A stretch of 64,000 nucleotides of DNA from Hexactinellida sp. DTS-2022 (lineage: Eukaryota; Porifera; Hexactinellida), in the NCBI GenBank assembly GCA_028753945.1, contig JAPNXP010000014.1, forward strand, positions 4,278,001 to 4,342,000, written 5' to 3'. Positions within the stretch are counted from its first letter, which is position 1. Each line of letters starts with the position of its first letter. The notes under the pieces were generated by a model, which searched no databases, had not been told where the DNA came from, and worked only from the letters and a program-made list of their open reading frames with translations. The translations under genes were made by a program, and so were the position numbers. This document shows, in pieces, positions 1 through 64,000 of this stretch.

Positions 1-1875
1 TTTATAACTTGGGTAAAGGTGTTGAGAGATGAGTACAATGCTAATGGTGTTAAGTGTTTAGAAAGTAAGTGTACTGATTTTAGTGTTAGAGTTGAAAGTG
101 AATTTAGTGAACCACTTCCTCGTTCTCACGATGTGCCTGATAGTAAAACTGACAACTTTGAAACACAAATGGTGATAGAAAGTTCTGAGATTGAAGTTCT
201 AAGTAGTACGAGCAGTAGTGACTGTGGGGAGTTTTATCTCGAACTGAGTGAGTGGGATAATATTTGTATTACCAATTCTACTGGTAAAACTTCATTGGTT
301 AGTAATTGGACTAATGTTTTTGCTGAAAATTTTAGAGATTTAGCCCCAATGTGTGTTTTGAAGTTTGTAAATTATTGGTTGAAGAAACCTGATAGTCGCA
401 AGGGTAATAGTCCTTTCTTCAGAGCTAGAGCGTATTGTAAGTTTGAAAATTGTCGATCTTATATCTTCTATATTGATGATGCACTAAATTTGGTAGATAA
501 TGACATACTTGTCAAGATTTACTCAGAAGGATATTTGTCACTTCAACACACAGATGGACAGAGTGCACATAGTCGCCATCTTTCTTGCAGTGAGCGTAGT
601 AAAATGGGAGAATTATTAGTTAATAATTCGGTTAGTAAAATTTATAATAAACAGTTTAATAATTCAAGTAATCTTGGTCTCTGTTATGGTAATTTTACTT
701 CTCTTAAATCACAAGATTGTTTGCGGAAAGTTAAAGCTGAATTGAAATCTAAGGAGCGATTTTCTAATTTATATATGGAAGATATAACAGCAACCCAGCA
801 GTATTTCCGTTATCTACTTCCTGAATCCCCCCTACCAGGCTATGTCCAGTATTTCGTACAGGATCCTTTCATTATTCATGTGTATTCTTATAAGCAGCTG
901 GAAATTCTAAAACTAATGAATAGTAAAGATATTGTCTTGAATTTAGATGCGACTGGTTCTCTTATTTCTAAACCCCCTTCCTGTTCTAAGAAAATATATT
1001 ACTATGCCCTTACAATACAACACCCGGAGTTTTCCACTAGTCCCATCCCATTAGCTGAAATGATTAGTAGCGATCATAGCACCGCTGAGATCTCACACTT
1101 CCTGAATAAATGGTGTTTGAGTGTAAAATTATTTAACACAATGGAGTTAAAAATTAAGAAGGTTGAGATAGATTTTAGTTGGGCTATGATGCACAGTACA
1201 TGTTTAGCGTTTAACAAATTTACTATTTTTCATTATCTCCAATATTGTTGGGAATTTATAGCTAATAGTGAGAACTTAGGTGTTATAACAGTCCTCCATC
1301 TCTGCTCGGCTCATATCATGCACAGAATTAGTTATAATTTAAATAAGAAATTCAAATTAGAAAAGGACTTAAAAAGATTAATATTGCATGTATTTGGTCG
1401 TATGGTTAATTGTAAACAAATGGATGAAATTAATCAACTTTTCGGGTTAATTTGTTATATTTTGTGTAGTAAGAAGCAAACTAGTGTTTATTGCACTAAA
1501 TTAAACAAACTAGAAGAATGTATTAGGGCGAAGATTAATGTTAGTAATGATGTTCCCAATGAATTCGAGGATGAGACTGAAGTTAAGAGTAATGCTGTAA
1601 CTTACAGAGAGAAATCCCCTTTTGGCAGACATTTTGAAATGATTTATCGTAATACCTTAGTCTCAATAAGCGAATTCGACAATAATTCGCAACTTGATCC
1701 TAGTGTATCTTATAACCCCCAGAAAGTGGAATTTCTTCTAACGTATTATATGCCATTGTTACCGTTGTGGAGTGGGATAATTTTATGTACAGTTAATTCG
1801 TCAGAGAATGCAACAGACAGTAATGCGATTGTTGAGAATTGGTTCAGAATTGTTAAACACAGCATATTTAATTGA
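1..1875 (+). CDS. MULE-like transposase part of a transposase-OTU fusion, 5' end outside window
   Basis: Open from the window's left edge, so the true start lies upstream; the first GTG at 19 is not a credible start. Numbering from 19, a cysteine/histidine cluster (C140, C145, H184, H187, C190) resembles the FLYWCH/GCM-type DNA-binding zinc fingers of MULE transposases. The catalytic pattern follows: D310 in NLDATG, D385 in EIDFSW, a CxxH pair at C429/H432, and E606 in IVENWF. D-D-CxxH-E is the MULE signature. The frame stops at TGA 1873-1875, yet the same frame stays open for another 1,040 bases and encodes an OTU domain. The stop could be a CGA-to-TGA transition, a readthrough codon or the true end. 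I infer a decaying transposon gene; the family name within MULEs is not certain. Confidence 0.6.
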   Translation, partial: FITWVKVLRDEYNANGVKCLESKCTDFSVRVESEFSEPLPRSHDVPDSKTDNFETQMVIESSEIEVLSSTSSSDCGEFYLELSEWDNICITNSTGKTSLVSNWTNVFAENFRDLAPMCVLKFVNYWLKKPDSRKGNSPFFRARAYCKFENCRSYIFYIDDALNLVDNDILVKIYSEGYLSLQHTDGQSAHSRHLSCSERSKMGELLVNNSVSKIYNKQFNNSSNLGLCYGNFTSLKSQDCLRKVKAELKSKERFSNLYMEDITATQQYFRYLLPESPLPGYVQYFVQDPFIIHVYSYKQLEILKLMNSKDIVLNLDATGSLISKPPSCSKKIYYYALTIQHPEFSTSPIPLAEMISSDHSTAEISHFLNKWCLSVKLFNTMELKIKKVEIDFSWAMMHSTCLAFNKFTIFHYLQYCWEFIANSENLGVITVLHLCSAHIMHRISYNLNKKFKLEKDLKRLILHVFGRMVNCKQMDEINQLFGLICYILCSKKQTSVYCTKLNKLEECIRAKINVSNDVPNEFEDETEVKSNAVTYREKSPFGRHFEMIYRNTLVSISEFDNNSQLDPSVSYNPQKVEFLLTYYMPLLPLWSGIILCTVNSSENATDSNAIVENWFRIVKHSIFN

Positions 1876-2916
1876 GAGACCGGGATACGAGCTGCTGATT
1901 TCATCAGAACAGTTTATAATAACATAGACGATAGGATCGCGGCGTTTAAATTTGCTTTCACTCCACTGGCTCATAAAGTGTTTAAAGTTAAGAAGAGATT
2001 ACGCGTGGAGAATGAGGAGGAGTGCAAAGAGGAGTGGTCTAGAAGTAAGAAGAGTAAATTTAGTTATACTAAACCAACTGTTGATAAAGTTAGTACGATA
2101 TTTAAAAAGTTCAAGTCTAAAAGTTTAAGTAGTAAAAATAAAAGTTTTAATGTAGAAAGTATAAGTAAACGTTCAACAGACAGAGAAGAAGCTACTATTT
2201 GTGAAGAAAATCCAGTAGATGTTACTACAGTTATTAATGATATAGTGCGTGCAAGTGTAGTTGAAATAATTGGTGATTTAGATTTAGTAGAAATGGCTAC
2301 CATGGAATATAAGTTACCGGCATTCCAACCACTTACATATCGGGGACAGATGAAGTTGTGTGAAGATTTACATTTACAGTTGTCGGATTCTACAAATTCC
2401 ATAAGAGATAATATCCCAGGCAATTCTAATTTAAAAGAATATGTTCCTTCGAAGTGTTTGCGAATTCCTGGAGATGGAAATTGTTTATTCGCATCATTGT
2501 CGTACTGGTTGACAGGAAATATTGATGGTTTTAATTTAGTACGGTTGAAAGTTGTAGAGAATATGGTTGGTAAGCTGAAGGATGCATGCAATAAGTTTAT
2601 TGCCAATAAATTTCCTAGGAGTGTAATTAACTATCGTAACGTGGCGGACTATGTAGTGAAATCTAATATGAAGAGGAATTCTACGTGGGGTACTGATGTG
2701 GAGTTATTTGCAACAGCCTTATTATTGCATACGGATATTTGGGTATTTAGTTCAGACATGGGTAACAAGTGGATGGTATTCTCAGGTAGAGGGGCTAAAC
2801 TAATTGATACTTTGGAGTCTCCTCCAGGAAATAATGCAGGCTCTATCTATATTAATCATAATGGAATACATTATGAACCAATATTACGGGTGGATTTAAT
2901 ATCTACGGGCAATTAA
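1876..2916 (+). CDS. OTU-type cysteine protease domain, in frame downstream of the transposase
   Basis: In the same frame as the upstream transposase, separated only by the TGA at 1873-1875. Numbering from the GTG at 1978, a Lys/Ser-rich basic stretch (residues 1-60) precedes the OTU fold. The nucleophile motif is PGDGNC with D166 and C169 (TGT at 2482-2484), and the C-terminal histidine is H298 in GIHYEP, so the Asp/Cys/His triad looks complete. OTU domains cleave ubiquitin or act as processing proteases; known transposon copies are of unknown role. The stretch between stop and OTU has no stop codon and reads like transposase C-terminus, which argues that this was one polypeptide. It could alternatively be a separate short ORF, but no good ATG start precedes the conserved part. 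Confidence 0.6.
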   Translation, partial: ETGIRAADFIRTVYNNIDDRIAAFKFAFTPLAHKVFKVKKRLRVENEEECKEEWSRSKKSKFSYTKPTVDKVSTIFKKFKSKSLSSKNKSFNVESISKRSTDREEATICEENPVDVTTVINDIVRASVVEIIGDLDLVEMATMEYKLPAFQPLTYRGQMKLCEDLHLQLSDSTNSIRDNIPGNSNLKEYVPSKCLRIPGDGNCLFASLSYWLTGNIDGFNLVRLKVVENMVGKLKDACNKFIANKFPRSVINYRNVADYVVKSNMKRNSTWGTDVELFATALLLHTDIWVFSSDMGNKWMVFSGRGAKLIDTLESPPGNNAGSIYINHNGIHYEPILRVDLISTGN

Positions 2917-3990
2917 TGAATTCACTGATTACCTCGTAGTCGTAGATATTAATTAATTAAAACTATATACGTAATTAGAAAACCAAAGGATTCCCTTTAT
3001 TAGTTAATGATTAATTGTCTTATGCGGAATGTTATCCAGGTTTAGAAGTGATCCTATTAATTACATCAATAGAAGCAAAGAAGAATAAAATTATTTCGGG
3101 CTCTTATAGCGCAAAAATTGCGATTCTCATGTCTACAGGCTACAGCCACCTTCTCTACTTAAATAGTAAAGATTTTCAACAACTTTTATGTTGGACAGTG
3201 TGACAAAGCGGTGTGTGATCCGCGAGAGCTTATGGTCAGTCACTCCCAGGACTAGGCGCTGCTGGAGCTGTTAGACAGCGAGAGAGAGCAGGCCTAGGTG
3301 TGTCGCGACGATGGAAGAAGTACCATCTGGACGAGGTCGGACACTGCGGTCGCAGTGAGCGTACCGAGGGTAGAGGACTGGACCGTCCTCCTGATGAGGC
3401 CTATGGAGGGCCGAAATCCTAGAGTGGTGGCGACACCACTTGGACCACTTGAGCTGTCAATGGTGGCAGCTTGATACAGAAAGGTCCCAAAGCTTCTCAT
3501 GACAACAGTTATAAAGTGGTAAGTTATATTCTTAAATGTACATGTGGATGATTTATAAATATTTGTGTAAAGATTTATTCTATAGTTCTTTATAAGAAGG
3601 CAAATACAAAAAGGAATTGATCTATCCCAAAGCAGTCGGAATTGATATACAGTAGTCTCCCAAAACGGACACTCCGAGGAGCGGACAACACATTTAAAAC
3701 GGACAAACCTCCTGGAACGGAATGAATTTACCATGCATGTAATTAATACTTCAGCCGTCTCCGAGAAGTGGACATCTCCAGAGTCCAAAGAACAAACAAA
3801 GGCCATGTCCCCAACGTGTCCGTTATTCGGAGACTCCACGGTAAACCACATTATTTTAATGAGATACCTGGATACCATTCTCTCTTCTTGGAATTGGATA
3901 AGTAAGATCAATCCAAAAAGCAGTGGGAATTGATACAAGCACACATTGTGGATGCCATTCTTCTTGCATTTGTTAATACTAATTATATAA
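2917..3990. other. Intergenic stretch without gene: GC-richer block and pogo-like remnant
   Basis: No convincing coding region. About 3200-3490 is clearly GC-richer than its surroundings and holds the ribozyme candidate listed separately. From about 3653 a sequence beginning CAGTAGTCTCCCAAAACGG, with repeated CTCCGAGAAG-type words up to about 3830, looks like an eroded relative of the TA-flanked CAGGTAAACCTCCC elements elsewhere in the window; its right end is not clear. Confidence 0.4.
3364..3422 (+). ncRNA. Candidate hammerhead ribozyme (type III topology)
   Basis: All core positions of the hammerhead fold can be read: cleavage triplet GTA at 3370-3372; stem I GAGGAC/GTCCTC (3373-3378 with 3385-3390) closed by a 6-nt loop; invariant CTGATGA at 3391-3397; stem II GGCC/GGCC (3398-3401 with 3409-3412) closed by a 7-nt loop; GAAA at 3413-3416. 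Stem III is open and pairs about 3367-3371 with 3416-3420 (five pairs, one G-U), then weakens. The order III-I-II is type III. Animal hammerheads are mostly type I and tied to retroelements, so this would be unusual. The core match is strong; stem III is short, so chance cannot be excluded. Confidence 0.55.
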
Positions 3991-4300
3991 TTACTGTGCC
4001 GACTATACTATAGTATAGTGGCCCAGTTCTAATCTTAGTGCTTTGGTTTGTTGTTATTACTGTGCCGACTATACTATAGTATAGTGGCCCAGTATTGGAA
4101 TCACTGCCTTTATTACTGTGCCGACTATACTATAGTATAGTGGCCCAGTTCTAATCTTACTGCCTTGGTTATTATTACTGTGCCGACTATACTATAGTAT
4201 AGTGGCCCAGTATTGGAATCACTGCCTTTATTATTTTTATTATTTTTACTGTGCCGACTATACTATAGTATAGTGGCCCAGTATTGGAATCACTGCCTTT
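3991..4300 (+). repeat. Array of five ~35 bp palindromes with short linkers
   Basis: Five copies of an imperfect palindrome that opens ACTGTGCC, has the core CTATACTATAGTATAG and closes GGCCCAGT. Copies are separated by two linker types (containing ATTGGAATCACTGCC or TTCTAATCTTA) and TTATT runs. The array directly precedes the head of the first large array unit. Confidence 0.9.
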
Positions 4301-4321
4301 ATTATTTTTATTATTATTTTT

Positions 4322-5155
4322 TTTTTCTCCGTAGACGGTGCCCTGGCCAGAGCTTTATAGTTGATGGGCTAAAACTTGGCATGTAGGTGCGGTTGGACCG
4401 TGTAATTTGCACCTGGGGTTACGATTTTTGATTAACAAATTTTGGACACATCTTTAACACCTTTCAAAATTTGTCTGGTCCATAACTCAAAATATGTTTT
4501 ACTAACCCCGCAAATTTTATTTCACATTTGGATTCACCATAAAATTCTGCGTCTTATGGGAGAAGAAACTTTTCAATAAAGGGGTCAATTTCTGCCAATA
4601 AATGGGGGTTGAAATTTCTTTGTTTACTCACACTTCAATTTCAATAAAACTGTGAAATCTAATTCCATTGTTTCAACTTGTAATAAATATATTGATTTAA
4701 CTTGTTAAATCTTTCACTAATGTTTCAACTTGAGATAATTTAATTGATTCAACTTATAAATTCCAGCTGGCTTCTATTCAATTGTAGTATTACTATACAA
4801 TGGATTAAATAAAATATAATAATATAAGGAATTTGTTGACTAAACTCAAATCACCGTGGATAACATTGCTAAAAAAAATAACTAATAATATAATTTATTA
4901 TCAATACAAAATGAATGAATGGCATTAAACTCAAGATGGTTTATGATAGAAACAAACTCAAATTTATCTACCGTTCCTTGTGACTCGGATCAAATAACAA
5001 ATGCTTCTTCACACCTTGGGCGTTGATGACTTGGCGAAAAAAAATCCAAAATTGGAGCCTGCGCCGACAGCATGTTTCTTTGGAGGCACTATCAATAAAC
5101 AACACAAAAATATAGTGCCACCAAAGGAACATGCGTCGGCACAGGCTGCAATTTT
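4322..5155 (+). repeat. Array unit 1, family A with terminal hairpin
   Basis: Starts with the family A head (CTCCGTAGACGGTGCCCTGG), continues through an AT-rich body with repeated words TTGTTTCAACTTGTAATAA and TTGATTTAACTTG, and ends in a hairpin at 5043-5155 whose arms carry CCAAAATTG...GGCACTAT and its complement. Repeats head to tail with the next unit at a period of about 837 bp. No coding potential that I credit. Confidence 0.85.
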
Positions 5156-5157
5156 GT

Positions 5158-6001
5158 TTTTTTCTCCGTAGACGGTGCCCTGGCCAGAGCTTAATTGTTG
5201 ATGGGCTGAAACTTGGCATGTAGGTGCGATGGGACCGTCTAATTTGCACCTGGGGTTACGAATTTTGATTAACGAATTTTTGACACATCTTTAACACCTT
5301 TCAAAATTTGTCTGGTCCATAACTCAAAATATGTTTTACTAAACCCCCAAATTTTATTTCACATTTGGATTCACCATAAAATTCTCCTTCTGATGGGAGA
5401 GGAATATTTTCAAAAATATGTTTAATTTCTGCCATAAATGGGGTTTTAAATTTCTTTGTTTACTCACACTTCAATTTCAGTAAAAGTGTTAAATCTAATT
5501 CTATTGTTTCAACTTGTAATAATTATATTGATTTAACTTGTTAAATCTTACTCTATTGTTTCAACTTGAGATAAATATATTGATTCAACTTATAAATTCC
5601 AGCTGTCTTCTATTTAATTTTAGTATTACTATACAATTGATTAAATTAAATAATATAATATAAGGAATTTGTTGACTCAACTCAACCAACCATGGATAAC
5701 ATTGCTAAAATAAATAACTAATAATATAATTTATTATCAATACATAATGAATGAATGGCATTAAACACAAGATGGTTTATGATAGAAACGAACTTCAAAT
5801 TTATCTACCTTTCCTTGTGACTCCGACCAATTAACAAATGGTTCTTGACGCCTTGAGGCGCTGATGACTGGGCAAAAAAAAATCCAAAATTGCAGCCTGC
5901 GCCGAGAGCATGTTCCTTTGGAGGCACTATCAATAGACAACCAACAAAATATAGTGCCACCAAAGGAACATGCGTCGGCACAGGCTGCAATTTTGGATTT
6001 T
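5158..6001 (+). repeat. Array unit 2, family A with terminal hairpin
   Basis: Second head-to-tail copy of unit A. Hairpin at 5880-6001: about 50 bp arms and a ~20 nt loop. Confidence 0.85.
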
Positions 6002-6003
6002 TT

Positions 6004-6060
6004 ATTACTGTGCCGACTATACTATAGTATAGTGGCCCAGTATTGGTCTTAGTGCTTTGG
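6004..6060 (+). repeat. Single copy of the ~35 bp palindrome at a unit junction
   Basis: One copy (ACTGTGCC to GGCCCAGT) plus an ATTGGTCTTAGTGCTTTGG linker, between the hairpin of unit 2 and the head of unit 3. Confidence 0.85.
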
Positions 6061-6065
6061 TTATT

Positions 6066-7264
6066 ATTATTGGTCCGTAGATCCTCCACAGAACAGAGTT
6101 TTAGTAACTAAGAACTGAAATTTTCAGGATATGTGTCTCATGAGTTACAGATGTGCACCTGGGGTCACGATTTTTTATTACATTTTTTTGGACACATTTT
6201 TGCACCTGTTTAATATTGGAAAAATAACATTAAATAGTGCGAGAATATTTAATTTATATGCATTCGATAGAGAATTAAATTCTACACCTTTTCACAGTGC
6301 ACGAATTTTCAAATTGCGCTTCGTTTGTGCCACAATTGAGTTGCAAAATCCCTTTGTTTACTAACACTTCAGTTCAATTGAAGTGTTAAATCTAATTCTA
6401 TTGTTTCAACTCGTTATTATTATATTGATTCAACTTGTGAGATCGAGTAGGCTTCTATTTTCTAATAGAAAACTAAGATTCTACATTCCATAACAACGAC
6501 AGATTATGTGATTATATTTATTTCTCCGTGAATATTCTTGCACAATGGATACATGACATATTTAATTATAATTAATTCGTTCTGTGTTTAACTTATAGAG
6601 ACGGTTCCAATTAGATTATTGGGGTTATCGAGTGCGCTGAATTCAATTATTATAATGAAATGAAATTAAAATTAATAATAATTGCAAATAATTGAACTTC
6701 ATTTATTTTGATATACATAATATTGGTGTTAAATTATTAATAAATTAATTAAATATTTATACTAATTAGCTAAATTTCATTAATCTCAGAAATTATATCA
6801 GATATAAACAAACTTTCAATTTATCAATTGGTCCTTATGGCACGTACCACCTATACAAGTGGGTCTTGACACCTTGAGGTGATGATGACATCGTTAAAAA
6901 AATGTGTTTTTTCAATTTTGTTAATTAAATAATTCGCATGGGTTGGTTGGAGTTGGGTGAATACCCAACACGCACTTTAAAAATGCTGAGTCATCACAGA
7001 TTATATTCTACTGAAACTTGAATATCTTTGAAACGAAGTGAGCAAAATGGAAACTTCCACCACTCAAAGGGTGGTAGCCTTCTGAAACACCTTTCTGAAA
7101 TAATTTAACACCTTTATAGTGATGATGACTTGGTGGAAAAAAAATCCAAAATTGCAGCCTGTGCCGACAGCATGTTCCATTGGAGGCACTATCAATAGAC
7201 CACCACCAAAATATAGTGCCACCAAATGAACATGCGTCGGCACAGGCTGCAATTTTGGATTTTT
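6066..7264 (+). repeat. Array unit 3, family B with terminal hairpin
   Basis: Family B head (GTCCGTAGATCCTCCACAG), diverged from but alignable with the A head through the shared GCACCTGGGGT(T/C)ACGATTTTT block. Longer tail than A (about 1.07 kb before the hairpin). Hairpin 7142-7264. Confidence 0.85.
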
Positions 7265-8458
7265 ATTATTATTAGTCCGTAGATCGTCCACAGAACAGAG
7301 TTTTGTAAACTAAGAGCACAAATTTTTACGATATGTGTCTCATGGGTTACAGATGTGCACCTGGGGTCACGATTTTTGATTAAGAATTTTTGGACACATT
7401 TTTACACCTGTTTAATGTTAGAAAAAGAACAATAAATAGTGCGCGAATAACTAATTTATATGCATTCGATAGAGAATTAAATTCTACACCTTTTCACAGT
7501 GCACGAATTTTTAAATTGGGTTTCGTTTGTGCCACAATTGAGTTGCAAATTCCCTTTGTTTACTAACAAATGAAAGTGTTAAATCTAATTCTATTGTTTC
7601 AACTTGTGATAATTATATTGATTCAACTTGTGAGATCGAGTAGGCTTCTATTTTCTAATTGAAAACTAAGATTATATATTTCATAACAACGACAGATTAT
7701 GTGATTATATTTATTTCTGCGAGAATATTAATGCAATGTTAATATACTGACGTAATTAATTATAATTAATTCAGTCAGTATATGACTTATATAGATGCAT
7801 CCAATTTGTTTATTAGGAGTTATCGAGTGTGCGGAATTGAAATTTGATAGCCAAATTAATTAATTAATTATTTATTACAAAATAATTTAACTTAATAATT
7901 GTAAGTTGACATTGAAATTGGTGTTATATTATAAATAATATTAATAATTATTTTCACTAATTAATTAAATATCATAAATCTCAGAGATTATAGTTGATAG
8001 AAACAAATTTCAAATTTATCAATTGATCCTTATGCCACCAAACACCTCTACAAATGGGTCTTGACACCTTGAGGTGATGATGACATCTTTAAAAAAATGT
8101 GTTTTCACAATTTTGTGAATTATATAGTTAAAATGGGTCGGTTGGTTTTGGGTGATCACGCAACACGCACATAAAAAATGCTGAGTCATCACTTATTATA
8201 TTCTACTGAAAATTGAATATCTTTGAAATGAAGCAAGCTAAAACGAAACTTCCAACTCACTAAGGGTCGTTGCCTTTTGAAACACCTTTCTGAAATAATT
8301 TAACACCTTCATACTGATGATGACTTGGCGGAAAAAAAATCCAAAATTGCAGCCTGTGCTGACAGCATGTCCCTTTGGAGGCACTATCAATAAACCACCG
8401 TACAAATATAGTGCCACCAAAGGAACATGCGTCGGCACAGCTGCAATTTTGGATTTTT
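7265..8458 (+). repeat. Array unit 4, family B with terminal hairpin
   Basis: Second B copy, head to tail with unit 3; hairpin 8337-8458. Confidence 0.85.
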
Positions 8459-8467
8459 TATTATTAT

Positions 8468-8587
8468 TACTGTGCCGACTATACTATAGTATAGTGGCCC
8501 AGTATTAGAATCACTGCCTTTATTTTTATTATTACTGTGCCGACTATACTATAGTATAGTGGCCCAGTATTGGAATCACTGCCTTTA
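8468..8587 (+). repeat. Two copies of the ~35 bp palindrome at a unit junction
   Basis: Two copies with the ATT(A/G)GAATCACTGCC linker, between the hairpin of unit 4 and the head of unit 5. Confidence 0.9.
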
Positions 8588-8604
8588 TTTTTATTATTTT
8601 TATT

Positions 8605-10204
8605 TTTTCTCCGTAGACGGTGCCCCTGCCACACCTTTATACATTGAGGGCTTAAATTTGGCATGTAGGTGCGATGGGACCGTCTAATTTGCACCTGGGG
8701 TTACGATTTTTGATTAACAAATTTTGGACACATTTTTAACACCTTTCAAAATTTGTCTGGTCCATAACTTGAAAATTGTTTTACTAAACCCCCAAATTTT
8801 ATTTCACATTTGGATTCGCCATAAAATTCTGCGTCTGATGGGAGAAAAAATATTTCAATAAAGGGGTCAATTTCTGCCATAAATGGGGGTTGAAATTTCT
8901 TTGTTTACTCACACTTCAATTTCAGTAAAACTGTGAAATCTAATTCCATTGTTTCAACTTGTAATAATTATATTGATTTAACTTGTTAAATCCTACTCTA
9001 GTGATTCAACTTGCGATAATTATATTGATTTAACTTATAAATTCCAGCTGGCTTCTATTTATTGTAGTATTACTATACAATGGATTAAATAAAATATTAT
9101 AATATAAGGAATTTGTTGACTTTACTCAACTCACCGTGGATAACATTGCTAAAATAAATAACTAATAATTTAATTTATTATCAATAAGTAATGAATGGCA
9201 TTAAACTAAAGATGGTTTATGATAGAACCGTTAACATTTTACATTCCACAACAACGACAGATAAAGTGATTATATTTATTTCGCGAGAATATTCTTGCAC
9301 AATTAATGTACTGACGTAATTTATTATAATTAATTCCTTTTGTATTTAACTTATAGACGGTTCCAATTGGATTATTGGGGTTATCGAAGTGCGCTGAATT
9401 CAAATATGATAGTGAAATTCGATTTAAATTAATAATACAGGTAAACCTCCCAAAGCGGCACCTCCGAGTAGCGGCAACCTCCGAGAAGCGGCACAAAATC
9501 ATTCTCCCGATGTGTGCCGCTATGGGAGTTTTACCTTACGAGCAACCTCCCAAAGCGGCAACCTCCGAGAAGAGGCACAAAATCATTCTCCCGATGGGTG
9601 CCGCTTTGGGAGGTTTACCTGTAAGTGCAAATAATTGAACTTTATTTATTTTGCTGTACATAATAATGATGTTAAATTATTAATTTATTAATTAAATATT
9701 TATACTAATTAGCTAAATTTCATTAATCTCAGAGATGATACAAGATAGAAACAAACTTTCAATTTATCAATTGGTCCTTATGCCACGTACCACCTATACA
9801 AGTGAGTCTTGACACCATGAGGTGATGATGACATCGTCAAAAAAATGTATTTTTACAATTTTGTGAATTCGATATTTAAAATGGGTTATTTGAAGTTGGG
9901 TGAAGACCCAACACTCACATAAAAATGCTGAGTCATCAGCTATTATATTCTACTCAAACTTGAATATCTCTAAAATGAAGTGAACTAAATGGAAACTTCC
10001 GCCACTCTAAGGGTCGATGCCTTCTGTAACACCTTTTGATATATTTTAACACCTTCATAGTGATGATGACATGGCGAAAAAAAATCCAAAATTGCAGCTG
10101 TGCTGACAGCATGTTCCATTGGAGGCACTATCAATAAACCACCAACAAAATATAGTGCCACCAAAGGAATATGCGTCGGCACAGGCTGCAATTTTGGATT
10201 TTTT
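8605..10204 (+). repeat. Array unit 5, A/B recombinant with nested MITE
   Basis: A-type sequence up to about 9228, then an abrupt switch at GATAGAACCGTTAACATT into the B tail. Carries the TA-flanked element at 9438-9621. Hairpin 10081-10204. Confidence 0.85.
9438..9621. mobile_element. 184 bp TA-flanked MITE (pogo/Tc1-like termini)
   Basis: Terminal inverted repeats begin CAGGTAAACCTCCCAAAGCG and the element is flanked by TA on both sides. The sister unit 6 has the uninterrupted site near 11036 (AATAATAAGTGCAAAT), which proves insertion and a TA target duplication. Interior is a mosaic of CCTCCGAGAAGCGGCA-type repeats. Confidence 0.9.
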
Positions 10205-11620
10205 TTTTTCTTTCTCCGTAGACGGTGCCCTGGCCAGAGCTTAATTGTTGATGGGCTGAAACTTGGCATGTAGGTGCGATGGGACCGTCTAATTTGCACC
10301 TGGGGTTACGATTTTTCGTTAACAAATTTTTGACACATCTTTAACACCATTAAAAATTTGTCTGGTCCATAACTCAAAATATGTTTTACTAAACCCCCAA
10401 ATTTTATTTCATATTTGGATTCGTCATAAAATTCTGCGTCTGATGGGAGAATAAATTTTCCAATAAAGGGGTCAATTTCTGCCATAAATGGGGGTTGAAA
10501 TTTCTTTGTTTACTCACACTTCAATTTCAGTAAAGTGTTAAATCTAATTCTATTGTTTCAACTTGTAATAATTATATTGATTTAACTTTTTAAATCCTAC
10601 TCTAGTGATTCAACTTGCGATAATTATATTGATTTAACTTATAAATTCCAGCTGGCTTCTATTTAATTCTAGCATTACTATACAATGGATTAAATTAAAT
10701 TAATTTATATAAGGAATTTGTTGACTTTACTCAACTCACCGTGGATAACATTGCTAAAATAAATAACTAATAATTTAATTTATTATCAATAAGTAATGAA
10801 TGGCATTAAACTAAAGATGGTTTATGATAGAACCGTTAACATTTTACATTCCACAACAACGACAGATAAAGTGATTATATTTATTTCGCGAGAATATTCT
10901 TGCACAATTAATGTACTGACGTAATTTATTATAATTAATTCCTTTTGTATTTAACTTATAGACGGTTCCAATTGGATTATTGGGACTATCGAGTGCGCTG
11001 AATTCAAATATGATAGTAAAATTCGATTTAAATTAATAATAAGTGCAAATAATTGAACTTTATTTATTTTGCTGTACATAATAATGATGTTAAATTATTA
11101 ATTTATTAATTAAATATTTATACTAATTAGCTAAATTTCATTAATCTCAGAGATGATACAAGATAGAAACAAACTTTCAATTTATCAATTGGTCCTTATG
11201 CCACGTACCACCTATACAAGTGAGTCTTGACACCTTGAGGTGATGATGACATCGTCAAAAAATTGTATTTTTACAATTTTGTGAATTCGATATTTAAAAT
11301 GGGTTATTTGAAGTTGGGTGAAGACCCAACACTCACATAAAAAATGCTGAGTCATCAGCTATTATATTCTACTCAAACTTGAATATCTCTAAAATGAAGT
11401 GAACTAAATGGAAACTTCCGCCGCTCTAAGGGTCGATGCCTTCTGTAACACCTTTTGATATATTTTAACACCTTCATAGTGATGATGACATGGCGAAAAA
11501 AAATCCAAAATTGCAGCTGTGCTGACAGCATGTCCCATTGGAGGCACTATCAATAAACCACCACCAAAATATAGTGCCACCAAAGGAACATGCGTCGGCA
11601 CAGCTGCAATTTTGGATTTT
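10205..11620 (+). repeat. Array unit 6, A/B recombinant with terminal hairpin
   Basis: Same A-to-B junction as unit 5 (at about 10832) but without the nested MITE. Hairpin 11501-11620. Confidence 0.85.
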
Positions 11621-11621
11621 A

Positions 11622-12458
11622 TTTTTTCTCCGTAGACGGTGCCCTGGCCAGAGCTTTATAGTTGATGGGCTTAAACTTTGCATGTAGGTGCGATGGGACC
11701 GTCTAATTTGCACCTGGGGTAACGATTTTTGATTAAGAAATTTTTGACACATCTTTAACACCTTTCAAAATTTGTCTGGTCCATAACACAAAATATGTTT
11801 TACTAAACCCCCAAATTTTATTTCACATTTGGATTCACCATAAAATTCCGCGTCTGATGGGAGAAGAAAACTTTCAATAAAGAGTTTTATTTCTGCCATA
11901 AATGGGGGTTGAAATTTCTTTGTTTACTCACACTTCAGTTTCAGTATAACTGTTAAATCTAATTCCATTGTTTCAACTTGTAATAATTATATTGATTTAA
12001 CTTGTTAAATCTTACTCTATTGATTCAACTTGCGATAATTAAATTGATTTAACTTATAAATTGCAGCTGGCTTCTATTTAATTTACCATACAATGGATTA
12101 AATAAAATAATATAATATAAGGAATTTGTTGACTTAATTCAACTCAACCGTGGATAACAATGCTAAGATAAATAACTAATAATATAATTTATTATCAATA
12201 CATAATGAATGAATGGCATCAAACTCAAGATGGTTTAAGATAGAAACAAACTTCAAATTTATCTACCGTTCCTTGTGACTCGAACCAATTAACAAATGCT
12301 TCTTCACACCTTGGGCGTTGATGACTTGGCAAAAAAAAATCCAAAATTGCAGCCTGCGCCGACAGCATGTTCCTTTGGAGGCACTATCAATAAACAACCA
12401 ACAAAATATAGTGCCACCAAAGGAACATGCTTCGGCACAGGGTGCAATTTTGGATTTT
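11622..12458 (+). repeat. Array unit 7, family A with terminal hairpin
   Basis: Full-length A unit; hairpin 12338-12458. Confidence 0.85.
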
Positions 12459-12461
12459 ATT

Positions 12462-12925
12462 ATTATTATTTATCCGTAGCTCATCCACAGAATAGAGTTT
12501 TATTAACTAAGAGGCCAAATTTTCAGGATATGTGTCTCTTGGGTTACAGATGTGCACCTGGGGTCACGATTTTAGATTACAAATTGTTGGCCACATTTTT
12601 GCACCTGCTTATTGTTAGAAAAAGAACAATAAATAGTTCGCGAATACTTAATTTATATGCATTCGATAGAGAATTAAATTCTACACCTTTTCACAGTGCA
12701 CGAATCTTTGAATTGGGCTTCGTTTGTGCCACAATAGAGTTGCAAGTTTCCTTTTTTATTAACACTTTAGTTCAATTGAAAGTGTTAATCTAATTCTATT
12801 GTTTCAACTTGTAATAATGATATTGATTTAAACTTGTTAAATCTTACTCTATTGTTTCAACTTGTGATAATTATATTGATTCTACTTGTGATATCGAATA
12901 GGCTTCTATTTCAACTTGTTACCTT
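12462..12925 (+). repeat. Array unit 8, truncated family B head
   Basis: B head and proximal body only; homology ends about 12925, after which 12926-13048 is AT-rich sequence with no feature that I can see. Confidence 0.75.
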
Positions 12926-14117
12926 CAGATTGTTGTATCTTTAGGTATTCATTCCTAATTATATATACCACAAATTTGGGCTTTAAAAATTCAAACTAAA
13001 CTTATCGATTATTAATTCATTTGATTATTGCTATTTTTGCTATTAATTATTGGTACAATTGCACAATCTTACACCCCCCTACTTTTTCAAAGATGGTCAA
13101 AATCACTGTATGCCACGTGATAGAACCCGTCGAGACATGAAGATTGAGCTAAAGATCACTAAAATCGGTTAAGAAATAAAAAAGTTAAAATTTTTTTAGC
13201 TCATAAGCCAAACTCTATGGGAAAAATTGAAATCATCACTGATGCCAAATATACTATAAAATAGTATTGTAGTAGCATAGTTATGTGCATACAAGCCAAT
13301 TTACATGTCTAACACTTCACTTCGTTATTACGGTGTCAGATTCATTTTATCAGATTCCTATTCTAAATTTCAAATCTCCAGTTTAATATTTATTCTACTA
13401 AATGCTAAGCTACATTATTCATTATTTCAACTGTTATTAGATTCTTAATTGTAGTGGGTCAGTTTTCAAATGACTGACTTAGGTAGTTTATATTTTATGT
13501 CCGTATCCTCTCCACAGAACAAAGTTTCATTTTGAAACTAAGAGCTCAAAATTTCAGGATATGTCTCACAGGTTATAGATGTCACCCTGTATTTTCAATC
13601 CCGATCCTTTTTCCTGATTTCTCTTACTTTTAACCAAATCCCAAAAATCCAGTCAGTCTTAATAAATTAACCAACAGTATGGCAATTTCTGAGTTGTTAA
13701 TTCCTTTCCATTCTAATTAAACAAGCTGAATATACATTTAGAATCAAACCAAGTTATTTGTTGTTAGTTTTATTATCTATTAACCAGGGGCCTTATTCAC
13801 TATCATTTCATAAACTTAAACTAAGTCTAAACAAAGTTTTGAATTAGTTTAGGCTAAGTTTACTTAACTTCGCAAAACTTATCTGCAAACTTAGTTTTGT
13901 ATAAACTTAAACTTAACTTAAATTATTATTTCCTCGCAATCTACGAACATTTTTACTTGATCAATCTATTACCTTCTTTAATTGCAAATTATTTTCCAGT
14001 GAAATATCAAAACACGATTCCACCACCCAAAAATTAGGATATAGTACAGTAGTGTTTATATACTACAAGAATGTGAGGTACGTATAATAAATGAATTAAT
14101 AAAATAATTTTCAAATA

Positions 14118-14301
14118 CAGGTAAACCTCCCAAAGCGGCACCCATCGGGAGAATGATTTTGTGCCGCTTCTCGGAGGTTGCCGCTTTGGGAAGTTGCTCG
14201 TAAGGTAAAACTCCCAAAGCGGGACCCATCGGGAGAATGATTTTGTGCCGCTTCTCGGAGGTTGCCGCTACTCGGAGGTGCCGCTTTGGGAGGTTTACCT
14301 G
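14118..14301. mobile_element. TA-flanked MITE, same family as 9438-9621
   Basis: 184 bp, same CAGGTAAACCTCCCAAAGCG termini in inverted orientation and TA on both flanks; nested inside the Merlin-bearing element. Confidence 0.88.
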
Positions 14302-14368
14302 TAGTACAAGCATATTAAAATGAAAAAATCATATAAGTCTGGTAAGAACTAGACTTAAATTTTTAGTT

Positions 14369-14683
14369 CAGTGGTTCGCATTGGGCCAACCTGGGGTACA
14401 TGAACCCCTTGGGGGTGCACGGGTCAAGGAGTGAGTGAATATTGAGCATTTTAAAGTCAACTATTTTTTATTATAATCTGCAAGTGCATTCTGACTACTT
14501 GACTATATTGATTGATTACTATTGTGTTCTGTGAGTAGTGAATATTCTCCTGTCTATTATATTAATTACATAAAATAGTCGGGGTCAATAGAGTCATTCA
14601 GACTTAGGTATCTCCTGGGGGGTGCACAACCAAACTTTCATGTATCAGGGGGTGCACTAGTAAAAATAGTTTGGGGAACACTG
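14369..14683. mobile_element. hAT-type MITE, 315 bp
   Basis: Termini CAGTGGTTCGCA and, inverted, CAGTGTTCCCCA; flanked by TTTTAGTT and GCTTAGTT, six of eight matching, as expected for an aged 8 bp target duplication. Confidence 0.65.
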
Positions 14684-14697
14684 GCTTAGTTTAGCAC

Positions 14698-14841
14698 CAG
14701 AGGCGTAGCTTGCACCTATGCCGCCCGGGGCGGATACATTTAATGCCGCTTTATGCCGCCCCTTAATATTGCCGCCCCTTCATTTATGCCGCCCCTTAAT
14801 AGTGCCGCCCCCCCCGCCCCCCCCCCCTAGCTACGCCCCTG
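14698..14841. mobile_element. hAT-type MITE, 144 bp, with 8 bp target duplication
   Basis: Termini CAGAGGCGTAGCT and, inverted, CAGGGGCGTAGCT; exact 8 bp duplication TTTAGCAC at 14690-14697 and 14842-14849. Interior is repeats of ATGCCGCC and a C-rich run. Its CAGGGGCGTAGC end is shared with the element inside the carnitine acyltransferase gene. Confidence 0.85.
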
Positions 14842-14897
14842 TTTAGCACAAACTAAGTTGATAAGTTTAGAGAATAAATGCAACACGATACTTAGTA

Positions 14898-15007
14898 CAG
14901 TCGAAACCGGTTTTTTCTAACCAATTCTTTGCATGGAAATAAAGTAAGAAAAAACCGATTTATAATAGTTAGAAAAAACCGGTGTTAGAATAAACCGGTT
15001 TCGACAG
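14898..15007. mobile_element. Short TA-flanked MITE, 110 bp
   Basis: Inverted termini CAGTCGAAACCGG and CTGTCGAAACCGG, TA on both sides; pogo/Tigger-like by appearance. Confidence 0.7.
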
Positions 15008-15158
15008 TAATTCGTTGGATTGTAGGTAACAAATTATAATCGTGTATGGTGAACTTTATCTAATCGATTAAGAATTTAGGAAATGGAAGCCACTGCATCG
15101 TGGATTATCAATTGTTTAATAATACAATTTAACAATTACCAAATTACAGGAAGTACAA

Positions 15159-16106
15159 TTAAACTACTGGGTATTGATCCCTTATTTCTTTAATTAAATT
15201 GGAGAAAGTAGCTTCTATATATTTTTTTCTCCAACATATTTCGGCCAGATAGGTGTCCAATAGTTCCGGATTTGTAGTCATGGAGTTCCTCATCCTTTTT
15301 TTTGCTTGACCCCAAGTACTTTCCACAGTTTGGGTATGTACACCAGTGCTGGGATTTACAAAATTTACGCTGTGGTTAACGGTTAAGTGTTGGAATGTGC
15401 TAGCAGGAATTAAATTATACGAGGCCCATTCATCAGAGTAGATAGTAGTCCCAGGGAGAATATACTGCTGTATGATTGGGACTAAAGTTGCTGCTGTCCG
15501 ATTAAGTACAGGGATCATAAAAACCTCCTTTGTATCTCTATCAATTCCTCCAAATACCCATTGACCTGAAAGTAAACGACCTCTGGAATATTTTCTGTGC
15601 CCGAATTTTGATTCATCTATTTCAACGATATGTCCAGGTCCGCCAATTGGTTTGGGATTAGTTAAAAATACTTCAACACACAAGTCACGAATAAAGTTCT
15701 TCCAATCAGTGATTGTATGTTCTCCCCAACCAAGATTCTTGTGTAAAAATGCCGTTGTTTGCAGATTATCAGCCCAGAAATAGAGAAATTCTACCAATTC
15801 GGGTAATGGTACATTGGAACCTTCGAAAAATGAACCAATCCTCAGTGATGCGAACTTTTTACAGTTTTTTTCCGGACATCTCCACCCCTTTCCTTCTGAT
15901 ATACCCGAAAATGCACCAGGACGCATCATGCTACCGCATTTACATAGCATCCCTCTAGCTAAAAGTCCATTAGTCTGCAACCACGTGATACAGGTATTTT
16001 CATCAATAGTAACAGCACGAAAAAGTTGCTTTAATGTCATTTCATTATCAGTAGGGAAGATAGTAGGAACCATCAAAGGTTGGAATGAAGGAGCAATTGC
16101 CATCAA
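15159..16106 (-). CDS. Merlin (IS1016/ISXO2-like) DDE transposase
   Basis: Intact 315-residue ORF. An N-terminal zinc-binding region (C55, C57, C77, C82) precedes an ISXO2-like DDE catalytic domain: D164 in EIDESKFG, D225 in IYSDEW and E262 in TVESTW, with the expected spacing. FGHRKYSRGR and GQAKKRMRNS are typical of the family. Merlin elements are eukaryotic relatives of bacterial IS1016 that move by cut and paste. The absence of stops and frameshifts suggests recent activity or a young copy, in contrast to the eroded MITEs beside it. It lies centrally in the 13049-18619 inverted-repeat element. The start is the first ATG of the frame (Met-Met); a downstream Met12 or Met23 is possible. Domestication is not excluded. 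Confidence 0.88.
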   Translation of the reverse strand: MMAIAPSFQPLMVPTIFPTDNEMTLKQLFRAVTIDENTCITWLQTNGLLARGMLCKCGSMMRPGAFSGISEGKGWRCPEKNCKKFASLRIGSFFEGSNVPLPELVEFLYFWADNLQTTAFLHKNLGWGEHTITDWKNFIRDLCVEVFLTNPKPIGGPGHIVEIDESKFGHRKYSRGRLLSGQWVFGGIDRDTKEVFMIPVLNRTAATLVPIIQQYILPGTTIYSDEWASYNLIPASTFQHLTVNHSVNFVNPSTGVHTQTVESTWGQAKKRMRNSMTTNPELLDTYLAEICWRKKYIEATFSNLIKEIRDQYPVV

Positions 16107-18060
16107 TGATCAATGAAAGAATAATTACGTGTGGTATGTAAATGTGAAATTTTAGAATTGTCTTCTCTGAAACTCTTTTATATTAATATAAGTGGTGATT
16201 TGTATGCCATTTTGGAATTTAAGGTATCTAAGGTCTTTACTACTTGTGGTTTGTATGACACTTTTATGAAACCAACCATTGCTTAACAATTATCATTCCA
16301 ATTGTAATTTTAAAAAGTTAGTATGAACTACAATTGACTAATTTAGAGTGCTTCCAATTGGATTGAGGGTTTCTTATTGAATTAAATTATAATCATTCAT
16401 TACTGCATAAAAACCATTGAAATGATTGCAAATACGTATACTATGTATAATTCTGTTTCATAATAACACAAAACAGAACATTATTATAATAGGATCTACG
16501 TACTTCGAATTTCAGGAGGAACCTACTTTGTATTTGGGGAGCAGGAGTCGGCGCGGCGCTCCAAATTTTGAACATTATTCATTTTTATGAATTATTACAA
16601 TTCCTTCAGGTAAATCACTAATGCCAATCCTAATTGATTTCCCTAAGAAGAACTCCAACCCAATGATTCATGTATCAAAGAATCTCTTAAATAATTGGTT
16701 AAGAAATTTAAACAATTTTTAGGAATCAAGAATCGTGATAAAAGCTTTTAATTTGTGAAAATTTATGTTCAATTGTAGTTAATTTGGTAAAAGCTCTTCG
16801 GAGTCTGTCGTTTCGCGATAGTACACTCATTAATATTGACTATTAAGCATTAAGCAGGATTTATTAATTTAAGAAATAAATTCACAACAAATTAGAATCA
16901 TTTTAGGCTCAAGAAGTTTGCAGAAATAATGGTCGGTAAACATATACGATTTATTTTTAAAATTATCCTCTGAGTAGTTAAAAGCAACTCCATATACACT
17001 CATGAAGTTTGTTTACTCTGTATGACATAAAAATAAATGTATCAGTTGCATGGCTGTAAATAAATCATTTTTCCCAAAATCAAATCATTTGAAATAATTG
17101 GTTTGATTTAAAACCCTGATTGAGATGTTTTAGAATTGTTTATTAATGATGTAATTCATGTAAATGATGTTATTTGATATGAAGAAGTTGTGAAGAAGTT
17201 TTAATTAATTAATGTGAACCTTCTGGAATTTCTAAAATCCGCCAACGCTTCTCATATTATCTAAGTATTTCTAGACAAACTAATATGTGGATACCTCTTT
17301 GGGGGTAACAGACAACTCTGCTTGAAATGATACAAAGGCGCATAGGATTCTGATTTTATTTCCATTCTAGTATTTATTGATAGGAATTTCAACACATGTA
17401 AGAATATTGCAGTAATCTGGAAGGGGCTTATTTATAAAATATTATTAATGTTGACAAATTTATCTCCAAGATTACTATTGTAGGTGGTCATTTGGTAAAA
17501 CAGTATAATAATAGCATGTGTTATAAAACAGGCATTAAGCAACTAGTATATATTTGATTCTTTCGAACTCAGTCTATTCAAAATAGGGGTACAATCGAAA
17601 TTCGGAAATACGGTGCTCTCATATTTGACATTTTTGGATCCAAATTTCCTTCAAATCTTTTCTGAAGTTAATGGATAAGCACATTTAAATAAAAATATAC
17701 ATTCAATCGAGTTTCAATAAATTTGTAAATTTGTTGTTACTAAGAGAACTTTCTAAAATAGATCATGTCTGAAAATTAGTTGATAATGAGAAATGTCGCT
17801 AATAAGCAATGTTGAAACCAATTAGTACAATATTCGGGTTGATACAGAATATCAGCATTTGGGATTTGGTTGGCAACCAGATATATTCGGTTGACCAGAT
17901 AGTACTTTTCAGTTGATCAGGTACATAATGAAGGGCAGAGGAAGCAATTTAAACTTGGTATGCCTAAATTAAACGTATCGTCGTAGCTAGCTACAGCATG
18001 GCGGTACGCGTCTCAAGTTATAGGTTTTAATTATTATACAGACGAATAATTAAATAATAA
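16107..18060. other. Non-coding interior of the Merlin-bearing element
   Basis: About 2 kb of AT-rich sequence with no credible ORF, repeat or RNA gene. Confidence 0.5.
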
Positions 18061-18665
18061 TCTAATAACAGTTGAAATAATGAATAATGTACGCAAGGGT
18101 GGGGTTGGCTAACCGATCTGAGTCAAAAAAATTTAATACTTTATACATTAATTTACCAATAACTCTGCTGTTATTCAACAGACGGGCTAACTGCTTAATA
18201 AAATCTCTAACCGTTAACCGATGTCAGCAACGGTTACCGAATTCAGCCTTAAATGTAGCTTAGCATTTAGTAGAATAAATATTAAACTGGAGATTTGAAA
18301 TTTAGAATAGGAATCTGATAAAATGAATCTGACACCGTAATAACGAAGTGAAGTGTTAGACATGTAAATTGGCTTGTATGCACATAACTATGCTACTACA
18401 ATACTATTTTATAGTATATTTGGCATCAGTGATGATTTCAATTTTTCCCATAGAGTTTGGCTTATGAGCTAAAAAAATTTTAACTTTTTTATTTCTTAAC
18501 CGATTTTAGTGATCTTTAGCTCAATCTTCATGTCTCGACGGGTTCTATCACGTGGCATACAGTGATTTTGACCATCTTTGAAAAAGTAGGGGGGTGTAAG
18601 ATTGTGCAATTGTACCAATTTATTACCTGCGTGCTGAGATGAACAATTTTTACCAAATGTAATTA

Positions 18666-18764
18666 CAGTACAACCGCAATTTCCGAACTTCAATTATCCG
18701 AACACCTCGATTCTCCGAACATTTCAGTTGGCCCCTTGAAATTCGGATAATAGGGATTGCACTG
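18666..18764. mobile_element. TA-flanked pogo-like MITE, 99 bp
   Basis: Inverted termini CAGTACAACCGCAATTTCCG and CAGTGCAATCCCTATTATCC, TA on both sides, interior with TCCGAAC words. Lies just upstream of the Helentron leader exon. Confidence 0.75.
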
Positions 18765-18878
18765 TACTAATTAATGTGCCAAATTGTCTATTCTTTATAT
18801 AATTTAATTAATAAATCAGTTTATCATTTTTGAATAACTTTCTAAACGCTTATTAGTTAAAATTTTATTTGAATAGAT

Positions 18879-19076
18879 ATGATTTCAATCGAGCTTTGGC
18901 GAGCAAGAATTGGAGGCTGGGGAGGAAAAGGTAGAATGAGATCAGCATGTAATAGTCCCCATAGTTTCAATCCCATTACGAAACAGACTGATCCAACAAT
19001 CGCACTATCGTGTTGCCTGTTATTGATAGTAATCAGGATACTCCTAGTGATCGGCGGAGTAGAGTTAAATCCTGGA
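18879..19076 (+). CDS. Helentron exon 1, left part: hydrophobic leader and start of 2A-like motif
   Basis: ATG at 18879 opens a 66-codon stretch: a basic/Gly-rich start, then a hydrophobic segment at residues 41-58 (signal-anchor-like), ending GGVELNPG at residues 59-66. The matching right half after the MULE supplies the next codon, Pro, which completes the GVELNPGP pattern of 2A-like peptides, where the ribosome skips the Gly-Pro bond. Hydrophobic leader plus 2A is known at the start of some non-LTR retrotransposon and immune-receptor ORFs. The usual Asp two residues before Glu is Gly here, so activity may be reduced. As it stands, the frame now runs into the MULE and stops at 19103. Confidence 0.7.
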
Positions 19077-19084
19077 TTTCTAGT

Positions 19085-19192
19085 CAAAACGGCCACAAAC
19101 TAAAACGGCCACAACCAAAACGGCCACAACCAAAACGGCCACAAACCAAAACGGCCACAAACCAAAACGGCCACAAACCAAAACGGCCACAG
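19085..19192 (+). repeat. Left subterminal minisatellite of the MULE
   Basis: Tandem copies of AAACGGCCACAAACCA and the shorter AAACGGCCACAACCA; mirror-oriented partner at 21442-21557. Confidence 0.9.
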
Positions 19193-19224
19193 TCTCAATA
19201 CCTATTAATAACTAGTAATTTCAT

Positions 19225-19262
19225 TACTGTGCCATTATACTAAAGTATAGTCGGCACAGTGA
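19225..19262 (-). repeat. Stray copy of the ~35 bp palindrome inside the MULE
   Basis: A diverged copy (CTATACTAAAGTATAG variant core, one side GTGCCATTATAC) lies between the left minisatellite and the transposase stop, showing that this palindrome also occurs away from the large arrays. Confidence 0.7.
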
Positions 19263-19384
19263 AACAAACAATGTAAGAAAATGTAATTATTATTAATAAG
19301 GAAATAACAAAATGAGACTTTAAATATTGATAGTGAATATAAATATTTTAGATAGATAAATAAAATGACCTAAAGTATGATTTG

Positions 19385-21292
19385 TTATAATTGAGGTCCA
19401 TTAAGCCTAGAGCAAGCGCGTAACATTTGACTAGCTGATACTGTCCCTTGAGAATATTTTTCCCATAGAGTGAATATTGCAGCCTGCATTTTCCTGTAAG
19501 TTAACCTTTGATATCTTTTCAATTTATTTTGAGAAACTAGATGTAGTTGTAGTGTGATTATTTGAGACTCTTTATATAAAAGCTCTATCAGAACATAAAA
19601 CTGTAATTGACCTCTTCGAGCTCTACTATTAATTCTTAAATGCCATCCTTCGACGTCGTTATTGGTACGTACAGTTTGATTGAATACACACCAATCTTTC
19701 GGTTGCCACTGTCCAGCGATCCATGTACTATCTATATAAGTTGTCAGTTGATGTTCAATATCACTACTGGCGCGCTCTTCTAGATTTCTGAAGGCAGGTT
19801 CTATGTGCTCGCATGGAAGAAATGGTAGAGCCATTAATCTTCGACAAAAGTCATGGGTTGAATTGTTATTCATGTATTGTGACTGCAAACCCAAGATTTG
19901 AATCTTTCTCCATACTGCCTGTGTCCAATGGAAGGAACAACCTTGAAGTACCACTCCTGGGTATACTTTTGGAAAAGCTTTCCATAAAGCCAATTCAAAA
20001 TCCATCACTGCACTTCTAACAGCTGGTGCACCGGGAAGAGATTCTAATACCTTAGTTAATACTTTTCTGTAATCCCTTTTGCGTTTTCCCGACATTAGAA
20101 CAAACACTAATGGTAGCTGCTTAATTGAGCTTTCAGATTTCACGAAAGCATGAATAGAAAATAGTTGGGTAAATGGTTCCTTAACGATTTTAAATGTCCC
20201 GTCCAAATACCACTTTTTAGCCCTGCATAAAATATTTAGCATTTGGTCTGTAGCAAATATGAGATGTCTTCGTTCATCAACCTTGATGTCTCCACGTAAA
20301 AAGTTTCCAGGAATATAGTCCATATTTACTTCGAAGTCTAAATCAACAGGATCTTGAGGTCGAATAGTCTGTCTGGCGCGGTTTGCAGCTCGTGCTAGAT
20401 TAGTTAGACTTGGTTGTAAATTATTTGTAAAAGGTATGAGTGCATTTTCGACTATCTCAGCAGCAGGAACAAATATTTCACGTTTGGCTCTATTTATTAC
20501 GAATACCTTTAGCTCTGGCTTAAAGTTTACTTCTGGATTTGCTAAATGGTTGTGGGCATTGATCCCACGAGTAAACAAATTACCGCGTTGAATAATCGTT
20601 GCTGGACAAATCAAAGACTTATTACGTACGCTACAACGCCAATAGTTTACCATGTTCCTTCGAATTTTTATTATGTAGGAATACCCAACCTTCTCTATCA
20701 ACAGATCTTTTCCCTTCTGTGAGGAGTTTGTAATAACACGGAATGTCGGGATATCATCAGTTTGGGTGTTACCAGATTCTAAAATAGATCCGTCAAGTGA
20801 GGATTCTTGTAAAGCATCTGGAATAATAAAATCTGGAAATAAGTTTGTATTTTCGGTCGAAATATTAGGGATATCGATTTCGTCTGAATCATCGAAGATC
20901 AGATCATTAGTTAGATCTTGAGTGAATTGATTTGGCAAATGCGCAATGGATGGGGTTGGAAAATCAACGGGCGAATTGATTTGCTCATATGATAGGGCAC
21001 AACTGTTTTCTTGAATAGAAAGTGGTGATACTATTGTACTTTCCAAAAGTGGCAAATCTTCAGAATGCAGTTCAAGGTTCATCCTTTCTAAACAAGATGC
21101 GCATTTCCACACTATTTCTTCTTCTCCTCTTACCGCTCTCCGATAACAGTGACGTGAGATGCCAGTTTTACATGTGCGATGCTGCCAGAATGAACAATTT
21201 TCACATTGAATCGCTTCCTGCCTTGGCCTTACCGTTTGGCCACATTCCAGACACGGATCAACCACTGCTCCATTTAGTGTATTATCTGACAT
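19385..21292 (-). CDS. MULE transposase with PHD finger and FLYWCH domain
   Basis: Intact 635-residue ORF. Domains in order: PHD-type zinc finger at 14-67 (C14, C17, C30, C33, H38, C41, C64, C67); acidic linker 75-185; FLYWCH-type finger at about 188-250 (C220, C229, H247, H249); MULE catalytic region with D364 in WYLDGTF, D431 in VMDFE, CxxH at C452/H455 and E548 in NNDVEGWH. FLYWCH fingers bind element ends; a PHD finger suggests chromatin reading, possibly target choice. The gene fills the element between its two minisatellites. Start chosen at Met1 because the PHD begins 13 residues later. No stop or frameshift is seen, so this copy may be functional. Confidence 0.9.
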   Translation of the reverse strand: MSDNTLNGAVVDPCLECGQTVRPRQEAIQCENCSFWQHRTCKTGISRHCYRRAVRGEEEIVWKCASCLERMNLELHSEDLPLLESTIVSPLSIQENSCALSYEQINSPVDFPTPSIAHLPNQFTQDLTNDLIFDDSDEIDIPNISTENTNLFPDFIIPDALQESSLDGSILESGNTQTDDIPTFRVITNSSQKGKDLLIEKVGYSYIIKIRRNMVNYWRCSVRNKSLICPATIIQRGNLFTRGINAHNHLANPEVNFKPELKVFVINRAKREIFVPAAEIVENALIPFTNNLQPSLTNLARAANRARQTIRPQDPVDLDFEVNMDYIPGNFLRGDIKVDERRHLIFATDQMLNILCRAKKWYLDGTFKIVKEPFTQLFSIHAFVKSESSIKQLPLVFVLMSGKRKRDYRKVLTKVLESLPGAPAVRSAVMDFELALWKAFPKVYPGVVLQGCSFHWTQAVWRKIQILGLQSQYMNNNSTHDFCRRLMALPFLPCEHIEPAFRNLEERASSDIEHQLTTYIDSTWIAGQWQPKDWCVFNQTVRTNNDVEGWHLRINSRARRGQLQFYVLIELLYKESQIITLQLHLVSQNKLKRYQRLTYRKMQAAIFTLWEKYSQGTVSASQMLRACSRLNGPQL

Positions 21293-21441
21293 TAGTTACG
21301 GTAATAATACATAATTTGATTATTTTCTTGATTAAATACTTACAAAAGTATAAATGTTGTGATAAATCACTTTGTACAAATTATAAAAGACCTACAATTC
21401 ATGGTGTCACTTAATAACCTCTCTATTGTTACAATTAAATT

Positions 21442-21557
21442 GTTTTGGTTTGTGGCCGTTTCGGTGTGTGGCCGTTTTGGTTTGTGGCCGTTTTGGTTTG
21501 TGGCCGTTATGGTTGTGGCCGTTTTGGTTGTGGCCATTTTGGTTTGTGGCCGTTTTG
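21442..21557 (-). repeat. Right subterminal minisatellite of the MULE
   Basis: Inverted-orientation counterpart of the left array (copies of TGGTTTGTGGCCGTTT), with a few substitutions such as CGGTGTGTGGCC. Confidence 0.9.
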
Positions 21558-21577
21558 ACCTGCATGCAAATCCTGGA

Positions 21578-21632
21578 CCTACCGGAGGAGATCCTAATGC
21601 CTCACCTTCCCAAGATTTCTCCTCTGAAACAG
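21578..21632 (+). CDS. Helentron exon 1, right part: Pro after NPG and start of mature protein
   Basis: Directly after the second AAATCCTGGA, codons read P-T-G-G-D-P-N and on to a phase-1 splice donor (ACAG|GTAATG, intron from 21633). If the MULE and one duplication copy are removed, this reads in frame with 18879-19076. The acceptor before 22520 (CTTTTAG|AT) has the matching phase, so the leader joins the Met-Asp-Ile start of the next exon through an Asp codon. Confidence 0.6.
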
Positions 21633-22519
21633 GTAATGTAATTAACAAATTTTCATTTAGTTAGCAATTTCTTGTGAAGTATTTCACAGCGATTATACAT
21701 TTAATTAATTTATCTATGAGAGGAGTAATAAATAATTTAATGTGGTGCCGCGACTCTTCTAGTATAACTCGAATTACTAATTAAAAATACACAGATGGTA
21801 TCGCCTAAGGATGTTTTTCAATTATCATTAAAATGAATACATCGCTACATAATTCTAGGTTCTATTAATTCATTTTTTTGCATTAATGAGCATCTTCTCC
21901 ATTGTAATTACATTATAGTTTACTGATACTATAAGAAATTACATTAACCTAAATTTACCTACTAGTCTAATAATAATGACTGTTATTATTTTTAGCTTAG
22001 TTGTTTGTAAGTGAAGATGTGTTTCATATCAAGTACAATGAAAACACATAGAACATTTACAGTGATGATGATTTCAATTCTATTATTCTAATTAGTATGT
22101 TAATTAATACTACGAACACGTATTTCTATTTGTAATATTTATACTATTGTATACTTTAATTAGTTACCGCCTATTCTTGTTTGAATTCTTTACAATTAGG
22201 AACATTAATTAAAGATTTATCCCTGTACCTACAATACATATCTATTAATTAAAGGCTTGTGGGACCAAAATTTGGGTGCGGACTGTGCCAACCAGAATAT
22301 AAATTACTTGTTTATCGGCCATTTATTTTTTCAAATACGACGCTGTGCGGAATTTATTTTTCAATAATGTACTAACTAGCAATATATATTATATTATATT
22401 ATCCTAAGTCAAACAATAAAGATTACTTTTATATTCCATTAAATAAAAGAATCACAAAGCAACGTCCATTATTGAACTTATACTACGCAGGGAAATTACT
22501 ACCTTTTATAATCTTTTAG
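21633..22519 (+). other. Inferred first intron of the Helentron gene
   Basis: 887 bp between donor AG|GTAATG and acceptor CTTTTAG. AT-rich with no credible ORF. Inferred from splice-site words and phase agreement only. Confidence 0.5.
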
Positions 22520-23566
22520 ATACTATGGATATTTCAAATCAAGGACCAATTGATTCTACTTTCCGAGAATTGAGTCCAATGGAAATACAGATATGCTCAC
22601 AAGTAGAGACTAACGAAGATTCGGAATCTGAAATGAATGCTGATCTAAGCCAAGACGTTCAGCGTACCCCGATTACTTCTCAGGTTGTACCGATGAATGA
22701 TCTCGGGTTGTCTAGTCAGTGCTCCTCTAGCTGTGCTACTCCTAGCAAGGGCACACCGATCTCTACTCCTAAGTCTCGTAAGAGGAAGGGGTATAGAGCT
22801 ACTAAGGATAGAAAGAGAGATGCTATTAAAAAGAGGAGAACGGATGATACAGAGTTTCGTGATAATGAAAACGAAACAAGACTTGCGAGTGTCAAGAAAG
22901 CTCTTGAAGATCCTGAAACAAGAGCGAGACATAATAGTGATATCTATGTTGAAAATAATGGCAAATACTCTCAATGATCCAGCTGAGAGGGCAAAACATA
23001 ATGCATTTGTTGCAGATAAGCTCAAGGATCCGGCTGAGAGGGCAAAACATAATGCCGCTATTGCAGATAAGCTCAAGGATCCGGCTGAGAGGGCAAAACA
23101 TAATGCCGCTATTGCAGATAAGCTCAAGGATCCAGCTGAGAGGGCAAAACATAATGCCGCTGTTGCAGATAAGCTCAAGGATCCGGCTGAGAGGGCAAAA
23201 CATAATGCCGCTGTTGCAGATAAGCGTAAGGATCCAGCTGAGAGGGCGAAATATAATGCCGCTATTGCAGATAAGCTCAAGGATCCAGCTGAGAGGGCTA
23301 AACATAATGAACGCCAGCTCAAGCTTGTTACCGAGAAACGAATAGACTCTAAAGAGAAAATGAGACACAACCTAGCTGAGATAAATAGATATAGGACTAT
23401 GCGAGGTGCACTTAAGTCGGTTATTCTCAAGTATCTATCTGAGATAGCTGAAGGCCCAACTTTTGTTTGTTCTTGTTGTGGATGTCTCCATTTCAGGAAA
23501 ACAGTTGTCATTCTTAAGAGAGAAAAACTTGTTTCAACGAATGTGTGCAATGATTTCGTCAAACAG
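22520..23566 (+). CDS. Helentron exon 2: N-terminal region with seven 17-residue repeats
   Basis: Begins in frame 1 (Met at 22525) with a Ser/Thr-rich and Lys/Arg-rich region; between about 22940 and 22975 the frame must move by one base to reach the tandem repeats in frame 2, so one small indel is present. Seven repeats of about 51 bp encode LKDPAERAKHNAAIADK-like units (22970-23310), predicted highly charged and helical. After the repeats comes a CSCCGC cluster that continues into exon 3. Ends at AAACAG|GTAATT at a codon boundary. The role of this region in Helentron proteins is unknown to me. Confidence 0.7.
22970..23310 (+). repeat. 51 bp coding tandem repeat, about seven copies
   Basis: Nearly identical 51 bp units, each with a GGATCC or GATCCAGCTGAGAGG word. 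Because 51 is a multiple of three, several other frames are open too and give repetitive shadow ORFs. Confidence 0.9.
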
Positions 23567-23723
23567 GTAATTATATTATACTCCATTCATTCCATTGGTA
23601 TTATTATCAATATCTTTAAATATACTAAGATTAGATTAGAAATGATTTATAGATTAAGTAGGTATTAAATATAATTTTCGGTTAATCTTATTCATTTTAA
23701 TATCTATAATTATTTCTATTTAG

Positions 23724-24577
23724 GTTTTTCTCTATGAGACACTTAACATGGAGTATGTGTGTAAGACCTGTCTCATTAATATCAAAGATGGCAGAGTCCC
23801 TAAGATAGCGTTATGCCGTGGTTTAACTTTCCCTGAGATTCCTCCTGTGCTTTCTGGTCTGACTGTGATTGAACAGAGACTGGTATCTCCCAGACACGAG
23901 TTCATGAACATCAGATCTCTTGGCAGGGAGAGACAGCACGGACTGCATGGAATGGTTGTTAATGTTCCCATTGACATGGATAAGACTGTTAATCAGTTAC
24001 CTAGGACGTTCCTACAGTCCCAAACCATTCAGTTACAATTGTTTCGTAAGTTATCGTTCGCGAAACCCTATTTATACGAAACGATAAGACCGAATGTAGT
24101 GTTAGAAGCCGCTCTCTATCTCTCTACTACTGAGCTCTTCAAGCTAGAGAAGGTAGTAGTTTCAGAGAATTGGGTTAACTCTGTTACACGTACTGGTACT
24201 AGTAATGTTAATTTTATTGTTAACTCGAATGACGAGCCTTATGATATAGTAGTTGTAGATGAAGAGGAACAGGGTTCTGAGACTATTCCTGGTATCGAGG
24301 AGCTCTTCGATAACCTTGAGGAGTTGTTGAAGGAGATTGATGATTGGGGTGAGACCAAGGATGATCTCCCAATTAATCCTGGTTCTTTAGACACACTGCT
24401 GCTGTCTAATGAGAACCTGCTAATGAAATTGGCTCCTGGAGAAGGGAGGAAGCCTCTGTACTTAACCACGGATAGGTTTATAGAGGAACTTGCTTACCCT
24501 TGTGTGTTTGCTGGTCTCAAGAGAGACTTACCTGAGGACTTGTCTATCCTCAAGAAATCAAAGTCTGACATCTTGAG
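23724..24577 (+). CDS. Helentron exon 3: Cys-rich zinc-finger-like region before Rep
   Basis: Acceptor TATTTAG|GTTTTT at 23723, 157 bp intron, codon-boundary join. Encodes VFLYETLNMEYVCKTCL: the CKTC pair together with CSCCGC of exon 2 forms a probable zinc ribbon, a feature seen upstream of the Rep domain in many Helitron proteins. The middle carries the conserved-looking LPRTF and FAKPYLYETIRPN words; the end is acidic. Donor ATCTTGAG|GTTAGT at 24577, 189 bp intron to 24766, phase 2, rejoining as Leu-Arg-Tyr-Asp. Confidence 0.75.
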
Positions 24578-24766
24578 GTTAGTTATACTATTAATAGCAC
24601 TTATAATCTCAATCTCTACTATACATAATTTTGTTACTCAACCGTAGATACTCTTAAAGTTGAATGACTATGTTATATCCATGGTCCAATAACATATTTG
24701 TTTATTTAAATTACAATTAACTAAGTTTCAATATAATTTTCAAATCTTCTAATGAGACTTCCCTAG

Positions 24767-25976
24767 ATATGATAGGAGATGTAGCACTAACATCCCTCTG
24801 CTGCTTCTCAAGTACAAACTGGTGGAGACAGCTAGTCTTAACAATGCTATCAGTATTTGTATGAGAAAGACTAAGTCTACAGACGGACAGGCTATAACTG
24901 TGTCTGATGTTCTCAATGACGATAATCTGGAGAGAATGGTTGAGGACGATGAGGCTTTTAAGTTCTTAAAGCAAGTCCGGTCTACCCCTGCATTCTGGCA
25001 GCAGAAACAGAGAGAGCTGATGTCTATGATAAGACAGCTGGGATGCCCCACGTTCTTTCTAACTCTGTCTGCTGCTGAGACTAAATGGCTAGAGCTACTA
25101 AGGATACTGAAACAGATCCTAGATGACGTTAAGCTGTCTGTTGAAGAGGTTCTGGAATTCCAGTGGAGCGAGAGAGCAGATCTGATAAGGAGAGATCCTG
25201 TCACTTGTGCTAGGTACTTTGATCACCGCTCCAAGGAGCTATTTAAGGTGCTTCGATCAGAGGTTAGTCCCCTTGATAAATTGACTGATTACTATTTAAG
25301 AATAGAATTTCAGCAGAGAGGGTCACCACATGTGCATTCGTTACTTTGGATACAAGATGCCCCTAAGTATGACCACAATCCGTTAAATGAAGTAATAGAT
25401 TTTATTGATCATACTATCTCAGTTAAATTGCCAGATGAGACTAGTATAATAACTGAGGATGATATTAAGTTACAGCGACATAAGCACACGAATACTTGTT
25501 ATAAGAAAAAGTCGTTTCGGCGCTGTAGGTTTGGTATTCCGTACCCTCCAATGGTATCAACTAAAATTCTAGAACCATTGGAGTTTGATGCCAGTACGGC
25601 TACCAAAGAGGAGATAGCTGCTAATGCAGCTCTTAAGGAGACTGCTAAGAAAATATATACGCTAATTGACACCTATGATAAGAGCGATACTGACTTGGGT
25701 AGTATAACGATACAGGATTTCTTTAATGAACTCTATGTTACCGAAGAGCAATATATAACTGTATTGAGATCTTGTATAAATAGACCAACTATATTTCTGA
25801 AACGAAATTTGAATGAAATGCGGATCAATGCTCATAATAAGACTATATTGCATCTCTGGAAAGCTAATATGGATCTCCAATACATATTGGATCCATACGC
25901 TTGTGCTGTTTACGTTATTTCCTATATCGGAAAGTCCCAGCGTGGGATGTCTAAGTTATTGAGAGATGCCTTAATG
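24767..25976 (+). CDS. Helentron exon 4, left part: HUH Rep endonuclease
   Basis: After the acceptor CCCTAG at 24766 the frame runs into a Helitron-type Rep domain. The HUH metal-binding motif is EFQQRGSPHVHSLLW, with HVH at 25329-25337. The catalytic tyrosine region is VYVISYIGKSQRGMS near 25908-25952. Rep nicks DNA and starts rolling-circle transposition. The reading frame is cut at 25976 by a 153 bp MITE; beyond it the protein continues in a different frame (from 26138), exactly as predicted for insertion of 161 bases. Confidence 0.85.
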
Positions 25977-26129
25977 CAGGCGTGTCAAACTGGTGGCCCG
26001 CGGGCCATTTGTGGCCCGCCGGTTGCTCAGATGTGGCCCGCAATCCATTAAAATATGTGGTATATGGCCCGCGTAAAGGGCTGGGACTATGAAATTGGCC
26101 CACTATTCGAATCGAGTTTGACACACCTG
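25977..26129. mobile_element. hAT-type MITE, 153 bp, disrupting the Helentron
   Basis: Termini CAGGCGTGTCAAACT and, inverted, CAGGTGTGTCAAACT, with GGCCCGCGGGCC inside; exact 8 bp duplication CCTTAATG at 25969-25976 and 26130-26137. The 161 added bases shift the Rep-helicase frame and add stops. Confidence 0.93.
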
Positions 26130-26137
26130 CCTTAATG

Positions 26138-29100
26138 CATTTGAAAGCAGGCAATGCCACTATCAAAGAGAGACTGAGGGGAATTGCATACAAATTTCAG
26201 AGCTGTAGCGAGGTATCAGCTCAGGAGGTTTCTTACCATCTCCTCAGTCTCCCTCTCTCTAAGTGCAGTAGAGCAAATGTGTATATTAACACCAATCCTG
26301 CTAATAAACGGGTTAGGATACTCAAGTCCAAACCCGTTCTAATGGGTATGGAACAGGATTCTGTAGATATACTTCTGTCAGGTCTAATTGAGCACTACAT
26401 GCAACGACCTGATGAGTTAGAGGAAACATGCCTAGCAGAGTTTGCCGCTTGGTATGAATTCCAATCTAGTAAGCGTATGTGTAAAACTAATCCCGACTTT
26501 GATGAGGAAAATATGGAAGACGAGGCAGCGTCCCTGGTCGATAATCCGACACTATTTCCTCTCAAAGATACAGGTTTTATGAGACTTCGTCGTAAAGCTA
26601 AAATTATCCGATTTAGAAGGTATAGTATTATACAGGACGAAGTTAACTTTTATAGAGAACAGTTAATGCTGTTTGTACCATGGAGAACTGACACTAATGA
26701 TACTGACAATATCGACTTTAAGTCTATGTTTGCTACCCATCTTACTCTGATTACTCAGAATAGGGAACTATTTGAAAGCAGAGACCAATCCTCAATTGAC
26801 GCGGCTATTAATATCCTCGAGGACTTGGACCCTGATGAGCTAAACTTTGATGGGATTGCTATTGAGGAAATAATGAACAATGAGGGTGCAGTGGTTATTC
26901 AGGATACTGACTTTCAGGTAGACAATCCAGGGAACGACAATCCCTGGACTGTAGATCCCAATAGTGACCCCGGAACTAAATCTGTAGGAGGATTCTTCAA
27001 TATTCCTAACATGAATACTGAGGAGGTATTCCTTGAGATGTGTCGCAGCTTGAACATGGTTCAGCGTACTGTATTCCTCCACACTCTGCACTGCTTTAAG
27101 ACTATTAAGCAGCTGCCTATGTATCTCTATATAGGAGGAGGTGCTGGTGTTGGTAAGAGTACGGTGGTACGAGTCTTATACGAAGGTTTGGTAAGATTTA
27201 TGAATTCACTACCTGGCACTAAGCCTGATGCTATTAAGGTACTGCTAACAGCTCCTACAGGTAAAGCTGCTTTTAATATCCGTGGTATGACACTACATTC
27301 TGCATTTGCTTTACCTGTAACGGAGTTTAACGGCGAAATGCCCAACCTGTCTTCTGATGTTTGTAACACATTAAGAAGTAAGCTAAGCTGTTTGAAAGTC
27401 ATCATAATAGATGAAATATCCATGGTTGGTAGTAAAATTTTGTCTCAGGTTAATAAGCGATTGAAAGCCATTATGAATAATTCACTGGACTTTGGTGGTG
27501 TCTCCATCATCTGTGTTGGAGATTTCCATCAGTTACGTCCGGTTAAGGATAGCTATGTATTTCAAATTTCAGTCTCCAGTGCCAATAATTACGACGGGCT
27601 GGTTGGTCCGTACCTTTGGGAAAAATTCTCATATATAGAACTGACGGAAATAATGAGACAAAAAGATGATCAGAAGTTTGCATTAGCATTGAACAATTTT
27701 GCTAACTGTTGTTTAACTGAGAATGACACAAAACTTTTTACCAGTAGAATTATTGCGAAAGATTCTTATGAGAATCTTCCCATAAAATCTATCCATCTGT
27801 TTAGTACTAACGCCAGTGTTAATGCTCATAACGAAATTGTTCTCAATGCATTAACCACTGAAGGTTTTAGATTTATAGCTATTGATTCTTTAGTAGGAGA
27901 TACTGCTGGTGGTATAACTGACAAGCTGAGTAACCTTATTAAACACCTAAAGGTGTGTGACACCAAGGGACTACCCTATGAGCTCTTCTTGAAGCTGGGC
28001 GCTAGATACCTCATGACGCTGAATAACGATATACAAGATGGTCTGGTTAATGGAGCTACTGGCCTCTTGAAGAAAATAGTGTATGGTACCAAGAGCGATT
28101 CTCTGGAACGAGTTCCCTGTATCCTCTGGATTGAGTTTGACGATCCTACAGTAGGAAAGGACAAACGAGCAAAGTCTCAGCATCGTTATCTTAGAGATAA
28201 TGCAATTCAAAGGAACTGGACTCCTATTGGATTGGAAACACGACGTTTCCAAAGAGGGAAAGCCGTGAGTTGTTATAAGATAGTTAGGAAGCAGTTTCCT
28301 TTCATAGTAGCCGAAGCTCTTACAATTCATAAGAGTCAAGGCGATACTTACGATTGTGTTGTAGTCCATATAGAAATACGTATGCTACGTAATGCGTTAT
28401 ACACCGCGCTCAGTAGGGCTAAATCTTCATCTGGTCTGTTTGTAGTTGGTAATCTAAAACTAACTAATAAGTTATCTGAAAAAGATCCTGTCCACTTAGA
28501 ACTTAAGCGGTTAGGAGAACAGTGTGCTATTATGTGGTCTATTCCACTAACTAGTCCAGATATCTATGTACACAATGTTCGTTCATTGAACAAACACTGG
28601 GAAGACTTGACCTTAGATCCACTCATATTGCAATCCCGAGTGTTAATCTTACATGAGACAATGACTTTAGCCACTGATAACTTTAATATCCCTGGTCATA
28701 CTCTCATTGGTAGAATTGATGGTAGTGCTAGACTTCCTGGTTCTGGTACACACATATACTCCCGAAATCCAGCGGTGTGTAAGTCTTTAGTTGCACACTC
28801 AGGCTGTTATAATAGCGCTAGGATCGAGATATTGATTCTACAGTTCTATGATCCCATGATAATCGATAAGCCTATCGTAGTAATGTCTATATACCGATCA
28901 CCACAATCCCCAATGAAGGAATTTTACTCTGAGTTTGATCAGGTTCTAAGTAAAATTGATAACTCTGATCCCTTGATAATTACTGGGGACTTCAATATAG
29001 ATTTATTTGCCCGCTCTCCTGAGAGAGATACCTTGATAAAGTATTTTGCAAATAAAGGGATGATGCAATCTTTGTCTGGAGTATCCACTAATTATGGATC

Positions 29101-30010
29101 TCAGCTTGATTGTGTATTCACTAAAAACTTGACCTGTTCATTTGATTTTTATGAATCATACTTTAGTGATCATAAGCCAATGTTGATTTCTCTTGGAACT
29201 GTTGTTAGTGACTGTAGTAATGTGGATAATCAACCAATTATATCACATGCTACTAGTCAACATGATATTATTGATATTGACCAAACACTAAATGATAATA
29301 CAACCAAGGATATTCAGGATGTAATTGTTAGTCATGTACACATCCCTACTCCTGTGCTGTCTCCCGTAAATACATATGACAATGCTAATTCATTCACATT
29401 TGCGATGAGACAGTCATTAGCAGCATGCATTAATCTACAGAGAATACCTTTAAGACCGACTAACTATACTGGGTCTAGAGTCTCTGCTACTAGTTATTAT
29501 GATTTTATGCGTACAAATGTAAGAGATCGGTTTAATTTCAGGATAGTTCCTGTAACAAGTGATGGGAATTGTTTCTTTAGAACATTGTCTCACATAATTT
29601 TCGGTGATGAAAGTGAGCATCATAATATCCGTGGTTCTCTCATAGACACATTTGAACAAAGTCCTTATGTTGCTGCTTTCTGTGGCATCCAAGGCTATAA
29701 TGAAGTTACTATTCAGCAACACTTGAGTAATATGAAGCGTAATTACTCTTGGGGAACTTTGAATGAACTTATTATGTTTGGAATCTTAGCTGGTATTAAT
29801 GTTAGTTACATTAATGCTGTTGTTACAGACCCTTCTAAGTGGGTAATAACTGATGTGTCTACTGAGAATATTCTCGGTAAACCAAGTGATCCAATATATG
29901 GAGGGAGACACCTTGTTGTGTTGTTTCATAGTATTAATTTCTCTGGATCTTGTTCTAATCATTATGACGCATTGTATCCTGTTAATAATGCTCATAATTC
30001 TGTTTATTAA
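26138..30010 (+). CDS. Helentron exon 4, right part: Pif1-like helicase, AP endonuclease and OTU protease
   Basis: Continuous ORF after the MITE. First the end of Rep and linker, then a superfamily 1 Pif1-like helicase: Walker A GGGAGVGKST at 27134-27163 and Walker B VIIIDE at 27398-27415, motif VAEALTIHKSQGDTYD near 28305. From about 28555 an exonuclease-endonuclease-phosphatase (APE-like) domain: HNVRSLN, GDFNID at about 28985, SDHKP at about 29165. Last an OTU domain: SDGNC at 29558-29572 and NHYDALYP at about 29956, giving Asp, Cys and His of the triad. The helicase unwinds during transposition; the roles of endonuclease and OTU are unproven. No stop occurs over nearly 3.9 kb, so decay is recent. 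Confidence 0.9.
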   Translation, partial: HLKAGNATIKERLRGIAYKFQSCSEVSAQEVSYHLLSLPLSKCSRANVYINTNPANKRVRILKSKPVLMGMEQDSVDILLSGLIEHYMQRPDELEETCLAEFAAWYEFQSSKRMCKTNPDFDEENMEDEAASLVDNPTLFPLKDTGFMRLRRKAKIIRFRRYSIIQDEVNFYREQLMLFVPWRTDTNDTDNIDFKSMFATHLTLITQNRELFESRDQSSIDAAINILEDLDPDELNFDGIAIEEIMNNEGAVVIQDTDFQVDNPGNDNPWTVDPNSDPGTKSVGGFFNIPNMNTEEVFLEMCRSLNMVQRTVFLHTLHCFKTIKQLPMYLYIGGGAGVGKSTVVRVLYEGLVRFMNSLPGTKPDAIKVLLTAPTGKAAFNIRGMTLHSAFALPVTEFNGEMPNLSSDVCNTLRSKLSCLKVIIIDEISMVGSKILSQVNKRLKAIMNNSLDFGGVSIICVGDFHQLRPVKDSYVFQISVSSANNYDGLVGPYLWEKFSYIELTEIMRQKDDQKFALALNNFANCCLTENDTKLFTSRIIAKDSYENLPIKSIHLFSTNASVNAHNEIVLNALTTEGFRFIAIDSLVGDTAGGITDKLSNLIKHLKVCDTKGLPYELFLKLGARYLMTLNNDIQDGLVNGATGLLKKIVYGTKSDSLERVPCILWIEFDDPTVGKDKRAKSQHRYLRDNAIQRNWTPIGLETRRFQRGKAVSCYKIVRKQFPFIVAEALTIHKSQGDTYDCVVVHIEIRMLRNALYTALSRAKSSSGLFVVGNLKLTNKLSEKDPVHLELKRLGEQCAIMWSIPLTSPDIYVHNVRSLNKHWEDLTLDPLILQSRVLILHETMTLATDNFNIPGHTLIGRIDGSARLPGSGTHIYSRNPAVCKSLVAHSGCYNSARIEILILQFYDPMIIDKPIVVMSIYRSPQSPMKEFYSEFDQVLSKIDNSDPLIITGDFNIDLFARSPERDTLIKYFANKGMMQSLSGVSTNYGSQLDCVFTKNLTCSFDFYESYFSDHKPMLISLGTVVSDCSNVDNQPIISHATSQHDIIDIDQTLNDNTTKDIQDVIVSHVHIPTPVLSPVNTYDNANSFTFAMRQSLAACINLQRIPLRPTNYTGSRVSATSYYDFMRTNVRDRFNFRIVPVTSDGNCFFRTLSHIIFGDESEHHNIRGSLIDTFEQSPYVAAFCGIQGYNEVTIQQHLSNMKRNYSWGTLNELIMFGILAGINVSYINAVVTDPSKWVITDVSTENILGKPSDPIYGGRHLVVLFHSINFSGSCSNHYDALYPVNNAHNSVY

Positions 30011-30059
30011 GAATATGTTGATACCTATTTATGTATTGGATGCATATTGAGTACACATT

Positions 30060-30725
30060 GGTGCAAAATGACCCGGCTTGTAGAACAAGATGTAACACTT
30101 TAATTAGTGTTACATTGTGTCTTACTCTCATGTCACTTGAGTTTTGGCACAAGTGTGTAGTAAGACTTGCTTGTAGAACAAGGATGCAGAAAGGCCTGGC
30201 TAGTAGAACAAGTGTGTATCACTTTAATTAGTGTTACACAGTGTCTCTAACACTTGGGCATGAACAAGTGTGTAAGAGTACCTGGCTTGTAGAACAGCGT
30301 GTAATTTATGTAGTTACACTGAGTCTTAGCATCAGGTTTGTAGAACAGGCGTGTAACACTTTTATTAGTGTTACTCAGAGTCTTATAGCACCTGATGTTA
30401 CGTGTACGTATTTATCGATTTCTGATTATACGTGTATAGCTTTATTTGTATATTGGAGATGTGTACAATTGATATATTTATCTGGGCTTGGTTCTGTCCG
30501 CTATACTAGTACCTGGTTTAAGCGTATAACATTGAATGTGTATACAATATACCTAGCTTGAAGTAAGTGTGTTTACACCTGGCTTGTTTACAAGTGTGTA
30601 GAGAGACCTGGCTTGAGCAATCAAGTGTCTTATATTTACACCTGGCTTGTCTACAAGTGTGTAGATAGACCTGGCTTGAGAAATCAAGTGTCTAGGAACA
30701 CCTGGCTTACGTGATTCAAGTAGGT
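30060..30725 (+). repeat. Degenerate tandem repeats 3' of the Helentron gene
   Basis: At least eight occurrences of CCTGGCTTG-like words spaced about 50-110 bp apart, several followed by a small stem (TAACACTTTAATTAGTGTTA). Helentron-related elements often have such repeats near the 3' end; I take this as part of the element, without proof. Confidence 0.7.
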
Positions 30726-31084
30726 ATACTAAACGGTTTGTAATAGTATAGAGTGTAGAACTCATTGTTGTTTTTTTCCAAATTTTGATCGAATTCTCTT
30801 GAGAATTGATTTTGGGGAAAATCGGGGAAAAGGCACTGAGGTGTGTCCCAAGTGCACCCACTGATTCCTATCAGCAGCCCTTGAGGGACCGAATTGAAAT
30901 TCTTCATAGATTTCAAACAGTATTCTGTATGGTGAATTTAAATAATGCATCTTAATTTAGGTTAAATTATTGGTTAATTATGAATTAAGGTGGTATTTCA
31001 AATACGTATTAACGAATATACTTATTGCACAATACGTATATTACATGTAATGTTCCGCCTATGCAGAGAAAAAATCTATAATTA
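30726..31084. other. Intergenic stretch after the Helentron
   Basis: No gene. Contains a short palindrome AATTCTC-TT-GAGAATT at 30790-30806, preceded by a T run, a possible Helentron 3' hairpin. Confidence 0.3.
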
Positions 31085-31936
31085 CAAACATGTTTATTAT
31101 CATTTTTTCTCGGTAGACGGTGCCCTGGCCAGAGCTTTGTCTGGTCCATAACTCAAAAAATGTTATACTTAACCTCCAATTCACAAAACTCTGCGGCTGA
31201 TGGGAGAAGAAAATTTTTAATAGTGGGTTTAATTTCTGCCATAAATGGGGGTTGAAATTTCTTTGTTTACTCACACTTCAGTTTCAGTAAAAGTGTTAAA
31301 TCTAATTCCATTGTTTCAACTTGTAATAATTATATTGATTTCACTTGTTAAATCTTAACTCTATTGTTTCAACTTGCGATAAATATATTGATTCAACATA
31401 TAAATTCCAGCTGGCTTCTATTTAATTGTAGTATTACTAGACAATGGATTAAATAAAAGAGCATCCTTAAATGTAGACCGTCTAGAAATAGACGGTCTAT
31501 AAAAGCCCATACAAATAAGCCAAAAATTTGTAGACCGTCTATAAATTCTGTAGACCACTTGCCCTGCTTTTTATGGGTAATACTAATGTATAGGGTATAA
31601 AACCTGGTCTATTTCTATACGGTCTACATATAAGATATCTCTAAATAAAATAATATAATATAAGGAATTTGTTGACTTTACTCAACTCACCGTGGATAAC
31701 ATTGCTAAATTAAATAACTAATAATATAATTTATTATCAATACATAATCCTTGTGACTCGGACCAATTAACAAATGGTTCTTGACACCTTGAGGCGATGA
31801 TGACTTGGCGAAAAAAATCCAAAATTGCAGCCTGTGATGACAGCATGTTCCTTTGGAGGCACTATCAATAAACCACCATAAAAATATAGTGCCACCAAAG
31901 GAGCATGCGTCGGCACAGGCTGCAATTTTGGATTTT
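31085..31936 (+). repeat. Array unit 9, family A, plus orientation, internally deleted
   Basis: A head truncated inside (CTGGCCAGAGC joined directly to TTTGTCTGGTCC), body interrupted by a MITE, hairpin 31814-31936. It is the only plus-oriented unit right of the Helentron. Confidence 0.8.
31458..31641. mobile_element. 184 bp MITE with 8 bp duplication TAAATAAA
   Basis: Inverted termini AGAGCATCCTTAAATGTAGA and AGAGATATCTTATATGTAGA; TAAATAAA at 31450-31457 and 31642-31649. Inside are repeated (T)GTAGACCGTCTA palindromes. Sister units have an uninterrupted ATTAAATAAAATA here. Confidence 0.85.
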
Positions 31937-32884
31937 TTTTATCACTACCATTATTACAACCAGAATAATTCATTGTTTACTGATTCTGTTTGCATTCCAA
32001 TCATCTGATGTCTTAGTTATATAGTTGCAATTACAATTTGCTATTATTAGTTGAAACTCAATACTACAATGGGAACTAAGAGAAGCGAATGAATTGTGTT
32101 ACATTACGTAGGTAGTATAAATGATATCACTAATATTGATGTTATGATGAAATAAAGATAGGCTTAGCTAAAATAATGAGATCGAAATTGAAACATTTTG
32201 GAGAAATTAAAAAATTCTGAAAGAAATGACTAGCGACCCCTGTTTTTTTTTCTGGGGATAGAATAATAATATATCAGAGAAAGTACCTGTAAAGTTTGAA
32301 TCGATTCTGGTTCAATTTTATCTCGGAAAATTGAGCTCAAAGTTTGAAAAGATAATACAATAAAAACAGAGATTTACGCCATTTTTAAAGGAGTTATTTA
32401 TCTGTTATAAAGGGAATATTTGAGAATCTAATGGCATTGAGGTAAACCTCCGTGTCTCCTCTAACGAACGATATCAAAATAAATTAGATTCAGGTTGATA
32501 TTGGATAGGAATTGACACTTTGGACTAAGCATACTCAATGGACTTTTCAAAATTCTACTTCCACTCTTTTTCCCAACTTCAAGTTTGAATGTTTATAACT
32601 CCAAAATTTTTGAGAAATTTTAAATAAAAATTAAATCACATAAACCTCCAACTCTCCAAAGTATGATAACAAATTTTCAGAATTATAAACAAATTTTGAG
32701 AATGTGATTTTTGTATGATAAAAATAACCAACTGAAAGTTAAAAAATTTAAAAATAAATAATATCACGGGAAACCTCCGTATCTCCTCTTTCGAACGACA
32801 CTAAATTAATTTAAATCTAATAACTAGAAGTGAGTCAAATATCTGACTGAAGTGAGCCTGGTCGAATACTAAGCCAACTTCACA
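31937..32884. other. Unassigned AT-rich stretch with one internal repeat pair
   Basis: No ORF of note. Two copies of AAACCTCCGT(G/A)TCTCCTCT at about 32442 and 32769 with similar flanks suggest an old local duplication or element remnant. Confidence 0.4.
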
Positions 32885-33592
32885 GTCATCAAGGTGTGAA
32901 GAACCATTTGTTAATTGGTCGGAGTCACAAGGAACGGTAGATAAATTTGAAGTTAGTTTCTATCATAAACCATCTTGAGTTTAATGCCATTCATTCATTA
33001 TGTATTGATAATAAGTTATATTATTAGTTATTTATTTTAGCAATGTTATCCATGGTTGGTTGAGTTGAGGCAACAAATTCCTTATATTATATTATATATT
33101 TAATCCATTGTATAGTAATAGTACTAGAATTAAATAGAAGCCAGCTGGAATTTATAAGTTAAATCAATATAATTATCGCAAGTTGAATCACTAGAGTAGG
33201 ATTTAACAAGTTAAATCAATATAATTATTACAAGTTGAAACAATAGAATTAGTTTTCACAGTTTTACTGAAATTGAAGTGTGAGTAAACAAAGAAATTTC
33301 AACCCCCATTTATGGCAGAAATTGACCCCTTTATTGAAAAATTGATTCTCCCATCAGACGCAGAATTTTATGGCGAATCCAAATGTGAAATAAAAATTGG
33401 GGGTTTAGTAAAACATCTTTTGAGTTATGGACCAGACAAATTTTGAAAGGTGTTAAAGATGTGTCAAAAATTTCTTAATCAAAAATCGTAACCCCAGGTG
33501 CAAATTAGACGGTCCCATCGCACCTACATGCCAAGTTTAAGCCCATCAACTATAAAGCTCTGGCCAGGGCACCGTCTACGGAGAAAAAAAAA
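32885..33592 (-). repeat. Array unit 10, family A, minus orientation, tail truncated
   Basis: Reverse-oriented A unit with head at 33592; homology ends at 32885 before the tail hairpin. From here to 50 kb all units are in minus orientation. Confidence 0.8.
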
Positions 33593-34093
33593 AATCCAAA
33601 ATTGCAGCCTGTGCCGACGCATGTTCCTTTGGTGGCACTATATTTTGGTGGTGGTTTTTTGATAGTGCCTCCAAAGGAACATGCTGTCGGCACAGGCTGA
33701 AATTTTGGATTTTTTTTGCCATGTCATCATCACTATGAAGGTGTTAAATTATTTCAAAAAGGTGTTACAGAAGGCATCGACCCTTAGAGTGGTGGAAGTT
33801 TCCATTTAGCTCACTTCATGTTAGAGATATTCAAGTTTGAGTAGAATATATTAGCTGATGACTCAGCATTTTTAATGTGAGTGATGGGTCATCACCCAAC
33901 ATCAACTAACCCATTTTAAATGTCGAATTAACAAAATTGTAAAAACACATTTTTTTAACGATGTCATCATCACCTCAAGGTGTCAAGACCCACTTGTATA
34001 GGTGGCACGTGCCATAAGGACTTATTGATAAATTGAAAGTTTGTTTCTATCTTCTATGATCTCTGATATTTATGATATTTAATTAATTAGTAT

Positions 34094-35715
34094 TGTTTCG
34101 TACGATTATGATTCACTGTATGATCGTGATTCATATACGATTATGATTCACTGTACGATTATGATTCAACCTTTGCTAATATTATAGGTTGTTAAAACCA
34201 TACAAAGTTTAGACAAATCATGCTCACAATTACTTGTCAACAGGATTTTAGTTTCAGATTCACATATTTGGCTGTAACTTGGTAAGCATATGAGCTACAA
34301 GAATAATTTTGTTCACCAACGTTTTTAAAGTTAGAATTTCATTTTTTAATAATGTGTATTTCCATAGCATTCTATACATAAGGCAATGATACGCACTCAA
34401 ATTTCTGGACCAGGGATTGATTAGTATAGTCAACTAAATAGATGCAATTCAATTATTCTTCGAAATAAGTAATCCAGGGTGCTTCTATTTATGTAATTGT
34501 TTTTTATAAAGGTGGTCATGTACAAGACGCATATTTTTGAGGTGTCACTTGGTCGAAATGACGTCACAGTTTTGTCTAATAAGCCAAATATGCTAAAACT
34601 TTGAACGCATGTAAAATGTTCAATTTCGCTTTTTCATACAAATTGCTTTGAGTCTTTGACTAACCCATATAGGAGTCATTTTACATAAAATATCTCAGAA
34701 TCAATAATGGAATATTACCACATTCCTCTGTTGCCTCGGAAACGTGATTTCAATGCTTGAGGTCATATCTCGAGAAGAAATATAGTTACAGCTTAGTCAA
34801 TGGATCCAATTGATAGCCAGTCCTAAATTTCCTATTCAATGATAATACATTTCGATGCTCTATCTCAAACCAATTTTGCGCAAAATGTGTAGAACCGTTT
34901 GAATGTATATTACAATAATCACAATTTTCAGAAAATTGGTTTGAGATAGAGCATTGAAATGTATTATCATTGAATAGGAAATTTAGGACTGGCTATCAAT
35001 TGGATCCATTGACTAAGCTGTAACTATATTTCTTCTCGAGATATGACCTCAAGCATTGAAATCACGTTTCCGAGGCAACAGAGGAATGTGGTAATATTCC
35101 ATTATTGATTCTGAGATATTTTAAGTAAAATGACTCCTATATGGGTTAGTCAAAGACTCAAAGCAATTTGTTTGAAAAAGCGAAATTTAACATTTTACAT
35201 GCGTTCAAAGTTTTAGCATATTTGGCTTATTAGACAAAACTGTGACGTCATTTCGACCAAGTGACACCTCAAAAATATGCGTCTTGTACATGACCACCTT
35301 TATAAAAAACAATTACATAAGTAGAAGCACCCTGGATTACTTATTTCGAAGAATAATTGAATTGCATCTATTTAGTTGACTATACTAATCAATCCCTGGT
35401 CCAGAAATTTGAGTGCGTATCATTGCCTTATGTATAGAATGCTATGGAAATACACATTATTAAAAAATGAAATTCTAACTTTAAAAACGTTGGTGAACAA
35501 AATTATTCTTGTAGCTCATATGCTTACCAAGTTACAGCCAAATATGTGAATCTGAAACTAAAATCCTGTTGACAAGTAATTGTGAGCATGATTTGTCTAA
35601 ACTTTGTATGGTTTTAACAACCTATAATATTAGCAAAGGTTGAATCATAATCGTACAGTGAATCATAATCGTATATGAATCACGATCATACAGTGAATCA
35701 TAATCGTACGAAACA
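34094..35715. mobile_element. 1.6 kb fold-back element with ~784 bp inverted arms
   Basis: Arms 34094-34877 and 34933-35715 are near-perfect inverted copies around a ~55 bp spacer. The outer ends read TGTTTCGTACGATTATG on both sides with a 4 bp target duplication GTAT (34090-34093; right copy split by the pogo-like element at 35719). Ends carry repeated GATTATGATTCA words. No ORF. Confidence 0.88.
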
Positions 35716-35718
35716 GTA

Positions 35719-36059
35719 CAGTACACCCTCGCTAATCCGAACAGAGGCGTTCCGATTAAAAAATTTCTGTTCCGATTAGTGAATTCGTTCGGATTAGTGA
35801 AGTAATGCATTTTCAATGGGCATCTATAAAATGAGAATCTCGATAATCCGAATAAAATTTGTACAAACCTTGTTAATCCGCACTAAACATCTTGTGTACT
35901 CCTTAAAATACTTTCCTGAGACTTATTTCTTATACTTACATTGCAATATACCTATAATTACAATTTTTTCCAACTTTTGTTAGAAAAATATTTTGGTATC
36001 TCCTGTTCGGATTAGCGAGGGTTCGGATTAGCGAGGTACGGATTAGCGAGGGTGTACTG
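35719..36059. mobile_element. TA-flanked pogo/Tigger-like MITE, 341 bp
   Basis: Inverted termini CAGTACACCCTCGCTAATCC, TA at 35717-35718 and 36060-36061. It sits inside the GTAT duplication of the fold-back element and is therefore younger than it. Confidence 0.88.
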
Positions 36060-36204
36060 TATAAATAATTATTAATATTATTTATAATTTAACACCAATT
36101 TCAATGTTAACTTACAATTATCAAGTTAAATTATTTTTTCATAAATAATTAATTAATTAATTTGGTTATCAAATTTCAATTCCGCACACTCGATAACCCC
36201 CAAT

Positions 36205-36597
36205 TAGTGATCGACCGAAATAAGTTTCGGCCGAATATACGGCAAACCGAATATACGGCAAATGACGCCGAATAATGGTTTCGGCATTATATAGTATTTT
36301 AATGATTTGCATTCCTAAAGATCAAAACTAACAAAAATGTTATGTTATGCATTCAATGCTTGCATTGAATTACCTTTTATTACATGGTTTACATTTGACA
36401 CGATACATAAGCTTTCTACTAAAATATTGTGTCTTGACGTAAAAGGTAAATTAAATGATTATATTCCTCACATCTATAATAATAATAGGTATTAGTATTT
36501 TGCCGAAACCGATATTCTGCGCCGAATATTCGGCACAAACTATTCGGTTTCGGCCGAAACCGAATATTCGGCGAAAAACAGTTTCGGTCGATCACTA
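36205..36597. mobile_element. hAT-type MITE, 393 bp
   Basis: Inverted termini TAGTGATCGACCGAAA; flanks CCCCCAAT (36197-36204) and TCCCCAAT (36598-36605), seven of eight equal. Interior rich in CCGAATATTCGG palindromes. Confidence 0.8.
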
Positions 36598-37208
36598 TCC
36601 CCAATAAACAAATTGGAAGCATCTATATAAGTCATATACTGACTGAATTAATTATAATTAATTACGTTAGTATATTAACTTGCAATAATATTCTCGCAGA
36701 AGTAAATATAATCACATAATCTGTCGTTGTTATGAAAATATATAATCTTAGTTTTCAATTGGAAATTAGAAGCCTACTCGATCTCACAAGTTGAATCAAT
36801 ATAATAATCACAAGTTGAAACAATAGAGTAAGATTTAACAAGTTGAAATCAATATAATTATTACAAGTTGAAACAATAGAATTAGATTTAACAGTTTTAC
36901 TGATTCTCAAGTGTGAGGAAATAGTGGAGATTGGCACCCAAATTATGGCTGAAACTACGAACAAATTTAAAATTCGTATCCTTCCAAAAGGTGTAAAATT
37001 AAATTCTCTTTCCAAACATTTAAATTTGATCAATCTCATCATTATTAATTTAATATTATGAGCCTTAATAAGCTTAATTAGGTGTTAAAATTATTTGATC
37101 AAAAATCGTAACCCCAGGTGCAAATTAGACGGCAAAACCGATTCTTCATGCCAAATTTCAGCCTAACAACTATAAAGCTCTGGCCAGGGCACCGTCTACG
37201 GAGAAAAA

Positions 37209-37985
37209 AAATCAAAATTGCAGCCTGTGCCGACGCAGGTTCCTTTGGTGGCACTATATTTTGTTGGTTGTTTATTGATAGTGCCTCCAAAGGAACATGC
37301 TGTCGGCGCAGGCTGCAATTTTGGATTTTTTTTCGCCAAGTCATCAACGCCCAAGGTGTCAAGAAGCATTTGCTAATTGGTCCGAGTCACAAGGAACGGT
37401 AGATAAATTTGAAGTTTGTTTCTATCTTAAACCATCTTGAGTTTAATGCCATTCATTCATTATGTATTGATAATAAATTATATTATTAGTTATTTATATT
37501 AGCATTGTTATCCACGGTTGAGTTGAATTAAGTCAACAAATTCCTTATATTATATTATTTAATTTAATCCATTGTATGGTAAATTAAATAGAAGCCAGCT
37601 GCAATTTATAAGTTAAATCAATATAATTATTACAAGTTGAAACAATGGAATTAGATTTAACAGTTATACTGAGACTGAAGTGTAAGTAAACAAAGAAATT
37701 TCAACCTCCATTTATGGCAGAAATAAAACTCTTTATTGAAAGTTTTCTTCTCCCATCAGACGCAGAATTTTATGGTGAATCCAAATGTTAAATAAAATTT
37801 GGGGGTTTAGTAAAACATATTTTGAGTTATGGACCAGACAAATTTTGAAAGGTGTTAAAGATGTGTCAAAAATTTGTTAATCAAAAATCGTAACCCCAGG
37901 TGCAAATTAGACGGTCCCATCGCACCTACATGCCAAGTTTCAGCTCTCTATGTATAAAGGTGTTGCCAGGGCACCGTCTACGGAG
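37209..37985 (-). repeat. Array unit 12, family A, minus orientation
   Basis: Hairpin 37209-37329 and full A body; head at about 37985. Confidence 0.85.
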
Positions 37986-37991
37986 AAAAAA

Positions 37992-39185
37992 AAATCCAAA
38001 ATTGCAGCCTGTGCCGACGCATGTTCCGTTGGTGGCACTATATTTTGTTGGTGGTTTATTGATAGTGCCTCCAAAGGAACATGCTGTCGGCGCAGGCTGC
38101 AATTTTGGATTTTTTTTCGCCAAGTCATCATCACTATAAAGGTGTTAAATTATTTCAGAAAAGTGTTTCAGAAGGCAATGACCCTTAGAGTGTTGGAAGT
38201 TTCCATTTAGCTCACTTAATTTTAGAGATATTCAAGTTTGAGTAGAATATAATAAGTGATGAGTCAGCATTTTTTATGTGCGTGTTGGGTGATCACCCAA
38301 CACCACCCAACCCATTCGAAATATATAATTCACCAAATTGTCAAAACTCATTTTTTTTACGATGTCATTAACACCTCAAGGTGTCAAGACACATTTATAG
38401 AGGTGCTACGTGGCTTAAGGATCAATTGATAAATTGAAAGTTTGTTTCTATCTTCTATAGTCTCTGAGATTTATGATATTTAATTAATTAGTATAAATAA
38501 TTATTAATATTATTTATAATTTAACACCAATTTCAATGTCAACTTATATTTATAAAGTTTGATTATTTTGTCATAAATAATAAATTAATTTATTTGGCTA
38601 TCAAATTTCAATTCCGCACACTCGATAACGCCTAATAAACAAATTGGGAGCATCTATATAAGTCATATACTGACTTAATTAATTATAATTAATTACGTCA
38701 GTATATTAACAGTGCAAGAGTATTCTTGCAGAAGTAAATATAATCACATAATCTGTCGTTGTTATTGAAATCTATAATCTTAGTTTTCAATTGGAAAATA
38801 GAAGCCTACTCGATCTCACAAGTTGAATCAATATAATAATCACAAGTTGAAACAATAGAATTAGATTTAACACTTTCAACTGAACTGAAGTGTTAGTAAA
38901 CAAAGGAAATTTCCAACTCAATTGTGGAACAAACGAAGCCCAATTTAAAAATTCGTGCACTGTGAAAAGGTGTAGAATTTAATTCTCTATCGAATGCATA
39001 TAAATTAAATATTCGCGGATATTTATTGTTCTTTTTCTAATATTAAACAGGTGCAAAAATGTGGCCAAATAAATGTGATAAAAAAACGTGACCCCAGGTG
39101 CACATCTGTAACCCATGAGACACATATCCTGAAAATTTGGGCTCTTAGTTAATAAAACTCTGTTCTGTGGAGAGGATACGGAAGG
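37992..39185 (-). repeat. Array unit 13, family B, minus orientation
   Basis: Hairpin 37992-38114, B body, head at about 39185 (CTGTTCTGTGGAGAGGATACGG in reverse orientation begins it). Confidence 0.85.
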
Positions 39186-39195
39186 AAAATAAAAA

Positions 39196-40382
39196 AATCC
39201 AAAATTGCAGCCTGTGCCGACGCATGTTCCTTAGGTGGCACTATATTTTGGTGGTGGTTTATTGATAGTGCCTCCAAAGGAACATGATGTCAGCACAGGC
39301 TGCAATTTTGGATTTTTTTTCGCCTAGTCATCATCACTATGAAGGTGTTAAATTATTACAGAAAGGTGTTTCTGTAGGCAACGACCCTTAGTGAGTTGTA
39401 AATTTCGTTTATGCTCACTTCATTTCAAAGATATTCAAGTTTCAGTAGAATATAATAGCTGATGACTCAGCATTATTTATGTGAGCTCTGGGTCATCACC
39501 CAAAACGAACCGACCCATTTGAATTATATAATTCACAAAATTGTGAAAACACATTTTTTTTACGATGTCATCATCACCTCAAGGTGTCAAGACCCACTTT
39601 TATAGGTGTTACGTGGCATAAGGATCAATTGATAAATTGGAAGTTTGTTTCTATCTTATTTGATTTCTGAGATTTATGATATTTAATTAATTAGTATAAA
39701 TAATAATTAATATTATTTATTATTTAACACCAATTTCAATGTCAACTTACAATTATTAAATTAAATTATTTTGTCATGAATAATTAATTAATTATTTTGT
39801 TATCAAATTTCAATTAAGCACTCTCGATAACCCCTAATAAACAAATTATAAGCATCTATATAAGTAATATACTGACTGAATTAATTATAATTAATTACGT
39901 CAGTATATTAAGAGTGCAATAATATTCTCGCAGAAGTAAATATAATCACATAATCTGTCGTTGTTGTGAAATATATAATCTTTTTTCCAATTGGAAAATA
40001 GAAGCCTTCTCACAACTTGAATCAATATTATAATAACGAGTTGAAACAATAGAATTAGATTTAACACTTTCAATTGAACTGAAGTGTTAGTAAACAAAGG
40101 AAACTTGCAACTCAATTGTGGCACAAACTAAGTACAATTTGAAAATTCGTGCACTGTGAAAAGGTGTAGAATTTAATTCTCTATCGAATGCATATAAATT
40201 GATTATTCGCGCACTATTTATTGTTCTTTTTCTAACATTAAACAGGTGCAAAAATGTGTCCAAAAAAATGTGATATAATATCGTGACCCCAGGTGCACAT
40301 CTGTAACCCATGAGACACCTGTCCTGAAAATTTCAGTTCTTAGTAATTACAACTCTGTTCTGTGGAGACAATACGGACCAAT
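39196..40382 (-). repeat. Array unit 14, family B, minus orientation
   Basis: Hairpin 39196-39318, B body and head. Confidence 0.85.
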
Positions 40383-40395
40383 AATAATAATGATA

Positions 40396-41585
40396 AAATC
40401 CAAAATTGCAGTCTGTGCCGACGCATGTTCCTTTGGTGGCACTATATTTTGTTGGTGGTTTATTGATAGTGCCTCCAATGGAACATGCTGTCGGCACAGA
40501 CTGCAATTTTGGATTTTTTTTCGCAAAGTCATCATCACTATAAAGGTGTTAAATTATTTTTGAAAGGTGTTTCAGAAGGCCACGACCCTTAGAGTGGTGG
40601 AAGTTTCCATTTTGCTCACTTCGTTCCAAATATATTCAAGTTTCAGTAGAATATAATAAGTGATGAGTCAACATTTTTTATGTGCATGTTGGGTGATCAC
40701 CCAACTCCAACCAACCCATGCGAATTATTTAATTCACAAAATTGTAAAAATACATTTTTTTGACGATGTCATCATCAACTCAAGGTGTCAAGATTTACTT
40801 GTATAGGTGGTACGTGCCATAAGGACCAATTGATAAATTTAAAGTTTGTTTCTATCTTATATCATTTCTGAGATTAATGAAATTTAGATAATTAGTATAA
40901 ATATTTAATTAATCTATTTACAATTTAACACCAATATTATGTACATCAAAATAAATAAAGTTCAATTATTTGCAATAATTATTAATCTAAATTGAATTTC
41001 ACTATCATATTTGAATTCAGCGCACTCGATAACCCCAATAATCTATTTGGAACCATCTCTATACGTTAAACACAGAGCGAATTAATTTGAATTAAATATG
41101 TCATGTATCCATTGTTCAAGAATATTCTAAGCAGAAATAAATATAATCACATAATCTGTCGTTGTTATGGAATGTAGAATCTTAGTTTTCAATTGGAAAA
41201 TAGAAGCCTACTCGATCTCACAAGTTGAATCAATATAATAATAACGATTGAAACAATAGAATTAGATTTAACACTTTCAATTGAACTGAAGTGTAGTAAA
41301 CAAAGGAAACTTGCAACTCAATTGTGGCACAAACGAAACCCAATTAAAAAATTCGTGCACTGTGAAAAGGTGTAGAATTTAATTCTCTATCAAATGCATA
41401 TAAATTAAATATTCGCGCACAATTTATTGTTCTTTTTCAAATATTAAACAGGTGCAAAAATGTGTCCAAAAAAATGTAATAAAAAATCGTGAGCCCAGGT
41501 GCACATCTGTAACCCATGAGACACCCAACCAAAAAATTTGGGCTCTTAGGTGATAAAACTCTGTTCTGTGGAGTGGCTACGGATA
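40396..41585 (-). repeat. Array unit 15, family B, minus orientation
   Basis: Hairpin 40396-40518, B body and head; a (TAA)n run separates it from unit 16. Confidence 0.85.
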
Positions 41586-41610
41586 AATAATAATAATAAT
41601 AATAATAAAA

Positions 41611-42446
41611 AAATCCAAAATTGCACCCTGTGCCGACGCATGTTCCTTTGGAAACACTATATTTTGTTGGTTGTTTATTGATAGTGCCTCCAAAGGAACA
41701 TGCTGTCGGCGCAGGCTGCAATTTTGTATTTTTTTTCGCCAAGTCATCAACGCCCAAGGTGTGAAGAAGCATTTGTTAATTGGTCCGAGTCACAAGGAAC
41801 GGTAGATAAATTGAAGTTAGTTTCTATCATAAACCATCAAGAGTTTATTGCCATTCATTCATTATGTATTGATAATAAATTATATTATTAGTTAGTTATT
41901 TTAGCAATGTTATCCACGGTGATTTGAGTTTAGTCAACAAATTCCTTATATCATTATATTATATTTAATCCATTGTATAGTAATACTACAATTAAATAGA
42001 AGCCAGCTGGAATTTATAAGTTGAATCAATTTAATTATCGCAAGTTGAATCAATAGAGTAGGATTTAAAAAGTTAAATCAATATAATTATTACAAGTTGA
42101 AACAATAGAATTAGATTTAACACTTTACTGAAATTGAAGTGTGAGCAAACAAAGAAATTTCAACCCCCATTTATGGCAGAAATTGACCCCTTTATTGGAA
42201 AATTTATTCTCCCATCAGACGCAGAATTTTATGGCGAATCCAAATATGAAATAAAATTTGGGGGTTTAGTAAAACATATTTTGAGTTATGGACCAGACAA
42301 ATTTTTAAAGGTGTTAAAGATGTGTCAAAAATTTGTTAACGAAAAATCGTAACCCCAGGTGCAAATTAGACGGTCCCATCGCACCTACATGCCAAGTTTC
42401 AGCCCATCAACAATTAAGCTCTGGCCAGGGCACCGTCTACGGAGAA
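41611..42446 (-). repeat. Array unit 16, family A, minus orientation
   Basis: Hairpin 41611-41732, A body and head. Confidence 0.85.
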
Positions 42447-42447
42447 A

Positions 42448-44055
42448 AAAAATCCAAAATTGCAGCCTGTGCCGACGCATGTTCATTTGGTGGCACTATA
42501 TTTTGGTGGTGGTTTATTGATAGTGCCTCCATAGGAACATGCTGTCGGCGCAGGCTGCAATTTTGGATTTTTTTTCCGCCATGTCATCATCACTATGAAG
42601 GTGTTAAATTATTTCAGAAAGGTGTTTCAGAAGGCAACGACCCTTAGAGTCGTGGAAGTTTCCATTTTGCCCACTTCGTTTCAAAGATATTCAAGTTTCA
42701 GTAGAATATAATAAGTGATGAGTCATCATTTTTTATGTGAGTGTTGGGTCATCACCAAACACCAACTAACCCATTTTAATGTCGAATTAAAAAAATTGTA
42801 AAAATACATTTTTTTAACGATGTCATCATCACCTCAAGGTGTCAAGACCCACTTGTATAGGTGGTACCTGGCATAAGGACCAATTGATAAATTGAAAGTT
42901 TGTTTATATCTTGTATCATCTCTGAGATTAATGAAATTTAGCTAATTAGCATAAAAATTTAATTAATGTATTAATTATTTAACACCATTATTATATACAG
43001 CAAAATAAATTAAGTTCAATTATTTGCAATTATTATTAATTTAAATTGAATTTCACTATAATGTTTGAATTCCACGCACTCGATAACCCCAATAATCCAA
43101 TTGGAACCGTCTATAAGTTAAATACAAAAGGAATTAATTATAATTAATTACGTCAGTACATTAATTGTGCAAGAATATTCTCGCCGAAATAAATATATTC
43201 ACTTAATCTGTCGTTGTTGTGGAATGTAAAATCTTAACGGTTCTATCATAAACCATCTTGAGTTTAAAGCCATTCATTCATTATGTATTGATAATAAATT
43301 ATGGGAATCCATATATAGAGCTGAGCTTTGTAGAGTTCAGATTTTTTCCCATACTAAAAGCCCAGGCTTACTTTCTAAAGGTCAATTTCAAACTCTGAAA
43401 AAAACTGACCTTTCTCAGTGCATGAATACACATAGTGAAAAACTGAACTCTACAAAGCTCAGCTCTATATAAGTAATTTCATAAATTATATTATTAGTTA
43501 TTTATTTTAGCAATGTTATCCACGGTTAAGTTGAATTAAGTCAACAAATTCCTTATATTATAATATTTTATTTAATCCATTGTATAGTAATACTACAATA
43601 AATAGAAGCCAGCTGGAATTTATAAGTTAAATCAATATAATTATCGCAAGTTGAATCACTAGAGTAGGATTTAACAAGTTAAATCAATATAATTATTACA
43701 AGTTGAAACAATGGAATTAAATTTCACAGTTTTACTGAAATTGAAGTGTGAGTAAACAGAGAAATTTCAACCCCCATTTATGGCAGAAATTGACCCCTTT
43801 ATTGAAATATTTTTTCTCCCATCAGACACAGAATTTTATGGCGAATCCAAATGTGAAATAAAATTTGGGGGTTTAGTAAAACAATTTTCAAGTTATAGAC
43901 CAGACAAATTTTGAAAGGTGTTAAAAATGTGTCCAAAATTTGTTAATCAAAAATCGTAACCCCAGGTGCAAATTAGACGGTCCCATCGCACCTACATGCC
44001 AAGTTTAAGCCCATCAACAATTAAGCTCTGGCCAGGGCACCGTCTACGGAGAAAA
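42448..44055 (-). repeat. Array unit 17, A/B recombinant, minus orientation, with nested MITE
   Basis: Hairpin 42448-42571, B tail, then at about 43240 the same CTTAACGGTTCTATC junction seen in units 5 and 6, then A. Interrupted by the element at 43303-43480. Confidence 0.85.
43303..43480. mobile_element. 178 bp MITE with 9 bp duplication ATAAATTAT
   Basis: Inverted termini share ATATAGAGCTGAGCTTTGTA; exact duplication ATAAATTAT at 43294-43302 and 43481-43489. A 9 bp duplication fits MULE or Merlin better than hAT; the superfamily is not settled. Confidence 0.85.
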
Positions 44056-44082
44056 AATAATAAAAATAATAATAATAATATT

Positions 44083-44209
44083 AAAGGCAGTAAGATTAGA
44101 ACTGGCCCACTATACTATAGTATAGTCGGCACAGTAAAAAATAATAAAAATAATAAAGGCAGTGATTCCAATACTGGGCCACTATACTATAGTATAGTCG
44201 GCACAGTAA
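44083..44209 (-). repeat. Two copies of the ~35 bp palindrome at a unit junction
   Basis: Minus-oriented copies between the head of unit 17 and the hairpin of unit 18. Confidence 0.9.
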
Positions 44210-44223
44210 TAATAATAATAATA

Positions 44224-45418
44224 AAAATCCAAAATTGCAGCCTGTGCCAACGCATGTTCCTTTGGTGGCACTATATTTTGGTGGTGGTTTATTGATAGTG
44301 CCTCCAATGGAACATGCTGTCGGCACAGACTGCAATTTTGGATTTTTTTTTCGCCATGTCATCATCACTATGAAGGTGTTAAATTATTTCAAAAAGGTGT
44401 TTCAGAAGGCATCGAACCTTAAAGTGGTGGAAGTTTCCATTTAGCTCACTTCATTTTAGAGATATTCAAGTTTGAGTAGAATATAATAGCTGATGACTCA
44501 GCATTTTTTATGTGAGTGTTGGGTCATCACCCAACATCAACTAACCCATTTTAAATATCGAATTAACATAATTGTAAAAACACATTTTTTTAACGATGTC
44601 ATCATCACCTCAAGGTGTCAAGACCCACTTGTATAGGTGGCACGTGCCATAAGGACTAATTGATAAATTGAAAGTTTGTTTCCATCTTATATCATTTCTG
44701 AGATTAATGAAATTTAGATAATTAGTATAATATTTAATTAATCTATTAATAATTTAACACCAATATTATGGTCATCAAAATAAACTAAGTTCAATTATTT
44801 GTAAGTATTATTAATCTAAATTGAATTTCACTATCATATTTGAATTCAGCGCACTCGATAACCCCACTAATCTATTTGGAACCATCTCTATAAGTTAAAC
44901 ACAGAGCGAATTAATTAGAATTAAATTTGTCATGTATCCATTGTGCAAGAATATTCGAAGTAGAAATAAATATAATCACATAATCTGTCGTTGTTATGGA
45001 ATGTAGAATCTTAGTTTTCAATTATAAAATAGAAGCCTACTCGATCTCACAAGTTGAATCACTAGAATTATCGCAAGGTGAAACAATAGAATTAGATATA
45101 ACACTTTCAATTGAACTGAAGTGTTAGTAAACAAAGGAAACTTGCAACTCAATTGTGGTACAAACGAAACCCAATTAAAAAATTCGTGCACTGTGAAAAG
45201 GTGTAGAATTTAATTCTCTATCGAATGCATATAAATAGAATATTCGCGCACTATTTATTGTTCTTTTTCTAATATTAAACAGGTGCAAAAATGTGTCCAA
45301 AAAAATGTGATAATAAAACGTGACCCCAGGTGCACATCTGTAACCCATGAGACACATATCCTGAAAATTTGGGCTCTTAGTTAGTAAAACTCTGTTCAGT
45401 AGAGAGGCTACGGACTAA
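44224..45418 (-). repeat. Array unit 18, family B, minus orientation
   Basis: Hairpin 44224-44345, B body and head. Confidence 0.85.
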
Positions 45419-45423
45419 TAATA

Positions 45424-45688
45424 ACTAACCAAAGCACTAAGATTAGAACTGGGCCACTATACTATAGTATAGTCGGCACAGTAATAATAATAATATACCA
45501 AAGCACTAAGATTAGAACTGGGCCACTATACTATAGTATAGTCGGCACAGTAATAACTAACCAAGGCAGTAAGATTAGAACTGGGCCACTATACTATAGT
45601 ATAGTCGGCACAGTAATAATAATAACAACAAACCAAAGCACTAAGATTAGAACTGGGCCACTATACTATAGTATAGTCGGCACAGTAA
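45424..45688 (-). repeat. Four copies of the ~35 bp palindrome at a unit junction
   Basis: All four cores are identical; linkers are CAAAGCACTAAGATTAGAA or CAAGGCAGTAAGATTAGAA types. Confidence 0.9.
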
Positions 45689-45699
45689 TAATAATAATA

Positions 45700-47117
45700 A
45701 AATCCAAAATTGCAGCCTGTGCCGACGCATGTTCCTTTGGTGGCACTATATTTTGGTGGTGGTTTATTGATAGTGCCTCCATAGGAACATGCTGTCGGCG
45801 CAGGCTGCAATTTTGGATTTTTTTTCCGCCATGTCATCATCACTATGAAGGTGTTAAATTATTTCAGTAAGGTGTTTCAGAAGGCAACGACCCTTAGAGT
45901 CGTGGAAGTTTCCATTTTGCTCACTTCGTTTCAAAGATATTCAAGTTTCAGTAGAATATAATAAGTGATGAGTCTGCATTTTTTATGTGAGTGTTGGGTC
46001 ATCACCCAACACCAACTAACCCATTTTGAATGTCGAATTAAAAAAATTGTAAAAATACATTTTTTTAACGATGTCATCATCACCTCAACGTGTCAAGACC
46101 CACTTGTATAGGTGGTACCTGGCATAAGGACCAATTGATAAATTGAAAGTTTGTTTATATCTTGTATCATCTCTGAGATTAATGAAATTTAGCTAATTAG
46201 CATAAAAATTTAATTAATGTATTAATTATTTAACACCACTATTATATACAGCAAAATAAATTAAGTTCAATTATTTGCAATTATTATTAATTTAAATTGA
46301 ATTTCACTATAATGTTTGAATTCCACGCAATCGATAAACCCAATAATCCAATTGGAACCGTCTATAAGTTAAATACAAAAGGAATTAATTATAATTAATT
46401 ACGTCAGTACATTAATTGTGCAAGAATATTCTCGCCGAAATAAATATATTCACTTAATCTGTCGTTGTTGTGGAATGTAAAATCTTAACGGTTCTATCAT
46501 AAACCATCTTGAGTTTAAAGCCATTCATTCATTATGTATCGATAATAAATTATATTATTAGTTATTTATTTTAGCAATGTTATCCACGGTTAAGTTGAAT
46601 TAAGTCAACAAATTCCTTATATTATAATATTTTATTTAATCCATTGTATAGTAATACTAGAATTAAATAGAAGCCAGCTGGAATTTATAAGTTAAATCAA
46701 TATAATTATCGCAAGTTGAATCACTAGAGTAGGATTTAACAAGTTAAATCAATATAATTACAAGTTGAAACAATGGAATTAGATTTCACAGTTTTACTGA
46801 AATTGAAGTGTGAGTAAACAAAGAAATTTCAACCCCCATTTATGGCAGAAATTGACCCCTTTATTGAAAAATTTCTTCTCCCATCAGACGCAGAATTTTA
46901 TGGCGAATCCAAAAGTGAAATAAAATTTGGGGGTTTAATAAAACAATTTTTGAGTTATGGACCAGACAAATTTTGAAAGGTGTTAAAAATGTGTCCAAAA
47001 TTTGTTAATAAAAAATCGTAACCCCAGGTGCACATCTGTAACCCATGAGACACCCATCCTAAAAATTTGGGCTCTTAGTTGATAAAACTCTGTTCTGTGG
47101 AGTGGCTACGGATAAAT
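45700..47117 (-). repeat. Array unit 19, B-A-B mosaic, minus orientation
   Basis: Hairpin 45700-45822, B tail, the shared junction at about 46485 into A, then a second switch near 47025 into a B head. Confidence 0.85.
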
Positions 47118-47128
47118 AATAATAATAA

Positions 47129-47559
47129 CTAACCAAGGCACTGAGATTAGAACTGGGCCACTATACTATAGTATAGTCGGCACAGTAATAACTAACCAAG
47201 GCAGTAAGATTAGAACTGGGCCACTATACTATAGTATAGTCGGCACAGTAATAACCAAGGCAGTAAGATTAGAACTGGGCCACTATACTATAGTATAGTC
47301 GGCACAGTAATAATAACCAAGGCACTAAGACCAATACTGGGCCACTATACTATAGTATAGTCGGCACAGTAATAAAGGCAGTGATTCCAATACTGGGCCA
47401 CTATACTATAGTATAGTCGGCACAGTAATAATATACAATAAAGGCAGTAAGATTAGAACTGGGCCACTATACTATAGTATAGTCGGCACAGTAATAATAA
47501 TATTAAAGGCAGTAAGATTAGAACTGGGCCACTATACTATGGTATAGTCGGCACAGTTT
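47129..47559 (-). repeat. Seven copies of the ~35 bp palindrome
   Basis: Minus-oriented; the last copy has one core change (ATGGTATAG). Confidence 0.9.
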
Positions 47560-48714
47560 TAAAAAAAAACCCTCACAGACGGGATGGGAGTGTGCTCCTT
47601 CTGATTACACTTCCCCAATGTTTAATTTAACTAGAATTTCAATATTCAAATTACATTTCATCTTAATGTAATACAATTTAATCAATGTTTGAATTGTGAA
47701 GACTTCAAATGTTTAATTAAATTAATTAAAGATTAATTATTACAAATAGAAATTAGGAATACGTGTTAGTATTTACGTTACTATCTTGAATAATAAATTG
47801 ACATCATCATCAACTTGTAAAATATTCCAACTTCCAAGTGTTTCAATTGGGGCTGAAACGAATATACCGAATATTCGAATATTCGTTCGAAATGATTGAA
47901 CGAATATTCGTTCGTTTGCAAACGAATATTCGTTACGAAACGAATATTCGTTTGGACGAATATTAGATTGAAACGGATATTCGTTAACTAATTTTGGGCA
48001 ACAACAAGACTTTTGTATAGCTGAGAAATATTGTAAATATATATTCCCACTTAAACTAGCTGATTATTAGTCAACTTGTGTATAATACACTTTGTGACTA
48101 TTATTATACCATTCTAACATTATCAAAAACCTATTTTCCAATGTATTTTGTCTCTTGAAATTGATTTAATGCTTAGTCATCCAAACGAACGAATATTCGA
48201 ATATTCGTTCGTTTAGAAAAAGGTTCGTTCGTTACATTTCGAATATTCGTTTCAGCCCTAGTTTCAATTGCACTTGTATGAAACACATATTCACTTACAA
48301 ACCAATCAATAACAGTCATTATCTTTAGTAGGCTTATGTAATATGTTATATTGTATTGAGTATACTATAGAGTAATTACAATATGGAGAAGATGGCTGAT
48401 TTATGTAAATAATCGTTAATAAAACGTAGAATTGATTAGCGACCTAATAATTTTAATTGATATATAGAAAGAACATCCTTAGGAGAATACAACCTCTATA
48501 TTTTCAATAACTAATTCGAATTATTAAAGAGTCACTGAACCAGAATACAAATTTCGATATAACTGACGAACAAAAGCGAAATTGAGAAATCAGGCTTCGA
48601 GGTGATCATCTCCAGGAAATTCTATATCTCCTGTCCAAATTTGAAATCTCTATCACCAATGGTTTAGTCAGGCCATCGCGTACGGCCGGCCGGAAGTCCG
48701 ACAGAGGTAAATTC
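47560..48714. other. Non-array AT-rich stretch with one MITE
   Basis: No gene seen; contains the element at 47848-48260. Confidence 0.5.
47848..48260. mobile_element. hAT-type MITE, 413 bp
   Basis: Inverted termini TGGGGCTGAAACGAATAT and TAGGGCTGAAACGAATAT; 8 bp duplication GTTTCAAT at 47840-47847 and 48261-48268. Ends rich in CGAATATTCG. Confidence 0.85.
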
Positions 48715-48868
48715 AATAGTGTGCACTTATAGTATAAAACTATAGTAGGACCCTACTATAACGTTTTTTACTAGAAGGAGCACACTAATAAATTCAATAG
48801 TGTGCACTTATAGTATAAAACTATAGTAGGACCCTACTATAACGTTTTTTACTAGAAGAAGCACACTA
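48715..48868. repeat. Tandem pair of a ~75 bp palindromic mini-element
   Basis: Two almost identical copies that start TAGTGTGCAC and end GCACACTA, with an inner CTATAGTAGGACCCTACTAT palindrome. Architecture resembles the neighbouring ~35 bp palindrome but sequence differs. Confidence 0.8.
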
Positions 48869-48879
48869 AAAATATTATT

Positions 48880-49344
48880 AAAGGCAGTAAGATTAGAACT
48901 GGGCCACTATACTATAGTATAGTCGGCACAGTAATAAAGGCAGTAAGATCAATACTGGGCCACTATACTATAGTATAGTCGGCACAGTAATAAAATAATA
49001 ATAATATTATTAAAGGCAGTAAGATTAGAACTGGGCCACTATACTATAGTATAGTCGGCACAGTAATAATAATAATAAAGGCAGTGATTCCAATACTGGG
49101 CCACTATACTATAGTATAGTCGGCACAGTAAAATAATAATAATAAAAATAATAATAAAGGCAGTGATTCCAATACTGGGTCACTATACTATAGTATAGTC
49201 GGCACAGTAATAATAATAATAAAGGCAGTGATTCTAATACTGGGCCACTATACTATAGTATAGACGGCACAGTAAAAATAAAAATAATAATAAAGGCAGT
49301 GATTCCAATACTGGGCCACTATACTATAGTATAGTCGGCACAGT
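48880..49344 (-). repeat. Seven copies of the ~35 bp palindrome
   Basis: Minus-oriented, two linker types interspersed, variable (TAA)n spacing. Confidence 0.9.
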
Positions 49345-49345
49345 A

Positions 49346-49916
49346 AAAATCCAAAATTGCAGCCTGTGCTGACGCATGTTCCTTTGCACTATATTTTGTT
49401 GGTGGTTTATTGATAGTGCCTCCAAAGGAACATGCAGTCGGCGCAGGCTGCAATTTTGGATTTTTTTTCGCCAAGTCATCAACGCCCAAGGTGTGAAGAC
49501 TATTTGTTAATTGGTCGGAGTCACAAGGAACGGTAGATAAATTTGAAGTTAGTTTCTATCATAAACCATCTTGAGTTTAATGCCATTCATTCATTATGTA
49601 TTGATAATAAGTTATATTATTAGTTATTTATTTTAGCAATGTTATCCATGGTTGGTTGAGTTGAGTCAACAAATTCCTTTTATTATATTAATTAATTTAA
49701 TCCATCGTATAGTAATACTAGAATTAAATAGAAGCCAGCTAATAAAATTTGGGGGTTTAGTTAAACATTTTTTGAGTTATGGACCAGACAAATTTTGTCC
49801 AAAATGTGTTAATAAAAATCATAACCCCAGGTGCAAATTAGACGGTCCATACGCACCTACATGCCAAGTTTCAGCTCTTTATCTATAGAGGTGTGGGCAG
49901 GACCGTCTACGGAGAA
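49346..49916 (-). repeat. Array unit 20, family A, minus orientation, internally deleted
   Basis: Hairpin 49346-49465, A tail, then a deletion at 49740 (GAAGCCAGCT joined to AATAAAATTTGGG) removing about 260 bp. Confidence 0.8.
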
Positions 49917-49937
49917 ATAATAATAATAATAATATCG

Positions 49938-50149
49938 ATAAAGGCAGTGATTCCAATACTGGGCCACTATACTAAAGTATAGTCGGCACAGTAATAATAA
50001 AAATAAAGGCAGTGATTCCAATACTGGGCCACTATACTATAGTATAGTCGGCACAGTAATAAAGGCGTAAGATAAGAACTGGGCATAGTAAAAATAAAGC
50101 AGTGATTCCAATACTGGGCCACTGTACTATAGGATAGTCGGCACAGTAA
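49938..50149 (-). repeat. Four copies of the ~35 bp palindrome, one collapsed
   Basis: The third copy lacks most of its core; the fourth has two core substitutions. This marks the right limit of the array domain. Confidence 0.85.
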
Positions 50150-50955
50150 AAATCTAATCATTAGTTTCAGAAAAGTATTTTGGAACAGATAGCTCTTCAC
50201 GATTTTTTTAATTCGTCCTCACTTTCCTGATAAATAGGCTCAAAGGTGCCACAATTCACCCTTAACTTTCTAAAATCGTAAATTCATTAATATTCAATTA
50301 TGCAATTATTTCGTGGTTTCGATGAAGAATTACTATTTATGAATAAATCAATAGATTCAGTGTTATTTCGATTCAAGTTATTGTTGATATCATAATTACA
50401 ATAAAGAATTCTAGTTGTATATGATTAATTAATTTACATTCAATAGCCATTACTATACAAATCGATTTCTGATATCATAGTTACAATAAAGTATTCTATA
50501 TATATGAATAATTCAATTTGATTCAATAGCTGCTACTAGTATATAAATCGATTTCTAATACATAGTAGTATTAACATGAAAGCTCGATTATATATGAAAA
50601 TATCTTGCTAATAGAGCAGTATTGCTATTAAAACAATAGCACCACTAGACAAGTAATTCCGAGGATAAAAGGGGTCAATGACAGTCAGACACTTCACCGA
50701 AATAGTCCGGTGTAGGTACATTATGGTTAACATCAAAAAAATTTAATTCCCATAAGGTTAGGTCATTTATAGTTTCTAAAATTTCACCAAAAGAAATAAT
50801 ATAATTGCAGAGATGAACACTTGGTGACGTCACAAACCATTGCTTGTCTGACAATTACATTGATGAACAAAAGTTCTCAATATATAGTAAATACAGAGCT
50901 GCATGCAAATAATAGTAAACAGTAAAATAAAACAAACAGAGCATGGTAGTAGAAA
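50150..50955. other. Intergenic AT-rich stretch
   Basis: No gene or clear repeat; includes the 3' flank of UBE2H. Three loosely similar words (ATCGATTTCTGATATCAT, ATCGATTTCTAATACATA) suggest a weak local repeat at 50330-50570. Confidence 0.4.
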
Positions 50956-50960
50956 TTCTG

Positions 50961-51512
50961 CTACAATTCCATGTCTTGTGTCTCATCTTCTGAGAGATCT
51001 GAGATAGAACTCTCACTCGAACTGTCATCCTCCCCATCAGCTTCTTTCAGGGCTTTTTCAGTCGCATACTTATCTATATACTCCCGAACTCGCTTCTTAA
51101 ATTCCTCTGGCTTGTTGATAAACAGCGCGGCAGCATCCCCGTTGAGAGGGTCACTAGGATTGGGGTAGGTTAGGAGCTGCGGCAAGAATGACTCAAATAC
51201 GTTCTGGAGGTCATACAGAGCAGTCCAAGATTGGTTGATAACGTCCAAACACACAGAGCCCGAAGCTTCGTCAATGTTAGGATGATAAATTCGATTCAGG
51301 AAACCAATCGATGGGGATTTGAAGGGGTATTTCTCAGGAATATCCACTCGAACCTTCCATATACCCCCTTCATAAGGAGTGCCATCTGGTCCGTGAAATT
51401 TGACCATTAACTCATTTAGCCCTCCAAGGATGGTAACTTCGTACTTGTTCTCAATCAGCTTACACACGTCAGTGTCCATACGGCGCTTGTTAGCGACAGG
51501 TGAGCAAGACAT
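50961..51512 (-). CDS. UBE2H: Ubiquitin-conjugating enzyme E2 H
   Basis: Uninterrupted 183-residue ORF, the usual length of animal UBE2H. UBC fold with [11 protein letters not shown], the HPN motif at 77-79 and the catalytic cysteine C88 in [12 protein letters not shown]; the C-terminus is the family's Ser/Glu/Asp-rich tail ending TQDMEL. UBE2H takes ubiquitin from E1 and passes it on, notably with the CTLH/GID ligase. Start chosen at [16 protein letters not shown], which matches the conserved N-terminus of the family. UBE2H is normally split by introns in animals, so the single exon is notable, but no frameshift or poly(A) tract points to a processed pseudogene. Very confident in identity. 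Confidence 0.97.
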
Positions 51513-51818
51513 TGGTAGGGTGACAAATGGATAAATAAATTAAAACAAAAAAGCCCAGCTGGCGAAAGTGAGATGAAATATGCTTTTAAGTAAAGAAAGA
51601 AATCTTGTATAATATACTGGAACTTATTGGGTTTCGATAGGCAATAGTGAGGTTTTAGATCTAATTCAACAGTGTACAACAGCACATTAGGAATAAGATA
51701 ATGTACTTTTGAATAAATTAAATCAATTATATGAATAGGCAGCTCTGCTATTAAAACTGATTATATTAGTTAATATTGTTCTTGTTAAATTAATCCAATT
51801 AACTATAAGATTGATATA

Positions 51819-52182
51819 CCTTATTATAGGAAATTAACGCGTCATGAAATTAACGCGAATTTCTCCAAATCGAGTTAATTTCAATGACCTTAATTTCCTG
51901 CTATTTAGCAAATTATACAATGGATGGACAAACTTCCGAGCTACATATTTTCAGATGTGCAACTAGTTTGAAAGGATATAACATGTCTATCAAGTAGATT
52001 GGAAGCCTATTTGGGCACAATAATACGTAGTATTCAATCAGGAGATTAATATTCCTGAATTTTTTTCTAAAATTTATTCGCGTAAATTTCATGTATTTGA
52101 AAATGTTCAGCTCCAATTCGCATTTATTACATGGAGCGTTAATTTCCTTAATTTCATGGCGCGTTAATTTCCTATAATAAGG
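51819..52182. mobile_element. TA-flanked MITE, 364 bp
   Basis: Inverted termini CCTTATTATAGGAAATTAAC, TA on both sides; both arms carry repeated GAAATTAACGCG-type words. No ORF credited. Confidence 0.85.
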
Positions 52183-52926
52183 TAATCAAAAACGATACTC
52201 AATTAAACTATTCATTTGATTAAATAGATGATTTAAATACAAACAATTACACTAAACAAGAATCGCAGATATTTTTCAGAAAGAAAAGGAATTGGCCGAT
52301 AAATAAGTACACGTAATCCATTATTTAGTTGGGTAATGACTATTGTATTTGTAGTTGAGTAGGAGTTCACAAGGGTGTAATAGTCATACAAATGTAGAGA
52401 TTACAAATTTCTTACAATTTCACCTATAGAATCAATATTGTTGGCTTTCTGTTAAATAATTTGAAACTACTATTAGTAAGATCTTGATAAAGCCAGACCG
52501 TGGAATGGTTGAGCGATCTTTCGCGAAGCGACTAAGTGGTGGGCCTCGTAGTCAATAAGGGTCGAAATACCGATTTTAAAGAATAGACGCAAATGTAATA
52601 ATAATGGTTTTCACCGCAGTTCTAACGGCTTAAGATATTTGCCATTAGGAATCTCAATAATTATCCGAATCCATACTAGTAAATTTATTAGACGAGTAAT
52701 ACATGCATATAACAGAACTTGTACTATATACTTACTACCGGAGTTGAGTTGAGTCTTATTAATCGTACTAATGGGAGTCCATTATAAATAAGCATATCAG
52801 TATTTAGAAAACAACGAAACTTTTTTTCCAAACACAGATCTGATAGTAAAATTCGAATTGCATTCGTGACCTGTTCTTTATAACAATATTACATGGATTT
52901 AATTTAATTATAACCACCCTAATGTA

Positions 52927-52932
52927 TTTATT
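52927..52932 (-). terminator. Possible poly(A) signal of the glycosyltransferase
   Basis: AATAAA on the minus strand about 31 nt after the stop codon; would imply a very short 3' UTR. Confidence 0.4.
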
Positions 52933-52962
52933 GACAAATTCAATAAAAATAATCAAGACACA

Positions 52963-55089
52963 CTACCATAATTTAGACCGATCATGGAAAAAGTGAAGCA
53001 TTTGACTGTGCTTCATACGATCCATGAAATAACCCTTACTTAAGAAGCGGTCAACAAGTTCCCAATCTTCTCCTCCCCATTTATCTTTGTAAGTAGCGGA
53101 ATCGAAAGAGCCTATTTTGACCCAATCTGACATGTACATACTGAATAGTCCATATCCCACTCCTTCCCAGAAACCTGACGGGTTTAGAATTGTACGACCG
53201 CAATCCAAACGGAATACAATAGGCGCGTAGCCAGATAAACCCTGAAAGCTATGCTTGCGGATTGATTCAATGATATCGTTAGGCAATTCCAGGTGTAGAT
53301 CACAAGTAAACACAATTTCATTCTCATTATCCACCATGGATAGAGCCATGTTGAGGGAGGAAGCTCTCTGGTATTTTCCTTCCATGCGAACGAATTTCTT
53401 GTGCGGAATTAAACTTCGTTTTACTAAATGTTCTGCATCAATATCTGAACTCTCAAAGTCTATAACTATAATACCGAAGTTTTCATCATTGGTTTCACGA
53501 TAAATTCGTTCCACATTTTCGATAAAGTATTGAAAAAAATGACCTTGATTTTTTAACGATAATGCGATATGTACAAACACACTGCTCTTGTATCTAACAC
53601 CTTTTGGTTGACAAAATGAATAAGGATTAGCTACAGGTGAAAATATAAATTGAGAAAAGCGGTATTTCACTTTGTCATTGAATTCAACTTCTGTTTCAAT
53701 CAGAAAACGGTTTCCTTTCGATGAATCTCTCTGCACCTCCATGTTGACCAAAGAGATTGATTTGATTTCAGACCATTTCCCTTGCATATTATTAGTGTGT
53801 GCTTCCAGAATAGAATTTGCTTCTTGCTTAGGAATTACTTCATTTCGCCCACTGCTTGCACCATTGAAAGATGAACCATCATCAGGATATACTGAAAGCA
53901 CCATGGGTCCTACCATCTCCACGCCTCGATATCTTCCAATAGATCGTACAGTAGCAAAGGAAGGCGAATAATCACACTCAGTGTAGAGTTTATCTAATTC
54001 TTTTAATGACAAATGTGGCAGAGTAATGAAACTTATTCGCTTAGCAAAGTTAGCATCTGTTTTCATCTCAGGAAGTCTGAATGGGGGATAAGGAGGGTTT
54101 GGAATTGGACTTGACTGAATAGCTTGCCTGGAAGTAGCACCTATATAAGCTTTATCGATATCCCGAAACTCTCTCTCCCCTGGAATGAGCCATTTCAATG
54201 ACAAATCACCAAAAATATCTAATTTTAAAGAGAAGAAAAATTCTATATAGAAACATTTATTTTCATCCAGCTTTACCATGTTCTCGTCATTCAAGAATGA
54301 GGAATACTGATCGCTAGCTAGTATATTACTGCGTAACTGCAACAAAGGAACTATAGCTAAGTTAGAAGGTCGTTTGTCTTTAGATATCCAAAGTTGAACT
54401 GGTACTTGCTTATCAACAGCGAATGTATAATTTCCAGCTAAAGGCGGGATTAAGTATCCAAAAACCCTGTATATTGAATCTGAGGAATCGAATGTTAGTT
54501 TTGAGGTTGTTTTATGGAAAATCGGAAAGTTCGGGAATAATGGCCATGATAATATCTGAGACAGTGAGTCATCACAGAAGAATTTCCATTCAAACAAGTG
54601 TAATTCATTTGGCAAATTGAGGGATTGCTGAACTTCTGAAGTCGTAACATTCCTTAGGAGAGAATCAGGTGACTGGAGAAGAGAAGGTTCGAGATCACTT
54701 GTCATCTCATCAGTTTGATTTGTTGGCTCAAGTAAAATAGATTTACTCTGTGTGCTTTTGGGTATCAGCGATGATGTGAAGGTCAAAGGAGTAAAAAGAG
54801 TGCTAGATTTACGAGCTGGTGGAACGTGTACAACATTCTGCCCATTATTCAAATACTTGGAGTAATCGGAGTGTTCAAATACTTGAACATCGATAAGAAA
54901 ATAGGAAAAAAATAGTATAAATAAGAAAGATAAAAGCAGAATATAGCTAAAAGTTTGCTTCGAATTCATTGAGTTGTGTATTGGAGGTTTTTGGATAATA
55001 AACTCTAAAGAAGATGTATGCGATAAATATTCAATCAACAATTCTAAGTCAAAATAATATACTTTGGAATAAGCGTTTATTTCCATCAT
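52963..55089 (-). CDS. Beta-1,4-N-acetylgalactosaminyltransferase 3/4-like, type II Golgi enzyme
   Basis: Uninterrupted ORF of 708 codons. A single hydrophobic segment (about 47-67) fits a Golgi signal anchor; Met41 (ATG at 54969) is the more likely start because it leaves a short cytosolic tail. A PA14-like domain spans about 165-320. The C-terminal third is a CHGN/GT7-type catalytic domain with the DxD-like FTCDLHLELP at 594-603 and the acceptor-side WGGEDWELVDR at 671-681, ending in the typical LHFFHDRSKLW. PA14 plus this domain is the layout of B4GALNT3/4, which add GalNAc in beta-1,4 linkage to GlcNAc to make LacdiNAc. Specificity in this organism is inferred. No introns, no disruption. 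Confidence 0.88.
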   Translation of the reverse strand: MMEINAYSKVYYFDLELLIEYLSHTSSLEFIIQKPPIHNSMNSKQTFSYILLLSFLFILFFSYFLIDVQVFEHSDYSKYLNNGQNVVHVPPARKSSTLFTPLTFTSSLIPKSTQSKSILLEPTNQTDEMTSDLEPSLLQSPDSLLRNVTTSEVQQSLNLPNELHLFEWKFFCDDSLSQILSWPLFPNFPIFHKTTSKLTFDSSDSIYRVFGYLIPPLAGNYTFAVDKQVPVQLWISKDKRPSNLAIVPLLQLRSNILASDQYSSFLNDENMVKLDENKCFYIEFFFSLKLDIFGDLSLKWLIPGEREFRDIDKAYIGATSRQAIQSSPIPNPPYPPFRLPEMKTDANFAKRISFITLPHLSLKELDKLYTECDYSPSFATVRSIGRYRGVEMVGPMVLSVYPDDGSSFNGASSGRNEVIPKQEANSILEAHTNNMQGKWSEIKSISLVNMEVQRDSSKGNRFLIETEVEFNDKVKYRFSQFIFSPVANPYSFCQPKGVRYKSSVFVHIALSLKNQGHFFQYFIENVERIYRETNDENFGIIVIDFESSDIDAEHLVKRSLIPHKKFVRMEGKYQRASSLNMALSMVDNENEIVFTCDLHLELPNDIIESIRKHSFQGLSGYAPIVFRLDCGRTILNPSGFWEGVGYGLFSMYMSDWVKIGSFDSATYKDKWGGEDWELVDRFLSKGYFMDRMKHSQMLHFFHDRSKLW

Positions 55090-56402
55090 TTACATTAGAA
55101 ATAAGAAATGGGAATTGGCCCGTTGAGAGCAATGCGGCTTATGCCTGATATTTATTTTCTCCCCTTGAACGAACTGTAATTTGAATGTATTAGAATATTA
55201 CCTATTTAGCAATTTGAAATAACATTAACGTGCTCGAAATATAATAACAGCTGAACACTAGTGGTTGTAATGGAATATATACTCAAGTTTTAAACTAAAT
55301 ATAGCCTATTCTAATCGATTTAAAGCAAGACGGGTAACCTAATCTATCACGTGGTCACTTTTGGCTGGAATGCCAGTAGTCTCGCGAGAACGAAATCCCA
55401 GTTTTTGGCTTGCTAATAAAATAATGATATGGCAATACCACAAATTTTCCAAAATAGAGTTATATAAATAACGGCTAATTGGAAAAGAGAAATTCACGAT
55501 AATGAGAAATTGGAGCATTTTTCTCTTCGATAAAAAAAAGATCAAAGTTTGGGGTAAAAACAGTACTGAACAGCGTAGCTAGTTTTCTAAATTTTCTTCT
55601 GCCAAACGATTTCTTGGCTTGCATTTGACTGTTGTCATTGCAGAAAATGTAATCTCACAGCATATATGTTAAACTAATATAGACATAATTTTACCAGTTA
55701 GGAGGCGAATGGATGCCTGCGGGCCTTTATTTGGGTGGGCGTTGCGCACCCAGAGGTGCGCTATATTTAACAAAAATTTAACTAGGGTGCGCATTTCCAG
55801 GCATGCATCTAGGTAAATTTTGGATTTTTGTATTGTTTGGGTGCGCGACAGTTTAATCTGCGCACCCAAAGGTGTGCAGATTTTCGAAAGCTAGATGAAG
55901 CCCTTGATGTCTGGATAATATTTTCCCAGTTTAGAGTAGATTCGTTGGGAGTAGTTTTGAATATCAATAAGTTCATTTCTATTGTAATATGGGTCCAATT
56001 TAAATAAAAGGAAAATCTGTCAAAATATCTATATAGCATTAGTCTCGAAACCATTGACACTATTGACAACTCTAAATCCCACGATCCCGGCATCCGGTTA
56101 ATTTCATGGAATCGGAAATCGAATCCCGGGTATTAGATCTTTATTTTGTAGTATTTATATAGAGGATATCTCAATTTTACTTTTCTTGGTGTTATACAAC
56201 AGTACTACTTAATATTATTAATATAATAATTGCAAATTGTTTTAAGAAACCAAATCAGTTATTATACTCGTAAACTACATAATAAGGAAATTGTCGTATC
56301 GTTAAGTAACGTATTATTCAATGCTATGGTATTATTAAACTACTAGCGCGTTACGCAATTACGCACCCCACACAACAACCGCTTTGCGGTTGTTGTGTAT
56401 TA
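55090..56402. other. Intergenic region upstream of the glycosyltransferase
   Basis: No gene. At 55725-55870 several GTGCGCACCC-like inverted words suggest an eroded GC-richer MITE. A perfect hairpin (ACACAACAACCGC, TTT loop) lies at 56372-56400. Confidence 0.45.
56372..56400. repeat. Perfect 13 bp stem hairpin
   Basis: ACACAACAACCGC and its exact complement separated by TTT, directly before a TA-flanked element. Function unknown; no T run follows. Confidence 0.8.
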
Positions 56403-56733
56403 CAGTCTATTCTCTCTAATTGTCCACTTCTCTAATAGTCCACTTTTCTAATAGTCCACTTATTTACTTGTCCAAATCATGGGCGGCGCGGCCGCATCCC
56501 GCACGGGTGATTCACCCGCGGGCCCCTCAACTGATTACAAAGGGGGGCCCTTGTTCAGGCCCCCCGGTACCCCTGGACAAAGGGGACTAGTAGGTCGATC
56601 ACCCGGGGGCCCCCAAAAGCCGCGCCGCCTCTGGTCCAAATCAACTATTTATAAATCTATAATAGTCCCATGTTCTCTAATAGTCCACATTGGGCCAATT
56701 TCCCACAGGTGGACTATTAAAGAGAACAGTGTG
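56403..56733. mobile_element. TA-flanked MITE with GC-rich core
   Basis: Ends carry TCTCTAATTGTCCAC and, inverted, TCTTTAATAGTCCAC, with TA at both flanks; repeated CTAATAGTCCACTT words lie inside the left end. The middle (56481-56632) is a strongly GC-rich block bounded by GGCGGCGCGGC and its complement, quite unlike the AT-rich surroundings. Confidence 0.7.
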
Positions 56734-57536
56734 TATATCATATCATGACGTCACATTTTGACAATGAGTAAGCATGTATGTGATTTTCGGTGGGGATATA
56801 TTGGTACTATTTATGTATATATAGTATTTAATTTTCACGTTTTACTCTCATAGTGTGAGTTAAAAGCATTTAGGTGAATTTTAACACTTTGAAAATGTGA
56901 CAATGACGTCATAATTCATGGTAAGTGTGAATTTTCGCTTAAGACTCGAACTTGTCCGAGCCAGACCCAAAATACCCCTGCATGCCAAAAATCAGCCCTG
57001 CATAAAAACGTATATATACACACAAATATTAATTGTGTTTTATTAATAGTATAGATTGTATTTGTTATAGCTAAATCTCATTTACTAATTGCTTATACAC
57101 TGTTACTAAGATTCCTTCTTATTAAATATTGTACTAGTTAAATTTGAAATAACGTTCCTGTCAATTTGACCCGAAGGTGGGACTCAGCCTCATACCAGAG
57201 ATGCCCCGTGTTCATCTACGTATATAAATTTCTTTTAGCCAATTCAAAGATTTTGCAAATCGGGTATAGACCTAATCTATTTATTAACTTGAATTGAGAA
57301 TTACATACCAGCGATTGACAATTTAGGATCCTAAAGCTAATTTGGTTCTTAATTCCGTTAACATGACCCAAAAGAGTTTAAAATAAAGAATATCTACCCC
57401 TGGATATTGCACAATGTGTTCGAATAATGGGTCCGGAGTCCAGACAGTATAATGTATCTAGAGTAAAAACAAAACATCAACAAGGTAACTCTCAATACGG
57501 GCAGATAATATACCAATTGGATAAAAAATAAAAAAT
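56734..57536. other. Intergenic stretch
   Basis: No gene, repeat or RNA feature that I can support. Confidence 0.4.
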
Positions 57537-57668
57537 TCAAAGCTTCGACACTTGAGATACATATGGTGCTTGGGCTATCATTAAGCTCTTTAATATTAGT
57601 AAACTCGTCACAATTTCCCCACACAGTTGATTTGATGTTATTGAGGTACGTGATGGTATTGATGTAAC

Positions 57669-57916
57669 CATAGGCGCCGAAAGGGGGGGGGTCAGGGAGG
57701 GTGTCACCCCCCCTGGCCGAGGAGAATTCAGGGGAAAAAAATGGAAAATTCTTGATTCCATAACGAGTTTGTATAAATATCAGTGGATGATGTATATATC
57801 TTTACAATTATGCCCATCAAACATTGATTTTATCCCCATAAGCATTGTTTTTTGAACTTTCACATTTGAATATTACGTCACACCCCCCCTAGCGTTTGAG
57901 AGTTTCGGCGCCCATG
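57669..57916. mobile_element. hAT-type MITE, 248 bp, ending the acyltransferase frame
   Basis: Inverted termini CATAGGCGCCGAAA and CATGGGCGCCGAAA; exact 8 bp duplication GATGTAAC at 57661-57668 and 57917-57924. G-run at one end, C-run near the other. The present stop codon of the acyltransferase frame lies inside it. Confidence 0.92.
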
Positions 57917-58368
57917 GATGTAACGCCCAAGTAAAGAGAACTATCCATTACATGGTAAGCCACGAAATGGCCATTTAGTAGAGGAAATGTCCCGATGAAT
58001 GGTTGCGGTAAGAAAATTGAACTAATTGCCAATTTGGGTTCTATGAATTGTTGAAAGGAAGAGTTCTGAAACAGTTCGACTAGCATACACTCTCTCTCAG
58101 CTAAGACTCTTAAAGCTTGCATGTGTTTAACGAATACATGACCATATTTAGTCTCGGACAATATTAGCCTGTATGTTTTAATAGCTCTTAACTTTAGTTT
58201 CCATCTCTCTCTATCAGTATGTTTATTTCCTGTCATTGATTCTACAAACGTTTTGATTTCCTGGCACGTAGTGATTGGATGCTCTAGGCGCCCTTCTCTG
58301 TAGCTCCTCATAGATACGGTCTGATAACTCGCTGTTAACTCGTTGGAGAGCTTATAATAGGCAAGGTG

Positions 58369-58516
58369 CAGGGGCGTAGGCAGGGGGGGTTTCCCGTTGC
58401 CCGGAAACCCCCCTAAACCTCTTAGATATACGTAACAGTAGTCTAAGTGTACAGAGTCGACTGTACTAGTAAGCTGTTTGGAAACCCCCCTAGTGACCAC
58501 CCTGGCTACGCCCCTG
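58369..58516. mobile_element. 148 bp MITE inserted in frame in the acyltransferase
   Basis: Inverted termini CAGGGGCGTAGGCAGG and CAGGGGCGTAGCCAGG; AGGTG at 58364-58368 and 58517-58521. Element plus duplication add 153 bases, exactly 51 codons, with no stop in the gene's frame. The termini match one end of the 14698-14841 element; the 5 bp duplication is shorter than the usual 8 bp of hAT. Confidence 0.92.
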
Positions 58517-60377
58517 AGGTGGATAGCTAATTGGATGAACCCTTGGTAATATACGCCATATTTCTTAATCAGATAGATACCAAAATAGTTGAAATCAACA
58601 CTAAACGCATCATAATCTGAAATCCACATATTTAGCTTGTATCTTGCATCTTCCAAATATAGCAAACTTTTTGGAGAAATTTCCCAGTCTAATAATTCTA
58701 CTTTTAAAGATGAATGTAAATTGATTGCTGGGTTCAATTGTGGTTTTGTATTGGGCACTATATCCAAAAAATACATTACAGTTCCATCAACCATTGCGTG
58801 ATCAGTCATCCAAGTTATGTAACCGTCTTTAGTGAATATAATCTGAAGTCCGAGGCCATTCCATCGATTGAAACATCTACATTCGTCACGGATATCGCCA
58901 AACCTTATCCTCTTGGAAATCTCAATCTCATCTCCAGCCTTAGACTCATCAATACACAACCCGAAAAGACTGCCTTCAATTTCGCTAAGTGCTCTAGCAT
59001 TGACCGCAGACCCGCGTACCAGCTCTTGCCTCGCTGAGCACCATATATCTCTTTCCAAACTAGTCAACAATCCGATAGGAGCATGGCCCTGTTCCTGTGC
59101 ATTTTCAGAGCTCACAACTCGATACAATAGTTCATACACTTCTTCCAGACCCAGAGGTATTGCTCCCTCGCCAGTGTGGTAAACTGGCATTTTGTATATC
59201 CTCCCGGCATACAATACCACGATGTGCTTGCTGTTGGGAGAGAATACGAATTCGTCAAGTCCCTCTCTCGGCAGTCTATACCCACCGACCAACCGTTTGT
59301 ATGGACTCATGCTTTGTAGAACATTGCCTAACATTTCCTGGGGCAATAATTCTTCATGGATATCTCTCAACACTCTCACTATTTGAACTAAATGCAGGGA
59401 AATAGCTAGTAACATTTCTCTTTCTGTAGACCAGTCAAGTTTAACTCTTAGAGTCGTTATGCCATTCATAAACAACAAGGAATTTTTGTTTGAGAGGAAT
59501 CGCCTCTCAACCCAAATTTGGGTCGCCCAATTGTCCGTCTCATCTGCGTATCTCAACAGAATATTCTGTAGATAAGGCCCTTCGCTTTCGGAAAAGTACT
59601 TTGTAGATAATAATAACTTGGAGAATTGTGCTTGTGTGGTAAGGGGCTTCATTGCATTTAGAAATCTATCAAGAGAGTCAGACAGGACAGGGACTGGTAG
59701 CTTCGGAAGAATAGTGTAATTAGACATTCTAACAGCTCCTTTAATGAAATAGGATCTTAATAATTGATAAATAAAGTTTAATAATTAGCATAACGAGAGG
59801 AATGAGTAAAGTATATAATCACTGAGAAACAGTTATGTGAAGGGGTATTAATGTAAGAACTGACTGTATCTGTTCCAAGCTAACAAAATACATTCAACTC
59901 TGCTCAACTACATTTGCCTCTTGTAATGACTACTCTCTGCAAATGGCTCAAAAGTTTTATAAAACACGGGTGGGGACGTATTACCCCGGACTTAAAGGCA
60001 TTATGCCACCCTTCAACAGCGTTGTTGATCTGTGCGGTCCTAGATATTACACGAACGAACATGTTCCACATTCTTATTGGGTACTGTGGAGGCATTCTAC
60101 TTTGATACGGGAGTCTTCTACCTATGCAATTTATTTCAAATTATTCCGCTATTTCTACTGCAATAGGATTAAACTAAACCATTAGTGTGACGAAGTGCTG
60201 TCAGTTTCATCACATTCTGGAACGACGCTCGAGTTTCTAACATGCTCATTTGGACAGCGAACTCTTCGTCATCCATATATTGAGTTATAAGCCCTTTTGA
60301 CTGAATTTTCCTGTAGAGTTTTTGTGACAAATGAAAAAAGCATCCGGAAATAACGGAAATAAATTGATCTTCTAAAG

Positions 60378-60522
60378 TAGGGGTCCAAAACCTGTGGTCC
60401 GCGGACCCCTTAGGGGTCCGAAAAATCTCGAGATTTGTATTACGCGTAATGGGAGGGGGTCCGCATCGTGTTTAATATTTGTTATAGGGGGTCCGCGGTT
60501 GAAAAAAGGTCGGGAAACGCTG
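60378..60522. mobile_element. hAT-type MITE, 145 bp
   Basis: Exact 8 bp duplication TTCTAAAG at 60370-60377 and 60523-60530; ends TAGGGGTCCAAAACC and, inverted, CAGCGTTTCCCGACC, with GGTCCGCGGACC inside. Confidence 0.88.
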
Positions 60523-60623
60523 TTCTAAAGCATTAATAGCTGCCTTTTCGAAGTCTACCATGATTGTTGGATTTAAATCTGGTTCGAGTTCAACCAATTT
60601 GCTAGAATTTTCTGTATGCAATT

Positions 60624-60837
60624 CAGGCTTTCATCCAGACAAAAATTTCTGCGCGCCTAGATTTAGTTTGAGCTCGTTCATTTTTCATTTTGTACTCCTA
60701 GTTTGCACATTTTGTATTAAGTATATGGGAGTATCTCTCGATATTCTACGCCTAGACACCATTTTTGTACGCCTAGATTAAAATCCATCCAAATTACGCT
60801 CCTTTAGGAGCGCTCAATACGCCTGGATAACACCCTG
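60624..60837. mobile_element. hAT-type MITE, 214 bp
   Basis: Exact 8 bp duplication ATGCAATT at 60616-60623 and 60838-60845; ends CAGGCTTTCATCCAGAC and, inverted, CAGGGTGTTATCCAGGC. Confidence 0.88.
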
Positions 60838-60872
60838 ATGCAATTTCACTCTTACTTGTCATTAGTGCATAC

Positions 60873-60960
60873 ATGGGCGCCGAAACTCTCCAACGCTAGG
60901 CATAGGCGTAGAATTTCTGCAAAAATTGTAAAATTCTGAGGGGGCGAAAATTCGTTAATA
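60873..60960. mobile_element. Partial copy of the CATGGGCGCCGAAA MITE family
   Basis: ATGGGCGCCGAAACTCTC matches one end of the 57669-57916 element and abuts the MULE remnant; I cannot find its other end. Confidence 0.5.
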
Positions 60961-61658
60961 TACATACAACATACAAATGTTGAGTTAAATCATCATTTTC
61001 TTACTTTGAGACTTTTGAAATTTTGATCTGTGATTTACTAAGAACTCTACTTTAAATTCAATATTAAATTTTCATATTTATTGAAAAATCTCACTCAAGC
61101 ACTAAAACTTTCTCCTGTAGACTAACTGATGATACTTTTAATTATTAATTTATATTTAATTTGTAACTAACAAATGGCAAGAATACAAAATCAAGATTTC
61201 ACAAATCAGTGAAACCCTCAATTATACGAAGTTACGAACTCATTGGGACCAGACAATTAGGATAATCGAGGTCGTTTACATATAATGAACTGGGACTAAG
61301 GAGCATGTCAAGGTTGCACCGATCTAAAAACTCCAATTCGGGGGCTAGGTTACTTCGTAAGAGACAGCAACCTTCAATAACGGTAGAAATTTGCCGGCCG
61401 CATATAGTTTCACATACGTATTATATAAGTAAGATCAACTAACGGATGTTAGTCAAATTAAGAAAATAAAGAGTGTATTTCCTAACTGGTAGTATTAGAA
61501 ATGGTATGTACGGTTCGAAAAAATATAACATAATTATCTATTTAGTCTTTAATAACACCTAAACTAATAGAATACACTATTTGCCTATATTATTAAATTC
61601 TAACAAGCTCTCACAGATGTCAACTAATATCACAAAGATGAACCTCTCACGAGACAAT
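60961..61658. other. Intergenic stretch, 3' flank of eL39
   Basis: AT-rich, nothing recognised apart from diffuse pogo-like words (TCAATTATACGAAG) near 61215. Confidence 0.4.
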
Positions 61659-61814
61659 CTATAGTCCGAGTTTAGTTCTACGCCAATGTCTCCTCTTAGC
61701 ATTATAGCGTATCTTGTTGCCGGTCTTCATTCGAATCCAGTTCGGGATTGTACGATTCTGCTTGATCTTCTTAGCGAGCTTCTTCTTTATACGCAGCGAT
61801 TTATGTGAGGCCAT
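61659..61814 (-). CDS. RPL39: 60S ribosomal protein eL39
   Basis: A 51-codon ORF plus stop, ATG at 61814-61812 and TAG at 61661-61659. It encodes [19 protein letters not shown], then [19 protein letters not shown] and [13 protein letters not shown], which is eL39 end to end, including the nearly invariant [13 protein letters not shown] and [11 protein letters not shown]. eL39 is a very basic protein lining the ribosomal exit tunnel. Length equals the usual 51 residues. The gene is intact and intronless; eL39 also spawns processed pseudogenes, but there is no damage or adjacent poly(A) run here. Too short for most ORF cut-offs, so easily missed. Confidence 0.96.
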
Positions 61815-61989
61815 CCAATCAGTATATTTCACTATATGTGATATTCTCTATCAAGATTAATTTCACGAAAATAAGAAAGGAATAAAAGTTCTTACTATAG
61901 CTACTTTGATTATCCGAAATCGTTGGAACCAGTCAAACATGTTCGGATAATTTTATGGCCGAACTAATTAATAGAATAAACTTAGGAAC
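61815..61989. other. Upstream flank of eL39
   Basis: Short AT-rich flank that should hold the promoter; no motif I can assign. A pogo-like remnant (TTATCCGAAATCG ... TTCGGATAA) lies at about 61910-61955. Confidence 0.4.
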
Positions 61990-62518
61990 TGTTGCATGAC
62001 ACTTTAACTACCATGACAGTTTAACTACCTTGTATTATTGTAACCATGGATATTCTAGCCATGACAGTTTAATTAACTACCATGACAATTCTACAACTTC
62101 TTTTTATGACTTCCTCAACTTGTAGTTCCTATTGCATGATGACGCTCTCTCTCACATGGCGTATAAAGTTTGATAGGCTCTTATGATTGTGTTAGTTACA
62201 TCATCATTTGTTTCTCAGCGATTTATAGTATGTACAGGTAAACTTCCCAAAGCGGCACCCATCGGGAGAATGATTTTGTGCCGCTTCTCGGAGGTTGCCG
62301 CTACTCGGAGGTGCCGCTTTGGGAGGTTTACCTGTATTATGGTATAGCGTTGATTGAAATAATACTATTAGAAAGAATGCGTCATCATGCAATAGGAACT
62401 ACAAGTTGAGGAAGTCATACAAAGAAGTAGTAGAATTGTCATGATGGATGAAATATCCATGGTATACTAATACAAGGTAGTTAAACTGTCATATGGTAGT
62501 TGAACTGTCATACAACAG
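61990..62518. mobile_element. Palindromic MITE with ~130 bp arms, holding a nested MITE
   Basis: Left arm from TGTTGCATGACA (61990) and right arm to its near complement TGTCATACAACA (62518); both arms contain CAAGGTAGTTAAACTGTCAT-like words. The TA-flanked element 62235-62334 lies in the middle. Confidence 0.75.
62235..62334. mobile_element. TA-flanked MITE, 100 bp, third copy of the CAGGTAAAC family
   Basis: Termini CAGGTAAACTTCCCAAAGCG and, inverted, CAGGTAAACCTCCCAAAGCG; TA at 62233-62234 and 62335-62336. Shorter internal-deletion form of the 9438 and 14118 elements. Confidence 0.88.
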
Positions 62519-62543
62519 GACCACGCAGGTGTGTCCAGAATCT

Positions 62544-62702
62544 CATAGGCGCAAAGTGCTGGTGGTGCAAGTGCACCACCGGCACTGAGCGATAGAAGTC
62601 CTGGTGGAGCAATGTGGTGCTAGGTCCACGGGCCGTCCACCTGTACTTTGATTGAGGTGCACCACTGGCACTTTGGCTACAGGTCAAAAGTTTGCGCCTA
62701 TG
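62544..62702. mobile_element. GC-richer MITE-like element, 159 bp
   Basis: Inverted termini CATAGGCGCAAA; interior with GGTGGTGCAAGTGCACCACC palindromes. Flanking duplication not clear. Confidence 0.6.
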
Positions 62703-62785
62703 GTCCAGATAATCAAATTGTCGGTTAATTGAAGGTCGGAAATTGAGGTTTACTGTAATTTAATTAAATGATCTAGGCCGGTCTT

Positions 62786-62817
<32 letters not shown>

Positions 62818-62828
62818 TAATAATAATA
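62786..62828 (+). repeat. TAA microsatellite
   Basis: Simple (TAA)n run, interrupted once. Confidence 0.9.
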
Positions 62829-64000
62829 ACCGTCTCAGTAATTCAGAATTGTGGGACCCGCTGTACTAGTCAGGGCATGCAGCAAGGGCGGATCCACCCC
62901 AAGGATGGGATGCAAAATCTTTATACGTACTCTCATATTTTCTCGACCTAAATTGCATTTCAAGAGATTGCAACCACAATTAATCAGACTCGTTGGGACA
63001 AGTTCGGAACTGGGACAAATGGGAATATCCGATTAATTGAAGTTCGGGCAATCAAGATTTCTAGAGGGCTAGTCGTATGGTCAAGTGATTTAGATAAGAT
63101 AGCTAGTATACTTTTAAACAGTAATATCAATTACTATATTACAACCCCATCGATATCATTTGAATTTGTAAAGTGTTTCTCTTAGAATGTAATTCATGTC
63201 AAATCACCGAGCCCTAATATCACAATTACTGAATGATTATTTCCAATTAAATTTTAAAAGTACATCTGTAAAAACTTTTTACCTCTGATCTAGATACTCT
63301 CATACTAATTATGAAATGATATAAACAATCTTGCATAGACAGCAATCAGCATAGTACATTATTGTGGACAACAAACTTTGTCTATCATCCCCGCCCGCCC
63401 CAATTTTTACTATCCGTCCGGATCTATTTTATTATTATCTTAGGAACATAATCGTACAAAATACAAGCTATAAACTTGTGTAAAGTACCTACTATGCCTG
63501 AATTTTTAATAAGTCCTATATTTTAGAGCATTACTTTAATTTTTTGGGCATTGTCATATTATTTTCTGATTAAATTAAATATTTAAATTTTTTTTGGCAT
63601 AGGATGATGTTATTTGCATATTAATGAAAATAAAAAATAAAAATAAAATCCCGTCTGCCGTACCAATTTTCTCGAAAAATATGGATGATAAACAAGTAAT
63701 TTATTTTATGTGGCCTAAGTTTGGCATAATAGTCTAACAAATTTGTGGACAAATTTCGTCACAAAGAAACCCCCGGGTCTCTCTAAAGCGGGGAAAAGTA
63801 AGTATCATATTGCGTATAGCAGCAACCATTAAATTCAATTCCACATACCCACCATTTAGTGCAGTAAATCCAAACAAATACAGTAGTAGATAAACAACTG
63901 TTGAAGATACAGGAAAACGACATGAGTGATAACAAACGCTGAATTTAATGTTAAAAGCACCATATGTACATTTATTATTAATTTTGCCTAGTTTACTATT
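62829..64000. other. Right-end stretch without gene
   Basis: AT-rich; no ORF, repeat or RNA gene that I can support up to the window edge. Confidence 0.4.

Follow-up and report, generated by a model that had tools for sequence, protein, structure and literature searches.

A putative 2A-ending leader at the head of Helentron proteins and of other DNA transposons

A rolling-circle transposon in the window (the whole stretch of 64,000 nucleotides analysed here) is preceded by a short open reading frame (ORF) that ends in a 2A-like motif. The locus raises the question of whether this leader is the front part of the transposon protein and, if so, how the two parts would be expressed from one frame. 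According to the original prediction, the leader reads through GGVELNPGP to a phase-1 donor fitting the acceptor of the transposon's second exon. This reading was borne out in the window and in uninterrupted copies elsewhere in the same genome.

The Helentron copy in the window

The copy, termed Helentron A, lies on the forward strand and extends approximately over 18617..31423, the limits being those of similarity to other copies: similarity to locus L002 begins at 18617/18660 on the 5′ side, and similarity to a copy on contig C11 (94.5%) continues until 31423 on the 3′ side. The leader ORF (18879..19076, + strand) encodes 66 residues with GGVELNPG at the C-terminus (codons 19056..19076, + strand, the start being approximate), and a hydrophobic segment adjoins this 2A core. 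The last codon of the core, CCT, has been pushed away by a MULE inserted on the minus strand (19077..21567). The MULE has a 635-residue transposase ORF (19385-21295, - strand) with MULE and FLYWCH domain matches, as well as 109-nt terminal inverted repeats that are 95% complementary (19083-19191 and 21451-21559). A 10-bp target duplication, AAATCCTGGA, recognised by eye, flanks it at 19067..19076 and 21568..21577.

The remainder of the leader exon (21578..21632, + strand) resumes with the second proline codon of NPGP and leads to the donor G|GTAATG at 21632/21633. A GT..AG phase-1 intron predicted from the sequence (21633..22519, + strand) ends at the acceptor TTTTAG|ATACTATGG at 22519/22520. 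By eye, donor and acceptor are both phase 1 and in frame with an ATG at 22525. Exon 2 (22520..22977, + strand) encodes the N-terminal part of the RepHel protein; in the window copy, the frame is disrupted near 22977.

Three further ORFs follow on the forward strand, with a DUF6570 match (23724..24647), a Helitron_like_N (Rep) domain (24756..26051), and PIF1 helicase and AP-type endonuclease (Exo_endo_phos) matches (26093..30010). The Rep domain is of the Helitron type (PF14214, E 1.6e-28) and the helicase of the PIF1 type (PF05970, E 2.1e-24), while the endonuclease lies C-terminal to the helicase (PF14529, E 1.8e-8; PF03372 at the cut-off). By this coding content the element is a Helentron. 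Helentrons often have an OTU protease as well; in 26093-30007 no match to one was obtained up to E 0.1, an OTU-like stretch being seen there by eye only.

The window copy is broken by the MULE, the frame break and a short insert near 26000. This insert, at about 25970-26140 in the Rep ORF, has terminal inverted repeats by eye and ends that we take to be hAT-like. The region on the 3′ side of the Helentron (31100-33720) is repeat-rich and partly inverted, and resembles, in several orientations, the region to the right of the C11 copy.

Pairing of the leader with RepHel

A search with the leader DNA gave 23 matches in the genome (112 Mb, 18 contigs), the window included. The Helentron A leader was read at 18 loci, 12 of which have a leader ORF, the window's counted; in the other 11 (L002, L004-L012, L017) the leader runs through NPGP without an insert. 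NPGP is typically followed by TGGDPNASSS.DFSSET and then by the donor, whose context, CTGAAAC[A/C]G|GT, is intact in 12 of 14 loci; L013 and L017 deviate from it. An alignment of exon 2 was possible for 11 of these 14 loci (the stretches fetched for L004, L009 and L017 contain no exon 2), and the acceptor AG is intact in 10 of the 11, L007 having AA. The order leader, 2A, exon 2, which the original prediction proposed to look for in uninterrupted copies, was thus found (11 loci, with the junction in 14 loci). Three Helentron A leaders on C11 (L013-L015, G000:C11:9014695-9033017), identical in sequence and strand and 8.5 and 9.6 kb apart, all lack the 2A core; they look like element copies in tandem.

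A third Helentron lineage, Helentron C, bears on the same order. At L041 and 20 further loci, the leader, GGIEINPGP and the exon-2 homologue form one ORF, so that the leader-2A-RepHel order needs no inference about splicing. The stretch read is stop-free at 18 of the 20 further loci, and the leader ORF is intact in 19 of all 21. Over the two long stretches compared, the RepHel DNA of L041 is 90-98% identical to that of the window, whereas the leaders of Helentrons A and C average 46% amino-acid identity, a pattern such as a swap of heads would produce. A short intron interrupts Helentron B (L029) at the corresponding place, and its donor is again phase 1.

The exon-2 start ATACTATGG, including the equivalent of the ATG at 22525 just past the acceptor, is kept in the aligned Helentron A copies, so RepHel could start there too. 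RepHel might accordingly come mostly from this ATG, on transcripts started within the intron, the leader exon being a minor or regulatory extra. We regard this as distinctly unlikely, given that donor and acceptor have stayed in the same phase and that Helentron C, which is intronless, reads straight from the leader.

At least 40 RepHel matches were obtained in the genome (36 of 566 candidates scored), 17 of those listed being stop-free open frames of 1,695-1,709 residues. Thirty-four of 40 were used for pairing, the six omitted being extra pieces of the same copies, and the leader lists used here and for the 3′ ends omit weak matches. At 29 of the 34 RepHel places listed, and at 23 of the 24 that are near full length, a same-strand leader is situated 3.4-12.6 kb upstream. 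Conversely, a RepHel among the places listed is in range for 29 of 45 Helentron leaders (A, 9/21; B, 1/2; C, 19/22); the remaining 16 have none in range among these places, which counts against a leader-2A-RepHel model. Among the same places, RepHel lies downstream of none of 36 leaders of two other transposon types and, as an upstream control, upstream of none of 81 leaders. For 18 of 44 Helentron leaders vs 0 of 20 others, the Helentron 3′ non-coding end (54 of 66 matches used) occurs 5-20 kb downstream, with none upstream and one on the opposite strand as controls.

The pairing at 29 of 34 places and the one-ORF fusion of Helentron C confirm that the leader is part of the Helentron. The assignment needs one amendment: the leader heads Helentrons without being specific to them, as two further transposon types begin with homologous leaders. 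These are F3, a Mutator-like transposon with a PF20700 transposase, and F4, an element with an unclassified protein. The existence of other elements headed by homologous leaders could be taken to mean that the leader belongs to a different element that merely neighbours the Helentron. The copies contradict this through the same pairing counts and fusion, and we rejected it as having a negligible probability.

The 2A core, selection and release of the leader

The DNA pattern of the 2A core has 128 matches in the genome (65 + 63), the individual core places described here being among the matches listed, vs none for the reversed pattern. A fortuitous core was rejected on this basis and on that of 31 cores vs 0.001 expected in relatives of RepHel (below). 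The GVELNPGP of the uninterrupted copies fits the core (D/G/C/N)(V/I)ExNPGP and is preceded by a leucine-rich run. Across the five families, 44 of 56 loci retain the core (A, 13/19; B, 1/2; F3, 4/6; F4, 8/8; C, 18/21).

Amino-acid-changing variants in the leader fall below expectation in all four families compared (p 2.7e-9 in A, 5.2e-16 in F3, 0.0011 in F4 and 1.3e-6 in C), each distinct codon variant being counted once and multi-base changes being split by a rule of thumb. The first 20 codons of F4 alone are not significant (p 0.16). Pooled dN/dS values, obtained from non-independent pairs and for F3 from 4 loci, are 0.29, 0.36, 0.46 and 0.40 for A, F3, F4 and C, respectively. Both ends of the leader have lower values (0.16-0.28 over the initial 20 codons and 0.15-0.32 over the final 25, which comprise the hydrophobic part and the 2A) than the codons between them (0.45-1.0). 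These codon patterns indicate that the leader is under purifying selection.

RepHel is probably the downstream product of a single frame, which opens with the leader and its terminal 2A (StopGo) sequence. The leader-2A-RepHel order, the open frame, the selection on the leader and the presence of 2A in a further Helentron branch all point in this direction. By the published 2A mechanism, a ribosome at NPG|P would let the leader go and then continue, and RepHel would begin with proline. The leader would most likely be a hydrophobic or signal-like peptide that needs to be removed from an enzyme acting on nuclear DNA.

In viral 2A cores, glycine is about as common as aspartate at the first position (available text of PMC12846837). 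The same text gives about 92.7% to nearly 100% separation for the assayed upstream motifs 1, 3, 4 and 6; the leucine-rich run of the leader, ending in GG, resembles by eye motif 5, a class outside those assayed. The fit to the core and the separation in the assayed classes, with the motif-5-like class of the leader outside them, lead us to expect leader release and a proline-started RepHel.

The leader could also be a selected signal-like peptide whose NPGP end causes no skipping, a reading that would fit the conservation of its N-terminal end as well. It is very unlikely, since constraint is among the strongest in the final 25 codons and the core recurs after unrelated leaders and ahead of unrelated proteins.

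Hydropathy bears on what the leader would do. The highest Kyte-Doolittle mean over any 19 residues is 2.64-3.54 in Helentron A leaders and 0.85-1.35 in those of Helentron C; maxima across Helentrons A and B, F3 and F4 are 2.5-3.5. The membrane targeting proposed for the leader is plausible in Helentron A, but cannot be general given the weakly hydrophobic leader of Helentron C. A related possibility is dual targeting, in which the leader is a signal sequence and purposely incomplete skipping yields both a released intracellular and a fused, membrane-bound or exported RepHel. The strongly hydrophobic segment lying against the 2A in Helentrons A and B, F3 and F4 agrees with this idea, and the leaders of sea urchin NLRs offer a precedent (PMC4981915, in the part available). 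We consider it possible but unlikely: the Helentron C leader (0.85-1.35) does not suit the role, other Helentrons have a GDSL-type protein or repeats rather than a signal peptide before the 2A, and an exported RepHel would have no obvious use. Release of the leader from RepHel remains the preferred reading.

Leader-2A heads in other Helentrons and on other transposons

Among the best 120 of 686 relatives of the window RepHel, two (P0055 and P0111) have the core, a proportion that counts against the leader-2A-RepHel model. A further search with residues 1-600 of P0111 gave 85 proteins, the query included. Thirty-one of these have the core, once each and always ending within the first 605 residues, vs an expectation from composition of 0.001 in 174,105 residues. 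Most of the printed rows of the 31 have a leucine-rich run before the core, e.g. LLLLGGDIETNPGP. For P0111, none of the 22 matches scored in this genome exceeds 38% identity; as far as that search reaches, the protein is therefore not from this assembly. By these comparisons, the P0111-type relatives are another Helentron branch, from other records, that also bears a predicted 2A.

The part preceding the 2A varies in this branch and may be a short hydrophobic leader, repeats or a protein of ∼450 residues. Among three proteins scanned, a GDSL-hydrolase match is above the cut-off in P0179, just below it in P0163 and absent in P0127. About 450 residues precede the 2A in P0163, P0165, P0172, P0175, P0176 and P0179, and P0172 has a GDSL-hydrolase match in its precomputed annotation. 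These proteins suggest that it would be RepHel release that stays constant across Helentrons, while the type of leader differs. A helicase tree was built from 111 rows (the window and 110 of 204 relatives, taken if at least 1700 residues long or core-bearing and with enough helicase); on it, the 2A label requires 10 changes, no fewer than 9 of which are forced by the starred branches; mis-set protein starts may hide a 2A, so the tree changes are not a count of gains.

2A sequences were reportedly described in APE-type non-LTR retrotransposons and in L1Tc, by Odon in 2013 and Heras in 2006. Those cases share with ours a 2A-type sequence in a mobile-element protein, but here the elements are rolling-circle and cut-and-paste-type DNA transposons. 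A literature search that covered few subscription papers yielded no description of 2A for Helitrons or any other DNA transposon. Helentrons as described in PMC4067079 likewise combine Rep, PIF1 helicase and a C-terminal AP-type endonuclease in one protein; the difference is the 2A-ending leader at the front, 2A being unmentioned in the available part of that account. The viral StopGo/2A sequences of PMC12846837 have the same core and, by eye, a similar leucine-rich upstream context in the text available, but that study is a survey of viral sequences, and "transpos" and "helitron" are absent from its main text. The sea urchin NLR leaders (available part of PMC4981915) are also N-terminal and hydrophobic, with 2A at the end. 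They differ in belonging to immune receptors with measured skipping and targeting, and the leader of Helentron C is weakly hydrophobic.

Translational recoding by 2A has been reported, in the portions of the literature available, for viruses, non-LTR retrotransposons and sea urchin immune receptors. If the 2A described here works, rolling-circle and other DNA transposons employ it as well, which would help to account for the variable N-terminal extensions of Helentron proteins. It would also provide many natural 2A variants to try, and make the exchange of 5′-exon modules between unrelated transposons testable.

A search with the leader protein found 96 places in the genome, with best E-values of 2.2e-12 (F3), 2.4e-10 (F4) and 7.3e-9 (Helentron C), the leaders of the Helentron, F3 and F4 types being on average 36-47% identical to one another. 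The shared pattern is an MIS start, then a WR or YR motif, and a GG(V/I)ExNPGP end. In F3, L045 is a single 912-residue ORF comprising leader, 2A and transposase, with a PHD-finger match just below the cut-off. The core is present in 4 of 13 PF20700 relatives. One relative, P0212, has the same kind of leader and is 36-44% identical end to end to the F3 copies of this genome, which places it in another source. Homologous leaders head F4 at L035, L037, L038, L040, L042-L044 and L046; the F4 protein gave no Pfam match (L037, L042) and one meaningless PDB match (E 0.37). Shared promoter DNA was rejected as the source of the shared leaders, as the DNA before the ATG (70 bp, or 20 bp in two loci; 14 loci, compared by eye) is unlike between families beyond a few bases.

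A phase-1 G|GT donor candidate follows the 2A in 29 of 29 intron-split loci with a result (30 given), copies within a family not being independent, and another donor phase is possible too in 4 of the 29. Nine loci with other leaders have one donor candidate exactly 10 nt past the last core codon. In proteins with signal peptides, phase-1 introns are in excess near the cleavage site (available text of PMC1626468). The phase-1 donor in all the intron-split leaders read would make them usable by any phase-1 acceptor. The leader-2A often forms a separate exon with a phase-1 end, and transposons could therefore exchange it as a prefabricated head. On balance, we lean towards the leader-2A exon being a portable head common to unrelated DNA transposons, the likeliest route of spread being an exchange of phase-1 leader exons.

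Some leaders lack the MIS..WR start. At L070 and L081, a different leader ending in SGDIExNPGP precedes integrase (rve) domains in single ORFs, and L069, L078, L082 and L086 are similar by eye; these integrase-core elements are possibly Ginger-like. Other such leaders precede F4-like proteins at L068, L071 and L073 (by BLAST), L075 (through L071), and L067 and L080 (by eye). Among the 20 further core regions fetched, no downstream protein was recognised at L072 and L083, an F4-like ORF is absent from the stretch fetched for L074, and L084 looks like a chance match (GC-rich, with no element recognised).

One F4 element with its own leader-2A, L037 (G000:C6:4276881), starts 1.1 kb to the left of the window. 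A window ORF at 1876-2916 has an OTU protease match and looks by eye like the C-terminal part of this element (cf. L044). Elsewhere in the window, an ORF on the minus strand (15159-16109) has an ISXO2-like (IS1595) transposase domain. Likely host genes, also on the minus strand, encode a ubiquitin-conjugating enzyme (50961-51539), a chondroitin N-acetylgalactosaminyltransferase (52963-55089) and a carnitine acyltransferase (57889-59784).
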